Assembly (NCBI RefSeq): GCF_012163145.1
Contig: NZ_JAAVTX010000005.1
Location: 1-64,000 of the forward strand
Source: Falsiroseomonas frigidaquae
Lineage (GTDB): Bacteria > Pseudomonadota > Alphaproteobacteria > Acetobacterales > Acetobacteraceae
Length of the DNA: 64,000 nucleotides
Reading direction: 5' to 3'
Below, one piece after another: positions 1 through 64,000 of this stretch. Under the pieces are notes generated by a model, which saw only the letters and a program-made list of their open reading frames with translations, was not told the DNA's origin and searched no databases. Position 1 is the stretch's first letter. Each line of letters opens with the position of its first letter. The position numbers and the translations under genes were made by a program.

Positions 1-1302
1 GGCGTCTTCGAGGTGTGGGGCGCGCAGCTCAACGCCGGCGCCGCGGCGCAGGACTACCTGCCGACCACCGGCACGCCGCTCACCATCGAGAACCCCGACC
101 CGGCCGAACTCGTCGTCGCCTCCACCCTCACCATCTCCATCCAGGGCACCAGCGAGATCTCGAATCTGAGCTTCGTGGACTCGTCACGCCCGGTGGTCGC
201 CAGTCTGGTAACCGATGAATGGGCGTCTCCACTCGCCCTCATGCCGTTCGGCGATTCCATCACCTATGGCTGGAGTCTTCAGGACGATTTCGGCATCTCC
301 GGCGAATCCGATGGCTATCGTGCGCCCCTGTGGTGGGACTTCGCTGCGCAGCATCTGCTGGTGGATTTCGTCGGTCCCGAGGATTCGGGTTCACCCAAGC
401 TGCCAAGCCCGCACCACGCCGGCTTTCCGGGACGAACCGCAACCGAGCTTGCGCTGCGGGCCGACCAGCTTGCGCAGCTTCTGCCAGGCCTGCTGGACGA
501 TGAGGTGCCGGATGCCATCCTGCTGTTGGCCGGCACGAACGACATCACGCAGGAAACCTCGGCACAGAACGGCATCGGCCAGGACATCCGCGCCATCATC
601 GACACCGTCGCCCAGGCCAGCCCCCAGGTTCACATCTACGTCGCGACCGTGCCGATGATGTCATCCGAGCATGCAAACCCGGCAGAGGTCGCCGCGGTGA
701 ATGCCGCGATCGCCAACACGGTCCAGCAGGCGATCACCGATGGCCGGAACACCAGCCTGGTCTCCATGTCCGGCATCACGCTGGCGGACCTGTATGACGG
801 GAAGCACCCGAGCGAGGCTGGCTATGCGAAGATGGCCGGCATCTGGATGGATGCGATCCTGGCCCGGCAGCCCGCCGCGGGCGGCACGCCGGGCGGCACC
901 GCAACGGCGATCGATTCCGCCATCCGCGACCTGGAAGGCAGCGCGTTCAACGACCTGCTCGTCGGCGATGCCGGTGCCAATCTGATCCTCGGCGGCAATG
1001 GCAATGACCGGCTGGTTGCCGGCGGGGGGAACGACACGCTGGCCGGAGGCGCAGGCGCCGACCAGTTCACCTTCGAGGCGCAGCCCGGAACCGTGACGAT
1101 CACGGATTTCAGCAGCGCCGAAAGCGACTCGCTCGTCTTCCTGGGCTTCGCGGGCCTCAACGGCTTTGCGAATATTGCGGGCCAGGTGACGCAGGCGGCG
1201 GGTTCCACCATCATCGACCTGCACCCGATCGGCTTCGACCTCGCCATCACGCTTGCCGGCTTCACCGGCAATCTCAGCGACAGCAATGTCTGGTTCGGAT
1301 AG
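1..1302 (+). CDS. RTX-tailed SGNH/GDSL esterase, 5' partial
   Basis: The frame is open from the first base, so the true start lies upstream; 433 residues are visible. The first ~25 residues (VWGAQLNAG..YLPTTG) look like the end of a concanavalin/phage-tail-like beta-sandwich domain. An SGNH hydrolase domain follows: block I GDSITYGW with the nucleophile Ser, block III LLAGTNDI, and block V DGKHPSEAGY with the Asp-His pair. The last ~120 residues carry hemolysin-type calcium-binding nonapeptides (GGNGNDRL, GGGNDTLAGGAGADQFTF) and end in a short hydrophobic tail, as expected for type I secretion. It is probably a secreted ester or acyl hydrolase of unknown substrate. No ABC or membrane-fusion exporter genes are in the window. 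Confidence 0.85.
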   Translation, partial: GVFEVWGAQLNAGAAAQDYLPTTGTPLTIENPDPAELVVASTLTISIQGTSEISNLSFVDSSRPVVASLVTDEWASPLALMPFGDSITYGWSLQDDFGISGESDGYRAPLWWDFAAQHLLVDFVGPEDSGSPKLPSPHHAGFPGRTATELALRADQLAQLLPGLLDDEVPDAILLLAGTNDITQETSAQNGIGQDIRAIIDTVAQASPQVHIYVATVPMMSSEHANPAEVAAVNAAIANTVQQAITDGRNTSLVSMSGITLADLYDGKHPSEAGYAKMAGIWMDAILARQPAAGGTPGGTATAIDSAIRDLEGSAFNDLLVGDAGANLILGGNGNDRLVAGGGNDTLAGGAGADQFTFEAQPGTVTITDFSSAESDSLVFLGFAGLNGFANIAGQVTQAAGSTIIDLHPIGFDLAITLAGFTGNLSDSNVWFG

Positions 1303-1452
1303 CCCGGGCCCCTGATGCTGCGGAGCACGCCAGGGGGCGGCCCGGCGCGCGAACGCCAAGCGGTCACAGGCCATGCGTGCGGGTTCCGGGTGAACGATGC
1401 GTCCGGCCTTGAAGGCCCCTTCCGCGCGCGCCCGGCGGCACTGGAAGATCGA

Positions 1453-1529
1453 TGGTAGCGGCGAGCGGACTTGAACCGCTGACCCCGGCATTATGAGTGC
1501 CGTGCTCTAACCAGCTGAGCTACGCCGCC
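1453..1529 (-). tRNA. tRNA-Met (anticodon CAT), elongator type
   Basis: The reverse complement folds as a 77-nt cloverleaf. It has a 7-bp acceptor stem (GGCGGCG/CGCCGCT, with G1-U72), a D arm AGCTCAGCTGGTTAGAGC, an anticodon loop CTCATAA giving CAT, a T arm GGTTCAAGTCC and an encoded CCA end. The G1-U72 pair and overall sequence resemble the elongator tRNA-Met of alphaproteobacteria rather than initiator tRNA, which has a mismatched first pair. The Ile2 (lysidine) type cannot be fully excluded because it shares CAT. Confidence 0.93.
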
Positions 1530-1580
1530 CCAGGCTACTCGTGCCCACCGCTTAGGTGGACCCCGCAGGCGGGGCCGCGA

Positions 1581-2678
1581 TTACGCCGCCGCCCCGGACC
1601 TGTCAATGTTCACCGCGCGCAGGAAGCCACCACCGAGCACCTGATCGCCATCATACACAACGCAGGCCTGGCCGGCGGCGACGATATTGGGCTCGTCCAG
1701 CGTCACGCGCATCACCTGCGCGGCGGCGTCCCAGGCCACGCGGGCGCCGCGCGGTGCTTCCCGCCCGCGCAGCTTCACCTGCACCGGGCGCGGCGAAACG
1801 GGGGGGTCCACCAGCCAGTTCACCTCGCCGGCCACGGCTTCCGTCTGCGCCAGGGCGGCGCGCGGTGCCACGACGATGCGGCGGCGGGTGGAATCGATCG
1901 CGCTGACGAACAGCCGCTCCCCGGCGCCACCCCCCAGGCCGAGGCCACGCCCCTGCCCCACCGTGTAGCGCCCGATGCCCTGGTGCTGGCCGAGCACTTG
2001 GCCGGAGAGGTCCACGATCTCCCCGGGCTCCGCCGTTTCCGGGCGCAGCCTCGCCACCAGGCGGTCGTAGCTGCCTTCCGGCACGAAGCAGATGTCCTGG
2101 CTATCCGGCTTGGCGGCCACCGCCAGGCCCAGCCGCTCCGCCACCGCCCGCACCACCGCCTTGTCCGGCATGTCACCCAGCGGGAAGCGGCAGAAATCGA
2201 GCTGGTCCCGCGTCGTGGCGAACAGGAAGTAGGACTGGTCCCGCACAGGGTCCGCGGCGCGGTGCAGTTCTGCACCCTCCGCCCCCTCAACCCGCCGGGC
2301 GTAATGGCCGGTGGCCAGCGCCTCGCAGCCCAGGTCTCGGGCCAGTTCCACCAGGTCCTGGAACTTCACCGTCTGATTGCAGCGGATGCAGGGGATGGGG
2401 GTTTCGCCACGGGCATAGGTCGCGGCGAAATCATCGATTACGGCGGCCCGAAAGCGGCTTTCGCGGTCCAGCACGTAATGTGGAATGCCGAGGCCCTCCG
2501 CCACGCGGCGCGCATCGTGGATGTCCTGGCCGGCGCAGCAGGCGCCCTTCTTCTGGGTCGCGGCGCCGTGGTCGTACAGTTGCAGGGTGGCGCCCACCAC
2601 CTCATGCCCCTGCTCCACCAGCAGCGCGGCGACCACGCTGCTGTCGACGCCGCCCGACATGGCGACCAGGATTCTCAT
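1581..2678 (-). CDS. mnmA: tRNA-specific 2-thiouridylase MnmA
   Basis: 365 residues. It thiolates U34 of tRNA Lys, Glu and Gln, using ATP and persulfide sulfur relayed from a cysteine desulfurase. Visible features: N-terminal PP-loop SGGVDSS (residues 8-14), the PCIRCN motif with the probable catalytic Cys near residue 100, the second active-site Cys in DSQDICFVPEG, and HYAR/DQSYFLF segments typical of MnmA. The start at 2678 is chosen because MRILVAMSGGVDSS is the family N-terminus; the frame runs open further upstream but inside tenA. Its ATG overlaps the tenA stop by 4 nt (ATGA), indicating translational coupling. It is the last gene of the iscR-desulfurase-fdx-tenA operon, which supplies its sulfur donor. 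Confidence 0.96.
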   Translation of the reverse strand: MRILVAMSGGVDSSVVAALLVEQGHEVVGATLQLYDHGAATQKKGACCAGQDIHDARRVAEGLGIPHYVLDRESRFRAAVIDDFAATYARGETPIPCIRCNQTVKFQDLVELARDLGCEALATGHYARRVEGAEGAELHRAADPVRDQSYFLFATTRDQLDFCRFPLGDMPDKAVVRAVAERLGLAVAAKPDSQDICFVPEGSYDRLVARLRPETAEPGEIVDLSGQVLGQHQGIGRYTVGQGRGLGLGGGAGERLFVSAIDSTRRRIVVAPRAALAQTEAVAGEVNWLVDPPVSPRPVQVKLRGREAPRGARVAWDAAAQVMRVTLDEPNIVAAGQACVVYDGDQVLGGGFLRAVNIDRSGAAA

Positions 2679-3385
2679 GACGCGGCGGCGTCCAGCCCCT
2701 GCTGCCAGAAGCGCTGCTCCAGCCGCGCCGCCTCCCCGAAGGTGGCCGTCAGCATGGGGAAGCGGGCGTGGCCGCCATGGCTTTCGCCCAGCGCATCGAT
2801 GCGGGCCGCGGCCTCGCGCGCCAGCTTCTGGTAGCTGTCGGAGCCATAGGCCTCGATCCAGCTCTGATACGGGTTGCCCTGCAGCTTCCGCGCCGGGTCG
2901 GCCAGGATACGCAGCGCGACCTCGCCATACCCCACCGTGCAGGGGGCCAGCGCCACCTCCAGGTCCAGGATGTCGCCAGCCAAGCCGCGGTCGATGACGT
3001 AGCGCGTGTAGCTCACGGTCTCCGCCGATTCCGGCGTGGCGCGCACCTTGGCCTCCGGGATGCCCCATTCGGCGCAATAGGTCAGGTGCATCGTCGTCTC
3101 GGCCAGGATGGCGGAGATAGAGGCGGTCTTCTCCCGCATCGCCTCCAGGCTCTCAGCCTTGAAGACGGCCAGCGCCTTGGCGCGGGCGAACTGGATCAGG
3201 AACAGGTAGTCCTGGATCAGGAAGTCCTGGAAGGCGACGAGCGGCAGGCTGCCATCGGACAGGCGGCGGCAGAACTCATGCCAGGTATAGGCCTGCCAAT
3301 CCGCCGCAGCATCGGCGCGCAGCCGGCGGAACAGCCCGCCTTCCCGGCCGAAATCCTCCCAAGGCGACATGCCCGCCTGCATCAT
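2675..3385 (-). CDS. tenA: TenA-family protein (thiaminase II/aminopyrimidine aminohydrolase-like)
   Basis: 236 residues, all-helical TenA fold. The diagnostic segment EVALAPCTVGYGEVALRI carries the catalytic Cys and Tyr at the position of the family active site; an N-terminal FQDFLIQDYLFLIQFARA helix and a C-terminal LEQRFWQQGL helix also match. TenA enzymes hydrolyse aminomethyl-pyrimidine breakdown products of thiamine for salvage. It sits between a ferredoxin gene (stop and start overlapping by one base) and mnmA (4-nt overlap), so it is expressed with sulfur-transfer genes. A pathway link could be thiamine thiazole sulfur, but that is inference. ATGs at 3385 and 3382 are both possible. 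Confidence 0.88.
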   Translation of the reverse strand: MMQAGMSPWEDFGREGGLFRRLRADAAADWQAYTWHEFCRRLSDGSLPLVAFQDFLIQDYLFLIQFARAKALAVFKAESLEAMREKTASISAILAETTMHLTYCAEWGIPEAKVRATPESAETVSYTRYVIDRGLAGDILDLEVALAPCTVGYGEVALRILADPARKLQGNPYQSWIEAYGSDSYQKLAREAAARIDALGESHGGHARFPMLTATFGEAARLEQRFWQQGLDAAAS

Positions 3386-3714
3386 CAGCCGCCGGCGTTG
3401 CGCGTGCCGGCCGGCAGCTTCACCACCAGCCCGTCCAGGGCCTCGGTCATGATGATCTGGCAGCCGAGGCGCGACGTCTCCTGCAGGTCGAAGGCGAGGT
3501 CGAGCATGTCCTCCTCGTCCTCGGTCGCATCGGCCAGCTTGCCGTACCAGGTGCCGTCAACCACCACGTGGCAGGTGGAGCAGGCGAGCGAGCCCTCGCA
3601 GGCGCCTTCGATGTCCACGCCGTGCTTGTGCGCAATCTCCAGCACCGACAGGCCGAGCGGCGCGTCCACTTCCCGGGCTACCCCGTTCCGCTCGATGAAG
3701 GTCATCTTCGGCAT
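3385..3714 (-). CDS. fdx: 2Fe-2S ferredoxin, adrenodoxin/Isc type
   Basis: 109 residues. The cluster ligands lie in [10 protein letters not shown] plus a downstream Cys in SRLGCQIIM (C-x5-C-x2-C...C), the adrenodoxin/Fdx arrangement. An acidic stretch ([10 protein letters not shown]) matches the partner-docking helix. In Isc systems this ferredoxin donates electrons for cluster assembly on the desulfurase/scaffold complex. It lies 8 nt downstream of the IscS-like gene and overlaps tenA by one base, so it is part of the same operon. Confidence 0.92.
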
Positions 3715-3722
3715 ATCCGACT

Positions 3723-4946
3723 CTACTCCGCCGCGCTTGTCCTGGGGGTATCACCCGAGGCGCCATTGCTGTCCGAGGACTCCATGGCCCGGCGCCACGC
3801 GGCGGCCAGGGCCGCGGCTGCTCGATCCACATCCAAGGGCGAGGTAAAGCGGCCCACCCCGATGCGCAAGGTCGCTCGCGCCTGGGCCGGTGGCAGATCC
3901 AGGGCCTGCAACACATAGGAAGGCTCGACCTCGGCCGAGGAACAGGCCGAGCCGGTGGAGACGCAGACCTCCGGCGCCGCCGCCATGATGTCCTGGGCCG
4001 TGACGCCGCCGGGGAAGGAGACCGACAGGTTGCCGGCCACGCGCGCCTCGGTGCTGCCGTTGACGACGAGGCCCGGCACGGCGGCTTCCAGCGCGGACCG
4101 AAAACGGTCCCGCTGCCCGGCGATGCGGCCGGTATCCAGCGGGCCTTCCAGCGCGGCGATGCGGCAGGCCTCGCCAAAGCCCACCACCAGCGGCGCCGGC
4201 AGGGTGCCGGAGCGCAGGCCGCGTTCCTGCCCACCGCCGGAAAACAGCGGCGCCAGGCGCACCCGCGGCCGCCGGCGGACATAAAGCGCGCCAATGCCCT
4301 TCGGCCCGTACACCTTGTGGCCGGACAGGGAGAGCAGGTCGGCGCGGATCTCCGCCACATCCAGCGGAATGCGTCCCGCCGCCTGCGCCGCATCGGTATG
4401 GAACAGCGCCCCATGGTGCTTCACCAACGCGCCGATCGCCTCCAGGTCCTGCACCACGCCAATCTCGTTGTTCACCGCCATGACGGAAACGAGAAGCGTC
4501 GGCGCCTCCGCCAGGGCGGCTTCCAGCACCGTCAGATCGAGCAGCCCATCCGCCCGCACCGGCAGGATCACCGGCTCGAACCCTTCCGCCTTCAGGTCCT
4601 TCACGCTCTCCAGGACGCATTTGTGTTCGGTGGCCAGCGTGATGACCCGGCGGCGCTCGGTGCCCTGGGCCGCGGCGAAGCGCGCGGCGCCCTTGATCGC
4701 CAGGTTGTTGGCCTCCGTCGCGCCGGAGGTGAACAGGATCTCCGAAGGCTCGGCGCCGATCAGCTCCGCCACATGGGCGCGCGCTTCCGCCACCGCCGCC
4801 TCCGCCGCCCGCCCCATCTCATGCTCCACGGAGCCGGGATTGGCGAAATTCTCCTCCCACCACGGCCGCATCGCCGCCAGCACGCGCGGATCGGCCGGCG
4901 TGGTGGCGTGGTTGTCGAGGTAGATCGGGCGGTTCGCGCGGGTCAT
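3723..4946 (-). CDS. iscS: Cysteine desulfurase, IscS type
   Basis: 407 residues. A PLP enzyme that converts L-cysteine to L-alanine and loads a persulfide on its active-site Cys. Seen: N-terminal [28 protein letters not shown], the Schiff-base Lys in [24 protein letters not shown], and the catalytic Cys loop [17 protein letters not shown]. Start placed at 4946 (MTRANRP) because homologues begin just before YLDNHAT; an in-frame 20-residue upstream extension overlaps the preceding gene. It begins 5 nt after the NifS-like gene. Together with mnmA downstream, it is the likely sulfur source for tRNA thiolation and Fe-S assembly. Confidence 0.94.
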
Positions 4947-4951
4947 GACGT

Positions 4952-6043
4952 TCAATTGGCCCCGCCGGCGGCGCGACGCGAGAGCCGATTCTGCATGGCC
5001 GACCACGCGGCGAGGAAACGCTCCGGCGCATCATCGGGCGCGTTCCAGGGCAGGGAGACCCGGATGCCGCCCTCCGCCTGGCCCATCGCCGCCAGCACAT
5101 GGCTGCGCCCGACCTTGCCGGAGGAACAGGCAGCGCCGGCCGAAACCTGCACGCCGGCGAGATCCAGCGCGATCACCTGCGTCTCCGCCGCCGCGCCGGG
5201 CAGGATGAGGTTGCTGGTATTGGGCAGTCGCGGCGCCGCCTGCCCGGCCACCCTCGCGCCCTGCGCCAGGCAGCCGGCCTCGATCGCATCGCGCAGCGCC
5301 GCCAGCCGCGCGGCCTGCGCCGGGTCCGCCGCTGCCGCCGCCGCGCCGAGGCCGGCGATGGCGGGCAGCGCCTCCGTTCCCCCGCGCCGGCCGCGTTCCT
5401 GGCCGCCACCGGCGATCAGCGGCGCCAGTTCCAGCCCGGGTCGCAGCAGCACCGCCCCGGCCCCCTTCGGCCCGCCGAGCTTGTGGCCGGAGATCGCCAG
5501 GCTGTCCGCGCCCAGCGCCGCCAGGGAAACCGCCCCCCGCCCGGCCGCCTGCACCGCATCCACATGCAGCAGCGCGCCCTGCGCCCGGCACAGCGCGGCG
5601 GCCTCGGCCAGGGGGTGGATCACGCCGGTCTCGTTGTTCGCCGCCATCAGGCAGACCAGCGCCGGCGGCCCCGCCAGCATGGCCTCCAGCGCATCCAGGT
5701 CCAGCGTGCCGTCGCTGAGCACCGGCAGCAGCGTGGCGCCCGGCGCGGCGGCCAGCACCGCGGGGTGTTCCGTGGCGCCCGCCAGCACCCGCCGGCCGGC
5801 GGCAAGGGCGCGGATCGCCAGCGCATTGGCCTCGGTGCCGCCGCTGGTGAAGACCACCTCCCCGGCCCCGGCGCCGAAGCGCGCCGCCACCTGGTCCCGC
5901 GCCGCCTCCAGCACCCGCCGCGCCGCGCGGCCGGCGGCATGGACGGAGGACGGGTTGCCGGCCAGGTCGAGCGCCGCCAGCACCGCTGCCCGCGCCTCCG
6001 GCCGCAAGGGCTCGGTGGCGTTGGCGTCAAGATAGAGGGTCAT
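4952..6043 (-). CDS. Second cysteine desulfurase, NifS-like
   Basis: 363 residues, same PLP fold as the next gene but clearly diverged and shorter. Seen: YLDANATEPLRPEA, TSGGTEANALAI, ATEHPAV, AANNETGV, Lys in AISGHKLGGPKGAG, GGGQERGRRGGTEA, catalytic Cys in SAGAACSSGKVGRSHVL. Residue use is extremely Ala/Gly rich. The start at 6043 (MTLYLD) overlaps the end of iscR by 17 nt; MGAM three codons upstream is an alternative. Tandem desulfurases directly after iscR are common in alphaproteobacteria; this one usually has a divergent cysteine-desulfurase annotation and no assigned partner. Confidence 0.9.
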   Translation of the reverse strand: MTLYLDANATEPLRPEARAAVLAALDLAGNPSSVHAAGRAARRVLEAARDQVAARFGAGAGEVVFTSGGTEANALAIRALAAGRRVLAGATEHPAVLAAAPGATLLPVLSDGTLDLDALEAMLAGPPALVCLMAANNETGVIHPLAEAAALCRAQGALLHVDAVQAAGRGAVSLAALGADSLAISGHKLGGPKGAGAVLLRPGLELAPLIAGGGQERGRRGGTEALPAIAGLGAAAAAADPAQAARLAALRDAIEAGCLAQGARVAGQAAPRLPNTSNLILPGAAAETQVIALDLAGVQVSAGAACSSGKVGRSHVLAAMGQAEGGIRVSLPWNAPDDAPERFLAAWSAMQNRLSRRAAGGAN

Positions 6044-6575
6044 GGCTCCCAATTACCGGTGTTTCTGGTACCGGCGGTTCCGGCGCCTGGACGCAAAGCG
6101 GCCTGGTGGCGCGGCCGGCGATCTGGCCCCGCACCACATCTTCCAGCGACACACCCGACAGGAACAGGTGGATCTGGTTGCCGAGCTCGGCCCAGAGGTC
6201 GTGCGTCAGGCAACGCTCGCCGGCGAGGCAGCCGGGCCCGCCATCCTCGCAGCGCGTCGCCTGGATGGGCTCATCCACCGCATCGACGATGACGGCGATG
6301 GAAATCTCCCGCGCCGGGCGCGCCAGGCGGTAGCCGCCGCCGGGGCCGCGGGTGGAGGCGACCAGCCCGGCGCGGCGCAGCGGGCCGAAAAGCTGTTCCA
6401 GATAGGCGAGGGAAAGCCGCTGCGCCTGGGCGATCTCCGCCAGGCTCACCTGCTGGCGGCCTGCCTGCTGGCCCGGCGGGTTGACATGCCGGCAGGCCGC
6501 CGCCGAATCGCCGTCGCGCGCGGCCAGCTCGACCATCGCCATCACGGCATATCGACCACGGGTGGAAAGCCTCAT
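6027..6575 (-). CDS. iscR: Rrf2-family Fe-S regulator IscR
   Basis: 182 residues. N-terminal MRLSTRGRYAVMAMVEL and the winged helix (SLAYLEQLFGPLRRAGLV, RGPGGGYRLAR) match IscR. Cluster ligands are in CEDGGPGCLAGERCLTHDLW (Cys-x6-Cys-x5-Cys plus His); E. coli IscR has x5/x5. There is an unusual insertion of roughly 18 residues between the first two helices (from about SAAACRHV to RQQV), with an extra Cys. Start 6575 is preceded by GGGAGA. As operon leader it should sense cluster status and repress the desulfurase operon; I could not identify its operator. Confidence 0.93.
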   Translation of the reverse strand: MRLSTRGRYAVMAMVELAARDGDSAAACRHVNPPGQQAGRQQVSLAEIAQAQRLSLAYLEQLFGPLRRAGLVASTRGPGGGYRLARPAREISIAVIVDAVDEPIQATRCEDGGPGCLAGERCLTHDLWAELGNQIHLFLSGVSLEDVVRGQIAGRATRPLCVQAPEPPVPETPVIGSHDPLS

Positions 6576-7121
6576 CCGGGTCTCCCGTCCTGCGTGTCTG
6601 AGAGGCGGAAAACTGGTTCGGGCCGCGGTGCCAAATGATGAATGTCCGTACATATGACCCTGGAAACGCGCGCCCGGCGCAGGAACCTGCGGGCCGTGCC
6701 GTGAATCCGATATGAAATCTGAACCTGCCTAACCTATATTGTGGGAACCCTGGGACTCGGGAGCCTGCCCCGGGGGTGTCCACGGGCGCGGGCTGCCGCA
6801 CTCACCAGAACCACGATTGAGGCTGAATGCCTGCGACCCCAGTCGCCTGCCCAAGGCTATTGTTCCCGACCAGCGGCGTCAACAATGGGCGTCGGGCCGC
6901 GGAGCCGGCCATGGGCTGGAATTTCCTGGACCAGCATCGGCAGGACGTCGATGGCGGTTCTTCACGTGCCTGTGGCGCGCCGCGATGGCGGCGATTGGCT
7001 TCCCAAACGGCCAGGAGGCGGGCGGAACGCGCACGCCCATCTCCGGCCATGGTCCATGGCAGACGGCGCCCCCCGGGGCCCGTCGCACCGTGGACCCAAC
7101 ATGGACTGGATCGACAGGACG
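6576..7121. other. Intergenic region between divergent iscR and hydrolase genes
   Basis: 546 bases without a gene I can support. It holds the iscR leader (Shine-Dalgarno-like GGGAGA just before the ATG) and a locally AT-richer patch around 6640-6745. A frame in phase with the downstream hydrolase is open from 6741, but its translation has no family resemblance and is rich in Arg/Pro/Gly, so I treat it as non-coding. No clear IscR box or riboswitch seen. Confidence 0.6.
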
Positions 7122-7790
7122 ATGCCTGAAGTCATGTTTGCCGGGCCGGATGGCCGGCTCGAGGGTCGCTACCACCATGCGAAGCAGGCCAATGCGCCCG
7201 TAGCGCTGGTTCTGCACCCGCATCCGCTGCATGGCGGCACCATGAACAACCGCGTCGTTCATGCGCTGTACCAGCGCTTCCAGACGATGGGCTTTTCCAC
7301 CCTCCGCTTCAATTTCCGCGGCGTCGGCCGCAGCCAGGGCCGCTATGATGGCGGCATCGGCGAAATCTCGGATGCCGCGGCCGCGCTGGACTTCCTGCAG
7401 GCGGTGAACCCCAACGCGTCCTCCCTCTGGGTCGCGGGCTATTCCTTCGGGTCCTATGTCGGCATGCAGCTGCTGATGCGGCGGCCGGAGATGGGCGGCT
7501 TCGTCTCCGTCTCCGCCCCGGCCAGCCACTATGATTTCGGCTTCCTCGCCCCCTGCCCCTGCAACGGTCTGATCCTGCACGGCTCGGATGACGAGCTGGT
7601 ACCGGAAGGCAGCGTGCGGAAGCTTGTCGACAAGCTGAATACCCAGAAGGGCATCGCCATCGACTACCGCGTGCTGCCCGGCGCCGGCCACATCTACACC
7701 CCGCCCCAGGCGGAACAGGTGGCGGATGCCTGCGAGGACCACGTGATGGGCATGCTCAACCGCAACCGCATGGCGCTCGCGGCGGACTGA
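7122..7790 (+). CDS. Alpha/beta hydrolase (COG2945-like)
   Basis: 222 residues. The conserved family N-terminus MPEVMFAGPDGRLEGRY sets the start at 7122; ATG 7101 is an in-frame alternative. Seen: HPHPLHGGTMNN, FNFRGVGRSQGRYD, nucleophile elbow AGYSFGSY, acid in HGSDDELVPE, and catalytic His in GAGHIYTPP. So the Ser-Asp-His triad is complete. The family contains small cytosolic hydrolases with unassigned substrates. It is convergent with anmK and followed by a strong hairpin. Confidence 0.86.
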   Translation: MPEVMFAGPDGRLEGRYHHAKQANAPVALVLHPHPLHGGTMNNRVVHALYQRFQTMGFSTLRFNFRGVGRSQGRYDGGIGEISDAAAALDFLQAVNPNASSLWVAGYSFGSYVGMQLLMRRPEMGGFVSVSAPASHYDFGFLAPCPCNGLILHGSDDELVPEGSVRKLVDKLNTQKGIAIDYRVLPGAGHIYTPPQAEQVADACEDHVMGMLNRNRMALAAD

Positions 7791-7797
7791 TCCAGCA

Positions 7798-7836
7798 CGG
7801 GGTTGCAGGCGGGCCGCGCTGCCCGCCTGCGCCCCG
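7798..7836 (+). terminator. Hairpin between convergent hydrolase and anmK genes
   Basis: Inverted repeat GCAGGCGGGC / GCCCGCCTGC with a 6-nt loop, extended by CGGGG/CCCCG after a 2-nt/1-nt internal mismatch. It fills the 48-bp gap between two genes pointing at each other. No real U-tract follows on either strand, so it could act as a weak or bidirectional terminator or an mRNA-stabilising end. Confidence 0.6.
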
Positions 7837-7838
7837 TT

Positions 7839-8951
7839 CTAAAGGAGCGGCCCCACCAGCCGCCCTCCCGGCGTCGGCCCCGGCGCGCCGGTGGTGCCGG
7901 GGAAGGTCAGCGGCAGCCCGCGCCAGACGCGCGCCGCCAGCACCCCGAAGGCCTGCGCCTCCAGCGCATCCCCATTCCAGCCCGCCACCTCCACCGCCCG
8001 CACCGGCTCGGCCAGCGCGGCGCCCAATGCCCGCATCATCGCGGGATTCCGTCGCCCACCGCCGGCCACCAGCCATTGCACCGGCGGTTCCGGGAAGTGT
8101 CGCGCCGCGGCGGCAACGCAGATCGCGGCGAAGGCCACCAGCGTCGCGGCCCCATCGGCGGGCGACAGCGCCGGGGCGCCGGCCTCCTTCAGCGCCCGGT
8201 CGAAATCCAGCCGGTCGAGCGATTTGGGCGGCGGCGCGGCCAGCCAGGCATGCGCCATCAGCGGCGCCAGCACCCCGCCATCCGCCTGCCCCGCCAGCGC
8301 CAGGCGGCCATCCCGGTCATAGGCCTCGCCGGTCGCATGTCGGGCCCAATCATCCAGCGGGCCATTGGCGGGGCCGGTGTCGAAGGCCACCAATTCGCCG
8401 TCGCGGCCGATCCAGGTGACATTGCCCACCCCGCCCAGGTTGAGGATCGCCAGCGGCTTCGGCAGGTCCCGCGCCATCGCCGCATGCACCACCGGCACCA
8501 GCGGCGCCCCCTGCCCGCCCACCGCGACATCGGCGGACCGGAAATCATGCGCCACAGTCAGCCCGGTCTCCCGCGCCAGTCGGGCGGCGTCGCCCACCTG
8601 CCAGGTGAAGCCCGCCACGTTCGAGCCCGGCCGGTGCGGGCGGTGCAGGATGGTCTGGCCGTGGAAGCCGATGAGATCCGCCTCCCACTTCACCGCGCGC
8701 ACCGCCTCGATATGCCGCTCCGTCAGCCGGTCGATGCAGGAAGCGAGGAAGGGGTCGTCGGCCGGGATCTCCCCCGCCCCGCTCCCTGAGGCACGATCGA
8801 GCAATTCGCGCAGGTCGCGGCGCAGGGAGGGATGGTAGGGCAGCGTCAGCACCGGGCCGAGCCGGCCGATCGCCTCCCCATCCGTTTCCACCCATGCGGC
8901 ATCCACCCCGTCGAGGGAGGTTCCGCTCATCAGACCTATGGTTCGCAGCAT
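7839..8951 (-). CDS. anmK: Anhydro-N-acetylmuramic acid kinase
   Basis: 370 residues, full family length. It converts 1,6-anhydroMurNAc from cell-wall turnover to MurNAc-6-phosphate, feeding peptidoglycan recycling. Seen: N-terminal [20 protein letters not shown], the [10 protein letters not shown] segment, [58 protein letters not shown] and the C-terminal [14 protein letters not shown] and [19 protein letters not shown]. Divergent from tyrS with 61 bp between starts, an arrangement typical of alphaproteobacteria. Confidence 0.96.
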
Positions 8952-9012
8952 GGCCCCAACGTGCTACGCCGCCGGCACTTCCGGAAGCCCCACAGGACCA
9001 CCCGAACCCGCC

Positions 9013-10233
9013 ATGACCGCCACCCAGGACTTCCTGCACGCCGCCCGTGAGCGCGGCTTCATCCACCAGGTCACGGATGCGGAGGGGCTCGCCGCCCAGG
9101 GGCGGGTGACCGCCTATGTCGGCTTCGACTGCACGGCGGACAGCCTGCATGTCGGCCACCTGCTGTCGATCATGCTGCTGCGCCTGCTGCAGAAGACCGG
9201 CAACCGCCCGGTGGCGCTGATGGGCGGCGGCACGACCAAGATCGGCGACCCGTCCTTCCGCGACGAGGCGCGCCCGCTGCTGACCGATGCGCAGATCGAG
9301 GTGAACAAGGCCGGCATCCGCCGCAGCTTCGACAGCTTCCTCGATTTCGGCCCCGATGCCGCCGTCATGCTCGACAATGCCGAATGGCTGGACAAGCTGG
9401 AATACATTCCCTTCCTGCGGGAAGTCGGCCGGCATTTCAGCGTCAACCGCATGCTGACCATGGACAGCGTGAAGCTGCGGCTGGACCGGGACCAGCCGCT
9501 CAGCTTCCTCGAATTCAACTACATGCTGCTGCAATCCTACGATTTTCTCGAACTGCACCGGCGGCTGGGCGTGACGCTGCAGATGGGCGGATCGGACCAG
9601 TGGGGCAACATCATCATGGGCGCCGACCTGGTGCGCCGCATGGCGGGTGCGGAAGCCTTCGGGCTGACCACGCCGCTGCTGACCACCGCCTCCGGCGCCA
9701 AGATGGGCAAGACTGCCTCCGGTGCCGTCTGGCTGAACCCGGACCGGCTGGCGCCCTACGACTACTGGCAGTTCTGGCGCAATGCGGAGGATGCCGATGT
9801 CGGCCGCTTCCTCGCTCTGTTCACCGACCTGCCGATGCCGGAGGTGACGCGCTTGGCCGCGCTGGCCGGCGCCGAGATCAACGAGGCGAAGAAGGTCCTG
9901 GCGACCGAGGCCACCGCCCTGCTGCATGGGCGCCAGGCCGCCGAGACCGCCGCCGAGACCGCCCGCCGCGCCTTCGAACAGGGCGAGGCGGCGGAGACCC
10001 TGCCGAGCCACAGCACCGCCCTGCCCGCCGCCGTGGTGGACATCCTGGCGGAGGCGAAGTTCGTCGCCAGCAAGGGCGAGGCGCGCCGGCTGATCGCCCA
10101 GGGCGGCATCCGCCTGAACGACGCGGCCGTCGGCGATCCGGCACAATCGGTCACCACGGCCGATTTGCGTGACGGCGCCGCGAAACTTTCGGTGGGCCGG
10201 AAGCGTCACCTGCTGGTGCGCCCGGCGTCCTGA
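9013..10233 (+). CDS. tyrS: Tyrosyl-tRNA synthetase
   Basis: 406 residues, class I aminoacyl-tRNA synthetase. Seen: [17 protein letters not shown] with the HIGH-type HVGH motif, tyrosine-binding [30 protein letters not shown] with the KMSKS-type KMGKT loop, and a C-terminal S4-like RNA-binding domain ([21 protein letters not shown]). The start at 9013 (MTATQDF) matches homologues; the frame is open upstream through the divergent promoter region and is not used. Confidence 0.97.
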
Positions 10234-10369
10234 ACCGACCCGCGCCCGGCTGACCGCCGGGCACCAGCCGCCGCCGCACGGGACAACTTTGCCCGCGGGC
10301 TGCTCCGCCGGGTGGTTGGAGGCCGGCGTGCGGCAGGCAAGGGTATTGGAGGCGGTCCGATGGCCGGCC

Positions 10370-12094
10370 ATGCCGGCCATTCCGGAGGCCTGGCTTGGCG
10401 CGCTGGCCGCCATGGCGATCGGCATCGCCGTCATCGCCGGCATCTATGGCTGGCATATCCTGCCCCCCTGGCACACCGGCTGGATGCTGGAAGGCACGAT
10501 CGGGCCGGACCCGGTGCAGTATTGGCTCGGCTGGACCTATTTCGCCCGCAGCCCCTGGGCCTGGCCACCCGGTGCCAACCCGGATTGGGGGCTGGAGGTC
10601 GGCTCCGGCATCTTCTTCTCCGATTCGATCCCGCTGCTCGCCTTCGCCTTCAAGGCGCTGCGGCCGCTGGTGCAGGTGTCGCAATATTGGGGCCTGTGGA
10701 TCTTCGCCTGCGGCGCATTGCAGGCGCTGCTCGCCTGGCGGCTGGTCGGGCTGGTCACCGCCGACCCGCTGGCACGCCTGGCCGGTGCCGCGCTGTTCGT
10801 GCTGCAGCCGATCCTGCTGAACCGGCTCGGCGGGCATTTCGCCCTGGGTGGGCAGTTCCTGCTGCTGGCCGCGCTGTATCTGTGCCTGACCTCCGCCCCG
10901 GCCTCGGCCCCGGCCTGGCGCCGGCTGGTCGCCTGGGCGGGGCTGGTGCTCGCCGCATCGCTGATCCACGCCTACCTGCTGCCGATGGTCGCGGGCCTCT
11001 GGGCGGCGGATTGGCTGGGCCGCGCGCTGCCACGCGACCGCCGGCCGAAGCCCCTGGCCGCGGAGGCGCTGGCGGTACCCGCGGCGGGTCTGGCCGGGCT
11101 CTGGGCCGGTGGCTTCTTCCTGCTCGGCGGCGGCATGGGCGGCACCTGGGGCGGGTTCGGGGCGATGCAGCTCGACCTGCTGGCGCCCTTCGACCCCAGC
11201 CAATGGGGCCGCTTCCTGCCGCAACTGCCGCGGCCGGATCACCTGGAGGCGCGCGACAGCTATCTCGGCCTCGGCACCATCCTGCTGTTGCTGGCAGGTG
11301 CGGCCGCCTTCCTCTGGCGCCCGAGGCCGGGCCTGCCGCGCCGCTGGCCGCTGCTGGCCGGGCTCGCCGTGATGCTGGCGCTCGCGGTCACCCACCGGGT
11401 TTCCCTGGGTGGGCAGGTGGTGCTGGTGCTGGCGGAGCTGCCGCCGCCGGTGCTGGCGGCGGCCGATGCGCTGCGCGCCTCCGTGCGGTTCTTCTGGCCG
11501 CTGGCCTATGCGCTGATCCTGGGCGCCATCGCCGCCCTGGCGCATGTGCTGGGCGGGCGGCGTACCGGGCTGCTGCTGGCCGCGCTGCTGCTGGTGCAGC
11601 TTACCGATCTGAAGCCGGGCTTCGACCGGCTCGATCGCTTCTTCCGCCCCGCCCCCGCCACCGCCGCGCTGCGCCTGGCGGACCCGTTCTGGATGGCGGC
11701 CACCGCCCGCTACCAGCGCATCCGCCTGGCGCCAACCGGCATGCAGGCCCGGCATTGGGAGGAGGTGGCGGTGCTGGCCGCCACGCGTGGCCTGCCCACC
11801 GATGCGGTCTACCTCGCCCGCATCGACCCGGCGCGGGTCCAAGCGCTGAACGCCGGAACGCTGCACCGCCTGGCATCCGGCCAATACGAGCCGGGCAGCC
11901 TCTATGTGCTCGGCGACGACGCCATGCTGGCGGCGGCCCGCGCCGGCATGGATCCGGCGCGGGACCTGCTGGCGCGCTTCGACGAGGTGTGGGTGCTGGC
12001 GCCGGGCTGGCATGCCCCCATCATGGCGTCGCCTGCTGGCCGATCCCGAACAGACCGCGGAGAAAGCCCGGTGTCAGCGCCGCCAGGGGGTTGA
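10370..12094 (+). CDS. DUF6311-type polytopic membrane protein
   Basis: 574 residues with about nine to ten hydrophobic segments in the first ~450 residues, then a soluble C-terminal part. The segments GPDPVQYWLGWTYFARSPW, GSGIFFSDSIPLLAFAFK and QYWGLWIFACGALQALLAW match the DUF6311 family as I remember it, a GT-C glycosyltransferase-like membrane family often near surface polysaccharide genes. Function unknown. Start chosen at 10370 (MPAIPEAW) just before the first membrane helix; the initiation signal is weak. The 3' end overlaps the opposite-strand DUF3971 gene by 74 bp. Confidence 0.75.
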   Translation: MPAIPEAWLGALAAMAIGIAVIAGIYGWHILPPWHTGWMLEGTIGPDPVQYWLGWTYFARSPWAWPPGANPDWGLEVGSGIFFSDSIPLLAFAFKALRPLVQVSQYWGLWIFACGALQALLAWRLVGLVTADPLARLAGAALFVLQPILLNRLGGHFALGGQFLLLAALYLCLTSAPASAPAWRRLVAWAGLVLAASLIHAYLLPMVAGLWAADWLGRALPRDRRPKPLAAEALAVPAAGLAGLWAGGFFLLGGGMGGTWGGFGAMQLDLLAPFDPSQWGRFLPQLPRPDHLEARDSYLGLGTILLLLAGAAAFLWRPRPGLPRRWPLLAGLAVMLALAVTHRVSLGGQVVLVLAELPPPVLAAADALRASVRFFWPLAYALILGAIAALAHVLGGRRTGLLLAALLLVQLTDLKPGFDRLDRFFRPAPATAALRLADPFWMAATARYQRIRLAPTGMQARHWEEVAVLAATRGLPTDAVYLARIDPARVQALNAGTLHRLASGQYEPGSLYVLGDDAMLAAARAGMDPARDLLARFDEVWVLAPGWHAPIMASPAGRSRTDRGESPVSAPPGG

Positions 12095-15000
12095 CGCTCA
12101 CCGCCGGGTCATCCGCCGGGCCGCTGACCCGGAAGGTCGCCGCGAAAAGCCCGCCGCCCGCCTCCGGCGCGAACAACCGGCCGAGGATCGGGATATTGCC
12201 GAGCAGGGAGTTGAAGAAATAGGCCGGCACGATGGTGCCCGCCATGTTCAGCCGCTGCCGTCGCCGGTCCAGCGTGCCCGTCGCCGTCAGGCCGAGCGAG
12301 GCGGAGAAGGCGCGCGCCTCCCCCAGCGTCAGCACATCCGGCGTCAGGCTGAAGGGCGCGATCAGCCGGCTGAAGCCGAGGCCGGGGCCGGAGGCGGCCT
12401 CCATCAGCCCGTACAGCGTCATCGCCTGCAGCAGCTTGGCCACCGCCGGGGCGCCGCGCACGGCGAAATCGCTCATCTCCGCGGTGCCGGATAGCGGCGC
12501 GCCGGGGCGGTTGCTGGCATAGCTGGCCTGCACCGAGAGCCGCCCGCCTTCCAGCCGCCGCAGCACGTCGAAGCTGCCAAGCAGCGCGCCGGCATCCTCC
12601 GCCTCCAGCCGCAGCGACCGGCCGGCACCGGCCGGCGTGATCCGCGCCTCGAACGGGCCGCGCGGCCCGGCCCGGCCGGACAGGGTGCCCGCTCGCACCA
12701 CGCCGCGGCCGTCCACCCGCACCTGCGCAGTGACGGCCGCCAATTCGCGCCCGGGGCCGAGCAGCACCCGCTCGAACCGCGCATCGGCGGCGAAGGAGGG
12801 GCCGGTCTCGTTGTCCGGCGCGGCCGCGGCCGCATTGCTGCCGTCTTCCGACATGGTCCGCCGCAGATCCAGCACCTGGCCGCGCAGCGTCAGCGCCCAG
12901 GGGCCGCCCGGCTCCAGCGGCGGGCGGGCCTCGCCGGTGAAGCGGCTGTCCTCCACCACGCCTTCCGTCACCGCCACCCGTTCCAGCCGCGTGCCGCGGG
13001 TGAAGCTGGCGCTGCCGCGCAGGCGCATGGCGGGTCCTTCGACGCGGAAGCTCTCGATCGCCGTCAGATCCTCCCCGGCCAGGCGCAGCACCATCTCGCC
13101 GCCCGCATTCTGGCCGGGCGGCTTGGACCAGGCGAGCGGGTCGATCATCAGCCGGGCCTGGCTCAGATCGGCCCGCACCGTGGCGGTGCCCTGGCCGTTG
13201 CGGCGGCGCTCGGTGCGCACATCGAGGCCGACCTGGCCCTCGATCACCTCGGAAAAGGCGAGGCCCAGCGCCACCAGCTTCCGCGCATCGGTCTCCGCCC
13301 GCACCGTCTCCCGCATCACCACCTGGCCGGGCGGGCCGTTGCGGAAATCCATCTCCACCGTCAGCCGCGCGGCGATCTCGGCGAGCGTCGCGGTGCCGCT
13401 GGCACGCAGGCCGTTATTGTCCACCGTCAGTTCCACCGTGCCGCGTTCCAGCGGCCGGCCGAGCAGCACATCAGCCATCCGCACCTCCCGCAGCCGGGCC
13501 TGGACGCGCAGTTGAAGCTGCTCCACCGGCAGGTCGGACAGCAGCGGGAAGGCGATGTTGAGCCGCGCCTCCATGCTGCCGCGCGGGTCCTTCACCGGAA
13601 ACGGCCGGCGTTCGAACAGCCGCAGGCGCGGGTGCTGCACCACGGCCAGCGCATCCGGGATGGGGCCGACCAGGTTGAATTCCATCTGCGCGGTTTCCTG
13701 CCCGCCCGGCGGCAACAGGAAGCGGATGGTTCCGTCCCGCACCGTCACCGCGCCACCGGATTGCCGGCCGCCGGTGACCTGCATGCGGATCTCCTCCAGC
13801 CCGAAGGTGACGGTGCCGGCGGCACCCTCGGCGGGCGGGATCGGGCGCAGCCAGTGCACGGTGGCCTCCGCCACCTGCAGCGTACCGTCCAGGCTGGTGA
13901 TCCGCGCATCGGCCAGCCCCGGCGCGGCCTCGGCCGCGATGCGCCAGCGGCCGTCGCGGGCGGTGCCGGCGGTCAGGTTCTGCACGATCCAGCTTCGCAC
14001 ATGCGGTGCCAGGTCTTCCGGCCAGTGGCGGGGCAGGTCGGCGATCGGCACCGCATCCAGCCCCAGCGTCGCCTCCCCGCGCCAGCCCGCGCCGGCACGG
14101 GCGGCCTCCGCCTGCACGGTCAGACTGGGCGGCGTGGCGCCGTCCAGGCGCAGCAGGGCGCGCGGGATGGCGATGCGGCCCGGCTCCGCCGCCACATCCA
14201 GCTCCAGCCTGGACATGGCGACCCGGCGGCCCTCGCCGAGATCCAGCACGCCGGGGCCGGTGGTCAGCAGGGCCTGCAGGTTGCGGAAGCCACCATCGGC
14301 GCCGAGCCGGGCGCGCGCCTCGATCCGTGCGGTGGCGTCCAGCCGGGCCAGCGGCGCCAGCGCCGGGGCGGCCTGTGCCAGCAATGCGGGCCGCAATTCC
14401 GGCAGCAGCAGGTGCAGCGCCAGCGCGGCCGGCCCGCCACCCGGCACCGCATCCAGCTCCGCCCCGATGGTCACCGGCACGCGTTCGCCGCCCAGCAGCA
14501 GCGTCGCCACCGCCTCCCCGATCAATCCGCCGCCGAGCCGGCGGCGCAGCGTGACATCCGCGCCATCCAGCACCCAGGTCAGGCCGAGCGCCGCATCCTG
14601 CACCACGATCCGCCCACCGATGATCCGCAGCGACTGCAGGGCCGCAAGCGGCGTCCGGTCCGAAGCCGGGTTCAGCAGCTCGGCCAGGACGGATTCGAGG
14701 CCCGTATCGGAGAGACCGGTGTCTGGTGGCACCGTATCCGCCGGCACCGTATCCGCCGGCACCGTATCGGACGGCACGGCATCGGCGGGAACCGGATCAG
14801 CGGTGGCCGGCGCCGTGCCCGCATCCCCCAGCAGCAGGGAGAACCCGCCCCCCGCGTCGCGGCGCAGGGTCAGTACCGGCTGGTGGAATTCGATCCGGCG
14901 CGGCGCCAACTCGCCGCGCAGCAGCCAGGACAGCGAAAGGCTTACCGCGGCATCCGGCAGGTCCATCCGCACCGCGCCCCCCGGCTCCACGAGGCGGACG

Positions 15001-15284
15001 CCGGACAGGCGCAGCTCGACGGGTGTGAGATGACCCTCGCGCCAGCCCTGCCAGCCGATGCTGGCCTGGCCGACCTCCAGCAGCGCCTCCGGCGGGGTGC
15101 CGTCGGCGCCCGGGGCGTTCAACTGGTCCGCGATCGCCTCCGCCAGGAAAGGCAGCTCGATCGGCCCCTGCGAGAGACGGAAGGCCGCCGCCCCGGTGGC
15201 CAGCAGCAGCAGCACCGCAAGCGTGCAGCTCAGGCGCAGGGCGCGATGCGCCTCCCGCGCCACTTGACCGGCGGCGCGCCTCAT
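12021..15284 (-). CDS. DUF3971/AsmA-like (YhdP-family) envelope protein
   Basis: 1087 residues. One N-terminal membrane anchor (LSCTLAVLLLLATGAAAF) is followed by a very long beta-rich, repeat-like body typical of AsmA/YhdP proteins, which are thought to bridge the inner and outer membranes and move phospholipids. The C-terminus (TATGTLDRRRQRLNMAGTIVPAYFFNSLLGNIPILGRLF) is the characteristic AsmA-2/DUF3971 end. An Asp/Pro/Val/Ala low-complexity linker encoded by 15-bp repeats sits near residues 160-190. Start 15284 (MRRAAGQV) precedes the anchor; an upstream in-frame extension overlaps glnE and is unlikely. It starts 17 bp from the divergent glnE, as in many alphaproteobacteria. Confidence 0.85.
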   Translation of the reverse strand: MRRAAGQVAREAHRALRLSCTLAVLLLLATGAAAFRLSQGPIELPFLAEAIADQLNAPGADGTPPEALLEVGQASIGWQGWREGHLTPVELRLSGVRLVEPGGAVRMDLPDAAVSLSLSWLLRGELAPRRIEFHQPVLTLRRDAGGGFSLLLGDAGTAPATADPVPADAVPSDTVPADTVPADTVPPDTGLSDTGLESVLAELLNPASDRTPLAALQSLRIIGGRIVVQDAALGLTWVLDGADVTLRRRLGGGLIGEAVATLLLGGERVPVTIGAELDAVPGGGPAALALHLLLPELRPALLAQAAPALAPLARLDATARIEARARLGADGGFRNLQALLTTGPGVLDLGEGRRVAMSRLELDVAAEPGRIAIPRALLRLDGATPPSLTVQAEAARAGAGWRGEATLGLDAVPIADLPRHWPEDLAPHVRSWIVQNLTAGTARDGRWRIAAEAAPGLADARITSLDGTLQVAEATVHWLRPIPPAEGAAGTVTFGLEEIRMQVTGGRQSGGAVTVRDGTIRFLLPPGGQETAQMEFNLVGPIPDALAVVQHPRLRLFERRPFPVKDPRGSMEARLNIAFPLLSDLPVEQLQLRVQARLREVRMADVLLGRPLERGTVELTVDNNGLRASGTATLAEIAARLTVEMDFRNGPPGQVVMRETVRAETDARKLVALGLAFSEVIEGQVGLDVRTERRRNGQGTATVRADLSQARLMIDPLAWSKPPGQNAGGEMVLRLAGEDLTAIESFRVEGPAMRLRGSASFTRGTRLERVAVTEGVVEDSRFTGEARPPLEPGGPWALTLRGQVLDLRRTMSEDGSNAAAAAPDNETGPSFAADARFERVLLGPGRELAAVTAQVRVDGRGVVRAGTLSGRAGPRGPFEARITPAGAGRSLRLEAEDAGALLGSFDVLRRLEGGRLSVQASYASNRPGAPLSGTAEMSDFAVRGAPAVAKLLQAMTLYGLMEAASGPGLGFSRLIAPFSLTPDVLTLGEARAFSASLGLTATGTLDRRRQRLNMAGTIVPAYFFNSLLGNIPILGRLFAPEAGGGLFAATFRVSGPADDPAVSVNPLAALTPGFLRGLFGIGQQATP
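14728..14802. repeat. Five 15-bp tandem units inside the DUF3971 gene
   Basis: Units at 14728, 14743, 14758, 14773 and 14788; the first two are identical (GGCACCGTATCCGCC) and the rest progressively diverge. On the coding strand each adds a PADTV-like pentapeptide, making a flexible acidic/proline linker. This looks like recent slippage expansion in a permissive linker. Confidence 0.85.
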
Positions 15285-15301
15285 CGCCACGCTGCACCCC
15301 A

Positions 15302-18300
15302 ATGCCGAATACCCGGTCGTTCCCCGCCCAACCCGATCCCGCAAAGCCCGCCAGCGGGATGGGGCTGCCCGCCAATGGCTTGCCACGGCCGCATGATGCG
15401 GAGGCGGCCGCCGTGCTCGCCGGCCGCTTCGCGGAACGTGGCGCGGCGGAGCGCGGCTTCGGCGCCACGCCGGAAGGCGCCGCGCTGCTGGCGGCTCTTG
15501 GCGGGCACAGCCCCTATCTGGCGGACCTGGCGCTGCGCGAATCGGCCACGCTGCTGCGGCTGGTGGAACGCGGGCCGGATGCCGCCTTTGCCCTGGCGCT
15601 GGACCCGCTGGGCCGCGCCGACCCGGAAGCGACGCGCCCCGGCGTCGCCAGCCTGCTGCGCCAGGCCAAGCGACAGGCGGCGCTGATCGCGGCGGTGGCC
15701 GACATCACGGGGCTCTGGGCGCTGGACCGGGTGACGGGCGCGCTGTCCGACCTCGCCGATGCCTGCACGGACTACGCCTGCGCCCATCTGCTGCGGGAGG
15801 CGCAGGCCAGGGGCGACCTGAAGCTGGCCGGCGGCGCCGCACGGCATGACCCGCGCGCCACCTGCAAGGGGTCGGGCCTCGTGGTGCTCGGCATGGGCAA
15901 GCTCGGCGGGCGGGAGCTCAACTACTCCTCGGATATCGACCTCATGGTGCTGTATGACCCGGAGGTTGCAACCTACGACGCCGACCGCGCCGGCGCCATC
16001 TATGTCCGCCTCGCGCGTGATCTGGTTCGCCTGATGGATGAGCGGACGGAGGGTGGCTACTGCTTCCGGACCGATCTGCGCCTGCGGCCGGACCCGGCGG
16101 CCACCCCGCTGGCCGTCAGCCTGCCGGCCGCCATCATCTACTACGAGAGCATGGGCCAGAACTGGGAACGCGCCGCCATGATCAAGGCGCGCCCGGTGGC
16201 GGGGGACCGCGCGCTGGGCGAGCATTTCCTGCGCGAGATCCGCCCCTTCGTCTGGCGCCGCCACCTGGATTTCGCCGCCGTCGCGGACATCCACTCGATC
16301 AAGCGCCAGATCCACGCCCATAAGGGTCACAAGGGCGCGCATGCGGAGGTGCAGGTCGCCGGCCACGACGTGAAGCTCGGCCGCGGCGGCATCCGCGAGA
16401 TCGAGTTCACGGTGCAGGTGCTGCAGCTGATCTGGGGCGGCCGCGACCCGGTGCTGCGCGACCCGACCACCCTCGGCGCCCTGGCCGCGCTGGCCGCGGC
16501 GGGCAAGATCGAGCGGCGCGCGGCGGCCGACCTGGCCGATGCCTATGGCTTCCTGCGCCAGGTGGAACACCGGCTGCAGATGGTGGCGGACCGGCAGACC
16601 CACCGGCTGCCGGAGGATGCGGAGGGCCTGGCTAATATCGCCTCCTTCATGGGGTTCGAGGGGCCGGAGGCCTTCTCCGCCGCGCTGGTCGGCCATCTCA
16701 GGCGGGTCGAGCGACGCTATGCCGGGCTGTTCGAAACCTCCCCCGATCTTTCGGCCGGCGACGATGTGCAGGGCGATCTCGTGTTCACCGGGGTGGAGGA
16801 CGACCCGGCGACGCTCGCCACGCTGCGCGGCCTGGGCTTCCAGAATCCGGCCGCGGTCGCCGCCACCGTGCGCGGCTGGCATCACGGCCGGGCGCGCGCC
16901 ACGCGCAGCGAAAGGGCGCGGGAGTTGCTGACCGCGCTGATGCCCAGCCTGCTGGCCGCGCTGGCGAAGCAGCCGCAGCCGGATGCCGCGCTGATGCGGC
17001 TGGATGCCGCCCTGGCGCGGATGAGTACGGGTGTGCAGGTGCTGTCCCTTCTGGCGCGCAACCCGGCGCTGCTCGACCGGCTGGCCTTCGTTCTGGGGGC
17101 GGCGCCGCAACTGGCCGACCACTTCGCCCGCAACGCCGCGGCGCTGGACGGGTTGCTGGCCGGCCACGCCGCACCCGGCACCGACCCCGCCGCCTCCCTG
17201 CCCGCCTTGGTGAAGGACGCCCGCTTCCTGGAGGAGGCGCTGGAGGCGGCGCGGCGGCTGGTGACGGAGGGCAAGTTCGAGATCGATGCCGCCGCGCTGG
17301 AAGGCCGGCTGGACACGGATGCCGCAGGCCTCGCCCGCAGCGGGCTGGCGGATGCCGCGATCGGCGCGCTGCTGCCGCGCATCACGCAGGATTTCGCCCA
17401 GCGCCACGGCAAGGTGGCAGGCGGCGCGCTGGGGGTGGTGGCGCTCGGCAAGCTCGGCGGGCGGGACATGCTGCCGGGCTCCGACCTCGACCTGATCCTG
17501 GTCTATGACCATCCGGCGGAGGCGCCGGAAAGCAAGGGCGGCGCCAAATCCCTCGCGCCCTCCCAGTATTTCGCGCGGCTGGCCAATCAGATGGTCGGCG
17601 CGCTGACGGCGCCGGGGGCGGAGGGGCGGCTGTACGAGGTGGATATGCGGCTGCGGCCCTCCGGCTCGAAGGGGCCGGTTGCGGTCTCATTGTCCTCCTT
17701 CGCCCGCTACCACACGGAATCGGCCTGGACCTGGGAACGCATGGCGCTGACCCGGGCCCGCTTCGTCGCCGGCGCCCCGGCGCTGAAGCGCAAGGTGGAG
17801 GCGGCGATCCGACAGGCGCAGACCCGGGCGGCGGATGCCGCGCAGGTGCTGGCCGATGCGCGGGCGATGCGGGCGCGCATGCTGCGCGACCTGCCGGCGG
17901 ATGGACCGTGGGATGTGAAGCACATGCCGGGCGGGCTGGTGGAGGTGGAGTTCATCTCCCAGGCGCTGCAGGTGGCGCATGCCCATCGCCTGCCGGCGGT
18001 GCTGTCCCCCACCACCCGCCTGGCGCTGGCGGCGCTGGCCAAGGCGCGCATCCTGCCGGAGGCGGAGGCCGCCGCGCTGGTAGCGGCCGACCGGCTGTGG
18101 CGGGCCATCACCGCGCATCTGCGCCTGACCGTCGGCCGCTGGCCGGAGGAAGCGCTGCCGGAGCCGGTGGCGCTGGCGCTGGTCGCCGCCACCGGGCACC
18201 TGCTGCCCGCAGCGCCTGCCGCCGGGGCGGCGATTGACCAACCGGCCTACCGCGCACAGATGCGCGCCGTCGCGCAACAGGTGCGCGCCAGCTTCATCCG

Positions 18301-18328
18301 CCATGTCGGCGACCTCGAGACGTCCTGA
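15302..18328 (+). CDS. glnE: Bifunctional glutamine synthetase adenylyltransferase/deadenylase
   Basis: 1008 residues, full length. It adenylylates and de-adenylylates glutamine synthetase in response to PII and glutamine. Two nucleotidyltransferase domains are visible: an N-terminal one with GMGKLGGRELNYSSDIDLMV and a C-terminal one with ALGKLGGRDMLPGSDLDLIL, each with the metal-binding DxD and a downstream basic/acidic DLRLRP or DMRLRP motif. Helical regulatory segments lie between them and the C-terminus is a GlnD-UR-like helical domain. It is followed 12 bp later by bcp. Confidence 0.97.
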   Translation: MPNTRSFPAQPDPAKPASGMGLPANGLPRPHDAEAAAVLAGRFAERGAAERGFGATPEGAALLAALGGHSPYLADLALRESATLLRLVERGPDAAFALALDPLGRADPEATRPGVASLLRQAKRQAALIAAVADITGLWALDRVTGALSDLADACTDYACAHLLREAQARGDLKLAGGAARHDPRATCKGSGLVVLGMGKLGGRELNYSSDIDLMVLYDPEVATYDADRAGAIYVRLARDLVRLMDERTEGGYCFRTDLRLRPDPAATPLAVSLPAAIIYYESMGQNWERAAMIKARPVAGDRALGEHFLREIRPFVWRRHLDFAAVADIHSIKRQIHAHKGHKGAHAEVQVAGHDVKLGRGGIREIEFTVQVLQLIWGGRDPVLRDPTTLGALAALAAAGKIERRAAADLADAYGFLRQVEHRLQMVADRQTHRLPEDAEGLANIASFMGFEGPEAFSAALVGHLRRVERRYAGLFETSPDLSAGDDVQGDLVFTGVEDDPATLATLRGLGFQNPAAVAATVRGWHHGRARATRSERARELLTALMPSLLAALAKQPQPDAALMRLDAALARMSTGVQVLSLLARNPALLDRLAFVLGAAPQLADHFARNAAALDGLLAGHAAPGTDPAASLPALVKDARFLEEALEAARRLVTEGKFEIDAAALEGRLDTDAAGLARSGLADAAIGALLPRITQDFAQRHGKVAGGALGVVALGKLGGRDMLPGSDLDLILVYDHPAEAPESKGGAKSLAPSQYFARLANQMVGALTAPGAEGRLYEVDMRLRPSGSKGPVAVSLSSFARYHTESAWTWERMALTRARFVAGAPALKRKVEAAIRQAQTRAADAAQVLADARAMRARMLRDLPADGPWDVKHMPGGLVEVEFISQALQVAHAHRLPAVLSPTTRLALAALAKARILPEAEAAALVAADRLWRAITAHLRLTVGRWPEEALPEPVALALVAATGHLLPAAPAAGAAIDQPAYRAQMRAVAQQVRASFIRHVGDLETS

Positions 18329-18340
18329 ACGGAGCCCCCG

Positions 18341-18808
18341 ATGACGAATGCGACCGAAGGCGCCCCTGCCCCGGATTTCTCCATGCCCGCCTCCGGCGGC
18401 CGCACCGCCAGCCTGGCGGAACTGAAGGGCAAGCCCTTCCTGCTGTATTTCTACCCGAAGGCGGATACCCCCGGCTGCACCAAGCAGGCCTGCGGGGTGC
18501 AGGAGGCCTTGCCCGCGCTCGGCAAGATCGGCCTGACCGTGATCGGCGTCTCGCCGGACCCGATGAAGCCGATCGAGAAATTCGCCCAGAAGTTCAACCT
18601 GACCTTCCCGCTGGCCTCCGACGAGGATCACAAGGTGGCGGAGGCCTATGGTGTCTGGGTCGAGAAGTCGATGTATGGGAAGACCTACATGGGCATGGAG
18701 CGTTCCAGCTTCCTGGTGGCTGCCGATGGGCGCATCGCCAAGGTCTGGCGCAAGGTGAAGCCCGAGGCGCATGCCGCGCAGGTGCTGGAAGCCGCGAAGG
18801 AGTTGTGA
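18341..18808 (+). CDS. bcp: Peroxiredoxin, Bcp/PrxQ type
   Basis: 155 residues, thioredoxin-fold thiol peroxidase. The active site PKADTPGCTKQACGVQ has the peroxidatic Cys and, five residues later, a second Cys, the atypical 2-Cys arrangement of E. coli Bcp. SFLVAADGRIAKVWRKVKP matches the C-terminal part. It reduces hydrogen peroxide and organic hydroperoxides in the cytosol. Its stop codon overlaps the next start (TGATG), so the two are probably cotranscribed. Confidence 0.95.
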   Translation: MTNATEGAPAPDFSMPASGGRTASLAELKGKPFLLYFYPKADTPGCTKQACGVQEALPALGKIGLTVIGVSPDPMKPIEKFAQKFNLTFPLASDEDHKVAEAYGVWVEKSMYGKTYMGMERSSFLVAADGRIAKVWRKVKPEAHAAQVLEAAKEL

Positions 18809-19881
18809 TGGAGCAGCAGGCAGGACAGGGATACTCGCCCGAGGCGCAGCCGAAGCTCAGCGCGGACGCCGTGGCCTGGGCCTTCCGCCTGTTGATCGGC
18901 CGCGACCCCTTCTCGGCCGAGGAGGTGGAGGCGCATCGCAACCTGCCGGACCTGGCGACCCTGCGCCGCGCCTTCTCCAACACCTGGGAATTCTACGACT
19001 TCTTCGACGCGGCGGTGGAAGGCGTGCCGGCCTATGGCATGCCGCTGTTCCTGCTGCGCCCGCCCGCCGACCCCGCCTTCCCCTACCGGTTCGAGCCACC
19101 GAGCCTGGAGAATCCGGTGGGCCAGATGTGCACCGCCGCCCAGTTCGAAGATCCGGTCTTCGCCGAGATCGCCGAGGCGATGGGCATGGCGCCCACCCAG
19201 TCCCGCCGCAGCTGGGAACAGGCCTGGATCGTCTCCCTGCTCGCCACGCACGGCATGATCGCGGCCGGCCGGCAGGGGATCGGCTTCGGCGTCGGTCGGG
19301 AACGCATTCCCTCCCTGCTCGCCTCCCGCGGCGTGCGGGTGCTGGCGAGCGATGCGCCGCGAGGGCCGGACGATGTGCAACTGCCGCCCGGGGCGCAGCA
19401 GATGGCGCTGTTCCACCCGGAAATCCTGCATCTGGAGGATTTCGAGGCGATGGTGGGCTACCGCGACATCGACATGAACCACCTGCCGGCCGACCTCGAC
19501 GAGCAGTTCGATTTCTGCTGGTCGGCCTCCGCCGTGGATCGCCTCGGCTCGCTCGCCGCCGCCAGCGCCTTCCTGGAGGAAAGCCTGCGGGTGCTGAAGC
19601 CGGGCGGCATTGCGGCGCATACCTTCACCCTGAACATCACCTCCGACGTGGCGACGGTGGACCACCCGACGCTCGCCATGCTGCGCCGGCGGGACCTGGA
19701 GGCGCTGGCGGCGCAGATCCAGGCACAGGGGCATGAGATGCTGCCGGTGAACCTGCATCCGGGGCTGGAGCCGCAGGATGCGGAAGTGGCCACCAAGCCG
19801 GATGGCCCGCCCCGCCCGAAGCAGCGGCACGGCGCGCTGGTCATGACCTCCTTCGGCCTGGCGCTGCGGAAGGGCGCGTGA
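18808..19881 (+). CDS. SAM-dependent methyltransferase with DUF4214-like N-terminus
   Basis: 357 residues. Residues ~20-60 (WAFRLLIGRDPFSAEEVEAH...LRRAFSNTWEFYDFF) resemble a DUF4214 unit, a small helical domain common in glycan and surface-layer proteins. A Rossmann methyltransferase follows, with the SAM loop GIGFGVGRERIPSLLASRG, an FDFCWSASAVDRLG segment and ESLRVLKPGGIAAHTFTLNI (post-motif). Substrate unknown. The ATG overlaps the bcp stop; GTG at 18805 is also possible. An FkbM methyltransferase follows after 198 bp, so both may modify a polysaccharide or lipid-linked sugar. Confidence 0.75.
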   Translation: MEQQAGQGYSPEAQPKLSADAVAWAFRLLIGRDPFSAEEVEAHRNLPDLATLRRAFSNTWEFYDFFDAAVEGVPAYGMPLFLLRPPADPAFPYRFEPPSLENPVGQMCTAAQFEDPVFAEIAEAMGMAPTQSRRSWEQAWIVSLLATHGMIAAGRQGIGFGVGRERIPSLLASRGVRVLASDAPRGPDDVQLPPGAQQMALFHPEILHLEDFEAMVGYRDIDMNHLPADLDEQFDFCWSASAVDRLGSLAAASAFLEESLRVLKPGGIAAHTFTLNITSDVATVDHPTLAMLRRRDLEALAAQIQAQGHEMLPVNLHPGLEPQDAEVATKPDGPPRPKQRHGALVMTSFGLALRKGA

Positions 19882-20079
19882 AACGGCGCGAACTTCTTTT
19901 TTGCGGGGGGTTCGGCTAGATCGCCCCGACTCAGGCAACCTGGCTCAGGCAATATGCCAAGGCTTCGGGCGCTGCTGGCCTGATTCGTCATCCTGCTACG
20001 CGTTCCACGCTTCCGGGGCGGAAGCCGGGCCCGCTGCCCGCCGCCCCGTTGTCGCGCCCGATCGGAGGCTTTCTGCCGC

Positions 20080-20982
20080 ATGCTGCGTGATCTGCTGTCG
20101 CTCCCCGGCCGGGTCTTGCACCTGCAGCGTCGGCTGGAGGCTGCCGTCGCCTATTTCGCCGCCCGCACGCATCCGGTGCACTACACGCCGACCGCCTATC
20201 TGGGCGACCACACGGCGCTGACGGTGCTGCAGGGCCGGCTCAAGATGTTCGTCGATACCCGCGGCAACGACATCGCGCCGCACCTGCTGATCGAGGGCAC
20301 CTGGGAAACCAACTACACCAGCCTGTATGAGAAGCTGATCCGGCCGGGCGACACGGTGCTCGACCTCGGCGCGCATCTCGGCGTCTATGCGCTGCTCGGC
20401 GCGCTGGCCACCGGCCCGACCGGCCGGGTCGAGGCGTTCGAGCCCAATCCGCGCTACGCGGCCCTGCTGAAGCGGTCCCTCGCGGTGAACGGCCTGTCCG
20501 GGCATGCCACGGTCAACAACATGGCGGTGGGCGCGGAGGAAGGCATCGCGGAGCTTCTGTTCTCCTGGGAATGGGGCGGCGGCGGGCATCTCTCGGTGCA
20601 TCCCGGGCATGTGCCGGATGACGGCGTGGCCCAGGCCTGCCGGGTGGTGGCGCTGGACACGATGTTCCCCGACCCGGCCTTCCAGGTGGACATGGTGAAG
20701 ATGGACGTGGAGGGCACCGAGGCGCGGGCCGTGCACGGCATGTGGAACCTGCTGGCCCGGTCACCGCGGGCCAAGGTGATGTTCGAATTCGCGCCCGGCA
20801 TGCTGGCCGCGCAGGGCAGCAGTGCTGCGGACCTGGTTCAGCTTTTCGTGCGGCTGGGCTTTCGTTTCTGGAATATCGGCGAGCGGTCCGAGTTGGAAGC
20901 CGTGGAACCGGAGACGCTGGGCGCCATGACCGATGGCGTACGGAACATCCTGGCGGCGCGGGAATTGCCCGCACTGGCCTGA
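20080..20982 (+). CDS. FkbM-family methyltransferase
   Basis: 300 residues. SAM-binding VLDLGAHLGVYALLGAL, an EAFEPNPRYAALLKRSLAVNG motif and VDMVKMDVEGTEARAVHGM are the FkbM signature. These enzymes O-methylate sugars or polyketides; in Acetobacteraceae they often sit in surface-glycan regions. GGAGG lies 12 nt before the ATG. The 198-bp gap upstream contains a duplicated CTCAGGCAA and no gene. Confidence 0.88.
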   Translation: MLRDLLSLPGRVLHLQRRLEAAVAYFAARTHPVHYTPTAYLGDHTALTVLQGRLKMFVDTRGNDIAPHLLIEGTWETNYTSLYEKLIRPGDTVLDLGAHLGVYALLGALATGPTGRVEAFEPNPRYAALLKRSLAVNGLSGHATVNNMAVGAEEGIAELLFSWEWGGGGHLSVHPGHVPDDGVAQACRVVALDTMFPDPAFQVDMVKMDVEGTEARAVHGMWNLLARSPRAKVMFEFAPGMLAAQGSSAADLVQLFVRLGFRFWNIGERSELEAVEPETLGAMTDGVRNILAARELPALA

Positions 20983-21029
20983 CGCCCTCCGCCTGAACCG
21001 GGGGCCTGAATGATAAGGAGGCCCGCCGG

Positions 21030-22241
21030 ATGACATCCCGCCCCGCCGTCACCGCCGCCGTGCTGATCACCTGCGGGGTGCTGTGCGCCGCGCTGGCGAT
21101 GGGGCTGCGGAATTCCTTCGGCCTGTTCCTGGCGCCGATGACGGAGGCCAATGTCTGGACCGCCTCCGGCTTTTCCTTCGCCATCGCGCTGCAGGTGCTG
21201 TTGAACGGCATCAGCCAGCCGATCTGCGGCCAGGTGGCGGATCGCTGGGGCGGCCGTGCGGTGGTGATGGGTGGCGCGGTGCTCTACGCCATCGGCATCC
21301 TCGGCATGCTGATGGCCGCGCAGCTGGGCGTGTTCACCTTCTTCGCCGGCGTGGTGATGGGCATCGCCGTCTCCGCCGCCGGCATGCCGGTGATCATCGC
21401 GACGCTGACCCGGCTGCTGCCGGAAAACCAGCGTGGCCGGGCGGTGGGCCTTGGCACCGCCGGGTCTTCCTTCGGCCAGTTCCTGGTGGTGCCGCTGGCC
21501 GGAATCGGCATCGCGGCCCTGGGGTGGGAGACGACGCTGGCGCTGATGGCGGCCGCCGCGCTGCTGATGATCCCGCTCGCCTGGACCCTGGGGGAGCCGC
21601 CGCGCGCCAAGGTGGCGCCGAAGGACGAGGAGACGGCCCGCCAAGCGCTGAGCCGCGCATTGCGCACGCCGAGCTTCTGGTTCCTGTTCTTCGGCTTCTT
21701 CGTCTGCGGCCTGCACATCTCCTTCCTCACCACGCATCTGCCCGGCTTCGTGCATTACTGCGGCCTGCCTGTCGCGGTGGGTGCGGGTGCCATCGGGCTG
21801 ATCGGGCTGTTCAACATCGGCGGGTCGCTGGCGGCCGGGGAGCTGACGCAGCGCTGGAAGCGGCGGGAGCTGCTGGTGATCATCTATGCCGCGCGCGGCG
21901 TGCTGATCACCGGCTTCATGCTGCTGCCGAAGACCACCACCACGGTGATGATCTTCTCCGCCATCATGGGGCTGCTGTACCTTTCCACGGTGCCGCCGAC
22001 GGTGGCGCTGGTGGCGCGCAATTTCGGCACGCGCTGGCTGGCCACCATCTTCGGCCTGGTCTTCCTGGGCCACCAGCTCGGCGGCTTCACCGGCGCCTAT
22101 ATGGGCGGCGTGGTGCTGGACATGACCGGGTCCTACGACCTGATGTGGTGGATCGGCGTCGGCGCCTCCGCCTTCGCGGCGCTGGTGCACCTGCCGGTGA
22201 AGGACCCACCGATGCCTCGCGCTGCAGGCGCGGCGGCGTAG
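21030..22241 (+). CDS. MFS transporter (OFA/monocarboxylate-like)
   Basis: 403 residues with 12 predicted membrane helices split by a central cytoplasmic loop (EPPRAKVAPKDEETARQAL). Between helices 2 and 3 is QVADRWGGRAVVMGG, the MFS motif A (GxxADRxGGR). Overall it resembles the oxalate/formate-antiporter and monocarboxylate branch, but the substrate is unknown. Its last residues (RAAGAAA then TAG) fall inside the first unit of a 24-bp tandem array that continues past the stop. A GGAGG sits 10 nt before the start. Confidence 0.85.
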   Translation: MTSRPAVTAAVLITCGVLCAALAMGLRNSFGLFLAPMTEANVWTASGFSFAIALQVLLNGISQPICGQVADRWGGRAVVMGGAVLYAIGILGMLMAAQLGVFTFFAGVVMGIAVSAAGMPVIIATLTRLLPENQRGRAVGLGTAGSSFGQFLVVPLAGIGIAALGWETTLALMAAAALLMIPLAWTLGEPPRAKVAPKDEETARQALSRALRTPSFWFLFFGFFVCGLHISFLTTHLPGFVHYCGLPVAVGAGAIGLIGLFNIGGSLAAGELTQRWKRRELLVIIYAARGVLITGFMLLPKTTTTVMIFSAIMGLLYLSTVPPTVALVARNFGTRWLATIFGLVFLGHQLGGFTGAYMGGVVLDMTGSYDLMWWIGVGASAFAALVHLPVKDPPMPRAAGAAA

Positions 22242-22329
22242 GGCGCCGCAGGCGCGGCGGCGTAGAGCGCTGCAGGCGCGGCGGCGTAGGGCGCTGCAGG
22301 CGCGGCGGCGTAGGGCGCGGCGGCGTAGA
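22219..22329. repeat. 24-bp tandem array spanning the MFS stop codon
   Basis: Four near-identical 24-bp units (starts 22219, 22243, 22267, 22291) and a partial fifth (22315-22329); consensus GCGCTGCAGGCGCGGCGGCG followed by TAGG. The TAG of the first unit is the MFS stop and, because 24 is a multiple of 3, every later unit repeats a TAG in the same frame. The unit core GCGC-TGCA-GGCGC is nearly palindromic. Confidence 0.92.
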
Positions 22330-22345
22330 TGGGCAAGCACGCCTG

Positions 22346-22384
22346 AAAGCCCTCTCCCCCACTTCCTACGGAGGAAAGGGCTTT
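22346..22384 (+). terminator. Possible bidirectional terminator, MFS/map
   Basis: AAAGCCC (22346-22352) pairs with GGGCTTT (22378-22384), followed by TCC on the plus strand; a small TCC-tac-GGA hairpin lies inside the 25-nt loop. It sits between two convergent genes. The long loop and short U-run make it a weak candidate. Confidence 0.45.
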
Positions 22385-22396
22385 TCCGCAGCGGCC

Positions 22397-23203
22397 CTAG
22401 GATGCGGGATAGGGCGGCCTGGTGAACCCGGCGGGCGAGCTCGTAAAAATCTCGCAGCCAGTCTCGGTCACGCCGACACTGTGCTCGAACTGGGCGGACA
22501 GGCTGCGGTCGCGCGTCACGGCGGTCCAGCCATCGGCCAGCACCTTTACCTCCGACCGTCCCGCATTCACCATCGGCTCGACCGTCAGGAACATCCCCGG
22601 CCGCAGCTCCGCCCCCTGCCCGGGCCGGCCGAAGTTCAGCACATCCGGCAGGTCGTGATAGACGCGCCCCAGGCCGTGGCCGCAGAAATCGCGGACGACA
22701 CTGAACCGCGCCGCCTCCACATGACGCTGCATGGCGAAGCCGATATCGCCCACCGTCGCGCCGGGGCGGATCGCCGCGATGCCCTGCATCATCGCCTCAT
22801 GGGTCACGTCCATCAGGCGCATTGCGCGCGTGGAGACCTGGCCGACGCCATACATGCGGCTGCTGTCGCCATGCCAGCCATCCAGGATCGCCGCCAGGTC
22901 GATGTTGAGGATGTCGCCCTCCACCAGTGTCCGCGTGCCGGGGATGCCGTGGCAGACGGTGTGGTTGACCGAGATGCAGGTCGCATGGGCATAGCCGCGA
23001 TAGCCGAGCGAGGCGGGCCTCGCCCCGTGGTCCAGCACGAATTCATGGCACAGACGATCGAGCTCGGCCGTGGCGATGCCAGCCCGGACATGCGCCGTGA
23101 TCATGTCCAGCGCGGCCGCGACAAGCCGGCCGGCGGCGCGCATCCCGGCGAAATCCTCGGGCGGGTGCAGCTTGATGCTTCGGGCTACGGCAGGGTCGTC
23201 CAT
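22397..23203 (-). CDS. map: Methionine aminopeptidase, type I
   Basis: 268 residues. It removes initiator Met from nascent proteins. Metal ligands and context are visible: NHTVCHGIPG (His), LNIDLAAILDGWHGDSSRM (two Asp), DFCGHGLGRVYHDLP (His), FLTVEPMVN (Glu) and AQFEHSVGVTETG (Glu). Transcribed alone on the minus strand, convergent with the MFS gene. Confidence 0.95.
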   Translation of the reverse strand: MDDPAVARSIKLHPPEDFAGMRAAGRLVAAALDMITAHVRAGIATAELDRLCHEFVLDHGARPASLGYRGYAHATCISVNHTVCHGIPGTRTLVEGDILNIDLAAILDGWHGDSSRMYGVGQVSTRAMRLMDVTHEAMMQGIAAIRPGATVGDIGFAMQRHVEAARFSVVRDFCGHGLGRVYHDLPDVLNFGRPGQGAELRPGMFLTVEPMVNAGRSEVKVLADGWTAVTRDRSLSAQFEHSVGVTETGCEIFTSSPAGFTRPPYPAS

Positions 23204-23251
23204 CGGTCTTCCAAGGTGGCTGGGGGCGGAGTTCGGAACAGCGGGGCGCCG

Positions 23252-23866
23252 TCAGGCGGCGGCGGCAGCCGGCGTGCCCTGGCCGGCGACAAGGGGCATC
23301 CCGGCATGCAGCTCGGCGATCATCCGCCCCACGAAGGGCGGCAGCGCGCCGCCCTGGACCAGGTAGGGGCGGAGGATGGCGATGGGCCCGTCGAAGATCA
23401 GGAACCTGGCCCGCGCCAGATCCTCCTCCCGCGCGGCGCCATCGCCGCAGGCGGTGACGCAGGCCCGGAAGGCGGCGTCGAATTCATCCTCCAGCCTCTC
23501 GAGTGCCAGCCGCAGCGGCGCCGGGGGCGGCGAGTCCTCGAACAGGGCGACCGGCTCGTGCAGCAGCAGGAAGCGGGCGCGGCGCTCATTCTCCCCGCAC
23601 CAGGGCAGGATCGCCAGCGCCGCCTCGCGCGGATGGCCGCCAAGCAGGAAGGGCGCCAGCGCTGCGACGAATGAGGCATAGGCCGCATTCCAGGCGGCGC
23701 CGAGGACGGCCGAGCGGGAGTCGAAGCGATGGTAGATCGAGCCCGTTGGCGCCCCCACCCTGCGGGCGATGGCCTGCATCGTGGCGGCGGTGGGCCCACC
23801 CTCGGCGACCAGCGCCATGGCTGCATCGAGAAAGTCGTCGCTGGAGAAGCGTGCGGTGCGGACCAT
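23252..23866 (-). CDS. TetR-family transcriptional regulator
   Basis: 204 residues. N-terminal helix-turn-helix MVRTARFSSDDFLDAAMALV..ATMQAIARRVGAPTGSIYHRFDSR is typical TetR; the C-terminal ligand domain is helical and Ala/Leu rich, with no recognisable ligand. Start taken at 23866; ATG 23884 and GTG 23896 are in frame but fall inside a direct repeat that is probably its operator. The neighbouring plus-strand secreted protein starts 152 bp away and may be a target. Confidence 0.85.
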   Translation of the reverse strand: MVRTARFSSDDFLDAAMALVAEGGPTAATMQAIARRVGAPTGSIYHRFDSRSAVLGAAWNAAYASFVAALAPFLLGGHPREAALAILPWCGENERRARFLLLHEPVALFEDSPPPAPLRLALERLEDEFDAAFRACVTACGDGAAREEDLARARFLIFDGPIAILRPYLVQGGALPPFVGRMIAELHAGMPLVAGQGTPAAAAA

Positions 23867-23870
23867 GTCA

Positions 23871-23896
23871 ATTAGAATGCACATATTAGAATGCAC
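23871..23896. promoter_or_regulatory. 12-bp direct repeat, candidate TetR operator
   Basis: ATTAGAATGCAC occurs at 23871-23882 and again at 23885-23896, 14 bp apart, immediately upstream of the chosen tetR start. The patch is markedly AT-rich against the surrounding GC-rich DNA. Position suggests autoregulation; the regulator-operator link is inference. Confidence 0.5.
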
Positions 23897-24018
23897 TGTC
23901 TACTTGGCCAAGCCGCCTCGGACGGCTCGAACAACACCGCGGCAGAGCCGGCCGCGCGGCGATGGTCGCCACCCCCCTGCCCGCGCTATGCTGGCCGCCA
24001 ATGGTGAAGGAGCGCGGG

Positions 24019-24480
24019 ATGCGACGGTGGATGCTGGTGGCGGCAGCGGCGGCAATGGCACTCGGCGGCAGCGCCGGGGCGCAACAGGGAACTCAGCAGG
24101 GCGATCCCCCGCATGCCTGGGTCTTCGGGTCCTGGACCGGCGGCATCTTCCCGCCCGGCGAGACCAGCGGGCCAAGCTGCACCGGGCGGCCGACGGTGAT
24201 CTTCACCAAGGACGTGGTGCTGCGCGCCTCCGTCTTCGATGTCGCCTACCGCCAGCGCATCATCGAGACGGTGGCGACCAGCCCCGACGTGCTGGAATTC
24301 CGCTTCGTGCCGGCCGCCGGCCCGGCCGGGCCGCTCGCCTCCCGCCTGCCGGCCGATCTCGGCTTCGGCTGCGCCACCGGGCCGAATGCGCTGCGGGTGG
24401 AACGGCGCGGGCCGAACGAGATCGCCTTCCCGAACTGCACCGACTTCCCCTCCCCGTTGCAGCGCTGCGTCGGGAACTGA
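24019..24480 (+). CDS. Small secreted protein of unknown function
   Basis: 153 residues. N-terminal signal peptide (MRRWMLVAAAAAMALGGSAGAQ) and a mature part with four Cys (SCTG, GFGCATG, NCTDF, QRCVGN), suggesting periplasmic disulfides. Start 24019 follows GAAGGAG by 6 nt; upstream ATGs at 24001 and 23962 lack a good ribosome site. No family recognised. It is followed after 4 nt by the racemase-like gene, so the two are likely cotranscribed. Confidence 0.7.
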   Translation: MRRWMLVAAAAAMALGGSAGAQQGTQQGDPPHAWVFGSWTGGIFPPGETSGPSCTGRPTVIFTKDVVLRASVFDVAYRQRIIETVATSPDVLEFRFVPAAGPAGPLASRLPADLGFGCATGPNALRVERRGPNEIAFPNCTDFPSPLQRCVGN

Positions 24481-24484
24481 AGGC

Positions 24485-25117
24485 GTGCGTATCGCGCTGA
24501 TCCACGCCCTGCGGCATTCGCCGCCGCCGATCGAGGCCGCCTTCGCGGAGGCCTGGCCGGAGGCGCGGCTGATGAACCTGCTGGATGACAGCCTCTCGGC
24601 CGATCTGGCGCGGGACGGCGCGCTGACGCCGGCAATGACGGAGCGGTTCCTGACGCTCGGCCGCTATGCGCGCGGCACCGGGGCGGATGGGGTGCTGTTC
24701 TCCTGCTCCGCCTTCGGACCCTGCATCGAGGCTGTGGCGGCGGAACTCGCGCCGATCCCGGTGCTGAAGCCGAATGCGGCGGCGATCGAGGAAGCGGTGG
24801 CGATCGGCCCGCGCATCGGCCTGCTGGCGACCTTCCCCGGCACGCTCGCCTCCATGCCGCCGGAATTTCCGCCCGGCGTACAGGTGGTGCCCTGCCTGGC
24901 GGAGGGCGCGCTGGCGGCGCTGGATGCCGGCGATGTGGAGGCGCATGACCGGCTGGCGGCGGAGGCGGCGCGGCGGTTGGTGGACTGCGACGTGATCCTG
25001 CTCGGCCAGTTCAGCCTGGCGCGGGCGGCCCGGGCGGTTGCCGCCACCACGAACTTGCCCGTGGTGACGACGCCGGGGAGCGCGGTGCGGCAGCTGAGGG
25101 CGCTGCTGGGCGCATGA
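24485..25117 (+). CDS. Asp/Glu/hydantoin racemase-superfamily protein lacking the second Cys
   Basis: 210 residues, GTG start at 24485 (VRIALIHALRHSPPPIE). The first catalytic Cys is present in GVLFSCSAFGPCIEAV. The second half carries DCDVILLGQFSLARAARA where the usual motif is LGC-T/A; the expected Cys is Gln. Two-Cys racemisation is therefore unlikely; a one-Cys isomerase or decarboxylase is possible. The last 107 bases overlap the opposite-strand htpX-like gene. Confidence 0.75.
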   Translation: MRIALIHALRHSPPPIEAAFAEAWPEARLMNLLDDSLSADLARDGALTPAMTERFLTLGRYARGTGADGVLFSCSAFGPCIEAVAAELAPIPVLKPNAAAIEEAVAIGPRIGLLATFPGTLASMPPEFPPGVQVVPCLAEGALAALDAGDVEAHDRLAAEAARRLVDCDVILLGQFSLARAARAVAATTNLPVVTTPGSAVRQLRALLGA

Positions 25118-26141
25118 CCACGGTCGCGTCCGCGTCGGGCGCCGCGATCTCCGGCAGGTCGCGCGCGCCGGCGTAGCGTTGCAGCGCCTCGATCCGCTTC
25201 TCGATCGGCGGATGGGTGGCGAACCAGGCGGGGCCGAGGCTGTTCGCGCCGTCATGCAGCAACAGGGCGCGGACCTGGCTGGGCATGCCCTCCATCGCCT
25301 CCTGCCCCGCCAGCTTGCGCAGCGCGCCGGCCATGGCGTCCGGGTCCGCCGTCATCTCCACCGCACCGGCATCGGCCAAATATTCGCGGTTGCGCGAAAG
25401 CGCCATGCGCAGCGCGATGGACAGCACCCAGGCCAGCGCCGCGATGGCCAGCGCCAGCAGCACGAGCAGCATGGCGCCACCCCTGCCCTTGCCGTTGCCG
25501 CTTCCGCTGCTACCGGTGCCACCCGGCAGGCGGCGGATCCGGCCGAGGCGCAGGCCGCGCCACATCACCTCCCCCACCATCGAGATCACGCCGGCGAACA
25601 CCGCCGCCACCACGCCGAGCCGGGCATCGCCGTTGCGGATATGGGTCAGTTCATGCGCCAGCACGGCGCGCAGTTCACGCGGCGCCAGCGCGTTCATCAG
25701 CCCACGCGTCACCGTCACCGCGCCCTTGTCGCGCGTCAGGCCGGAGGCGAAGGCGTTGCGCGCCTCGGTCTCGATCACCGCCAGGCGGGGCATCCGCATG
25801 CCGCGGCTGATCGCCAGTTCCTCCGTCATCGCCCAGAGCGCCGGTTCCTGGTCCCGCGTCACCGGCCGGGCGCCGGAGATCACGTCCAGGATCCATTGGT
25901 TGGAGAACCAGGCAATGGCGAACCAGATGCCGGAGATCAGCAGCGCCACCGGGATGGCGGCCGGCAGCAGGCCTACCGAATCCCGCAGCCCCTGGCCGAA
26001 ATCATCGGTGCCTGCCGCCGCGAACAGCAGCGCGACGGACCAGGTGATCAGCGCCAGCAGCACCGGGAAGCCGGCCAGCAGCAGCAGCGACCGCAGGCCG
26101 GTATTCCAGATATGCGTGCGCAGGCCATGGGTCGGCAGCAT
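25011..26141 (-). CDS. M48-family membrane metalloprotease, HtpX-like
   Basis: 376 residues. Two N-terminal membrane helices, zinc motif VLAHELTHIRNGD, further hydrophobic helices, and the third ligand in SRNREYLADAGAV. THPPIEKRIEAL is the usual M48 C-terminal mark. HtpX proteases act in inner-membrane protein quality control. The last ~55 residues are a Pro/Ala/Ser-rich tail encoded opposite the racemase-like gene. lemA lies 15 bp upstream on the same strand, a common pairing. Confidence 0.9.
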   Translation of the reverse strand: MLPTHGLRTHIWNTGLRSLLLLAGFPVLLALITWSVALLFAAAGTDDFGQGLRDSVGLLPAAIPVALLISGIWFAIAWFSNQWILDVISGARPVTRDQEPALWAMTEELAISRGMRMPRLAVIETEARNAFASGLTRDKGAVTVTRGLMNALAPRELRAVLAHELTHIRNGDARLGVVAAVFAGVISMVGEVMWRGLRLGRIRRLPGGTGSSGSGNGKGRGGAMLLVLLALAIAALAWVLSIALRMALSRNREYLADAGAVEMTADPDAMAGALRKLAGQEAMEGMPSQVRALLLHDGANSLGPAWFATHPPIEKRIEALQRYAGARDLPEIAAPDADATVVMRPAAPSAAAPRSPASSPRASSWWRQPPGPPAPG

Positions 26142-26156
26142 CGCGCCGGCCCCGGT

Positions 26157-26714
26157 TCAGAACTTCACCTGCGGCGCATTCTTCGTCGCCGCCCGCTCGG
26201 CCTCATCCAGCTCGAAGAAGCCCTTGGGGCCGAAGCCGAGGGAGCCGGCGAAGAACACCGCCGGGATCGACTGGATCGAGGCGTTGTATTCCGCGACGCT
26301 GTTGTTGAAGAAGCGCCGGGCCGCGGCCAGCGTGTTCTCCACATTGGACAGCTCGCTCTGCAGCGACAGGAAGTTGGTGTTGGCCTTCAGGTCCGGATAG
26401 GCCTCGGACAGCGCGAACAGCCGGCTGAGCGCGGCACCGAGCTGGCCTTCGGCGGCGGAGGCCTGTTCCGGGCCCTGCGCGCGCACGGCGGAATTGCGCG
26501 CGGCGATCACCGCCTCCAGCGTGCCGCTCTCATGCGCGGCGTAGCCCTTCACCGTCTCGACCAGGTTGGGGATCAGGTCGTGCCGCTGCTTGAGCTGCAC
26601 CTCGATATCCGCCCAGGCCTGCGCCACGGATTGCCGCAGCGAGACCAGGCGGTTGTAGATGACGACCAGCCACAGCAGCAGCAGGACGACGAGACCGAGC
26701 AGCACCCATTCCAC
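26157..26714 (-). CDS. lemA: LemA-family protein
   Basis: 185 residues. One N-terminal membrane helix (WVLLGLVVLLLLWLVVIYN), then the coiled LemA body with DIEVQLKQRHDLIPNLVETVKGYAAHE, SEAYPDLKANTNFLSLQSEL and ENTLAAARRFFNNSVAEYN. The family has no firm biochemical role but is repeatedly next to M48 proteases, as here. Confidence 0.94.
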   Translation of the reverse strand: MEWVLLGLVVLLLLWLVVIYNRLVSLRQSVAQAWADIEVQLKQRHDLIPNLVETVKGYAAHESGTLEAVIAARNSAVRAQGPEQASAAEGQLGAALSRLFALSEAYPDLKANTNFLSLQSELSNVENTLAAARRFFNNSVAEYNASIQSIPAVFFAGSLGFGPKGFFELDEAERAATKNAPQVKF

Positions 26715-26744
26715 GGGCAGTATCCCCCAATGCCGGCGCGGATG

Positions 26745-27413
26745 TTACGCGGCCGATGCGCGCTCCGATAGGATGGCGTCGGCGCGGCGGAACGCATCCG
26801 CCATGCGGGCCGCCGGCATGGCGCCGCTGAACAGCAGGTGCCGGTCCATCAGGAAGGAGGGCACGCCGGAAATGCCGCCCTGGCGTGCCGCCAGGTCCTC
26901 CGCCAGCACCTCGGCCTTGAGATCCTCGCCCGCCAGCATGGCGGCGACGGCATCCGGCGGCAGCCCGGCGGCGCCGGCCAGCTCCACCAGCGTCGGTACG
27001 TCGCCGACGTCGCGGCCTTCGTGGAAGTAGCCGCGGAACAGCGCCTCCAGCACCTCGTTCTGCAGGCCCGCGGCGGCGGCCATGCGGATGACGCGGTGGG
27101 CCGCCACGGAATTCGGCGTGCGCTGCATCAGGTCGTGCCGGAACTCCACCCCGGCGGCGCGGCCGGCCTCGGCCACATTGGCGTCCAGCTCCCGCCCACG
27201 GGCCTCGGAGCCGAATTTCTGCGCCCGGTAGACCGCCCGCACCACGCCTTCCTGCGGCATGTCCGGGTTGAGCTGGTAGGGGCGCCAGCGGACGTTGAAG
27301 CGCAGCCCTTCCGCCGCCAGCTCGGCCAGCGCGGCATCCAGGTTGTGCTTGCCGATCCAGCACCAGGGGCAGACCACGTCGGACAGCACATCGAGGGTAC
27401 GCATCGTCGTCAT
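26745..27413 (-). CDS. DsbA-family oxidoreductase, FrnE/2-hydroxychromene isomerase-like
   Basis: 222 residues, cytosolic (no signal peptide). Thioredoxin-fold with a CPWC active site in VLSDVVCPWCWIGKHN, the inserted helical domain, and the cis-Pro loop GISGVPSFLMDRHLLFSGA. This is the FrnE-like branch, linked to oxidative-stress thiol chemistry in other bacteria. Start at 27413 (MTTMRTLD) is the family N-terminus; a 28-residue upstream extension is open but unlikely. Confidence 0.9.
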   Translation of the reverse strand: MTTMRTLDVLSDVVCPWCWIGKHNLDAALAELAAEGLRFNVRWRPYQLNPDMPQEGVVRAVYRAQKFGSEARGRELDANVAEAGRAAGVEFRHDLMQRTPNSVAAHRVIRMAAAAGLQNEVLEALFRGYFHEGRDVGDVPTLVELAGAAGLPPDAVAAMLAGEDLKAEVLAEDLAARQGGISGVPSFLMDRHLLFSGAMPAARMADAFRRADAILSERASAA

Positions 27414-27543
27414 GGCCGGGCTCCTCCCGCGGGTTGGATCGATCTGTCGCCCATCCTGGGGTCCGGGCGCAACCTCCGGATGCGGCCGATTTACCATGGG
27501 TTAGGTGATTGAGGCGCATTCTGGACGCTTCGAGGACCCAGCA

Positions 27544-30500
27544 ATGCAAGTCTCCGCCACCTCCAGCGCGGCCGGGGCGCGGCACCTCGCCACGCTGCTC
27601 GCCAGCCTGACCACCGGGCAGATCGGCATGCTGCAGCCGGAGATCTTGGGCCGGGTGCCGCCGGTGGCGTTGGCGGGGCTTGCAACCGGCCAGGTGGCGG
27701 CGCTGTCCACCAGCCAGGTCGCGGCGCTGAAGCCGGCGCAGATCGCCGGGCTGGGCAGCACGCAACTCGCCGCGCTCGACAGCACCCAGGCGGCGGCGCT
27801 GACCAGTACGGCGCTGGCTGGGCTGACCGGTGCGCAGGCGGCTTCGCTTTCCGCCACCGTCTTCGGCGCGCTGGCCACCTCGCAGATCGCCGCCCTGCCG
27901 CCGGCCGCCATCGCCGGGCTGTCCACGGAAAGGCTGGCCGCGCTCGGCGCCACCCAGGCGGCAGCGCTGGACCGCAAGCAATTGCTGGCGCTGAAGCCGG
28001 CCCAGGCGACGGCGCTGGCGACCACGGCGATCGCGGCGATGGGCACCAGCCAGATGGCGGCCTTGCCCACCTCGGCCATCGCGGCGCTTGGCACGGCGCA
28101 GCTTGCGGCGCTGGCGACGACCCAGGTGGCGGCGCTGAGCCGGTCCCAGGTCGCGGCCTTCGGCGTGGCGCAGATCAGCGCGCTGGCGCCGGCGCAACTG
28201 GCCGTGCTCGGCCCGCAGCAGCTTGCAGGATTCACCGGGGCGGAGGTGGCGGCGCTGTCCACCACGGCACTCGCCGGCCTGTCCACGGACCAGATCGGCG
28301 GTCTCGGCGCGGCGCAGGTGAAGGCGATTGCGCCGGACCGGCTGGCGGCGCTGAGCGAAAGCCAGGTCGCCGCGATCTCGGCCTCCGCCATGGCGGTGCT
28401 GACGCTCGGGCAGGTGCAGGCGCTGGCAACCACCCAGGCGGGCGCCCTGACCACGACGCAGATCCGCGCGCTGGGCAGCGTCCAGGCCCGGGCGTTGACG
28501 ACGATGCAGATGGCGGCGCTGTCCACCACCCAGCTTGCGGCTCTGACCCCGGCGGCGCTGGCCGGGGTGGAGGGGGCGGATTTCGATGCGCTGTCCACCG
28601 GCCAGATCGCCGCCTTCGGCACCGCGCAGATCGCGGCGCTGAAACCGGCGCAGGTCGCGGCGATGGGCACCACGACGCTGGCGGCGCTGGACACGGCGCA
28701 ATTCGCCGCACTGTCGCGCAGTGCCATCGGCGGGCTGACCACGGCACAGCTCGGCAGCCTGGGCACCACGCGGCTCGCCGCGCTGACCACGACTCAGATC
28801 GGCGGGCTGGGCAGCGCGCAGGCGGCGGCGCTGGACCTTTCGGCGCTGGGGACCACGCAGATCGCGGCGCTGGCGCGCACCGCGGTGCCGGGGCTGGCCG
28901 GCACGGCGCTGGCGGCGCTTGCCTCCACCGCGCTGGCCGCGCTCGGCACGGCGCAGCTTGCCAATCTCGGCTCCGCCCAGGTGGCGGCGTTGGGCAGCGC
29001 GCAGGTGGCGGGGCTGGCCGGAACCCAGGTGGCGGCGCTGTCGAAGGCCGCGTTGGCCGGGCTGGCGACGACGCAGCTTGCGGCGCTGGCCACCAGCCAG
29101 GTTTCCGCCATGGGCAGCGCGCAGCTGGGTGGCCTGGGCAGCAGCCAGCTGGCCGGGCTGGCGGCGACGCAGCTGGCCGCTTTGTCCAGCAGCCAGGTCG
29201 CCGGGCTCGATGCGGCGGCGCTGTCCGGGCTGGTCGGCGCGCCGCTGCAGGCGCTGGATGTGGCGGGGCTGGGCAGGCTGCAATTGATGGGCTTCGGCAG
29301 CGCGCAGCTTTCGGCGCTGGCCCCCTCGCAGATCCAGGCGCTGTCGAGCACGCAGCTTGGCGGGCTGGATCGCTACCAGGTGCAGGCGCTGCCGGATGGC
29401 ATGATGGCGCTGCTCGGCACCGCGCAGATCGGCGCGCTGACCGCCGGCGGCATGCTGGGGCTGGAGGCGGCGGACCTCGCCGCGCTGTCCACCGACCAGG
29501 CGGCGGCGCTGAAGCGCACCCAGGTGGCGGCGCTCGCCAGCACCCAGGTCGGGTTGCTGGGTGCCACCCAGCTCGCGGCGCTGACGACCACGGGGCTGGC
29601 CGGGCTGGGTTCGGCGCAGGCGGCGGCGCTGGGCAGTACGGCGCTGGCCGGGCTGGGCAGCGCGCAATGGGCGGTGCTCGGCACCGCCGCGCTTGGCGGC
29701 CTCGCCGCCACGGCGCTGGAGGGGATCGGCAGCGCCGGGCTGGGCGCGCTGGGCGCGACGCAGATCGCCGCCCTCGGCACGGCGCAGTTGATGGCGGCGA
29801 CCAGCAGCCAGCTTGCGGCGCTGGACACGACCCAGCTCGCCGGGCTGGGCGCCACCCAGATCGGCCCGCTGGACGGCAGCCAGCTGGCCGCGCTGGCGAC
29901 CGGGCAGGTCGCGGCCCTGGCGCCCGCCGCGCTGGGCGCCCTCGGCACCGCGGCCGCCGGGCAATTGGCGGCGACGCAGATCGCGGCACTCGGCACGGCG
30001 CAGATGGCAGGGCTTGCCGCCACCGCGATCGGCGCGCTGGGAACGACGCAGTTGGCGGCGCTGGCGACCAGCCAGATGGCGGCGCTCGGCACGGCGCAGC
30101 TGGGCGCGCTCGGCAGCAGCCAGGTGGCGACGCTGGCAACGACGCAGCTCGCCGCGATCACCGCCCCCGGCATCGCCGGCCTGGCGGTCGCGGGGCTGGA
30201 CGGGACGCAATGGGGCGCGCTGGCGACCGGCCAGCTTGCCGCGCTCGGCTCGGTGCAGGTCGCGGCCGTGTCCTCCGCACAGGTGGCGGCGCTGGCGAGC
30301 ACGCAGTTGCAGGCGCTGTCGGCTGGCGGCATGGCGGGGCTGGCGCCGCAGGGGCTCGCTACGGCGCAGATCGCGCTGTTCGACACGGCCCAGCTGGCGG
30401 CACTCGGCAGCGGTCAGGTGGCGGCGCTGGCGGCGACCCAGGTGGCCGCCCTGGCCTCCACCCAATTCGCCGCCCTGTCGGCCACGGCGCTGGCCGGGCT

Positions 30501-31263
30501 GGACCTGGCGCTCGCCCTGGACCGGCTGCCGGCGCTGACGGCAATTCAGGCCGGCGGGCTGGGCGCGAGCCAGGTCGCGGCGCTGTCGACCACGGCGCTG
30601 GCCGGGCTGGCCGATACGCAGCTTGCCGGCCTGTCCGCCACCGGCATCGGCGGCCTCGGCACCACGCAGCTGGAGGCGCTGGGCACGCGGCTCGGCGGGC
30701 TGGGATCGGCGCAGATGGCGGGGCTGGGATCGATGCAGGTCGCCAGCCTGTCCACCACCACCATCGCGGCGCTATCCGCCAGCCAGATCGGCGGCCTGTC
30801 CTTCGGCGGCACCAGTGGGCTTGCCACCAGCCAGATCGCGGCGCTCGGCACGGCGCAGGTGGCGGCGCTGCGCGGCCAGCAATTCCTGGCGCTGGGCACC
30901 GCGCAGGTGGCGGCGCTGTCCCTCACCCAGCTTGCCGCGCTGGGCGGCACCCAGGTGCAGGCGATGTCCCCCGCCCAGCTCGGCGCGTTGGACAGCGCCC
31001 AGGTTCAGGCTCTGGGCGCCACCGCCATCGCCGCGCTCGATGCCGAGCAGGTGGCGGCGCTGGCGCCGGCGGATGTGGCGGCGATCGAGCCGGGAGACTT
31101 CCTCGGCATGGCGACGGCCGCCGTGCAGGCGCTGGATGCCGGGCAGATCGCGGCGGTCACCACGGACCAGCTTGCCGCCATGCGCGCCCGGCAGATCGAG
31201 GCCTTCAGCCGGACACAGCTCTATCAGATGACGCCGGCGCAGCTGACCGCGCTGTACGGCTGA
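27544..31263 (+). CDS. Octapeptide-repeat protein, function unknown
   Basis: 1239 residues, almost entirely an 8-residue repeat with consensus Q-[VIL]-A-A-L-x-[ST]-[ATS]; position 1 is Q or A, positions 2 and 5 are hydrophobic. If uninterrupted from about residue 35 to the end it would be ~150 units; a few phase slips are visible (for example near DLSALGTT). There is no Cys, very few charged residues, no signal peptide and no membrane helix. The N-terminal ~30 residues (MQVSATSSAAGARHLATLLASL) and C-terminus (RTQLYQMTPAQLTALYG) are the only non-repeat parts. Start 27544 follows GAGGA by ~9 nt; GTG 27505 is an alternative. It lies directly before the convergent aminotransferase (stop to stop 0 bp). 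I do not recognise a characterised family. Confidence 0.8.
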   Translation: MQVSATSSAAGARHLATLLASLTTGQIGMLQPEILGRVPPVALAGLATGQVAALSTSQVAALKPAQIAGLGSTQLAALDSTQAAALTSTALAGLTGAQAASLSATVFGALATSQIAALPPAAIAGLSTERLAALGATQAAALDRKQLLALKPAQATALATTAIAAMGTSQMAALPTSAIAALGTAQLAALATTQVAALSRSQVAAFGVAQISALAPAQLAVLGPQQLAGFTGAEVAALSTTALAGLSTDQIGGLGAAQVKAIAPDRLAALSESQVAAISASAMAVLTLGQVQALATTQAGALTTTQIRALGSVQARALTTMQMAALSTTQLAALTPAALAGVEGADFDALSTGQIAAFGTAQIAALKPAQVAAMGTTTLAALDTAQFAALSRSAIGGLTTAQLGSLGTTRLAALTTTQIGGLGSAQAAALDLSALGTTQIAALARTAVPGLAGTALAALASTALAALGTAQLANLGSAQVAALGSAQVAGLAGTQVAALSKAALAGLATTQLAALATSQVSAMGSAQLGGLGSSQLAGLAATQLAALSSSQVAGLDAAALSGLVGAPLQALDVAGLGRLQLMGFGSAQLSALAPSQIQALSSTQLGGLDRYQVQALPDGMMALLGTAQIGALTAGGMLGLEAADLAALSTDQAAALKRTQVAALASTQVGLLGATQLAALTTTGLAGLGSAQAAALGSTALAGLGSAQWAVLGTAALGGLAATALEGIGSAGLGALGATQIAALGTAQLMAATSSQLAALDTTQLAGLGATQIGPLDGSQLAALATGQVAALAPAALGALGTAAAGQLAATQIAALGTAQMAGLAATAIGALGTTQLAALATSQMAALGTAQLGALGSSQVATLATTQLAAITAPGIAGLAVAGLDGTQWGALATGQLAALGSVQVAAVSSAQVAALASTQLQALSAGGMAGLAPQGLATAQIALFDTAQLAALGSGQVAALAATQVAALASTQFAALSATALAGLDLALALDRLPALTAIQAGGLGASQVAALSTTALAGLADTQLAGLSATGIGGLGTTQLEALGTRLGGLGSAQMAGLGSMQVASLSTTTIAALSASQIGGLSFGGTSGLATSQIAALGTAQVAALRGQQFLALGTAQVAALSLTQLAALGGTQVQAMSPAQLGALDSAQVQALGATAIAALDAEQVAALAPADVAAIEPGDFLGMATAAVQALDAGQIAAVTTDQLAAMRARQIEAFSRTQLYQMTPAQLTALYG
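27650..31240. repeat. 24-bp-period coding repeat
   Basis: The octapeptide gene has a DNA period of 24 bp, with GCGGCGCTG- and CAG-like codons recurring in register. The period opens long spurious frames on both strands across this stretch. Units are diverged rather than identical, so the array is old or under coding selection. Confidence 0.8.
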
Positions 31264-32493
31264 TCAGACCGCGTTCTGCGCATCGCCAGGCGAAGCGGCC
31301 TGAGGGGCGAAGCTTCGAGCCCAGGCCTGCAACCGTTCCGGCACCTGGGCGAGCACCTCCGCCCCCGCATTGGCGAAGGCGAGCCGCAGGTGGCGCTGCT
31401 GGCCGGGACCGAAGAAGGGGCCGGGCAAGGTCATCAGCCCCTGTTCGGCGGCCAGGGATTCGGCGGCTGCCTCGGCATCCGGCGCGCCTTCCGGCAGGCG
31501 GAGATAGGCGAAATAGGTGCCGATGGCGTCCAGCCGCCAGCCGGGCAACTGCCCGACCCCGGCGCGGAACAGCCGGGCACGTTCCGCCATCAGGGCGCGG
31601 TTGCCGGCGCGCCATTCGGCCAGCGCCGGGATGGCCCAGGTGAGCGCCGTCTGCGCCGGCCGCGCCGGGCAGATCTGCCAGGTATCCAGCGCCTTCGCCA
31701 GTTGCGCCCGGAAGCCCGGCCCGGCCGCCACCGCGCCGACCCGGTGGCCCGGCACGCAATAGGCCTTGGAGAAGGAGTACAGATGCACCAGCCCGTCCCG
31801 CCAGGCGGCATCCGCGAACAGGGCGTGCGGCGGGGATTGGGCCTCGGTCAGGAAGTCCCGGTAGGTTTCGTCCAGCACCAGCCAGACGCCGCGGGCGCGG
31901 CACAGCTCGGCGAAGGCGTGGATAACCTCCGGCGGATAGACCGCGCCGGTCGGGTTGTTCGGCGTGACCAGCACCAGGGCGCGCACCGGGTTGGCATCCA
32001 TCAGCGCGGCGGCCTCGGCCGGGTCCGGCACGAAGCCGGCCTCCGCACGGGCCGGCAGCGGCACGGCGCGGACCCCGCGCATGGTCAGGGCCATCTGGTG
32101 GTTGAAGTACCAGGGGGCAGGCAGCATCACGGCATCGCCGGGCGCGGCCAGCACCGCCATGGTCATGGCGAAGGCCAGGTTGCAGCCGGCGGTGATGGCG
32201 ATATCCGCCGCCGTGACCCCGGCCCCGTAGAAGCCGGAGATGTCGGCCGCCAGGGCTTCCCGCAGCGGCGCATCGCCGTCGTTCGCGCCATAGCCGGCGC
32301 AGGCGACGCTGCCGGCGGCCTCCGCCAGCCTTGCGAGCAATTCGGGTGGCGGCGGGTAGCCGGGCACCGCCTGGGTCAGGTCCAGCGCCGGGCCGGCGCC
32401 GCCGGCATAACGGGCCGCCCAGGCGCGGGCGGCCGGGATCGGCGGTTCGGCGGTGGCGCGCAACGGGCCGGAGAGTGGGGCGGAGAGCATCAT
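31264..32493 (-). CDS. PLP-dependent class I/II aminotransferase
   Basis: 409 residues. Fold-type I features: GYGANDGDAPLREALA, ITAGCNLAFAMTM, TPNNPTGAVYPPEV, LVLDETYRDFL, Schiff-base Lys in LYSFSKAYCVPGHRVG, and the C-terminal LRLAFANAG with the carboxylate-binding Arg. Substrate not assignable from sequence. Start 32493 overlaps the DNA-glycosylase stop by 4 nt (ATGA), so the two are coupled. Confidence 0.87.
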   Translation of the reverse strand: MMLSAPLSGPLRATAEPPIPAARAWAARYAGGAGPALDLTQAVPGYPPPPELLARLAEAAGSVACAGYGANDGDAPLREALAADISGFYGAGVTAADIAITAGCNLAFAMTMAVLAAPGDAVMLPAPWYFNHQMALTMRGVRAVPLPARAEAGFVPDPAEAAALMDANPVRALVLVTPNNPTGAVYPPEVIHAFAELCRARGVWLVLDETYRDFLTEAQSPPHALFADAAWRDGLVHLYSFSKAYCVPGHRVGAVAAGPGFRAQLAKALDTWQICPARPAQTALTWAIPALAEWRAGNRALMAERARLFRAGVGQLPGWRLDAIGTYFAYLRLPEGAPDAEAAAESLAAEQGLMTLPGPFFGPGQQRHLRLAFANAGAEVLAQVPERLQAWARSFAPQAASPGDAQNAV

Positions 32494-33200
32494 CCCGCCA
32501 AACTGCCGCCAGCCGCTTCCGCCGGCAATGCATCCTCGATCAGCGGCCGGCCGGTAACCTGCCGCCAATGGTGCCAGAACAGCCGCGCCGCCAGGCCGCG
32601 CCAGGGCTGCCAGGCGCGGGCGATTTCCGCCAGTTGCTTCGGCGTCGGCCGCGCCGGCAGCCGCTTCAGATGCGCGACGGCGGCGGCCAGCGCGATGTCG
32701 CCGCTCGGGAAGATATCCGGCCGGTCATGTGCGAACAGCAGGTGCACCTCCGCCGTCCAGCGGCCGAGGCCGCGAATGGTGCAGAGATGCGCCACGGCTG
32801 CCTCATCCGCCATGCCGTCCAGTGCATCCAGCCGCAGCGAGCCATCCAGGCAGGCGGCGGCGAGCGCCCGGGCATGCGCGGCCTTGGGGCGCGACAGGCC
32901 GCCGATGCCGCAGAGCACATCATCATGAAGGCCGACCAGCACCGCAGGGTCCAGCGCGCCCGGAATGGCAGATAGCCGGCGCCAGATCGCGCCCGCCGCC
33001 TGGTTCGAGATCTGCTGGCCGCAGATGGTCCGCAGCAGGCCGGGCAGGCCCGCCGGGCGGCTGCGCCAGGGCAAGGGGCCAGCGGCTGCCTCGATGGCGG
33101 CGAGGTCCGGATCGGCCTGGACCAGCGCCGCCATCGCCTCCCGCACCCAGGGGGGCGGGTCCGGGAAGAAGGGCGGCGGGGACGCAGGAGAGAGGGTCAT
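32490..33200 (-). CDS. DNA-3-methyladenine glycosylase II-like (HhH-GPD)
   Basis: 236 residues. TICGQQISNQAAGAIWRRL and the helix-hairpin-helix IRGLGRWTAEVHLLFAHDRPDIFPSGDIAL with the catalytic Asp identify the AlkA/HhH-GPD family of alkylation-repair glycosylases. No Fe-S cluster Cys at the C-terminus, consistent with AlkA rather than Nth/MutY. Divergent from the response regulator; 239 bp between starts. Confidence 0.88.
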   Translation of the reverse strand: MTLSPASPPPFFPDPPPWVREAMAALVQADPDLAAIEAAAGPLPWRSRPAGLPGLLRTICGQQISNQAAGAIWRRLSAIPGALDPAVLVGLHDDVLCGIGGLSRPKAAHARALAAACLDGSLRLDALDGMADEAAVAHLCTIRGLGRWTAEVHLLFAHDRPDIFPSGDIALAAAVAHLKRLPARPTPKQLAEIARAWQPWRGLAARLFWHHWRQVTGRPLIEDALPAEAAGGSLAG

Positions 33201-33309
33201 CCCCGCCGCCAGTACAGCACGCCACCCCGGGGCGGGAGGGGGGATTCCCGCGGCCAGGAGCCGGGCCGAGTCCGGGATGGCGCCTGTGCTTCGCTACATG
33301 CGGCCGGCG

Positions 33310-33359
33310 GGTTACGGCGAAAGGCCGAAAAGCATGATGAAGTGCAACGCTCCGTAACC
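33310..33359. promoter_or_regulatory. Spaced inverted repeat between alkA-like and response-regulator genes
   Basis: GGTTACGG (33310-33317) and CCGTAACC (33352-33359) form an 8-bp inverted repeat with a 34-bp spacer, 80-130 bp upstream of the response-regulator start. Could be paired operator half-sites or chance. Confidence 0.3.
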
Positions 33360-33439
33360 GGCACCCCCAGGGTCACATGCCGCAACATCCGCCGGGCTTT
33401 CCCGCTAGGGGCCGGCGCGCGGCGCGCTATGTTACAGCC

Positions 33440-34168
33440 ATGGACGCAACAGCCCCGCATATCCTGGTGGTCGATGATGACCGCGAAATCCGCGAACTGC
33501 TCGGCAAGTTCCTGGAGAAGCAGTCCTTCCGCGTGACCGCCGCGCGCGATGCGCGGGAGGCAAGGAAGCTCTGGCCGCTCGGCCGCTACCACCTGGTGGT
33601 GCTCGACCTGATGATGCCGGGCGAATCCGGCCTGGACCTGGCGCGCTGGCTGCGCACCCAGTCCGAGGTGCCGATCGTGATGCTGACGGCGATGGGGGAG
33701 GAGACGGACCGCATCGTCGGGCTGGAACTCGGTGCCGACGACTATGTGGCGAAGCCCTTCAACCCACGCGAATTGCTCGCCCGCATCCGCGCCGTGCTGC
33801 GCCGCGCGACGGCGGATAGCAGCACCGGTCCCTCCCAGGAACCGCCCGCCCGCGTGCTGCGCTTCGCCGGCTGGGTGCTGGAGCCGACGCGCCGCCGCCT
33901 GCTGAACCCGCAGGGCGCGGAGGTGCCGCTGACCGGCGGCGAGTATGAATTGCTGATGGTGCTGGTGGAGCGGCCGAACCGCGTGCTGACGCGGGACATG
34001 CTGATGGATTTGCTGCGCGGCCGCCAGGCCGGGCCGTTCGATCGCGCCATCGATGTCGCCGTGTCCCGCCTGCGCCGCAAGCTGGAGGATGACGGCCGCA
34101 ACCCGCAGGTCATCAAGACCGTGCGCGGCGGCGGCTATGTGCTGTCCGCCACCGTCGAGCGCGGCTGA
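33440..34168 (+). CDS. OmpR-family response regulator
   Basis: 242 residues. Receiver domain with acidic pocket VVDDDREI, phospho-acceptor D56 in VVLDLMMPG, Thr in MLTAMGEE and Lys in YVAKPFNP; then a winged-helix output domain (LTGGEYELLMVLVERPNRVLTRDMLMDLL..DVAVSRLRRKLEDD..IKTVRGGGYVLS). Start 33440 (MDATAPHILVVDDD) fits the family. It overlaps the histidine-kinase start by one base, forming a classic two-component operon. Confidence 0.95.
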   Translation: MDATAPHILVVDDDREIRELLGKFLEKQSFRVTAARDAREARKLWPLGRYHLVVLDLMMPGESGLDLARWLRTQSEVPIVMLTAMGEETDRIVGLELGADDYVAKPFNPRELLARIRAVLRRATADSSTGPSQEPPARVLRFAGWVLEPTRRRLLNPQGAEVPLTGGEYELLMVLVERPNRVLTRDMLMDLLRGRQAGPFDRAIDVAVSRLRRKLEDDGRNPQVIKTVRGGGYVLSATVERG

Positions 34169-35529
34169 TGCGCCGCCTGCCCGGGCTGCGCTGGCTATGC
34201 TGGCTATGGCCGCGCAGCCTGGCCGGGCGCACCGCGCTGGTGCTGCTGGTCGGCCTGGTGGTGGTGCAGGCGGCGGGGCTGACCATTCATGCGCTGGACC
34301 GCGTCGATCTGCAGCGCTTCCAGCACGCCCGCGAAATCTCCCAGCGTTCCTTCGGCGCCTGGCGCAGCCTGCTGCAATTGCCGCCGGAGCGGCGCCGGGC
34401 GCTGGTCGAGGACCTGGACATGCCGCCGGGCCTGCGCGCCACGGTGGACGATGTGGCGCTGGCCCAGCCCGGCTTCCCGCCGCCGCCGCCCAGCCTGGTC
34501 CGCCTGCTGCGGCTGGACGCGCTGCGTCATGCCCCTGCCCGCTTCCGCCCGCGGGAGGTGCTGATCGCTACCCATGGCCACCCCGGGCGGCTGATGGTCA
34601 GCCTGCGCTTTCCCGACCAGGGCTGGCTGAACCTGCGGCTGGAGATGCCGCCGCCGCGGCCCTGGCATTCCTTCACCTTCCTCGTCGCCTTCGTGGTGAT
34701 GACGCTGGCCGCGCTGGCGCTGACGCTGTGGACGGTACGGCGGCTGATCCGGCCGGTGACGGCGCTGGCCCAGGCGGCGGACCGGCTCGGCCGCGACGTC
34801 AACGCACCGCCCCTGCCGGAGACCGGCCCTATCGAGGTCGCCACCGCCGCGCGCGCCTTCAACACCATGGCCGAGCGCATCCGCCGCTTCGTCGGCGACC
34901 GCACCCAGATGCTCGCCTCGATCGGGCATGACCTGAAGACGCCGATCACCCGGCTGAAGCTGCGCGCCGAATTCCTGGATGATGACGAGCAGCGGCGGAA
35001 GATGCTGGCCGATCTGGACGAGATGGAGGCGATGATCGCCGCCACCCTCGCCTTCGCCCGCGACGATTCGCGGCGCGAGCCATCGGTTGCCGTCGATCTC
35101 GCCGCGCTGTGCCGGACGGTGACGGATGAGGCGGCTGATGCCAGCCCGGATTTCGCGGAGCTGATCACCTATATCGGCCCGGAACACCTGACGGCAGTGG
35201 CGCGGCCCGGCTCGCTGAAGCGGGCGCTGGCCAATCTGGTGGGCAATGCGGTGGCCTATGGCGGCTCCGCCACCCTGCGGCTGCAGCCGCCGCAGGCCGG
35301 GGTGGTGAGGATCGCGGTGGAGGATGACGGCCCCGGCGTACCGGAGAGCGAGCTGGAAAACGTGTTCCAGCCCTTCCATCGGCTGGAGGCGAGCCGCAAC
35401 CGGGAAACCGGCGGCACCGGCCTCGGCCTGCCGATCGCCCGCAACATATTCCGCGCCCATGGCGGCGACGTGGTGCTGCGGAACCGGGCGGGCGGCGGGC
35501 TTTCGGCGCTGGCCACGCTGCCGGTCTAA
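34168..35529 (+). CDS. EnvZ-like sensor histidine kinase
   Basis: 453 residues. Membrane helices near residues 22-42 and 170-190 flank a ~125-residue periplasmic domain rich in Pro/Arg. HAMP follows, then the H-box SIGHDLKTPITRLKL with His254, N box ANLVGNAVAYG, G1 VEDDGPGVPE, F box FQPFHRLE and G2 GGTGLGLPIARN. All kinase motifs are intact, in contrast to the hybrid kinase at 44600. The signal is unknown; with the adjacent OmpR-type regulator it may control envelope genes. Confidence 0.94.
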   Translation: MRRLPGLRWLCWLWPRSLAGRTALVLLVGLVVVQAAGLTIHALDRVDLQRFQHAREISQRSFGAWRSLLQLPPERRRALVEDLDMPPGLRATVDDVALAQPGFPPPPPSLVRLLRLDALRHAPARFRPREVLIATHGHPGRLMVSLRFPDQGWLNLRLEMPPPRPWHSFTFLVAFVVMTLAALALTLWTVRRLIRPVTALAQAADRLGRDVNAPPLPETGPIEVATAARAFNTMAERIRRFVGDRTQMLASIGHDLKTPITRLKLRAEFLDDDEQRRKMLADLDEMEAMIAATLAFARDDSRREPSVAVDLAALCRTVTDEAADASPDFAELITYIGPEHLTAVARPGSLKRALANLVGNAVAYGGSATLRLQPPQAGVVRIAVEDDGPGVPESELENVFQPFHRLEASRNRETGGTGLGLPIARNIFRAHGGDVVLRNRAGGGLSALATLPV

Positions 35530-35542
35530 TCGGCCGGAGGCG

Positions 35543-35749
35543 TCAGGGGCCGAACAGGGCCAGTGCAACCTCCCCGGCGGCCAGGCTGGCGGTCAGCCCG
35601 AACAGCGACCAGCGCATCGCCTCCCGCCACGCCGGTTCCCGCGCGGCCGGCCGATCGAGGGTTTGCCGCAGCCCGCGCGGGCGCGGCGGGATGCGAAGTT
35701 CGGCCGGGATATCGGCCTGGGTGGAATATCCGAGGGCGATGGTGCTCAT
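35543..35749 (-). CDS. Small hypothetical protein with one membrane helix
   Basis: 68 residues, start 35749 (MSTIALGYSTQ). The N-terminal half is basic (PPRPRGLRQTLDRPAAREPAWREAM is mostly Arg/Pro) and the C-terminus is one hydrophobic segment (WSLFGLTASLAAGEVALALF). It ends 13 bp from the convergent kinase gene. No good Shine-Dalgarno on its strand. No family recognised; could be spurious. Confidence 0.4.
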   Translation of the reverse strand: MSTIALGYSTQADIPAELRIPPRPRGLRQTLDRPAAREPAWREAMRWSLFGLTASLAAGEVALALFGP

Positions 35750-35896
35750 GGGCTGAGAGGAACATAAGAGGAACATGAACGCAAGCCGAATCATTGCGTC
35801 CTGCCGCATCACGCCACTGCGCCACCCACCTGCGTATCGTGGCCCTTGTGAAATTCCCGGCGCACCGTGAACATGGCCGGAGGGAAGGAGCGCCGC

Positions 35897-36538
35897 ATGT
35901 CCGTATCCGATGGAGCGCCGCCGGGCCGTCGCCTCCTGATCCTCCGGGTCACGACGCTCTGCGTGGCGACGCTGCCATGGGCGGCCGGGGCGCAGGGCGC
36001 CAAATCCGGTGGCGGAGGCGTGCCGGACACCAAGCGCAATGGCGGCGCCCCCTCCCCCAGCGGACAGACCGACAGCGATCCCGGCGACCCGCCTGGCCGC
36101 GGCCGCGGTGGCAGCCGCCCGCCGGCCGGGGTGACCGACCAGGATCCGGGCGACCCGCCCGGAAACGGTCGCGGTGGCCGGGGGCCCGGCGGCGCGACGG
36201 ATAGCGACCCAAGCGACCCGCCCGGTCGTGGCCGCGGCGGCAGTCGCCCGCCGGCCGGGGTGACGGACCAGGATCCGGGCGACCCGCCTGGAAACGGTCG
36301 TGGTGGCCGCGGACCCGGCGGCGCGACGGACAGTGATCCGGCCGATCCGCCCGGCCGCGGCCGCGGCGGCAACAGGGCGCCGCTGGGCCCGAGCGACAGC
36401 GACCCTACGGACCCGCCAGGCCGTGGCCGCGGCGGTAGCCGGCCGCCGCGCAAGGGCGCGGATGGGCCGACGGATAGCGACCCCTCCGACCCGCCCGGCC
36501 GCGGCCGCGGCAATGCGCCGGAGACGAAGCGGATCTAG
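35897..36538 (+). CDS. Secreted DSDPxDPPGRGRGG-repeat protein
   Basis: 213 residues. Signal peptide (RRLLILRVTTLCVATLPWAAGAQG) and then a disordered, Gly/Pro/Arg/Asp-rich body of seven 14-residue units, D[SQ]DPxDPPG[RN]GRGG, from about residue 59 to 206. The paired Asp residues recall calcium-binding Asx motifs; the Arg/Gly parts recall RGG nucleic-acid or polyanion-binding repeats; neither is proven. The start follows AAGGAG by 6 nt; an upstream ATG at 35867 has no comparable site. It lies beyond the EnvZ-like kinase gene, separated by a short minus-strand ORF. Confidence 0.72.
   Translation: MSVSDGAPPGRRLLILRVTTLCVATLPWAAGAQGAKSGGGGVPDTKRNGGAPSPSGQTDSDPGDPPGRGRGGSRPPAGVTDQDPGDPPGNGRGGRGPGGATDSDPSDPPGRGRGGSRPPAGVTDQDPGDPPGNGRGGRGPGGATDSDPADPPGRGRGGNRAPLGPSDSDPTDPPGRGRGGSRPPRKGADGPTDSDPSDPPGRGRGNAPETKRI
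36071..36514. repeat. 129-bp coding duplication with shorter derived units
   Basis: The DSDP gene contains a 43-residue (129-bp) super-unit, DSDP-unit/SRPPAGVT/DQDP-unit/RGPGGAT, present twice almost identically (residues 59-101 and 102-144), followed by three single DSDP units with different spacers. This implies recent segmental duplication on top of an older 14-residue repeat. Confidence 0.85.
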
Positions 36539-36561
36539 CTGGCCGCGGCAAAGGACATCCT

Positions 36562-36589
36562 GTTCAGGGGGAAGCGACTTCCCCCGAAC
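36562..36589. terminator. Hairpin between convergent DSDP and lipoprotein genes
   Basis: GGGGGAAG-CGA-CTTCCCCC stem, extended by GTTC/GAAC after one bulged A. It stands alone between two converging genes. There is no U-tract on either side, so it may be a bidirectional terminator that needs other factors. Confidence 0.55.
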
Positions 36590-36618
36590 GGCCGCAGCCT
36601 GCCAGGCGGCGAAGCCGG

Positions 36619-37197
36619 CTAGAAAACGCGCATCCGGTCGTCCTGGTCGCTGTCCCGGCGGGTCAGCGCATCCCGCGCCAGCCCTGTGGCCGAAGCCGCG
36701 CGGGGCAGCGGCGGCAATGCCGCCAGCCGCGCCAGCGCCGCCTCCGTCCCACCCGGCCCGGCCAATCCGGCAAGCCGGGTGCCGGCCGTGGCGCGGTCGC
36801 CCTGGCGCAGCGCAGCGGAAGCGCCGTAAAGCGCGTTCACCGCGACCTGCGGCGAGGCATCCTGCCGGAAGCCCAGCGCGGCACGCGTTTCGGCCCGTGC
36901 CCGGCGAAGTTCCGTCGAAACCAGCGGGTTCATGTCCCGCCAGGCGCCGCCGAAGCCCAGTTCCACGGTGAGATATTCGAGTTGCGCCAAGGCCTCCGCC
37001 GCCGCGGCCGGGTCGCCCGCCAGGCTGGCCGGCGTGGCGAAGGCATAGGAGGAAGCCAGGATGGCGCCCCGCGTGGGGTCACCTGCGCCGCGCCCCTCGG
37101 CGCTCGGTGGCAGGAACACCGATTCGGGCGGGGGCATCGGCGCGCACCCCGCCGCGAGCAGCAGGCCGGTGGCAAGGGCGGCGTGGACAAGGCGCAT
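36619..37197 (-). CDS. Lipoprotein of unknown function
   Basis: 192 residues. Signal sequence with lipobox LLLAAGC, so the mature protein should be acylated at Cys and membrane-anchored. The rest is Ala-rich and helical (AAAAEALAQLEYLTVELGFGG, ELRRARAETRAALGF); no domain recognised. Start 37197 follows GGAGAGG closely; an ATG six codons upstream is possible. It lies head-on to the DSDP-repeat gene. Confidence 0.7.
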   Translation of the reverse strand: MRLVHAALATGLLLAAGCAPMPPPESVFLPPSAEGRGAGDPTRGAILASSYAFATPASLAGDPAAAAEALAQLEYLTVELGFGGAWRDMNPLVSTELRRARAETRAALGFRQDASPQVAVNALYGASAALRQGDRATAGTRLAGLAGPGGTEAALARLAALPPLPRAASATGLARDALTRRDSDQDDRMRVF

Positions 37198-37284
37198 GGG
37201 GGCCTCTCCTGGCAAAAGGACGCTGACAGCAGAATGGTGCGCCCCGCCGGCCCCGCCAAGTCACGCCTCGGCGCGTCCTACCCC

Positions 37285-37456
37285 CGCGCCACGCTGGCGC
37301 CCTTCAACCCCGCGCCAGGCTGGCGCCCTCAACCACGCGCCAGGCTGGCGCCCTTCAACCACGCACCAGCCTGGCGCCCTCAACCACGCGCCAGGCTGGC
37401 GCCCTTCAGCCACGCGCCAGGCTGGCGCCCTTCAGCCACGCGCCAGGCTGGCGCGA
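37285..37456. repeat. Tandem palindromic array at the 3' end of the gamma-carbonic-anhydrase gene
   Basis: Six full 25-26-bp units and a partial seventh, starting at 37285, 37311, 37336, 37362, 37387, 37413 and 37439. Most contain the perfect palindrome GCGCCAG-G-CTGGCGC; unit 4 has CACCAGC and unit 1 CCACGC variants. Read on the minus strand, the unit nearest the gene encodes the protein's tail RASLARG and TGA; later units repeat this beyond the stop, mostly with TGA retained but out of a constant frame because unit lengths alternate 25 and 26. Confidence 0.92.
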
Positions 37457-37962
37457 TGCCGCTTGGCCAGTGCGACATAGCTGGGCGCGGTCCGGTCGAA
37501 CTTGCCGCGTTCCTCGGCGGACATCACCCGCACCAGCTTGGCCGGGCTGCCCATCCATAGCTCGTTCGGGCCGATCACCTTGCCGGGCGGCAGCATGCCG
37601 CCGGCGCCGAGCATGCCGCCCTCCTCGATCACCGCGCGGTCGAGCACCGTGGCGCCCATGCCGACGAAGGCGCGGTTCTTCAGTGTGCAGGCATGCACGA
37701 TGCAGGCATGGCCGATGGTCACGTCATCGCCGATGATCAGCGGCTCCGCCCCCGCATTCAGGTGCAGCACGCTGCCATCCTGGATGTTGGTGCGGGCACC
37801 GATCCGCATGATGTTCGTGTCGCCGCGCAGCACGCAGTGGTACCAGACGCTGCTGTCCTCGCCGATCTCGACATCGCCGATGACGATGGCGGTCGGCGCC
37901 ACCCAGGCCTCCGGATGAATCTTGGGGGTCTTGTCCTCGAAGGGGATCACGGGACCGGTCAT
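37432..37962 (-). CDS. Gamma-carbonic anhydrase-family protein
   Basis: 176 residues, left-handed beta-helix of hexapeptide repeats (IVIGDVEIGEDSSVWYHCVLRGD, ARTNIQDGSVLH, DVTIGHACIVHACTL). Zinc-binding His are in SVLHLN and TIGHACIVHAC. Members act as carbonic anhydrases or as uncharacterised metal-binding transferase-like proteins (PaaY/YrdA). The last residues (RASLARG) come from the tandem palindromic array described separately. argC begins upstream on the same strand, 14 bp away. Confidence 0.9.
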   Translation of the reverse strand: MTGPVIPFEDKTPKIHPEAWVAPTAIVIGDVEIGEDSSVWYHCVLRGDTNIMRIGARTNIQDGSVLHLNAGAEPLIIGDDVTIGHACIVHACTLKNRAFVGMGATVLDRAVIEEGGMLGAGGMLPPGKVIGPNELWMGSPAKLVRVMSAEERGKFDRTAPSYVALAKRHRASLARG

Positions 37963-37976
37963 ACGTTCTTCTCTCC

Positions 37977-38936
37977 CTAGGCGGCCAGCGGCAGGGCGGC
38001 GGTGACGTCCACGCCCAGCATCAGGCCGATATTCTGCACAGCGGCACCGGAGGCACCCTTGCCCAGATTGTCCAGCTTGGCCACCAGCACCGCCTGGCCC
38101 TGGGTGGCATTCCCGAAGACGCGCAGCTCCAGGAAATTGCTGCCGTTCAGCTCCTCCGGCGCCAGCCGCGCCTTCGGATCCGCCGTCTCCACCCGCACCC
38201 AGCCGCTGCCGGCATAGGCGCTCCGCAGGCAGGCTTCGAGATCGGCCGGACTCGGCTTGCCGTTCAGCAGGTCGAGATGCAGCGGCACGGAAACCAGCAT
38301 GCCCTGCGCGAAATCGCCGACGGACGGCACGAAGATCGGCCGCCGGGACAGCGCGGAATAGAGCTGCATCTCCGGCACGTGCTTGTGCTCGAGGTTGAGC
38401 CCGTACAGGAAGAAGGGCGCGGCGGTGCGGTTCGGCTCGAACTCCGCGATCATCTGCTTGCCGCCACCGGAATAGCCGGAGACGGCATTGACGGTGATGG
38501 GGTAGTCCGCGGGCAGCAGGCCCGCCTCGACCAGCGGACGGATCAGCGCGATGCCGCCGGTCGGGTAGCAGCCGGGGTTGGAGACGCGCATGGCGCCGGC
38601 GACCGCCGCGGCCTGCACCGCATTCAGCTCGGGGAAGCCATAGACCCAGTCGGGGTCCACCCGATGCGCGGTGGAGGCATCGATCAGCTTCGGCGCATCG
38701 GCACCGAGGCCGGCCGCCATGGCGGCGCTTTCCTTGGCCGCGGCATCCGGCAGGCAGAGCACCACCAGATCCACCTCCGCCATCAGGGCGCGCTTGGCTT
38801 CCGGGTCCTTGCGCCGGTCGTCGGGGATGGAGCGCAGCGCGATGCCCGGAAAATGCGCCAGCCGGTCGCGGATCTGCAGCCCGGTGGTGCCGGCTTCGCC
38901 ATCGATGAAGACGCTGGGGGTAGGTCCCTTGGCCAT
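37977..38936 (-). CDS. argC: N-acetyl-gamma-glutamyl-phosphate reductase
   Basis: 319 residues, the shorter type 2 ArgC. N-terminal [18 protein letters not shown] is the NADP-binding loop, catalytic Cys in [18 protein letters not shown], and [13 protein letters not shown] and [12 protein letters not shown] are typical. It makes N-acetylglutamate semialdehyde in arginine biosynthesis. The start at 38936 ([14 protein letters not shown]) is the family N-terminus. It follows rpsI, separated by a terminator. Confidence 0.95.
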
Positions 38937-38980
38937 GGTCGTGTTCCCTCGGATCGCACGCATGCCGCCCTCCGGCGGCC

Positions 38981-39018
38981 GAAAAAGCAAGAGGGGCAGG
39001 CCCTTGCGGACCTGCCCC
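38981..39018 (-). terminator. Rho-independent terminator of rplM-rpsI
   Basis: On the minus strand GGGGCAGG-10 nt-CCTGCCCC is followed by CTCTTGCTTTTTC, an 8-bp GC stem and a T-run. It lies 49 bp after the rpsI stop and before argC, so argC probably has its own start of transcription or partial readthrough. Confidence 0.75.
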
Positions 39019-39066
39019 CCTGTATATCCAGCCATGCGGCCGGGCGTGACGCCCGTCCGCGAGGCG

Positions 39067-39603
39067 TCAGCGCTTGGAGAACTGGAAGGATCGGCGGGCC
39101 TTGGCCTTACCGTACTTCTTGCGCTCGACCACGCGGCTGTCGCGCGTCAGGAAGCCGGCCTTCTTCAGGATGCCGCGCAGGCCCGGCTCGTAATAGGTCA
39201 GCGCGCGGGTGATGCCGTGGCGCAGCGCGCCGGCCTGGCCGGACAGGCCACCACCGACCACCGTCGCGAAGACGTCGAACTGCTGGTCGCGATCGGCGAC
39301 CAGGAAGGGCTGGCCGATCACCATGCGCAGGACGGGACGCGCGAAATAGGTGGTGGAGGGCTTGCCGTTGACCACGATGTTGCCCTTGCCGGGCTTCACC
39401 CAGACGCGGGCGATCGCGTTCTTCCGGCGGCCGGTGGCGTAGGAACGGCCCTGCGCGTCACGCTTCGGCGCGACGACGACGGCGCCTTCGGCAGCGGGGC
39501 CACCGGCGGCCGCAACCAGGTCCTTCAGTTCGGCCAGGGATCCACCGGTGCGCGGGGCATCGGTGCGGGGCGCGTCGGCCTGGGGTGCTTCGGTCTCGCT
39601 CAT
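39067..39603 (-). CDS. rpsI: 30S ribosomal protein S9
   Basis: 178 residues, longer than the usual ~130. The core is intact: [41 protein letters not shown] and the C-terminal RRSFQFSKR that reaches the P site. The extra N-terminal ~45 residues are acidic/Ala-rich ([17 protein letters not shown]), as in some Acetobacteraceae. It follows rplM after 2 nt. Confidence 0.97.
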
Positions 39604-39605
39604 GG

Positions 39606-40109
39606 TCAGGCAGCCTTACCAGCGGCGGCCTTCGCAGGGGCGCCGAAGACGTTCTTGCGGTTCATGGCGCCGACATCCAGCGCAGCCGGGGTATTGCCGG
39701 CATGCGGGTGTTCCGGCCCGGAATAGACATGCAGGTTGCGCATCTGGGCGCGGCCGAGCGGGCCACGCGTGATCATGCGCTCCACCGCCTTCTCCAGCAC
39801 CCGCTCGGGGTGCGGGCTGGCCAGGCGCTCGGCCAGGGTGCGGCCCTTGATGCCGCCGGCGTAGCCGGTGTGCCAGTAGAACACGGACTGTTCCGCCTTC
39901 TGGCCCGTCACGCGCACCTTCTTCGCGTTGATCACGACGACATGGTCGCCGCAATCCACATGCGGGGTGAAGGTGGGCTTGTGCTTGCCGCGCAGGCGGT
40001 TGGCGATGACGCTGGCGAGGCGGCCGAGCACGAGGCCCTCCGCGTCGATCAGCACCCAGTTCTTGGTGACCTCCGCCGGCTTGATGGAGGTGGTTTGCCG
40101 AGTAAGCAT
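39606..40109 (-). CDS. rplM: 50S ribosomal protein L13
   Basis: 167 residues. [59 protein letters not shown] and [13 protein letters not shown] are diagnostic. The start 40109 ([11 protein letters not shown]) is used rather than the longer open frame. A promoter-like TTGACT-N17-GATACA sits upstream, and rpsI follows in the same operon. Confidence 0.97.
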
Positions 40110-40143
40110 CTGCTTCGTAATTCCGAGTATCGGTCTGGCGCGC

Positions 40144-40172
40144 TGTATCGGGGGACAGGCCCGGAAAGTCAA
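40144..40172 (-). promoter_or_regulatory. Probable rplM-rpsI promoter
   Basis: On the minus strand TTGACT (40172-40167) and GATACA (40149-40144) are separated by exactly 17 bp, with the -10 about 35 nt from the rplM start. The -10 matches the sigma-70 consensus at only three of six positions; the -35 is good. Confidence 0.6.
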
Positions 40173-40189
40173 GCGAAACCGGGCTTTTC

Positions 40190-40217
40190 GGCTGACGGTA
40201 TCAGGATACCGTCAGCC
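40190..40217. promoter_or_regulatory. Near-perfect 13-bp-arm palindrome in a divergent intergenic region
   Basis: GGCTGACGGTATC - AG - GATACCGTCAGCC. Perfect arms with a 2-base centre, 18 bp upstream of the rplM -35 and 70 bp upstream of the VOC start. No U-tract follows on either strand, so an operator is more likely than a terminator. Confidence 0.6.
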
Positions 40218-40286
40218 ACGCAGAACCGCAACACCCGTCAAGCCAGCCCGTGGCACGCAGCGCGACCGCAACCCAGGAGAACCCGC

Positions 40287-40691
40287 ATGTTCAGCCACGC
40301 CACCCTCGGCACCAACGACTTCCCCCGCGCGCTGGCCTTCTATGACGCACTGCTCGCCCCGCTCGGCCTTGGCCGCTTCCACACCGATGAAGCCCAGGGC
40401 CAAGCCGGCTATGCCGCCAACCCCGAGGCGAGCCCGCAATTCTGGCTGATGCGCCCGATCGATGGCCGCCCGGCCAGCCCCGGCAACGGCACCACCCTGG
40501 CCTTCGAGGCGCCGGACCGCGCCACCGTCCGCGCCGTCCATGCCGCCGGCCTGGCGCAGGGCGCCACGGAGGAGGGTAGCCCTGGGCTGCGGCCGCATTA
40601 TCATGCCGACTATTACGGGGCGTATCTGCGCGACCCGGATGGCAACAAGCTCTGCTGCGTCTGTCACCGCCCGGAAGACCGCCCGGAATAA
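40287..40691 (+). CDS. VOC-family (glyoxalase/dioxygenase-fold) protein
   Basis: 134 residues. N-terminal MFSHATLGTNDFPRALAFYDALL and C-terminal GLRPHYHADYYGAYLRDPDGNKLCCVCH are the paired beta-alpha-beta modules of VOC proteins; His and Glu/Asp candidate metal ligands are present. Substrate unknown (some members modify antibiotics, some are isomerases). CCAGGAG lies before the ATG. Confidence 0.88.
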   Translation: MFSHATLGTNDFPRALAFYDALLAPLGLGRFHTDEAQGQAGYAANPEASPQFWLMRPIDGRPASPGNGTTLAFEAPDRATVRAVHAAGLAQGATEEGSPGLRPHYHADYYGAYLRDPDGNKLCCVCHRPEDRPE

Positions 40692-40725
40692 GGTGGGCGG
40701 CGCCGGAGCATGGGGAGACAGCAAG

Positions 40726-42441
40726 ATGACCGGCAAGACAGACGCGCCGAAGCCGCATGGCCTGGGCAGGAATGCCTCCAACTACGGGGACCGCGACTTC
40801 GCCCTGTACCTCCGGCGCAGCTTCGCCAAATCCATGGGCTACAGCCAGGCGATGCTGGACAAGCCGGTGGTCGGCATCGCCGATACCGGGTCCGACTACA
40901 ACAACTGCCACCGCACCGCGCCGGAGCTGATCGAGGCGGTGAAGCGCGGCGTGCTGGCCGCCGGCGGCCTGCCGCTGGCCTTCCCGACCATCAGCATCTG
41001 CGAACCGTCCCTGTCCCCCTGCTCCATGCACTACCGCAACCTGATGGCGCTCGACACCGAGGCGATGCTGGCGAACCAGCCGATGGACGCCGCGGTGCTG
41101 GTCGGCGGCTGCGACAAGACGGTGCCGGCGCAGCTGATGGCCGCGATCTCGTCCGGCACGCCCAGCGTCATGCTGGTGGTCGGGCCGATGCTGGCGCAGT
41201 CCTTCGCCGGGGAACGCCTCTCGGCCTGCACCGATTGCCGTCGCTACTGGGCGCGCTACCGCGCTGGCGAAGTCTCGGGCGAGCGGATCAAGACGCTGGA
41301 GGGCAAGCTGGCCACCACCGCCGGCACCTGCGGCGTGATGGGCACCGCCAGCACCATGGCCTGCATCGCCAGCACGCTCGGCTTCATGCCGCTGGATGCC
41401 GCCTCCGCCCCCGCCGTGCATGCCGACCGGCTGCGCATGGCGGAGGAAGCCGGCGCGCAGGCGGTGCGGCTGATCAACAAGCCCGTCACGCCGCTGTCGC
41501 TGATGACCCAGGGCAACCTGGACAACGCCGTGCGCGTGCTGCTGTCGATCGGCGGGTCCACCAATGCCGTGGTGCACCTGGCCGCCATCGCCGGCCGCGC
41601 CGGGCTGAAGCTGGACCTGAAGCGCCTGGACGAGCTCAGCGAGACCACCCCGGTGCTGGTCGACCTGAAGCCGACCGGCGAGGGCTACATGGAGGATTTC
41701 CACGCCGCCGGCGGCATGCAGGCGCTGCTGTGGGAGATCCGCGACCTGCTGGACCTCGATACGCTGGACCTGGATGGCGTGACCCTGCGCGACCGGATCG
41801 GCGATGGCAGCCACTTCGTCGACCGCAAGATCATCCGGGCCAGGGAAAAGCCGGTGAGCCCGGTCGGCGGGCTGGTGACGCTGTATGGCTCCCTCGCCCC
41901 GGATGGCGCCATCCTCAAGCGCAGCGCCGCCACCGAATCCCTGTTCGAGACCGAGGCGCGCTGCCTGGTGTTCGACGGGCTGGAGGATCTGGCCAACCGG
42001 GTCGACGACCCGGAGCTGGACGTGCTGGCCACCGATATCCTGGTGCTGAAGAATGCCGGCCCGCGCAGCCCCGCCGGCATGCCGGAAGCCGGCTACCTGC
42101 CGATCCCGAAGAAGCTCGCCCGCCAGGGGGTGAAGGACATGGTGCGGATCAGCGATTGCCGCATGTCCGGCACCGCCTTCGGCACCATCGTGCTGCATGT
42201 GGCGCCGGAAGCCTCGGTTGGCGGGCCGCTGGCGCTGGCAGAGACCGGCGACCGCATCCGGCTTTCCGTCAAGGACCGCCGGATCGAGCTGCTGGTGGCG
42301 GAGGATGAGATGGCACGGCGCCGCGCCCTGTGGTCCCCCGCCCCTGCCCCGGCCCGCGGCTGGGACCGGCTTGTTCACGAACAGGTGACCCAGGCACCCC
42401 AGGGCGCCGACCTGGCGTTCATGCTGCCACCGGGACGCTAG
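40726..42441 (+). CDS. IlvD/Edd-family dehydratase, sugar-acid type
   Basis: 571 residues. Fe-S/Mg dehydratase signatures: GIADTGSDYNNCH, VGGCDKTVPAQLM, TTAGTCGVMGTASTMACI, GGSTNAVVHLAA, AGMPEAGYLPIP and MSGTAFGTIVLHV. The three Cys expected to hold the 2Fe-2S or 4Fe-4S cluster are present. The ACTDCRRYWARYRAGEVSGE stretch suggests the sugar-acid branch (arabinonate/xylonate-like) more than branched-chain DHAD. GGGGAG lies before the ATG. Confidence 0.87.
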   Translation: MTGKTDAPKPHGLGRNASNYGDRDFALYLRRSFAKSMGYSQAMLDKPVVGIADTGSDYNNCHRTAPELIEAVKRGVLAAGGLPLAFPTISICEPSLSPCSMHYRNLMALDTEAMLANQPMDAAVLVGGCDKTVPAQLMAAISSGTPSVMLVVGPMLAQSFAGERLSACTDCRRYWARYRAGEVSGERIKTLEGKLATTAGTCGVMGTASTMACIASTLGFMPLDAASAPAVHADRLRMAEEAGAQAVRLINKPVTPLSLMTQGNLDNAVRVLLSIGGSTNAVVHLAAIAGRAGLKLDLKRLDELSETTPVLVDLKPTGEGYMEDFHAAGGMQALLWEIRDLLDLDTLDLDGVTLRDRIGDGSHFVDRKIIRAREKPVSPVGGLVTLYGSLAPDGAILKRSAATESLFETEARCLVFDGLEDLANRVDDPELDVLATDILVLKNAGPRSPAGMPEAGYLPIPKKLARQGVKDMVRISDCRMSGTAFGTIVLHVAPEASVGGPLALAETGDRIRLSVKDRRIELLVAEDEMARRRALWSPAPAPARGWDRLVHEQVTQAPQGADLAFMLPPGR

Positions 42442-42461
42442 CCGCCGCCGCCCCGGGGCCT

Positions 42462-43412
42462 GTGCGCTGGCGGCCGGAGGGTGCCGCCACGCTTGCTATC
42501 ATCGGGGCTTCCGGCCGAACCGGGGCGGCGCTGTGCCGCGCCCTGCTGGAGGCGGGGCGGCCGTTCCGCCCCCTCGTCCGCAACCTGGCGCGCTGGCGGG
42601 CGCTCAATCTGCCGGCCGCCGCCCGGCCGGCGGACCTGACCCAGTATGACGGGCTGGCGCAGGCACTGGAGGGCGCCAGCATCATCGTGTCCTGCGCCCA
42701 TGCCCGATATACGCGCTGCCTGTTGACCGCCGCGCCGCCCTGGGCGCGCCTCGTGCTGCTCGGCTCCACCCGCCGCTTCTCACGCTGGGCGGATGAGCAT
42801 GGGGATGGGGTGCGCTTCGGCGAGGAAACCCTGCTGCTCTCCGGCCGTCCCGGGGTGATGCTGCACCCGACCATGATCTATGGCGCACAGGGCGAGGACA
42901 ACGTCCAGCGCCTGGCCGCGCTGCTGGAATGGCTGCCGGCGGCGCCGGTGCCCGATGGCGGCCGCGCCCTGGTGCAGCCGATCCATCAGGACGACCTGAC
43001 CCGCTGCATCCTCGCCGCCATCGACCAGGTCTGGACGGGGCCGGAGGCGCTGGTGGTGGCGGGGCCGCGGCCGGTGGCCTACCGGGATTTCCTGACCGCC
43101 GTTGCCCGCGCCGCCGGGCTGCGCCCGCCGCCCGTGGTTTCCCTGCCCGGCCCGCTGCTGCGGGCGATGGCCCCGCTCAGCTGCCTGCTGCCCGGCCTGC
43201 CGCGCATCCGCATGGCCGAGCTGCGCCGGCTGTCGGAGGACAAGGCCTTCGACGTGCGGCCGATGCGGGAACGCCTCGGCGTGGTGGGCGTGCCGCTTGA
43301 ATACGGCCTGGCGCGCTGCTTCGGCACGCCCCTTGCCGTGGGCCGGAACCGGACGCAAACAGGGCGGGTCCAGGCGGAGCTGCACCATGCCCATCATCAA
43401 TCGTATCGCTGA
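42462..43412 (+). CDS. NAD(P)-binding NmrA/SDR-like protein
   Basis: 316 residues if it starts at GTG 42462, 20 bp after the dehydratase stop; no ATG precedes the Rossmann loop. GxxGxxG is in LAIIGASGRTGAALCRALLEAG, and a LVLLGSTRRF strand and MLHPTMIYGAQGEDNVQRL follow the atypical SDR/complex-I-assembly branch. Residues DKAFDVRPMRERLGV near the end match NDUFA9-like proteins. It overlaps the M20 gene by 26 nt. Confidence 0.75.
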   Translation: MRWRPEGAATLAIIGASGRTGAALCRALLEAGRPFRPLVRNLARWRALNLPAAARPADLTQYDGLAQALEGASIIVSCAHARYTRCLLTAAPPWARLVLLGSTRRFSRWADEHGDGVRFGEETLLLSGRPGVMLHPTMIYGAQGEDNVQRLAALLEWLPAAPVPDGGRALVQPIHQDDLTRCILAAIDQVWTGPEALVVAGPRPVAYRDFLTAVARAAGLRPPPVVSLPGPLLRAMAPLSCLLPGLPRIRMAELRRLSEDKAFDVRPMRERLGVVGVPLEYGLARCFGTPLAVGRNRTQTGRVQAELHHAHHQSYR

Positions 43413-44565
43413 ATTCCACCCCGAGATGACGGAATGGCGGCACGACCTCCACCAGCATCCGGAACTCGGCTTCCATGAAACCCGCACCAGCGGCGTGGTC
43501 GCCGCCAAGCTGCGTGAATTCGGCTGCGACGAGGTCATCACCGGCATCGCCACGACCGGCGTTGTCGGCGTCATCCACGGCCAGGGCGGCCCGAACGGCC
43601 GCGCCATCGGCTTCCGCGCCGACATGGACGCGCTGCCGATCGAGGAAGCCACCGGCAAGCCCTGGTCGTCGCGGACCCCTGGCATCATGCATGCCTGCGG
43701 TCATGACGGGCACACCACCATGCTGCTCGGTGCCGCGCGCTACCTGGCGGAAACGCGCAACTTTGCCGGCACCGTCTACCTGGTGTTCCAGCCGGCGGAG
43801 GAGAATCTGGCGGGCGGCGAGGTGATGGTGAAGGAAGGGCTGTTCGAACGCTTCCCGATGGACCGCATCTTCGGCCTGCACAACTGGCCCGGCGCGCCGG
43901 CCGGCGTGTTCCTCCATGCGCCCGGCCCGGTCATGGCCGCCGTCGCCAATCTGGAAGCCACCATCACCGGCCGCGGCGCGCATGGCGCCATGCCGCATAA
44001 CGGCATCGACCCGATCCTCATCGCCTCCCACATCGTGACGGCGCTGCAATCCGTGGTGGCGCGCAACGTGAACCCGCTGGAAGCCGGCGTCATCACCATC
44101 GCGCATATCAAGGGCGGCTTCACCTTCAACGTCATCCCGGAAAGCGTGCAGATGCAGGGCACCGCGCGCTGGTTCCTGCCGGAAGTGGGCGACCTGCTGG
44201 AGGCGAACTACCTGCGCATCGTCAACGGCGTCGCCGCCAGCTTCGGCGCCACGGCCGAGGCCAGCTTCACCCGCGCCTACCCGGCCACGGTGAACGAGGC
44301 GGAGAGCACCGTCATCGCCGCCAAGGCCGCCGCGACCGTGGTGGGCGAGGCGCGTTCCCGCCCGCTGCCGCAGCCGACCATGGGGGGCGAGGATTTCAGC
44401 TTCATGCTGAACGAGAAGCCCGGCGCCTACCTGTTCCTGGGCGGCGGCAAGGGCGAGGGCGATGCCATGGTCCACCACCCGAAATACGACTTCAACGACG
44501 AGATCCTGCCGGTCGGCGCAAGCTGGTTCGCCACCTTGGCGGAGCAGGTGATGCCCCGCCGGTAG
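43387..44565 (+). CDS. M20-family amidohydrolase (hippurate hydrolase-like)
   Basis: 392 residues. Zinc motif MHACGHDGHTTMLLG, FQPAEENLAGGEVMVKEGLF with the catalytic Glu, FGLHNWPG with a metal His, and MGGEDFSFML near the end. The dimerisation domain (GRGAHGAMPHNGIDPI) lies between. It deacylates an N-acyl amino acid or peptide; the exact substrate is unclear. Last of four tightly spaced plus-strand genes. Confidence 0.9.
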   Translation: MPIINRIAEFHPEMTEWRHDLHQHPELGFHETRTSGVVAAKLREFGCDEVITGIATTGVVGVIHGQGGPNGRAIGFRADMDALPIEEATGKPWSSRTPGIMHACGHDGHTTMLLGAARYLAETRNFAGTVYLVFQPAEENLAGGEVMVKEGLFERFPMDRIFGLHNWPGAPAGVFLHAPGPVMAAVANLEATITGRGAHGAMPHNGIDPILIASHIVTALQSVVARNVNPLEAGVITIAHIKGGFTFNVIPESVQMQGTARWFLPEVGDLLEANYLRIVNGVAASFGATAEASFTRAYPATVNEAESTVIAAKAAATVVGEARSRPLPQPTMGGEDFSFMLNEKPGAYLFLGGGKGEGDAMVHHPKYDFNDEILPVGASWFATLAEQVMPRR

Positions 44566-44599
44566 GGCCCGGGGCGGCAGGCCTTCTGGTCGGCGGGCT

Positions 44600-46816
44600 T
44601 CAGGGCGCGACGGCGCGCGCCCGCAGCCCATCGATCAGGCCGAGCAGCCGGCGCGTCTCGAAGGGCTTGCGGAGCACCGCGTCGAAGCCGGCGGCGCGGC
44701 AGCACTCCTCCACCTGCTCGGCCGGGTCCGCGGTCAGCGCGATCAGCGGCAGGCGGGATTGGTCGCCGGGCAGCGCCCGCACCGCGCGGGCCACGCCCAG
44801 CCCGCCGAGGCTCGGCATATGCAGGTCCAGCACCGCCAGGTCGAAGCTGGCCCGGTGCAGCGCGGCCAGGGCGGCGGGGCCGTCCGAGGCGGCGGTCACG
44901 GCATGGCCGGCGCGTTCCAGCACGGTGGTCAGCAACAGGCGGCTTGCCGCCACATCCTCCGCCACCAGGATCCGCAGCGGCGTCCCGGCGCGGGTCAGCC
45001 CTGGCGAGGCGCCAGGACGGAACGGCACCCAGAATACGAAGCGCCTGCCCTGGCCCCCGGGGAACTGGCTCCCTGAGGCTTGGACCCCGGAGGATTGGCC
45101 CGCCGAAGCTTGCCCGCCAGAAGCTTGCCCGCCAGAAGCCTGGGCGGCCAAAGCCTTGCCCGACCCGCTCTCGGCGCCGATCGCGCCACCCATCGCCTCC
45201 ACCAGCCGGCGGCAGATCGCCAGGCCGAGCCCGCTGCCGCGGCCCGCCAGCAAGGCGGAGGCCGGTGCCACGCCTTCCGGCCCGGTGTCCCGCGCCGGAT
45301 CGAACAGGCGCGGCATGTCGGCCTCGGCAATGGCCGGCGCCTCATCGGCCACCGTGATCTCCACCCGCTCCGGCCGCGGCGTCAGCCGGGCGGAAAGCAC
45401 CACCTGCCCCGAGGGGGCGGCGCGGATGGCATTGTCAAGCAGCTTGGTCGTCACCTCCCGCAGCCGCATCGGATCGCCGCGGATCCAGCGTGGCAGGCCG
45501 GGGTCGATCGCCAGGCGCAGCACCAGGTCCTTATCCGCCGCGGCGGGCCGCATCAGCGCGATGCATTCCTCCAGCAGCGGCGCGATCTCGATGTCCGTGT
45601 CCTCAAGCTCGATGCCGCCATCCTCGAGACGCGCGAAATCCAGCACGTCGCCCACCAGGGCGAGCAGCGCCTGCCCTGCCTGGCGCTGCCGTTCGACCAG
45701 CAGCCGGGCGGGTGCCGGCAGTTCGGCCTGTTCCAGCCGCTCGCAATAGTCGAGCAGGCCGCTCAGCGGCGCCCGCAATTCCTGGCTGACCGCCAGCATC
45801 ATCTCGCTGCGCCGGCGGTCCTGTTCGGCGGCGCGGGCCAGGGCTTCCTGCTGGCGCCGCTGGTGCTGCGCCTCCTGCCCATGGTCGCGCAGGGCCATGC
45901 GGGCGGCGACGCCGAGGCTGGCCACGAAGGCGGCGGCACCGAAGGCGGCCAGCAGCCACCACGCGGCGGCCCGCGTCAGGCTGCTGGGCGGGGCGGCCAC
46001 GACCAGCGACCAGCGGCTGGCGCCGACCGGCTGCGCCAGGGCGAAGACGCCATTCACCTCCACCGGAGCGGGAGAATGTCCGAAGGCCGGGCGCAGCGCC
46101 TCCGGCTCCGCACGGCCGGTGGCGGCGCGGGCGACCAGCCGGCCATCGCCGTCCAGCAGCAGGGCGGACCAGTCGGGCGGCAGGCCGGCGCGGTCCAGCA
46201 TTTGTGCGAAGGTCGTCGCCTCCTGCGTCGCGACCAGGGCAAAGCGCACGGCGCCATCCACCCGCACCGGGACGCGGAAGGAAATGCGCCCCTGCATCAG
46301 CCCGCCCGGCGCCGATTGGCCGGTACGCAGCACGCTGCCGACGGCGGCCAGATCCTCGACCGGCGGCAGCGCGGCGCCTTCGGGGTAGCGCAGGTTCAGC
46401 AGCTGCTTCTCGCCATCGGTCAGGGCGATGGTGAACCAATGCGGCTCCCGCGCCAGCAGGCGCTGTGCCTCCTGCCGGAAGCCGGCGAGGTCGCCGGATT
46501 TCAGGTGCTGCGAGCCAGCCAGCGCATCCAGCGCGCGCAGCCCGGCGCGCATTTCGGAATCCAGCCCGGCGACGAGGGTTGTGGCGGTCCGCTGCAGGTC
46601 ATCCTGCCGGTCCGCCCTGCGTTCCGCCTGCACGCTGATCAGCAGCAGCAGGCCGAACAGCGCCAGCGGCAGCAGCGCGAGGAACGGGGACAGCAGGCTC
46701 AGCCGGCGCCAGGCACGGCCCGAACGCTGATCCGTGGCGCGAGGCGGATCGGGGAACGCTGCGAAAGGGTACACGTGCGCGCGGCCGCCTTCGGGTACGG
46801 GTGCAGGGCGAGACAA
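44600..46816 (-). CDS. Degenerate hybrid histidine kinase with receiver domain
   Basis: 738 residues from a TTG start; GTG 46774 is an alternative. Order: membrane helix (LLPLALFGLLLLISV), ~220-residue extracytoplasmic dCache-like sensor, second helix (WWLLAAFGAAAFVASLG), HisKA, HATPase, receiver. The H-box reads AVSQELRAPLSG: the phospho-acceptor His is Gln345 (codon CAG, 45782-45784). The ATPase G1 box is DEAPAI instead of DxGxG, while the N box (LLDNAI) and G2 (GRGSGLGLAI) look intact. The receiver keeps its Asp in LAVLDLHMPSLGG (~residue 660) and Lys in LRKPF. Likely no autokinase activity. A Gly/Gln/Ala/Ser repeat lies between G2 and the end of the ATPase domain. Confidence 0.85.
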   Translation of the reverse strand: MSRPAPVPEGGRAHVYPFAAFPDPPRATDQRSGRAWRRLSLLSPFLALLPLALFGLLLLISVQAERRADRQDDLQRTATTLVAGLDSEMRAGLRALDALAGSQHLKSGDLAGFRQEAQRLLAREPHWFTIALTDGEKQLLNLRYPEGAALPPVEDLAAVGSVLRTGQSAPGGLMQGRISFRVPVRVDGAVRFALVATQEATTFAQMLDRAGLPPDWSALLLDGDGRLVARAATGRAEPEALRPAFGHSPAPVEVNGVFALAQPVGASRWSLVVAAPPSSLTRAAAWWLLAAFGAAAFVASLGVAARMALRDHGQEAQHQRRQQEALARAAEQDRRRSEMMLAVSQELRAPLSGLLDYCERLEQAELPAPARLLVERQRQAGQALLALVGDVLDFARLEDGGIELEDTDIEIAPLLEECIALMRPAAADKDLVLRLAIDPGLPRWIRGDPMRLREVTTKLLDNAIRAAPSGQVVLSARLTPRPERVEITVADEAPAIAEADMPRLFDPARDTGPEGVAPASALLAGRGSGLGLAICRRLVEAMGGAIGAESGSGKALAAQASGGQASGGQASAGQSSGVQASGSQFPGGQGRRFVFWVPFRPGASPGLTRAGTPLRILVAEDVAASRLLLTTVLERAGHAVTAASDGPAALAALHRASFDLAVLDLHMPSLGGLGVARAVRALPGDQSRLPLIALTADPAEQVEECCRAAGFDAVLRKPFETRRLLGLIDGLRARAVAP
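45075..45149. repeat. Five 15-bp tandem units inside the hybrid-kinase gene
   Basis: Units start at 45075, 45090, 45105, 45120 and 45135; the third and fourth are identical (GAAGCTTGCCCGCCA). On the coding strand they make GGQAS-like pentapeptides that interrupt the ATPase domain after the G2 box, a place where kinases are not normally tolerant of insertion unless inactive. Confidence 0.88.
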
Positions 46817-46942
46817 GGCCGGAGGCAGTGCCGACCTTACATCGATCTAACCATTCCGAAGCGCAATGTCACCCATGGTACCGCGCGCTGGCTGCAGCGC
46901 GGCACCCGACCGCAACCGGGCTACGCCTGACTGGAAATGGGG

Positions 46943-47929
46943 CTATTGCGGCTGGATGCGGGCAGCGGCAACCAGCGCCCTGTTGCGGGCGATCTCCGCG
47001 GCAATCACCTCGGCGAAGCGGCTGGCGCTCTCGGCCAGCGCCGTGAGGCCAAGATCCGCCATGCGCGCGGCCACCGCCGGTTCCGCCGCCGCCTGGTTCA
47101 CCGCCGCATTGGCGCGGGTGACGAAGGCCGCATCCAGCCCCTGCGGGCCCCATACGCCGGTCCAGCCCTCATAGACCATGTCGGCGAAGCCGGCCTCGAC
47201 CAGCGTCGGCACATCCGGCAGCACGCGCTGGCGGGCGGCGGAGGTGACGCAATAGGCGCGCAGCCTGCCGTCCCGCACCAGCGGGATCGCCGGCCCGAGC
47301 GGCGCGAAGAACAGGCTGACAGCGCCGGAAACCAGGTCGTTCATCGCCGGGCCGGTGCCGCGATAGGACACGAAGGTGCTCTCGACCCCCAGCTTCTGCC
47401 ACAGCGCCGCGGTGGCGAGCTGCCCGACGGAGCCGAGCGAGGATCCGGCGAAGGAGAATTGCTCCGGCGTCGCACGCAGCCCGGCCAGCAGCGCCGCCAT
47501 GTCCCGCGGCGCCAGCCCGGTGCCGCCGACCAGCACATAGGGGATGGAGACGGTGCGGGCGACGGGGGTGAAATCCGCCTGCAGGTCGAAGGGCACGTTG
47601 CGCTGCACGAAGGGCAGCACCGTCAGCACCTCGTTCGAATAGAGCAGCGTGGTGCCATCCGGCGCGCTGCGCGCCACCAGTTCCGCGCCCACCACGCCAT
47701 TGGCGCCGGAGCGGTTCTCGATCACCCAGGCGCTGCCCAACGCTTCCGCCGCGCGCGGCGCGATCAGCCGGGCGGTGAGATCCGTGGTGCCGCCGGGGGG
47801 ATAGGGCACGACCAGCCGTGCGTTGCGGCCGCCCTGGGCGAAGCTTGCCCGGCTGAGCAGCGGTGCGGCCAGCGCACCGAGACCCAGGGCAAGCGAGGCA
47901 CGGCGCGTCAATCCCGCAGCGTCAACCAT
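46943..47929 (-). CDS. Bug/TctC-type periplasmic solute-binding protein
   Basis: 328 residues. Signal with twin-Arg-like TRRASLALGLGALAAPLL, and the Bug-family motifs RLVVPYPPGGTTDLTARLIA, VIENRSGANGVVGAELVARS, GTTLLYSNEVLTVLPF and VPTLVEAGFADMVYEGW. Bug proteins bind dicarboxylates, amino acids or nicotinate and are expanded in Acetobacteraceae and Burkholderiales. No TctAB membrane genes are adjacent, so it is an orphan. Confidence 0.93.
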   Translation of the reverse strand: MVDAAGLTRRASLALGLGALAAPLLSRASFAQGGRNARLVVPYPPGGTTDLTARLIAPRAAEALGSAWVIENRSGANGVVGAELVARSAPDGTTLLYSNEVLTVLPFVQRNVPFDLQADFTPVARTVSIPYVLVGGTGLAPRDMAALLAGLRATPEQFSFAGSSLGSVGQLATAALWQKLGVESTFVSYRGTGPAMNDLVSGAVSLFFAPLGPAIPLVRDGRLRAYCVTSAARQRVLPDVPTLVEAGFADMVYEGWTGVWGPQGLDAAFVTRANAAVNQAAAEPAVAARMADLGLTALAESASRFAEVIAAEIARNRALVAAARIQPQ

Positions 47930-48029
47930 CCGGCGTTCTCCCAGCGGACCATCTTTTCCGCGCCCTGGCAGGCGCGGCCGACGATACTTCACTGCCTAAG
48001 CATGTGCCGGAAGAACGCGGAGGGTCAAG

Positions 48030-48054
48030 CGGCGCCCGGGCAAGCCGGGCGCCG
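48030..48054 (-). terminator. Hairpin terminator after the giant RTX gene
   Basis: CGGCGCCCGG and CCGGGCGCCG form a 10-bp perfect stem with a 5-nt GCAAG loop, 7 bp beyond the giant gene's stop. Minus-strand continuation is CTTGACC, so the U-tract is poor, but position and stability fit a terminator. Confidence 0.55.
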
Positions 48055-48060
48055 ATGGTG

Positions 48061-51000
48061 TCACAGCGCGAAGTCGGAATTGAACAGGGTGTGCAGCCCC
48101 GCAACCCGGATCGCCATCTCCGCCGCCCCGCCATTGCCGGCATCGACCAGCACCAGCGTATCGCCGCCATCATGCTGGTAGCGGACGGAGCCCTGGCCGC
48201 CGCCGACGAAGGCACCCGTGCCGGCGAAGGCGAAGGCCTGGTTGCCACCCAGCCCGGCATGGGCATCGATCTGGCTGAGATCGATGCGGTCACCCTCGAA
48301 CCAGGACAGGTCGAGGATGCTGTCCGGCGCCGCCACCGCGCTTTCGCCCAGGCTGGCGAAGATGAAGCGGTCGGCGCCGGCGCCGCCGGTCATCTCATCC
48401 TGCCCGGCGCCGCCGAGCAGCACGTCGTTGCCGCCACCGCCCGCGATGGTGTCGTTGCCGGCGCCGCCGGTGATGCGGTTGGCGGCGTTGTCGCCGGTCA
48501 GCCGGTCCGCATGGGCGGAGCCGAGCAGGTTCTCCACCTGGATGAAGACATCCCCCGCCGCAATGCCGGTGTTGAGCGACGGATCGGCGAAGGAGACGGT
48601 GAGACCGGCGGCGGACGCCGCATAGGTCGCCGTATCCACTCCCGCGCCGCCATCCAGCACATCCGCGCCGGCGCCGCCGTTCAGGATGTCGTTGCCCGCG
48701 TCGCCGATCAGCGTATCCGCGCCGCCGCCGCCGCCGAGCACGTCATTGCCCTGCAGGCCCTCGATCACATCGGCGCCGCCGGTGCCGGCCAGCGTGTCGT
48801 TGCCGAAGGTCCCGGTGATCGGTGCACGTTCCACCGGCAGGCCGGGGGCGACATTGGTGCCGGGGACGAAGGTGATGCCCGGCATGCTGCCATCGGTCGG
48901 GTAGTAGTCGTTCATCACGATGGCGCTGTGGGTGCCCAGGTAGATCACCGTGCGCCCATCTACCCGCTGCACCGCGGCCGCACCGCCATAGCCGTAGATG
49001 GTCAGCGTATCGCCCTCGCTCGGCTTGAAGTCGAGCAGCAGGTCCACGCCATCCCCCTTCTGCCAGACGAAGCGGTCGGCGCCGCCATCGCCGGAGACGG
49101 TGTCGCCGATCACCACGCCGGTGATGGCACCGCCCACCAGGGTGGCGCGGCCATCATCCTTGCCGCCGACGACCACGTCATTGCCATCATGGCCGGCGAC
49201 GCGGTCATTGCCGGTGCCGCCCTGGATGGTGTCGTTGCCGCCATTGCCCTCGACGATGTCGCGGCCGGCGCCGCCGAACAGCACGTCGTTGCCGCCCTCG
49301 CCCTGCATGCGGTCATCGCCATTGCCGCCCTCGGCCCAGTCATGGCCCTCGCCGGCCTCGATCGTGTCATTGCCGTTGCCGCCGAAGATCACGTCGTCGC
49401 CGGCATTGCCGTGCAGGTTGTCGTTGCCGCCGTCGCCCTGGATCTTGTCGTTGCCTTCATGGCCGTTGATGGCGTCGTCGCCGTCATTGCCACGCAGGCA
49501 GTCGTCGCCGCGCAGGCCGTTGATGTTGTCGTTGCCGCCCAGGCCATCGATGTGGTCGCCCTGCTCGGTGCCCGGGAAGGCATCGTTGCCGGGGGTCAGC
49601 AGCGTGGCGGGCAGGTCGCAGGTGCCCACCACATCCGGGATGAAGCCGGCATCGACGGTCAGCAGCACGGTGCCCTGGCCCACCGAGATGATCCCGGTGC
49701 GGCCATTCGCCGCCGCGTCGCTGTCAGCCGCATCGTCGCCGACATTCTGCAGCGTGGCGCTGTGGCCGGACGGCGTGTTGAAGCGCACCACGTAGTCGCC
49801 CGGCCGCAGCCCGTCGAACAGGTAGAAGCCGGAGGCATCCGTGGTGGTGGTGGCCAGCACCGTGCCGCCGGTGCTGAGCAGGCGCACGGTGACGCCACCG
49901 ATGCCCGGCTCCTCCGCATCCTGCTGGCCGTCGCCATCGCGATCCGCCCAGACCCGGTCGCCGATGGAGGCGGCGAACAGCAGCCCCGCATCCAGCGTCT
50001 TGTTCACCTGGCCGGAGGTCAGCGTGACCTGCTGCGTCTTGCCGGTGACGAGGTCAGCATCGCTGTCCTTGGCGTCCGCGCCCTGGTCCTTCGCGGTGAA
50101 GACGGAGCCGCCCAGCGGGACGAACTGCACGGAATAGGTGCCGGGCAGCAGGTCCTTGAAGGCGTAGGTGCCGTTGATCGCCGTGGTGGTGGTGGCGATG
50201 ACGGCACCGCCCGCATCCAGCAGCCGCACGGTGATGCCGCGCGCGCCCGGCTCGCCCTGGTCCTGCACGCCATTGGCATTCAGGTCACGCCAGACGCGAT
50301 CGCCGATCTCCACCCGCTTGAACAGGCCGGCATCGAGATCCGTGCGCGCATCGCCGGAGAACAGCATGATCGGCGGGATGGTGCCATCCGCCAGCGCATC
50401 GCTGTCCTTCGCATCATTGCCGCCGGCATCCTTCGGCGACAGCTCGTAGCCGGGCAGCGCATCCACCTTCACGCCATACAGGCCGGGCGCCAGGCCGTCG
50501 AAGCTGTACAGCCCGCCGGCGTCCGTCTGCGTGGTGCCGATGACGTTGCCGCCGCCATCCAGCAGCTTCACCGTCACATTGGCCAGGCCCGGCTCATTGC
50601 CATCCTGAACGCCATCGGCATCGAGGTCGTGGAAGACGCGGTCGCCGAGCGAGGCGGGAATGTAGAGGCCCGCATCCAGGTCGCGCGTCACCTCGCCCGG
50701 CAGCACCTGCACCGCGGCGGTGCGGCCGTTGTTCGGGTTGGCGTCGCTGTCCACCGCATCGTCGCTGCCGGCATTGCGGATGGTCAGCCGCTCACCGGCC
50801 GGCGTGACGAAGCGCACGCTGTAGAAGCCGGTGATCAGATCCTCGAACAGGTATTCGCCATTCGCATCGGTAGTGGTGGTGCGGCCGGTCGGACTGCCAT
50901 TGGCATCGAGCAGGATGACCGTGACGCCAGCGCGCGGCGCCTCCCCCGCCTCCTCGATGCCGTCGCCATCGCGATCCACCCAGACGCGGCCGGTGAGGTC

Positions 51001-54000
51001 ACCCAGATAGAGCAGCCCCGCATCGACATCCGTGCGGTCCTGGCCCGAGGTCAGGGAAATGACATCGGTGCGGCCGGTGGTGCGGTCCGCGTCGCTGTCC
51101 AGCAGGTCCCCGCCCTGGTCCTTCTTGGCGAAGGCACGGTCGGCCGGGGCCAGGAATTCCACGCGGTAGTCGCCGGGCTTCAGGCCATCGAAGCTGTACA
51201 GCCCATCAGCATCGGTCTGCGTGGTGCCCAGCACCGTGGCGCCATCGGCCGAGAGCAGGCGGACGGTGATGCCGGCGATGCCCGGCTCCCCGCCATCCTG
51301 GATGCCGTCATTGTCCAGGTCGTCGAACACCTTGTCGCCGAGGGAGACCAGCCGCACCAGGCCGCCATCGACCGTGTTGTCGGTCTCGCCGGAGGAGAGG
51401 TTGACGAAGCCGGTGCGGCCATTCGCGCCGATGTCGCTGTCGCTGGCATCCGCGCCGATGTTCTGCACGGTCGGCACATAGCCGGCCTTGCTGATCTCGA
51501 CGCGGTAATCGGCAGGCGCCAGGCCGGTGAAGCTGTAGAAGCCGTTGCCATCCGTGGTGGTGGTGCCGAGCACGGTTCCACCCGCATCCAGCAGCTTCAC
51601 CGTGGCGCCGGCGATCGCCGGCTCCCCGCCTTCCTGCTGGCCGTCGCCGTCCAGATCCTCCCAGACGTAGTTGCCGAGCGCGGCCGGGTTGTAGACGCCG
51701 GCATCCAGCGAGCGGTCATCGCCACCCGAGACGATGGTCACCTGTTCCGTCTTGCCGGTCAGCGGGTTGGCGTCGCTGTCCTTCTCATTGTCCGGACCGA
51801 TATCGGCCTTGGTGAAGGGCTGCGCGCCATTGGGCGCGAAGGTCACGCTGTAGGTGCCGGGCGCCAGATTGTCGAAGACGTAGTCGCCGTTGCCATCGGT
51901 GATGGCGGTGCGGCCGGTGGAGATGCCGTTGGCATCCAGCAGCGTCACCAGGCGGCCGGAGATGCCGCCCTCGCCGGCATCCTGCAGGCCGTCGCCGTCC
52001 ACATCCTCGAAGACCGTGCCGCCGAGCTTGGCGCCGCGGTAGAAGCCGGCATCGAGGCGCGGCTCATCCTCGCCGGATTCCAGGTTGAACACGTCGCTTC
52101 GGCCGGTGCCGTCCACGTCGCTGTCCCCGGCCTCGTTCGCCGGGGCATTCTGCGTGGTGGCGGTGAAGCCGGCGGGCAGGACCTGGATGGAATAGTCGCC
52201 GGGGACCAGGCCGATGAACTGGTAGAAGCCATTCGCGCCGGTGACGGTGCTGCCGACGACATTGCCGAGGCCATCGAGCAGCGTGACGGTGGCGCCGACG
52301 ATGCCGGTGGCGCCGTCATCCTGGCGGCCATTGCCGTTGGTGTCTTCCCACACCCGGTCGCCGATGGTGGCGAGCTGGTAGAAGCCCGCATCCACGTCGC
52401 GGCGATCCTCGCCATTGGCCAGGGTGTAGAGCACGGTCAGGCCATTGCCTTGATGCGCGTCGCTGTCCGTCAGGTCGCTGCCGATATTGGTCAGCGTCCG
52501 CTCCTCGCCCGGGATCTCGTCGAAGCGCACGCGGTAGGTGCCGGGCACGAGGTCGTCGAACAGGTAGGATCCATCGGCGGCGGTAACCGCGGTGAAGCCG
52601 GTGGGCGTGCCATCCGCGTTCAGCAGCGTGACCGGGATGCCGGCCAGCACCGCCGTCTCATTCGCATCGCGGATGCCGTTGCCGTCCGTGTCGCGCCAGG
52701 CAATGCCGCCCAGCGAGGCGCGAACGACCGTCACCGCCTCGTTCTCGCTCACCGTGGTCGACGAGGAACCCGGCGTGACGCCATAGGGGTTGACCGGCGC
52801 GGCGGAGACCACCTGGCCAACATTGGTCAGCACCTTGCCGGCGGTGTTGCCGACGATATCCGCCACCTGCGCGGTGACGCGGAACACCACCTGGTCGCTG
52901 GGGCTGGAGAGGTTATCCCAGGGGTTGCTGACATCGCCCAACGCGTAGCTCAGCGTGCGGCTGCCGGCGTCGTAGCTGCCCTCGGCGCCCAAGACCAAGG
53001 CGGAGCCGGCGATGTTGCCCAGTGAAAGCAGCTCGCTGTCCAGATAGGTCAGGCCGACCGGCAGCACATCCTTCAGCGTGATGCGCTGCGCCCCCTCGCC
53101 CAGCGTCGCGGTGACCAGGAAGGTCACCACCTCACCAATGCCGAGGGCGGCGCCGAAAGTGGTGTCGTAGCTGGTGGTCTCCAGCGTCTTCACCACCGTA
53201 TTGACGATATCGACCGTGGTGGCCGCCGGATCGCTTTCCGTGACGGAGACGCCGAGCACGGGGGCGGAGCTGTAGGTGACCTGGGCCGTGTTGTTGATGA
53301 CCTGGCCATCCACCACGTCGCTGTCGTAGCGCGCCTGGTAGGTGATGGTGATCGGCGCCGAGCCCAGCAGGTACTGGTTCAGGCTGAAGCCGATATTGCC
53401 GCCGGTTTCCGTGATGGCGCCGGCCGAGGCGGTGGCGCTGCCGGCCACCAGGGTCACGCCATCCGGCAGCAGGTCGGAGAGGTTCACCAGATAGGCCGGG
53501 GACGTCGAGCCCGCGGCATGGCTCAGCGTGACGGTATAGGTGACCAGGTTGCCGGCATCGCCGTTGCCCGGCGCCGCGGTCTTCACGATCACCAGATCGG
53601 GCCGCACCACGTCTATCTTCGCATCATCCGTGGCGGAACCGAGGCCCGGCTTGCCGCCGCCCGGCGCGAAGGTCTCGACCTTCGCCGTGTTGGTCAGCGT
53701 GCTGCCGGCGGTGGCGCCGGGGGCGACGCGGCCGGTGACCAGGATGGTGACGGTGTCGCCCGCATCGCGGTCATTGTCGCCGGCATTGGTGATGGTGCCG
53801 AAATCGAAGCTGTAGGCGCCGCCGGCCAGGCCGGTCTGCGTCGCACCTACGGCGAGGGAGGAGCCGCTGATGGTCCCGCCGATGCTCTCGACGCTGGCGG
53901 ATTCGAAGACCAGGCCGGTCGGCAGCGTGTCGGAGACGACGAGGCGCTGCGTACCCTCCCCCACCGTCACGGTCAGGCGATAGGTCACGGTCTCGCCGGG

Positions 54001-57000
54001 CGCTGCATCCGGGTTGCCGGCATTGACCTGGCTGCTGCCGGTATTGGCGTCGCCGGTGGCGATCACCGCCTTGTCGATGGTCGGTGCCAGCACGACGGTG
54101 CGGGTTTCCGTGTCCTGCGTGCCGTAGCTGCGGCTGGCGAGGTCCTCGGCCGCGGTCGGGTTCAGCGGGTCCACCGGATCGGCGGGGTTGCTGTCATAGA
54201 CCAGGGTCGCGGTGTTCGAGAGCACCTGCGCGGGCGTCACGCTGTCCAGCAGCTTCGCCTGGTAGGTGATGACGATATTGGCGGCACCCAGCAGATGCTG
54301 GTCGGCCGACCAGGAGATGGCATTGCCGAGCGCGCTGACGCTGCCTGTGCTGGCCGAGAGCGTGCCTGCCACCAGTTCCATCCCCGCCGGGATCAGGTCC
54401 GACAGCGCCAGGTCATAGGCCGGCGCATCGCTGTTGTTGGCGTGGCGGATGGTGATGGAATAGGTGACGACGGCGCCGGCATCCAGCGCCTGGCCGCCGG
54501 TGGAGGAGGTCTTGTCGATGCTCAGCGCCGGCTCCACCACGTCGATTTCGACATCGGCGGTGCCGGTGGTGGTCGGCGTGCCATCCGTCTGCACGGTGGC
54601 GGAATTGCGGAGGTTGTCGGCGTCGTTGTTCTGCGCGACGTCGTTCACCACCGCCTTGATGCGGATGGTGATGACCTCGGCATCGGTATTGGTGTTGACC
54701 GAGGTGTTGCGGACATCGCCGAAGTTCAGCGTGAAGCTGTCATCGCCCGCCGTGCTGCCGGGCGCGGCGGTGGTCAGCACCGGATTGGGCAGCGCGCCGC
54801 CGCCGAAGGTCTTCAGCGCGGAGCCGACGGAAACCACCTCCAGCGAGCCGGCCACATAGGTCAGCGTGCCGTTGCCGGCGCTGGTCGCATCCTCCAGCAG
54901 GTCGGTGATGCGCAGATTGGCGCTGTCGCCCTCCGGCAGCCGCACCTTGATCTCATAGGTAACTTCCTCGCCGATCCGCAGATCGGTGCGGCCCGTGTCG
55001 TGGCGGGCGGCGGAGGTGTTGGCGTCGCTGCTGGCAACGATGCTCTTGGTGATCGCCGGCTTGGCGATGGTGACGGTGTGACTGTCCGCGTCGTTGACGA
55101 TGCGGTCGTCCGCGCTGGTGTCGCCATCCATGGAACTGCCGGCGACCGTCGCCTCGTTCAGCAGGACCTCCCCGGCATCGACGTCATGCTCGACCACCAC
55201 TTCGAACTTAACGGTGATCTTCTCGCCCGGGTCGAGGTAGTCGAGCGTGATATCGATCGGCGTCGCGCCGTAGCTGATCCGGCCGGCGGCGATGCCCGTG
55301 ACCGCCAGGGTCGCGCCCTGGTAGACGGCATCGAGTTGAACATCGGTCAGCAGGTCCTTCAGGTTCACATCCCAGGCGCGGGCGGTGAAGCTGCTGTCGT
55401 TGCCGGCCGCGGGAACGCCCTTGTTCTCCACCGTGATGGTGTACTTGATGGTGTCGAAGGCATCGCCCGTGGTGCGGTCCGCCGCCTTGTCCACATCGAG
55501 GTTCGGCGCCACCACGTCGATCTGCGCCGTGGCGCTCGCCGTGCTGCGGCCGCCCGGGGCATCGGGGTCCACCGCGCTGACAACCACCGTGTTCGTCAGC
55601 ACATCGCCGCGATCATTGGCGGCCAGGTTCCGCACCACTGCATCAACCTCGACCGTCACCGTCGTCGGCGCGCTTGCCGTGGTGTCGGAGGTGTTGAGCA
55701 CGTCGCCGAAGCGGAAGGTCGCGGTGTCGTTGCCGTTGATGCCGTCGCGATCCGACAGCGCGATGACCGGCGTCGTGTCGAACACGCTGGCGCCGCCGAG
55801 GCCGGTCACGCCGATGAAGCGCGCCGCCAGCACTTCCATCACGCCGCCGCCAGCGGCATCGGAGATCGGCAGGTAGTCCTCGATGCGGAAGTCGGTCATC
55901 GCACCTTCCGGCACGCTGACGGTGATGCGGTAGGTGACCGTCTCGCCGATCGTCGCGTCCACGCGGCTGTCATTGCCGGCCAGGGCGCCCGTATGCGCCT
56001 CGCTGGTCGCGGCCACCACCTTGGCCGGGCTCGGCGCCTGGGTGCGGACGAGGGCGGTGTCGGTGAGGTCGCCGGACGGGGTATAGTCCGTGCGGTCGAT
56101 GCCGCCTTCCATGGCGGCGAAATGCTCGATGGTCGCGGTGTTGATCAGGTCCGCGCCGAACACCGGCACGTCATCCACCAGTTCCAGGTCGTAGGTGATG
56201 ACGACGATGTTGTCGCCGCTGGTGGCATGGCGGGCGCCGATGCTGCCGCTATTGGCCGCATCGCCCAGGCGGATTCCTGCGGCCGGGTCAAACAGGCCGC
56301 TGCCTTCCAGGGTGAAGGGAATGGCGTTGCCCGCGCCATCCGTCACGCGCAGGTTCAGCCCGCCCGCCGGAACCTCGAAGCCGGTCGGGATGGTGTCGTG
56401 GATCAGGACGTCGAAGGCGCCCTTCAGGCTGCTGCCGGTATTCTCCACCACGATGGCGAAGGACACGCGGTCCCCCGCATCGGCGCTGGTCAGGTTCGCA
56501 TCGATCGGCGTGGTGTCGAGATTGCTGCTGTTGATGGTGCCGGTGAAGCGGTTGCCCGCGGAACCCGGTGCGGTGAAGGCCACCGGGCCAGCCGCGCCCG
56601 TCAGGTTCGCGTTCGGGTTGCTGTCGGCGATCACGCCCTTGGTGATGTTCAGCTCCGGCTCGCCGAGCACGAACTGCACGATGGCGTTGTCTTCCGACAC
56701 GTCGCCGAAGCTGTTGGTCTCGGTGGAGGTGACCTGGTTGGTCAGCAGCAGGCCGTCGCCGAATTCCTCATCCAGCACCACCACGGTGAACAGCAGGTCG
56801 ATGCGGCTGGCCGGATTGCCCGGGGCCACCGCATCGCCGAAGTCGAAGCGCAGGAAGTTGCTTTCGGCATCGAAGGAGATGCTCGGCGTCGTGGTCGGGT
56901 CGCCGGAGGCGTCGAAGGTGGCGCCGGGGCCCCACTTCGCCTGGTTGGCGGCCGGCACGGCGCCGTTCACCAGGTCCGTGAAGCTCATGCCGCCCAGCGC

Positions 57001-58737
57001 CTTCAGCACGGGCAGCGGCAGGAAGTCCGTCAGCGCCACGTCATGCGCGCCGGTCAGCGGCATGTCGAGCGTCAGGCGGAAGGTGATCTGGTCGCCGGCT
57101 GAAATCGGCCCCGGGGTGAAGGCGGTATTGCCGTTGATGGCGTAGATGGATTTGCCGACTTCGCTGACCGGCAGCACCACGCCGGCGCCGCTGTCATCGC
57201 CCTTCGGGTTGCCGGTCTCGTCCACCACGCCGTCGAAGACCACGCCATTGTCCAGCGGGTCGCCCTGGTCCACCAGCGGCTCGTTGGACGGCGCCGGGGC
57301 GGTGGAGATGTAGCTCTCCTCGATGGTGGTGTGGAACTTCACCAGGACGGTCGCCTGGTTGTTCACGCCGCCCGGCTGGCCGTTCAGCACATCGTCGATG
57401 CCGCGGTCGCGCATTTCCTGCGACACGTCGAAGGTGATGGTGGAGATGCCGGTGGCCGCATCCCGCACCACGGTCACATTGGCGGGGTCGATGGTGCCGG
57501 TGAACAGCACCGCGCCGCCTTCACGCATCGTGATGGTCGGTGCGAAGGACGGGTCATAGACCTGGCCGTCGGACAGCGTGTCCACCAGCAGCAGGTCGTC
57601 CATGTTGAAGTAGTTGGAGACTTGGCCGTCCAGCGTCCATTCCAGGTGGCCGCCGGCCTTCAGCGCATCGACCACATGGACCGATTTCTGCACCGCGATG
57701 GACTTGGCGGTGATGACATCCTCCGGCCCGGCCGGGTCGATGGCGAAGACCACGACCGGGTCGCGCCCGTCATTCGGGTCCCACACCGCATCGAGGCGCG
57801 CATTGTCCTCCAGCTCGCGGAAGGCGCCGGTCGCCGGGTCCAGCACGGGGGTCACGCCGTCGCGCAGGAATTCCGGGACGTAGAAATCGATCTTCAGCGT
57901 CGGCACCGGGTCGCCACCGGTGTAGCTGCCCGTCAGCGTCGCGACGACCAGGCCGGTGGCGTTGTCATAGGTGACGGTGCCGGTGCCGTTCACGATGGAG
58001 GCGCCGGTGATGAAGGTGCCGTCCGGCATGTGGTCCGTCAGGACCAGGTTGGTGATGGTCTGGCCATCCGCGATCAGCGCCTTCACCAGCCATTCGCGGG
58101 GGTAGGACGGGCCGGTCGCCGTTTCCTGCTCCGGCCCGACATAGACCTTGTCCAGCTCCAGCACCGTGGGCGTGACGGACAGGCTGGCGGCGGGGCCGCT
58201 GACCGGATTGTCCGCCACCGGGTTCAGCAGCGGGTCGCGGCCATAGGCGAAGCCGCCGGAGGCCTGGATGGTCAGCGGCACCGCCAGGTCGGCATTGCCG
58301 GAGACCTGCAGCTTCACATCGATGTCGGAGGGGGTCTGGCCGGCGGTGAAGCTGCCGAAGGGCAGCCGCAGCACCACCAGCGTCTCGCCCGGCGTGCCGG
58401 TGACGGTCAGCGGGCCGCCGGTCGCGGTGGTGGCATAGGGGTGGGTCACCTGGCCGGAGGCCGGGAATTCCAGCACCCACTGTTCCAGCGCCACGCCGAG
58501 ATAGGTCGCGCCCAGATAGACCAGCCCGTCATTGCTGGTGGCCCCCGCGCTGCCCGCCCCCGCGCCGTCCGCGCCGTTGGTGGGAAGGATCAGGTTAACG
58601 AAGGGGGCATAGCCGACATCCGACCCTGCGGCGCCGTTCGGCACGTTGTCGAAGCGGACGGTCACCGTCTGCAAACCGCCGATCGGCGCGCTGAGGGCGG
58701 AGCCATCGAGGAAAGTGACGATCGGCTGGGCGGACAT
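48061..58737 (-). CDS. Giant DUF11/SdrD-B/RTX surface or secreted protein
   Basis: 3558 residues. (1) Residues 1-~2005: an N-terminal head (MSAQPIVTFLDGSALSAPIGG) and about eleven DUF11-like beta modules of the form ALSIDK..AGAVVTYSITI..LSDLIPAGM. (2) ~2005-3035: nine SdrD-B-like modules of ~112 residues, each LGDRVWxDxDGDGxQD..PGxYxVxF..DSDA..LDAG. (3) ~3035-3450: two blocks of RTX nonapeptides (GGNGNDTI). (4) a serralysin-type C-terminal domain ending in LFNSDFAL, a type I secretion signal. No Sec signal. Calcium should bind both SdrD-B and RTX modules. Probably a type I-secreted adhesin or matrix protein; no catalytic domain seen. Start ATG 58737 follows GGGGAG by 8 nt. Confidence 0.9.
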   Translation of the reverse strand: MSAQPIVTFLDGSALSAPIGGLQTVTVRFDNVPNGAAGSDVGYAPFVNLILPTNGADGAGAGSAGATSNDGLVYLGATYLGVALEQWVLEFPASGQVTHPYATTATGGPLTVTGTPGETLVVLRLPFGSFTAGQTPSDIDVKLQVSGNADLAVPLTIQASGGFAYGRDPLLNPVADNPVSGPAASLSVTPTVLELDKVYVGPEQETATGPSYPREWLVKALIADGQTITNLVLTDHMPDGTFITGASIVNGTGTVTYDNATGLVVATLTGSYTGGDPVPTLKIDFYVPEFLRDGVTPVLDPATGAFRELEDNARLDAVWDPNDGRDPVVVFAIDPAGPEDVITAKSIAVQKSVHVVDALKAGGHLEWTLDGQVSNYFNMDDLLLVDTLSDGQVYDPSFAPTITMREGGAVLFTGTIDPANVTVVRDAATGISTITFDVSQEMRDRGIDDVLNGQPGGVNNQATVLVKFHTTIEESYISTAPAPSNEPLVDQGDPLDNGVVFDGVVDETGNPKGDDSGAGVVLPVSEVGKSIYAINGNTAFTPGPISAGDQITFRLTLDMPLTGAHDVALTDFLPLPVLKALGGMSFTDLVNGAVPAANQAKWGPGATFDASGDPTTTPSISFDAESNFLRFDFGDAVAPGNPASRIDLLFTVVVLDEEFGDGLLLTNQVTSTETNSFGDVSEDNAIVQFVLGEPELNITKGVIADSNPNANLTGAAGPVAFTAPGSAGNRFTGTINSSNLDTTPIDANLTSADAGDRVSFAIVVENTGSSLKGAFDVLIHDTIPTGFEVPAGGLNLRVTDGAGNAIPFTLEGSGLFDPAAGIRLGDAANSGSIGARHATSGDNIVVITYDLELVDDVPVFGADLINTATIEHFAAMEGGIDRTDYTPSGDLTDTALVRTQAPSPAKVVAATSEAHTGALAGNDSRVDATIGETVTYRITVSVPEGAMTDFRIEDYLPISDAAGGGVMEVLAARFIGVTGLGGASVFDTTPVIALSDRDGINGNDTATFRFGDVLNTSDTTASAPTTVTVEVDAVVRNLAANDRGDVLTNTVVVSAVDPDAPGGRSTASATAQIDVVAPNLDVDKAADRTTGDAFDTIKYTITVENKGVPAAGNDSSFTARAWDVNLKDLLTDVQLDAVYQGATLAVTGIAAGRISYGATPIDITLDYLDPGEKITVKFEVVVEHDVDAGEVLLNEATVAGSSMDGDTSADDRIVNDADSHTVTIAKPAITKSIVASSDANTSAARHDTGRTDLRIGEEVTYEIKVRLPEGDSANLRITDLLEDATSAGNGTLTYVAGSLEVVSVGSALKTFGGGALPNPVLTTAAPGSTAGDDSFTLNFGDVRNTSVNTNTDAEVITIRIKAVVNDVAQNNDADNLRNSATVQTDGTPTTTGTADVEIDVVEPALSIDKTSSTGGQALDAGAVVTYSITIRHANNSDAPAYDLALSDLIPAGMELVAGTLSASTGSVSALGNAISWSADQHLLGAANIVITYQAKLLDSVTPAQVLSNTATLVYDSNPADPVDPLNPTAAEDLASRSYGTQDTETRTVVLAPTIDKAVIATGDANTGSSQVNAGNPDAAPGETVTYRLTVTVGEGTQRLVVSDTLPTGLVFESASVESIGGTISGSSLAVGATQTGLAGGAYSFDFGTITNAGDNDRDAGDTVTILVTGRVAPGATAGSTLTNTAKVETFAPGGGKPGLGSATDDAKIDVVRPDLVIVKTAAPGNGDAGNLVTYTVTLSHAAGSTSPAYLVNLSDLLPDGVTLVAGSATASAGAITETGGNIGFSLNQYLLGSAPITITYQARYDSDVVDGQVINNTAQVTYSSAPVLGVSVTESDPAATTVDIVNTVVKTLETTSYDTTFGAALGIGEVVTFLVTATLGEGAQRITLKDVLPVGLTYLDSELLSLGNIAGSALVLGAEGSYDAGSRTLSYALGDVSNPWDNLSSPSDQVVFRVTAQVADIVGNTAGKVLTNVGQVVSAAPVNPYGVTPGSSSTTVSENEAVTVVRASLGGIAWRDTDGNGIRDANETAVLAGIPVTLLNADGTPTGFTAVTAADGSYLFDDLVPGTYRVRFDEIPGEERTLTNIGSDLTDSDAHQGNGLTVLYTLANGEDRRDVDAGFYQLATIGDRVWEDTNGNGRQDDGATGIVGATVTLLDGLGNVVGSTVTGANGFYQFIGLVPGDYSIQVLPAGFTATTQNAPANEAGDSDVDGTGRSDVFNLESGEDEPRLDAGFYRGAKLGGTVFEDVDGDGLQDAGEGGISGRLVTLLDANGISTGRTAITDGNGDYVFDNLAPGTYSVTFAPNGAQPFTKADIGPDNEKDSDANPLTGKTEQVTIVSGGDDRSLDAGVYNPAALGNYVWEDLDGDGQQEGGEPAIAGATVKLLDAGGTVLGTTTTDGNGFYSFTGLAPADYRVEISKAGYVPTVQNIGADASDSDIGANGRTGFVNLSSGETDNTVDGGLVRLVSLGDKVFDDLDNDGIQDGGEPGIAGITVRLLSADGATVLGTTQTDADGLYSFDGLKPGDYRVEFLAPADRAFAKKDQGGDLLDSDADRTTGRTDVISLTSGQDRTDVDAGLLYLGDLTGRVWVDRDGDGIEEAGEAPRAGVTVILLDANGSPTGRTTTTDANGEYLFEDLITGFYSVRFVTPAGERLTIRNAGSDDAVDSDANPNNGRTAAVQVLPGEVTRDLDAGLYIPASLGDRVFHDLDADGVQDGNEPGLANVTVKLLDGGGNVIGTTQTDAGGLYSFDGLAPGLYGVKVDALPGYELSPKDAGGNDAKDSDALADGTIPPIMLFSGDARTDLDAGLFKRVEIGDRVWRDLNANGVQDQGEPGARGITVRLLDAGGAVIATTTTAINGTYAFKDLLPGTYSVQFVPLGGSVFTAKDQGADAKDSDADLVTGKTQQVTLTSGQVNKTLDAGLLFAASIGDRVWADRDGDGQQDAEEPGIGGVTVRLLSTGGTVLATTTTDASGFYLFDGLRPGDYVVRFNTPSGHSATLQNVGDDAADSDAAANGRTGIISVGQGTVLLTVDAGFIPDVVGTCDLPATLLTPGNDAFPGTEQGDHIDGLGGNDNINGLRGDDCLRGNDGDDAINGHEGNDKIQGDGGNDNLHGNAGDDVIFGGNGNDTIEAGEGHDWAEGGNGDDRMQGEGGNDVLFGGAGRDIVEGNGGNDTIQGGTGNDRVAGHDGNDVVVGGKDDGRATLVGGAITGVVIGDTVSGDGGADRFVWQKGDGVDLLLDFKPSEGDTLTIYGYGGAAAVQRVDGRTVIYLGTHSAIVMNDYYPTDGSMPGITFVPGTNVAPGLPVERAPITGTFGNDTLAGTGGADVIEGLQGNDVLGGGGGADTLIGDAGNDILNGGAGADVLDGGAGVDTATYAASAAGLTVSFADPSLNTGIAAGDVFIQVENLLGSAHADRLTGDNAANRITGGAGNDTIAGGGGNDVLLGGAGQDEMTGGAGADRFIFASLGESAVAAPDSILDLSWFEGDRIDLSQIDAHAGLGGNQAFAFAGTGAFVGGGQGSVRYQHDGGDTLVLVDAGNGGAAEMAIRVAGLHTLFNSDFAL

Positions 58738-59030
58738 TGGCTTGATCTCCCCACGGAGGTCCGGCAGCGCGCCGGCGACAACCCGTTAGGGACCTAGATA
58801 CCATTTTTTAGCACTTCGACAACGAATAACTCGCCAAATCGTGTGGATAATCTTACTATTTAGACGGATCGGTGATGGGCGGCTGGAACCTTCCTGGTTT
58901 GTTAGTGCGTTGAATCGGTGCAGATCGCCACAGATGGCGGACGCCGCGCCGCATTCCAGCCGCGGAAATCGCGGCGGAAGCGCCAACGTCGTCTCATTGT
59001 CTTATTTTTAGAACGTTCAGGCGATCTGGT
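58738..59030. other. AT-rich intergenic region upstream of the giant gene
   Basis: 293 bp, clearly lower in GC than its surroundings (for example TTTTTTAGC, AACGAATAAC, TTATTTTTAG). It contains the giant gene's leader with GGGGAG and a promoter candidate; no ORF of its own is convincing. Confidence 0.7.
58795..58822 (-). promoter_or_regulatory. Candidate promoter of the giant RTX gene
   Basis: Minus-strand TTGTCG (58822-58817) and TATCTA (58800-58795) with a 16-bp spacer, about 58 nt before the start codon, in an AT-rich stretch. Weak -10 match. Confidence 0.35.
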
Positions 59031-62665
<3,635 letters not shown>

Positions 62666-62751
62666 CGCCCGAACCCTGTCATGCCGCCCCTCCTGCTTTG
62701 CGCTACTGCGACACGCAAGCCGGGGTCCCGTCAATCAGCCAGGAGGACAAC

Positions 62752-62779
62752 AAAAAAGGGCGCCCGAAGGCGCCCTTTT
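62752..62779 (-). terminator. Rho-independent terminator of the ompA-like gene
   Basis: GGGCGCC-CGAA-GGCGCCC stem with flanking A4/T4 pairing and a six-T run on the minus strand (A-run 62752-62757). It is 28 bp past the ompA-like stop and lies before mccB, whose transcription would need its own promoter. Confidence 0.85.
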
Positions 62780-62806
62780 CCGATTGGCTTCGAGAGAAGC
62801 CTGCGA

Positions 62807-63910
62807 TCAGCGCAGGACGATCTCGACGCGGCGGTTCTGCGGCTCGCGCACGCCGTCGGCGGTCGGGACCAGCGGGCGGCTCTCGCCGAAGGCCTGGATC
62901 GACATCGCGGCGCGCGGCACGCCACGGCGCTCGAGCTCGGCGGCCACGGCGGCTGCGCGGCGCTCGGACAGGCGCTGGTTGTACTGCGGCGTGCCGGAAC
63001 GGTCGGCGTGGCCGGAGACCTCGATGCGGGTCGAGCCGACGCTCTGGCTGTTGGTTGCGGCCTCACCGATGATCTGGCGAGCGCGGTCCGTCAGGTCGGC
63101 GCGGTCGAAGTCGAAGAACACCAGGTAGGTGCGGGCAACCGCCGGGGCGGCGGCCGGCGCCGGGGCCGGGGCAACGACGGGCGGCGGCGGCGTCACGCCG
63201 AAGGCGTAGCGCAGGCCGATCATCAGGCTGTGGTTGTAGTTGTCCACATCCGTCGAACCGCGCGCCGTGGTGGAAGCGCCGCCGCGAACGTCGAGGTTCG
63301 GCTGCAGCGTGCCCATGAAGCGGTATTCGGTGGTGACGGCCAGGCCGGGAACGGCCGCGATCGGGAAGGCAGCGCCGACGATCGCCTGATAGGCGAACTG
63401 GCCGTCTTCACCGTCGATCGTCGCCAGCGTGGCGCCGTTGGCGGCGCGGGCGCGGACGCTGTCATACTCATGCCACTGGTAGCCGGCGCCGACGCCGACA
63501 TACGGGGTCAGGAAGGAGCCCGGGCCGAGGTCGATATCGTACAGGGCATTGGCCATCACGCCGTAGGAACGGGCCTTGCCGTCGGCGCGGATCGGGCTGG
63601 TCGCGAAGCCGTTGATGCTGTCGACTTCGTTCTCGCGGTAGGAGCCCTCGAGCTCCACGCGGACGCCGTTGCCGAAGCCGTAGCCGAGGCTGATGGCGCC
63701 GACATAGCCGTAGTTGAACTCGACCGTCCCGTTGCGCTGGGCGCGGGTCGCGCCGACCGCGGCCGGGCCCGTAACGCTCAAATCGGATTCCTGCAGCAGG
63801 TTCACACCGGCGCCGGCGCCGATGTAGAGGCCGCTGATGGGCTGCGCCTGCGCGGCGAGAGGCAGGGCCAGGAAGGTTGCGGCCAGGAGGGCGTTCCGAA
63901 CTCGCATCAT
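62807..63910 (-). CDS. OmpA-family outer-membrane protein
   Basis: 367 residues. Signal peptide (MMRVRNALLAATFLALPLAAQA), an eight-strand beta-barrel-like domain (LYIGAGAGVN.., YGYVGAISLGYGFGNGVRVELEGSYREN..), a Pro/Ala hinge (PPPPVVAPAPAPAAAPAVA) and a C-terminal OmpA peptidoglycan-binding domain (FFDFDRADLTDRARQII, VSGHADRSGTPQYNQRLSERRA). AAGGAG precedes the ATG. It tethers the outer membrane to the cell wall. Region 63911-64000 upstream holds only its leader. Confidence 0.93.
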   Translation of the reverse strand: MMRVRNALLAATFLALPLAAQAQPISGLYIGAGAGVNLLQESDLSVTGPAAVGATRAQRNGTVEFNYGYVGAISLGYGFGNGVRVELEGSYRENEVDSINGFATSPIRADGKARSYGVMANALYDIDLGPGSFLTPYVGVGAGYQWHEYDSVRARAANGATLATIDGEDGQFAYQAIVGAAFPIAAVPGLAVTTEYRFMGTLQPNLDVRGGASTTARGSTDVDNYNHSLMIGLRYAFGVTPPPPVVAPAPAPAAAPAVARTYLVFFDFDRADLTDRARQIIGEAATNSQSVGSTRIEVSGHADRSGTPQYNQRLSERRAAAVAAELERRGVPRAAMSIQAFGESRPLVPTADGVREPQNRRVEIVLR

Positions 63911-64000
63911 TGTAGCTCCTTGATCCCCGATCTACGGGGAAGCGGCGGGCCGGAAGGAACCGGACACCCTTGTCGATGCCTCATCTACCCTGCAACCGCA

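Follow-up and report, generated by a model that had tools for sequence, protein, structure and literature searches.

Tandem octapeptides of the ALTTAQ type are catalogued in Pfam as PF20080 (ALTTAQ_rpt), a family that is little studied as judged by the open PMC literature, in which we found no paper naming 'ALTTAQ', 'PF20080' or 'HeliScrew'. A solved chain with octapeptides of this kind is HeliScrew4 (PDB 9zem chain A, 120 aa), which going by its molecule name alone would be a designed protein. Among helical repeats more generally, those of the mesothelin and armadillo type are 30-40 residues long. Two further systems bear on what relatives of such arrays may do at the cell surface. Substrates of type I secretion lack an N-terminal signal peptide, and the flagellin-modifying enzyme FlmG is a GT41 glycosyltransferase. 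In published accounts, Caulobacter FlmG O-glycosylates flagellin in the cytoplasm (PMC7591256) and HMW1C glycosylates adhesin (PMC3983070, PMC3012730). Both resemble the loci discussed below only in how they work, in that a cytoplasmic glycosyltransferase modifies a protein ahead of export; the putative arrangement at these loci differs in that sugars would be attached to an alpha-solenoid array, with export by a type I system.

Repeat architecture and family membership

The window (the whole 64,000-nucleotide stretch of DNA that was analyzed) contains a long octapeptide-array gene, hereafter W, with the following features:

27544..31263, + strand: ALTTAQ octapeptide-array ORF, 1239 aa, PF20080 over the whole protein
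27547..31215, + strand: parsed-unit span, residues 2-1224, 146 units with 9 register breaks (unit parse; consensus Q-L/V/I-A-A-L-x-T/S-T/A)
27661..28413, + strand: 251-residue stretch modelled with AlphaFold2, predicted to form one 4-6-residue helix per unit
31144..31260, + strand: C-terminal end, 39 residues, in which R1214, R1216 and F1221 are the same in 8/8 orthologues

The ORF starts with the ATG at 27544, a choice consistent with an AGGA identified by eye at 27533-27536, 7 bases upstream; the same frame is open already from a GTG at 27505 (1252 aa). The sequence-only reading had described a protein built almost entirely of octapeptides, and our parse bears this out, assigning 1168 of the 1239 residues to units. 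Self-identity reaches 0.35 at lag 8 and 0.358 at lag 16, with peaks at all multiples of 8, compared with a mean of 0.154 and a maximum of 0.179 for the top value over lags 8, 16, 24, 32 and 40 in residue shuffles (n = 500). Across the 146 units, position 1 is Q in 100, position 2 is L, V or I in 119, positions 3 and 4 are each A in 94, position 5 is L in 124, position 7 is S or T in 79, and position 8 is T, A or S in 112. The same reading had correctly noted an absence of Cys, a scarcity of charges (D+E 38, K+R 27) and no membrane helix: none of the 1221 19-residue windows exceeds 1.6 on the Kyte-Doolittle scale. It had also noted no signal peptide, and none was seen on inspection by eye.

Its suggestion that the 8-residue period fits no known repeat did not survive comparison with profiles. 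The protein matches PF20080 (E = 9.1e-151, 42 stretches) with 489.7 bits against a curated cut-off of 26.4, sharing with that family both its consensus and its tandem period of eight, and it matches HeliScrew4 (E = 4.4e-14 by sequence, E = 4.1e-26 with a profile of the orthologues). A match to a well-studied family had been named as grounds for abandoning the novelty claim, and the outcome is mixed, in that the family is catalogued but not well studied. To judge from these matches, the array protein is a free-standing additional member of an existing family. It stands alone with no higher-order repeat, in contrast to most of the large PF20080 relatives seen, which have a 384-residue super-repeat and GT41 alongside. 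Like the array protein, HeliScrew4 consists almost wholly of octapeptides (of the T-P-E-Q-I-A-A-L kind), but it has 15 units rather than 146 and is more charged, and the likeness is one of sequence match only. Searches for other affiliations gave no match to NCBIfam at E 10, no DUF1217 domain or ice-binding family in Pfam at E 10, no Rfam match across 26500-32600, and no match among phage records (tblastn at 1e-5); 3 of 72,556 plasmid records match the array, all partially. PF20080 itself matches in at least 28 of the 398 Pseudomonadota genomes drawn, the genome of the window included, and a related-locus search for the array region returned a single locus, in Falsiroseomonas tokyonensis K-20.

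An earlier guess at a solenoid is supported by structure prediction, with AlphaFold2 models of 251 residues (mean pLDDT 91.2, pTM 0.79) and 1,200 residues (pLDDT 81.6) both giving an alpha-solenoid, so that on these models this fold is very likely. Each octapeptide would form one short helix (T-x-Q-[VIL]-A) followed by a tight A-L-x turn, to our knowledge among the shortest of alpha-solenoid units, and the existence of HeliScrew4 suggests that protein design could make use of such a fold. Helical repeats of the mesothelin and armadillo type compare with the model at Z <= 8 and an rmsd of 5-10 A, a resemblance that perhaps reflects merely a common helix arrangement. Foldseek against viral models gave three phage-protein likenesses at E < 1e-3, which we set aside at TM <= 0.27.

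Conservation and genomic setting of the array gene

A search for orthologues in 16 genomes of the genus, including that of the window (G000), recovered full-length copies in 7 of the 15 others. Identity to W is 76% in G003, 63% in G001 and 62% in G008, and 44-46% in a second clade (G004, G006, G013 and G014); the alignment of W with G003 has just 8 gap columns, and all 8 orthologues, W included, terminate in LYG or LFG. Because of these full-length orthologues, a divergence between W and G003 that is highest at third codon positions (0.194/0.129/0.349), a dN/dS (NG86) of 0.35 for that pair, and the family profile match, we conclude that the array ORF is a genuine gene. The same evidence disposes of the alternative that the frame is an artefact of repetitive, GC-rich DNA, to which we assign a negligible probability even though several further frames are open across hundreds of codons. 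Frames on the opposite strand are also long (e.g., 26530-30465, 1311 aa), a by-product of the high GC content, which by codon position in the array gene is 0.747/0.601/0.928.

Conservation of the frame, which would have been called into doubt by dN/dS near 1, holds for close pairs: ratios are 0.49 for W-G001, 0.56 for W-G008 and 0.27-0.41 within the second clade. Values between clades rise to 0.69-0.87, and these are of little use because dS is compressed by a GC3 of at least 0.93.

Individual units can be followed between species. Agreement between W and G003 is 0.755 when aligned in place, compared with a mean of 0.228 and a maximum of 0.357 when shifted by 1-49 units, and conservation depends on position within the unit, being strongest at L (0.93) and Q (0.91) and weakest at position 8 (0.57). 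This excess of in-place over shifted identity, together with the position-wise pattern, argues that the window-type array is old and fixed rather than a slipping tandem repeat, with units that are individually fixed by selection, unlike the large arrays of the genus, in which a 384-residue super-repeat at 68-83% identity was found in 4/4 tested. The same pattern bears on the earlier idea of an ice- or surface-binding protein, which would act through a regular Thr ladder. Thr or Ser does recur regularly at positions 7-8 in many units, yet S/T occupies these positions in about half of the units (0.53 and 0.46), the two positions are the least conserved (position 8 falling from 0.57 in W-G003 to 0.24 in W-G004), and Pfam returned no ice-binding family at E 10, making this role very improbable.

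The surroundings of the array gene were compared using a domain scan of its neighbors and synteny:

25011..26141, - strand: peptidase M48, flank (neighbor domain scan)
26157..26714, - strand: LemA family protein, flank marker for the empty-site comparison (neighbor domain scan)
26745..27497, - strand: DSBA-domain protein, divergent neighbor (neighbor domain scan and synteny)
31264..32568, - strand: class I/II aminotransferase, convergent neighbor and flank marker (neighbor domain scan)

The array gene is monocistronic, with housekeeping genes around it. Both flanks are common to G003 and G008, and G001, whose aminotransferase is located elsewhere, shares the DSBA side only. LemA was detected in 15 of the 16 genomes, and its spacing to the aminotransferase is 4.6 kb, with the array inside, in G000, G003 and G008, compared with 0.7-2.1 kb in 11 genomes, which leaves no space for an array. 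The second clade carries the array gene at a different site, where its neighbors encode Hsp33, GTP cyclohydrolase and L-PSP.

GT41 and exporter genes beside other ALTTAQ arrays

The genome of the window contains two further PF20080 genes. One, located after the genes for FlbT, flagellin and FlaF, encodes a 430-aa DUF1217 protein into which ALTTAQ units are inserted. A flagellum-associated role by analogy with this protein is conceivable for W, given that the two share PF20080 units, but in the DUF1217 protein the halves of that domain flank the insert and the neighbors are flagellar, whereas W has no DUF1217 match and no flagellar gene among its scanned neighbors, and we regard such a role as improbable.

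The other gene is a large array on contig C13 (1067 aa counted from its likely start) that adjoins two TPR-GT41 glycosyltransferase genes, the sole GT41 matches in the genome. These are followed by a methyltransferase, an HlyD adaptor (TIGR01843, 280 bits, above the cut-off of 208.65), an ABC exporter whose closest model is TIGR01846 (E = 1.2e-183, 612 bits, below the cut-off of 725.55), and an NDP-sugar epimerase/dehydratase-like gene. The earlier view that the array lies in no obvious biosynthetic cluster stands for the window gene, beside which no partners were found; GT41 and type I exporter genes lie beside its large paralogue. Across the genus, GT41 adjoins the large array in 9/9 genomes having one (as a pair of genes in eight of them and a single gene in G011), an ABC-HlyD pair is present at the array in 8/9 (in G001, HlyD lies on a separate contig), and the C13-type HlyD occurs in precisely those 9 of 16 genomes with large array and GT41. 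The sugar gene and methyltransferase were seen at this locus only in G000, G003 and G008. By analogy with FlmG and HMW1C, the large ALTTAQ arrays are probably substrates both of the neighboring GT41, which would glycosylate them in the cytoplasm, and of the neighboring type I exporter.

Outside the genus, we searched for GT41 in 24 genomes drawn from at least 35 that are PF20080-positive (8/8 of one set, 16/27 of another). Among the matches listed, GT41 adjoins an array in 8/24 (G020, G021, G026, G030, G032, G033, G408 and G429), lies within ~11 kb in 3/24 (G103, G134 and G162), and is present with none near an array in 6/24 (G022, G029, G123, G142, G146 and G174); it was not found in the other 7/24 PF20080-positive genomes (G114, G251, G254, G288, G315, G331 and G449). 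The clearest case of array, GT41 and exporter set occurring together outside the genus is G429, in which a 5446-residue ALTTAQ frame with a different tail is followed by GT41 and then by OEP, HlyD and ABC genes, the latter two exceeding the cut-offs for TIGR01843 and TIGR01842, respectively.

Relation of the window protein to the large-array system

The large arrays belong to the same repeat family as the window protein and occur in the same genomes, but differ from it in their Ser/Thr-rich turns, internal duplication and GT41 in cis. Of the 9 genus genomes with large array, GT41 and HlyD, 8 carry a window-type gene, compared with 0 of the 7 that lack these parts (Fisher p = 0.0014, ignoring shared descent); conversely, every genome with a window-type gene (8/8) also has a large array with GT41 beside it, and HlyD. 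The sole exception, G011, has an assembly of 290 contigs, and LemA was likewise not found there. G002 has neither a window-type gene nor any of the other parts (large array, GT41, HlyD), although its LemA, at 93% identity, is nearer to that of the window than the LemA of G008 (90%). This co-occurrence may reflect shared descent.

We consider the best overall explanation, at a probability of roughly 0.45, to be that the window protein is an elongated ALTTAQ solenoid that acts together with the GT41/type I large-array system. It would be a passive structural scaffold, probably extracellular, alongside the putatively glycosylated and type I-exported large ALTTAQ protein, either as a second export substrate or as a partner. 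A surface role is suggested by the relatives that adjoin sugar-attaching and secretion genes, and it is possible, if still tentative, that the window protein is itself exported by, or associated with, this system. The main competitor is an intracellular structural solenoid (a scaffold, filament or spacer) that is never exported and is functionally unrelated to the GT41/type I locus. The lack of Cys and of a visible signal peptide would fit such a protein, as would its monocistronic gene among housekeeping genes and the fact that neither GT41 nor exporter lies beside it in any of 8 genomes: GT41 shares a contig with the window-type gene in 0/8, and the HlyD orthologue is beside that gene in 0/8, the nearest being ~156 kb away on the same contig in G001. 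Against an intracellular solenoid stand the co-occurrence with exporter and GT41 (8/9 vs. 0/7), their joint absence in G002, and the absence of N-terminal signal peptides from type I substrates generally. A purely cytoplasmic scaffold is nearly as likely as the reading of the window protein as a companion of the large-array system.

Evidence against the companion reading includes the PF20080 arrays of genomes in which no GT41 was found (7/24, above), and array composition counts against a direct link. The 8 window-type arrays carry 1.36-1.70 Ser+Thr per unit, fewer than 12 of 13 GT41-adjacent arrays (1.66-2.74). In this comparison several arrays are truncated at contig ends and orthologues do not count as independent; it leaves out G103 and the DUF1217 protein and places G134 in neither group. 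Among the GT41-adjacent arrays, six of the seven large arrays of the genus have 2.5-2.74 and that of G011 has 1.80, with 1.66-2.22 in six from other genera; two arrays with no GT41 nearby have 1.69-1.77, and that of G134, with GT41 ~11 kb off, has 2.98. The Ser/Thr-poor window-type arrays thus look as if they were not a glycosylated substrate, and the window protein would be a Ser/Thr-poor companion of the large-array system, of fixed length.

A more far-reaching proposal, which we regard as speculative and rather unlikely in its full form, is that a bacterial surface-glycoprotein pathway not reported before uses ALTTAQ arrays as its acceptors. In it, cytoplasmic TPR-GT41 enzymes would decorate exposed Ser/Thr turns of a giant short-helix solenoid and a dedicated type I exporter would deliver it to the surface. 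The window protein would be a conserved second component, Ser/Thr-poor and of fixed length, that serves as a ruler or as a strut co-assembling with the large array and is either exported or assembled in trans. The novelty lies in this possible pathway and in the genome context of the relatives, which is new; with PF20080 widespread in Pseudomonadota, the GT41 and type I neighborhood provides a surface-glycoprotein hypothesis that can be tested for a repeat so far anonymous.

Finally, with regard to a putative export signal shared by both kinds of array, we compared the C-terminal 32 residues of the array protein with six large-array ends, which ranked 1-50 among all offsets; window-type and large-array C-termini end alike, with a score no better than that of many internal stretches.

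Internal duplication and structural matches of the arrays

We identified a super-repeat of 384 residues (48 units) in four large arrays of the genus (L030, L034, L035 and L037), which are ALTTAQ relatives of the octapeptide-repeat protein, with sub-spacings of 136 and 248 residues and exact DNA repeats of at most 152 bases. Searching the AlphaFold2 solenoid model of the window protein against a viral model library with Foldseek returned three uncultured phage proteins at E < 1e-3, but with TM ≤ 0.27.

ALTTAQ units within a DUF1217 protein

L031 6048-7337, (+): DUF1217 protein with PF20080 (ALTTAQ) units, in a flagellin-FlbT-FlaF locus of the window's genome

Here, two DUF1217 halves flank the inserted PF20080 units. 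In two genomes of the genus (G010 and G015), a match to the GT41 glycosyltransferase family lies ~2.4 kb from a gene of this DUF1217/PF20080 type.

Arrays and GT41 genes outside the genus

L130 3-3185, (+): tail of the giant array of G429
L134 5251-16554, (-): open frame of 3767 aa in G162
L043 3777-5198, (-): phage-type integrase gene in G033
L133 664-13122, (+): 4152-aa protein

By eye, DxDGDG-like motifs are abundant in the giant-array tail, for which Pfam and NCBIfam gave no match. We also observed several GT41 matches within the single G162 frame, and the integrase gene near the array and GT41 gene of G033. LysM, SH3_3 and ALTTAQ matches are combined in the 4152-aa protein, whose genome is without GT41.

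Other large proteins of the window

Window 12021-15386, (-): 1121-aa protein
Window 48061-58737, (-): 3558-aa frame

The 1121-aa protein has a YhdP match of 43.3 bits, slightly below the curated cut-off of 46. Scanned in two pieces, the 3558-aa frame exhibits nine stretches matching SdrD_B and nine matching RTX calcium-binding repeats, as well as a match to DUF11, and its predicted product is a large adhesin-like protein.
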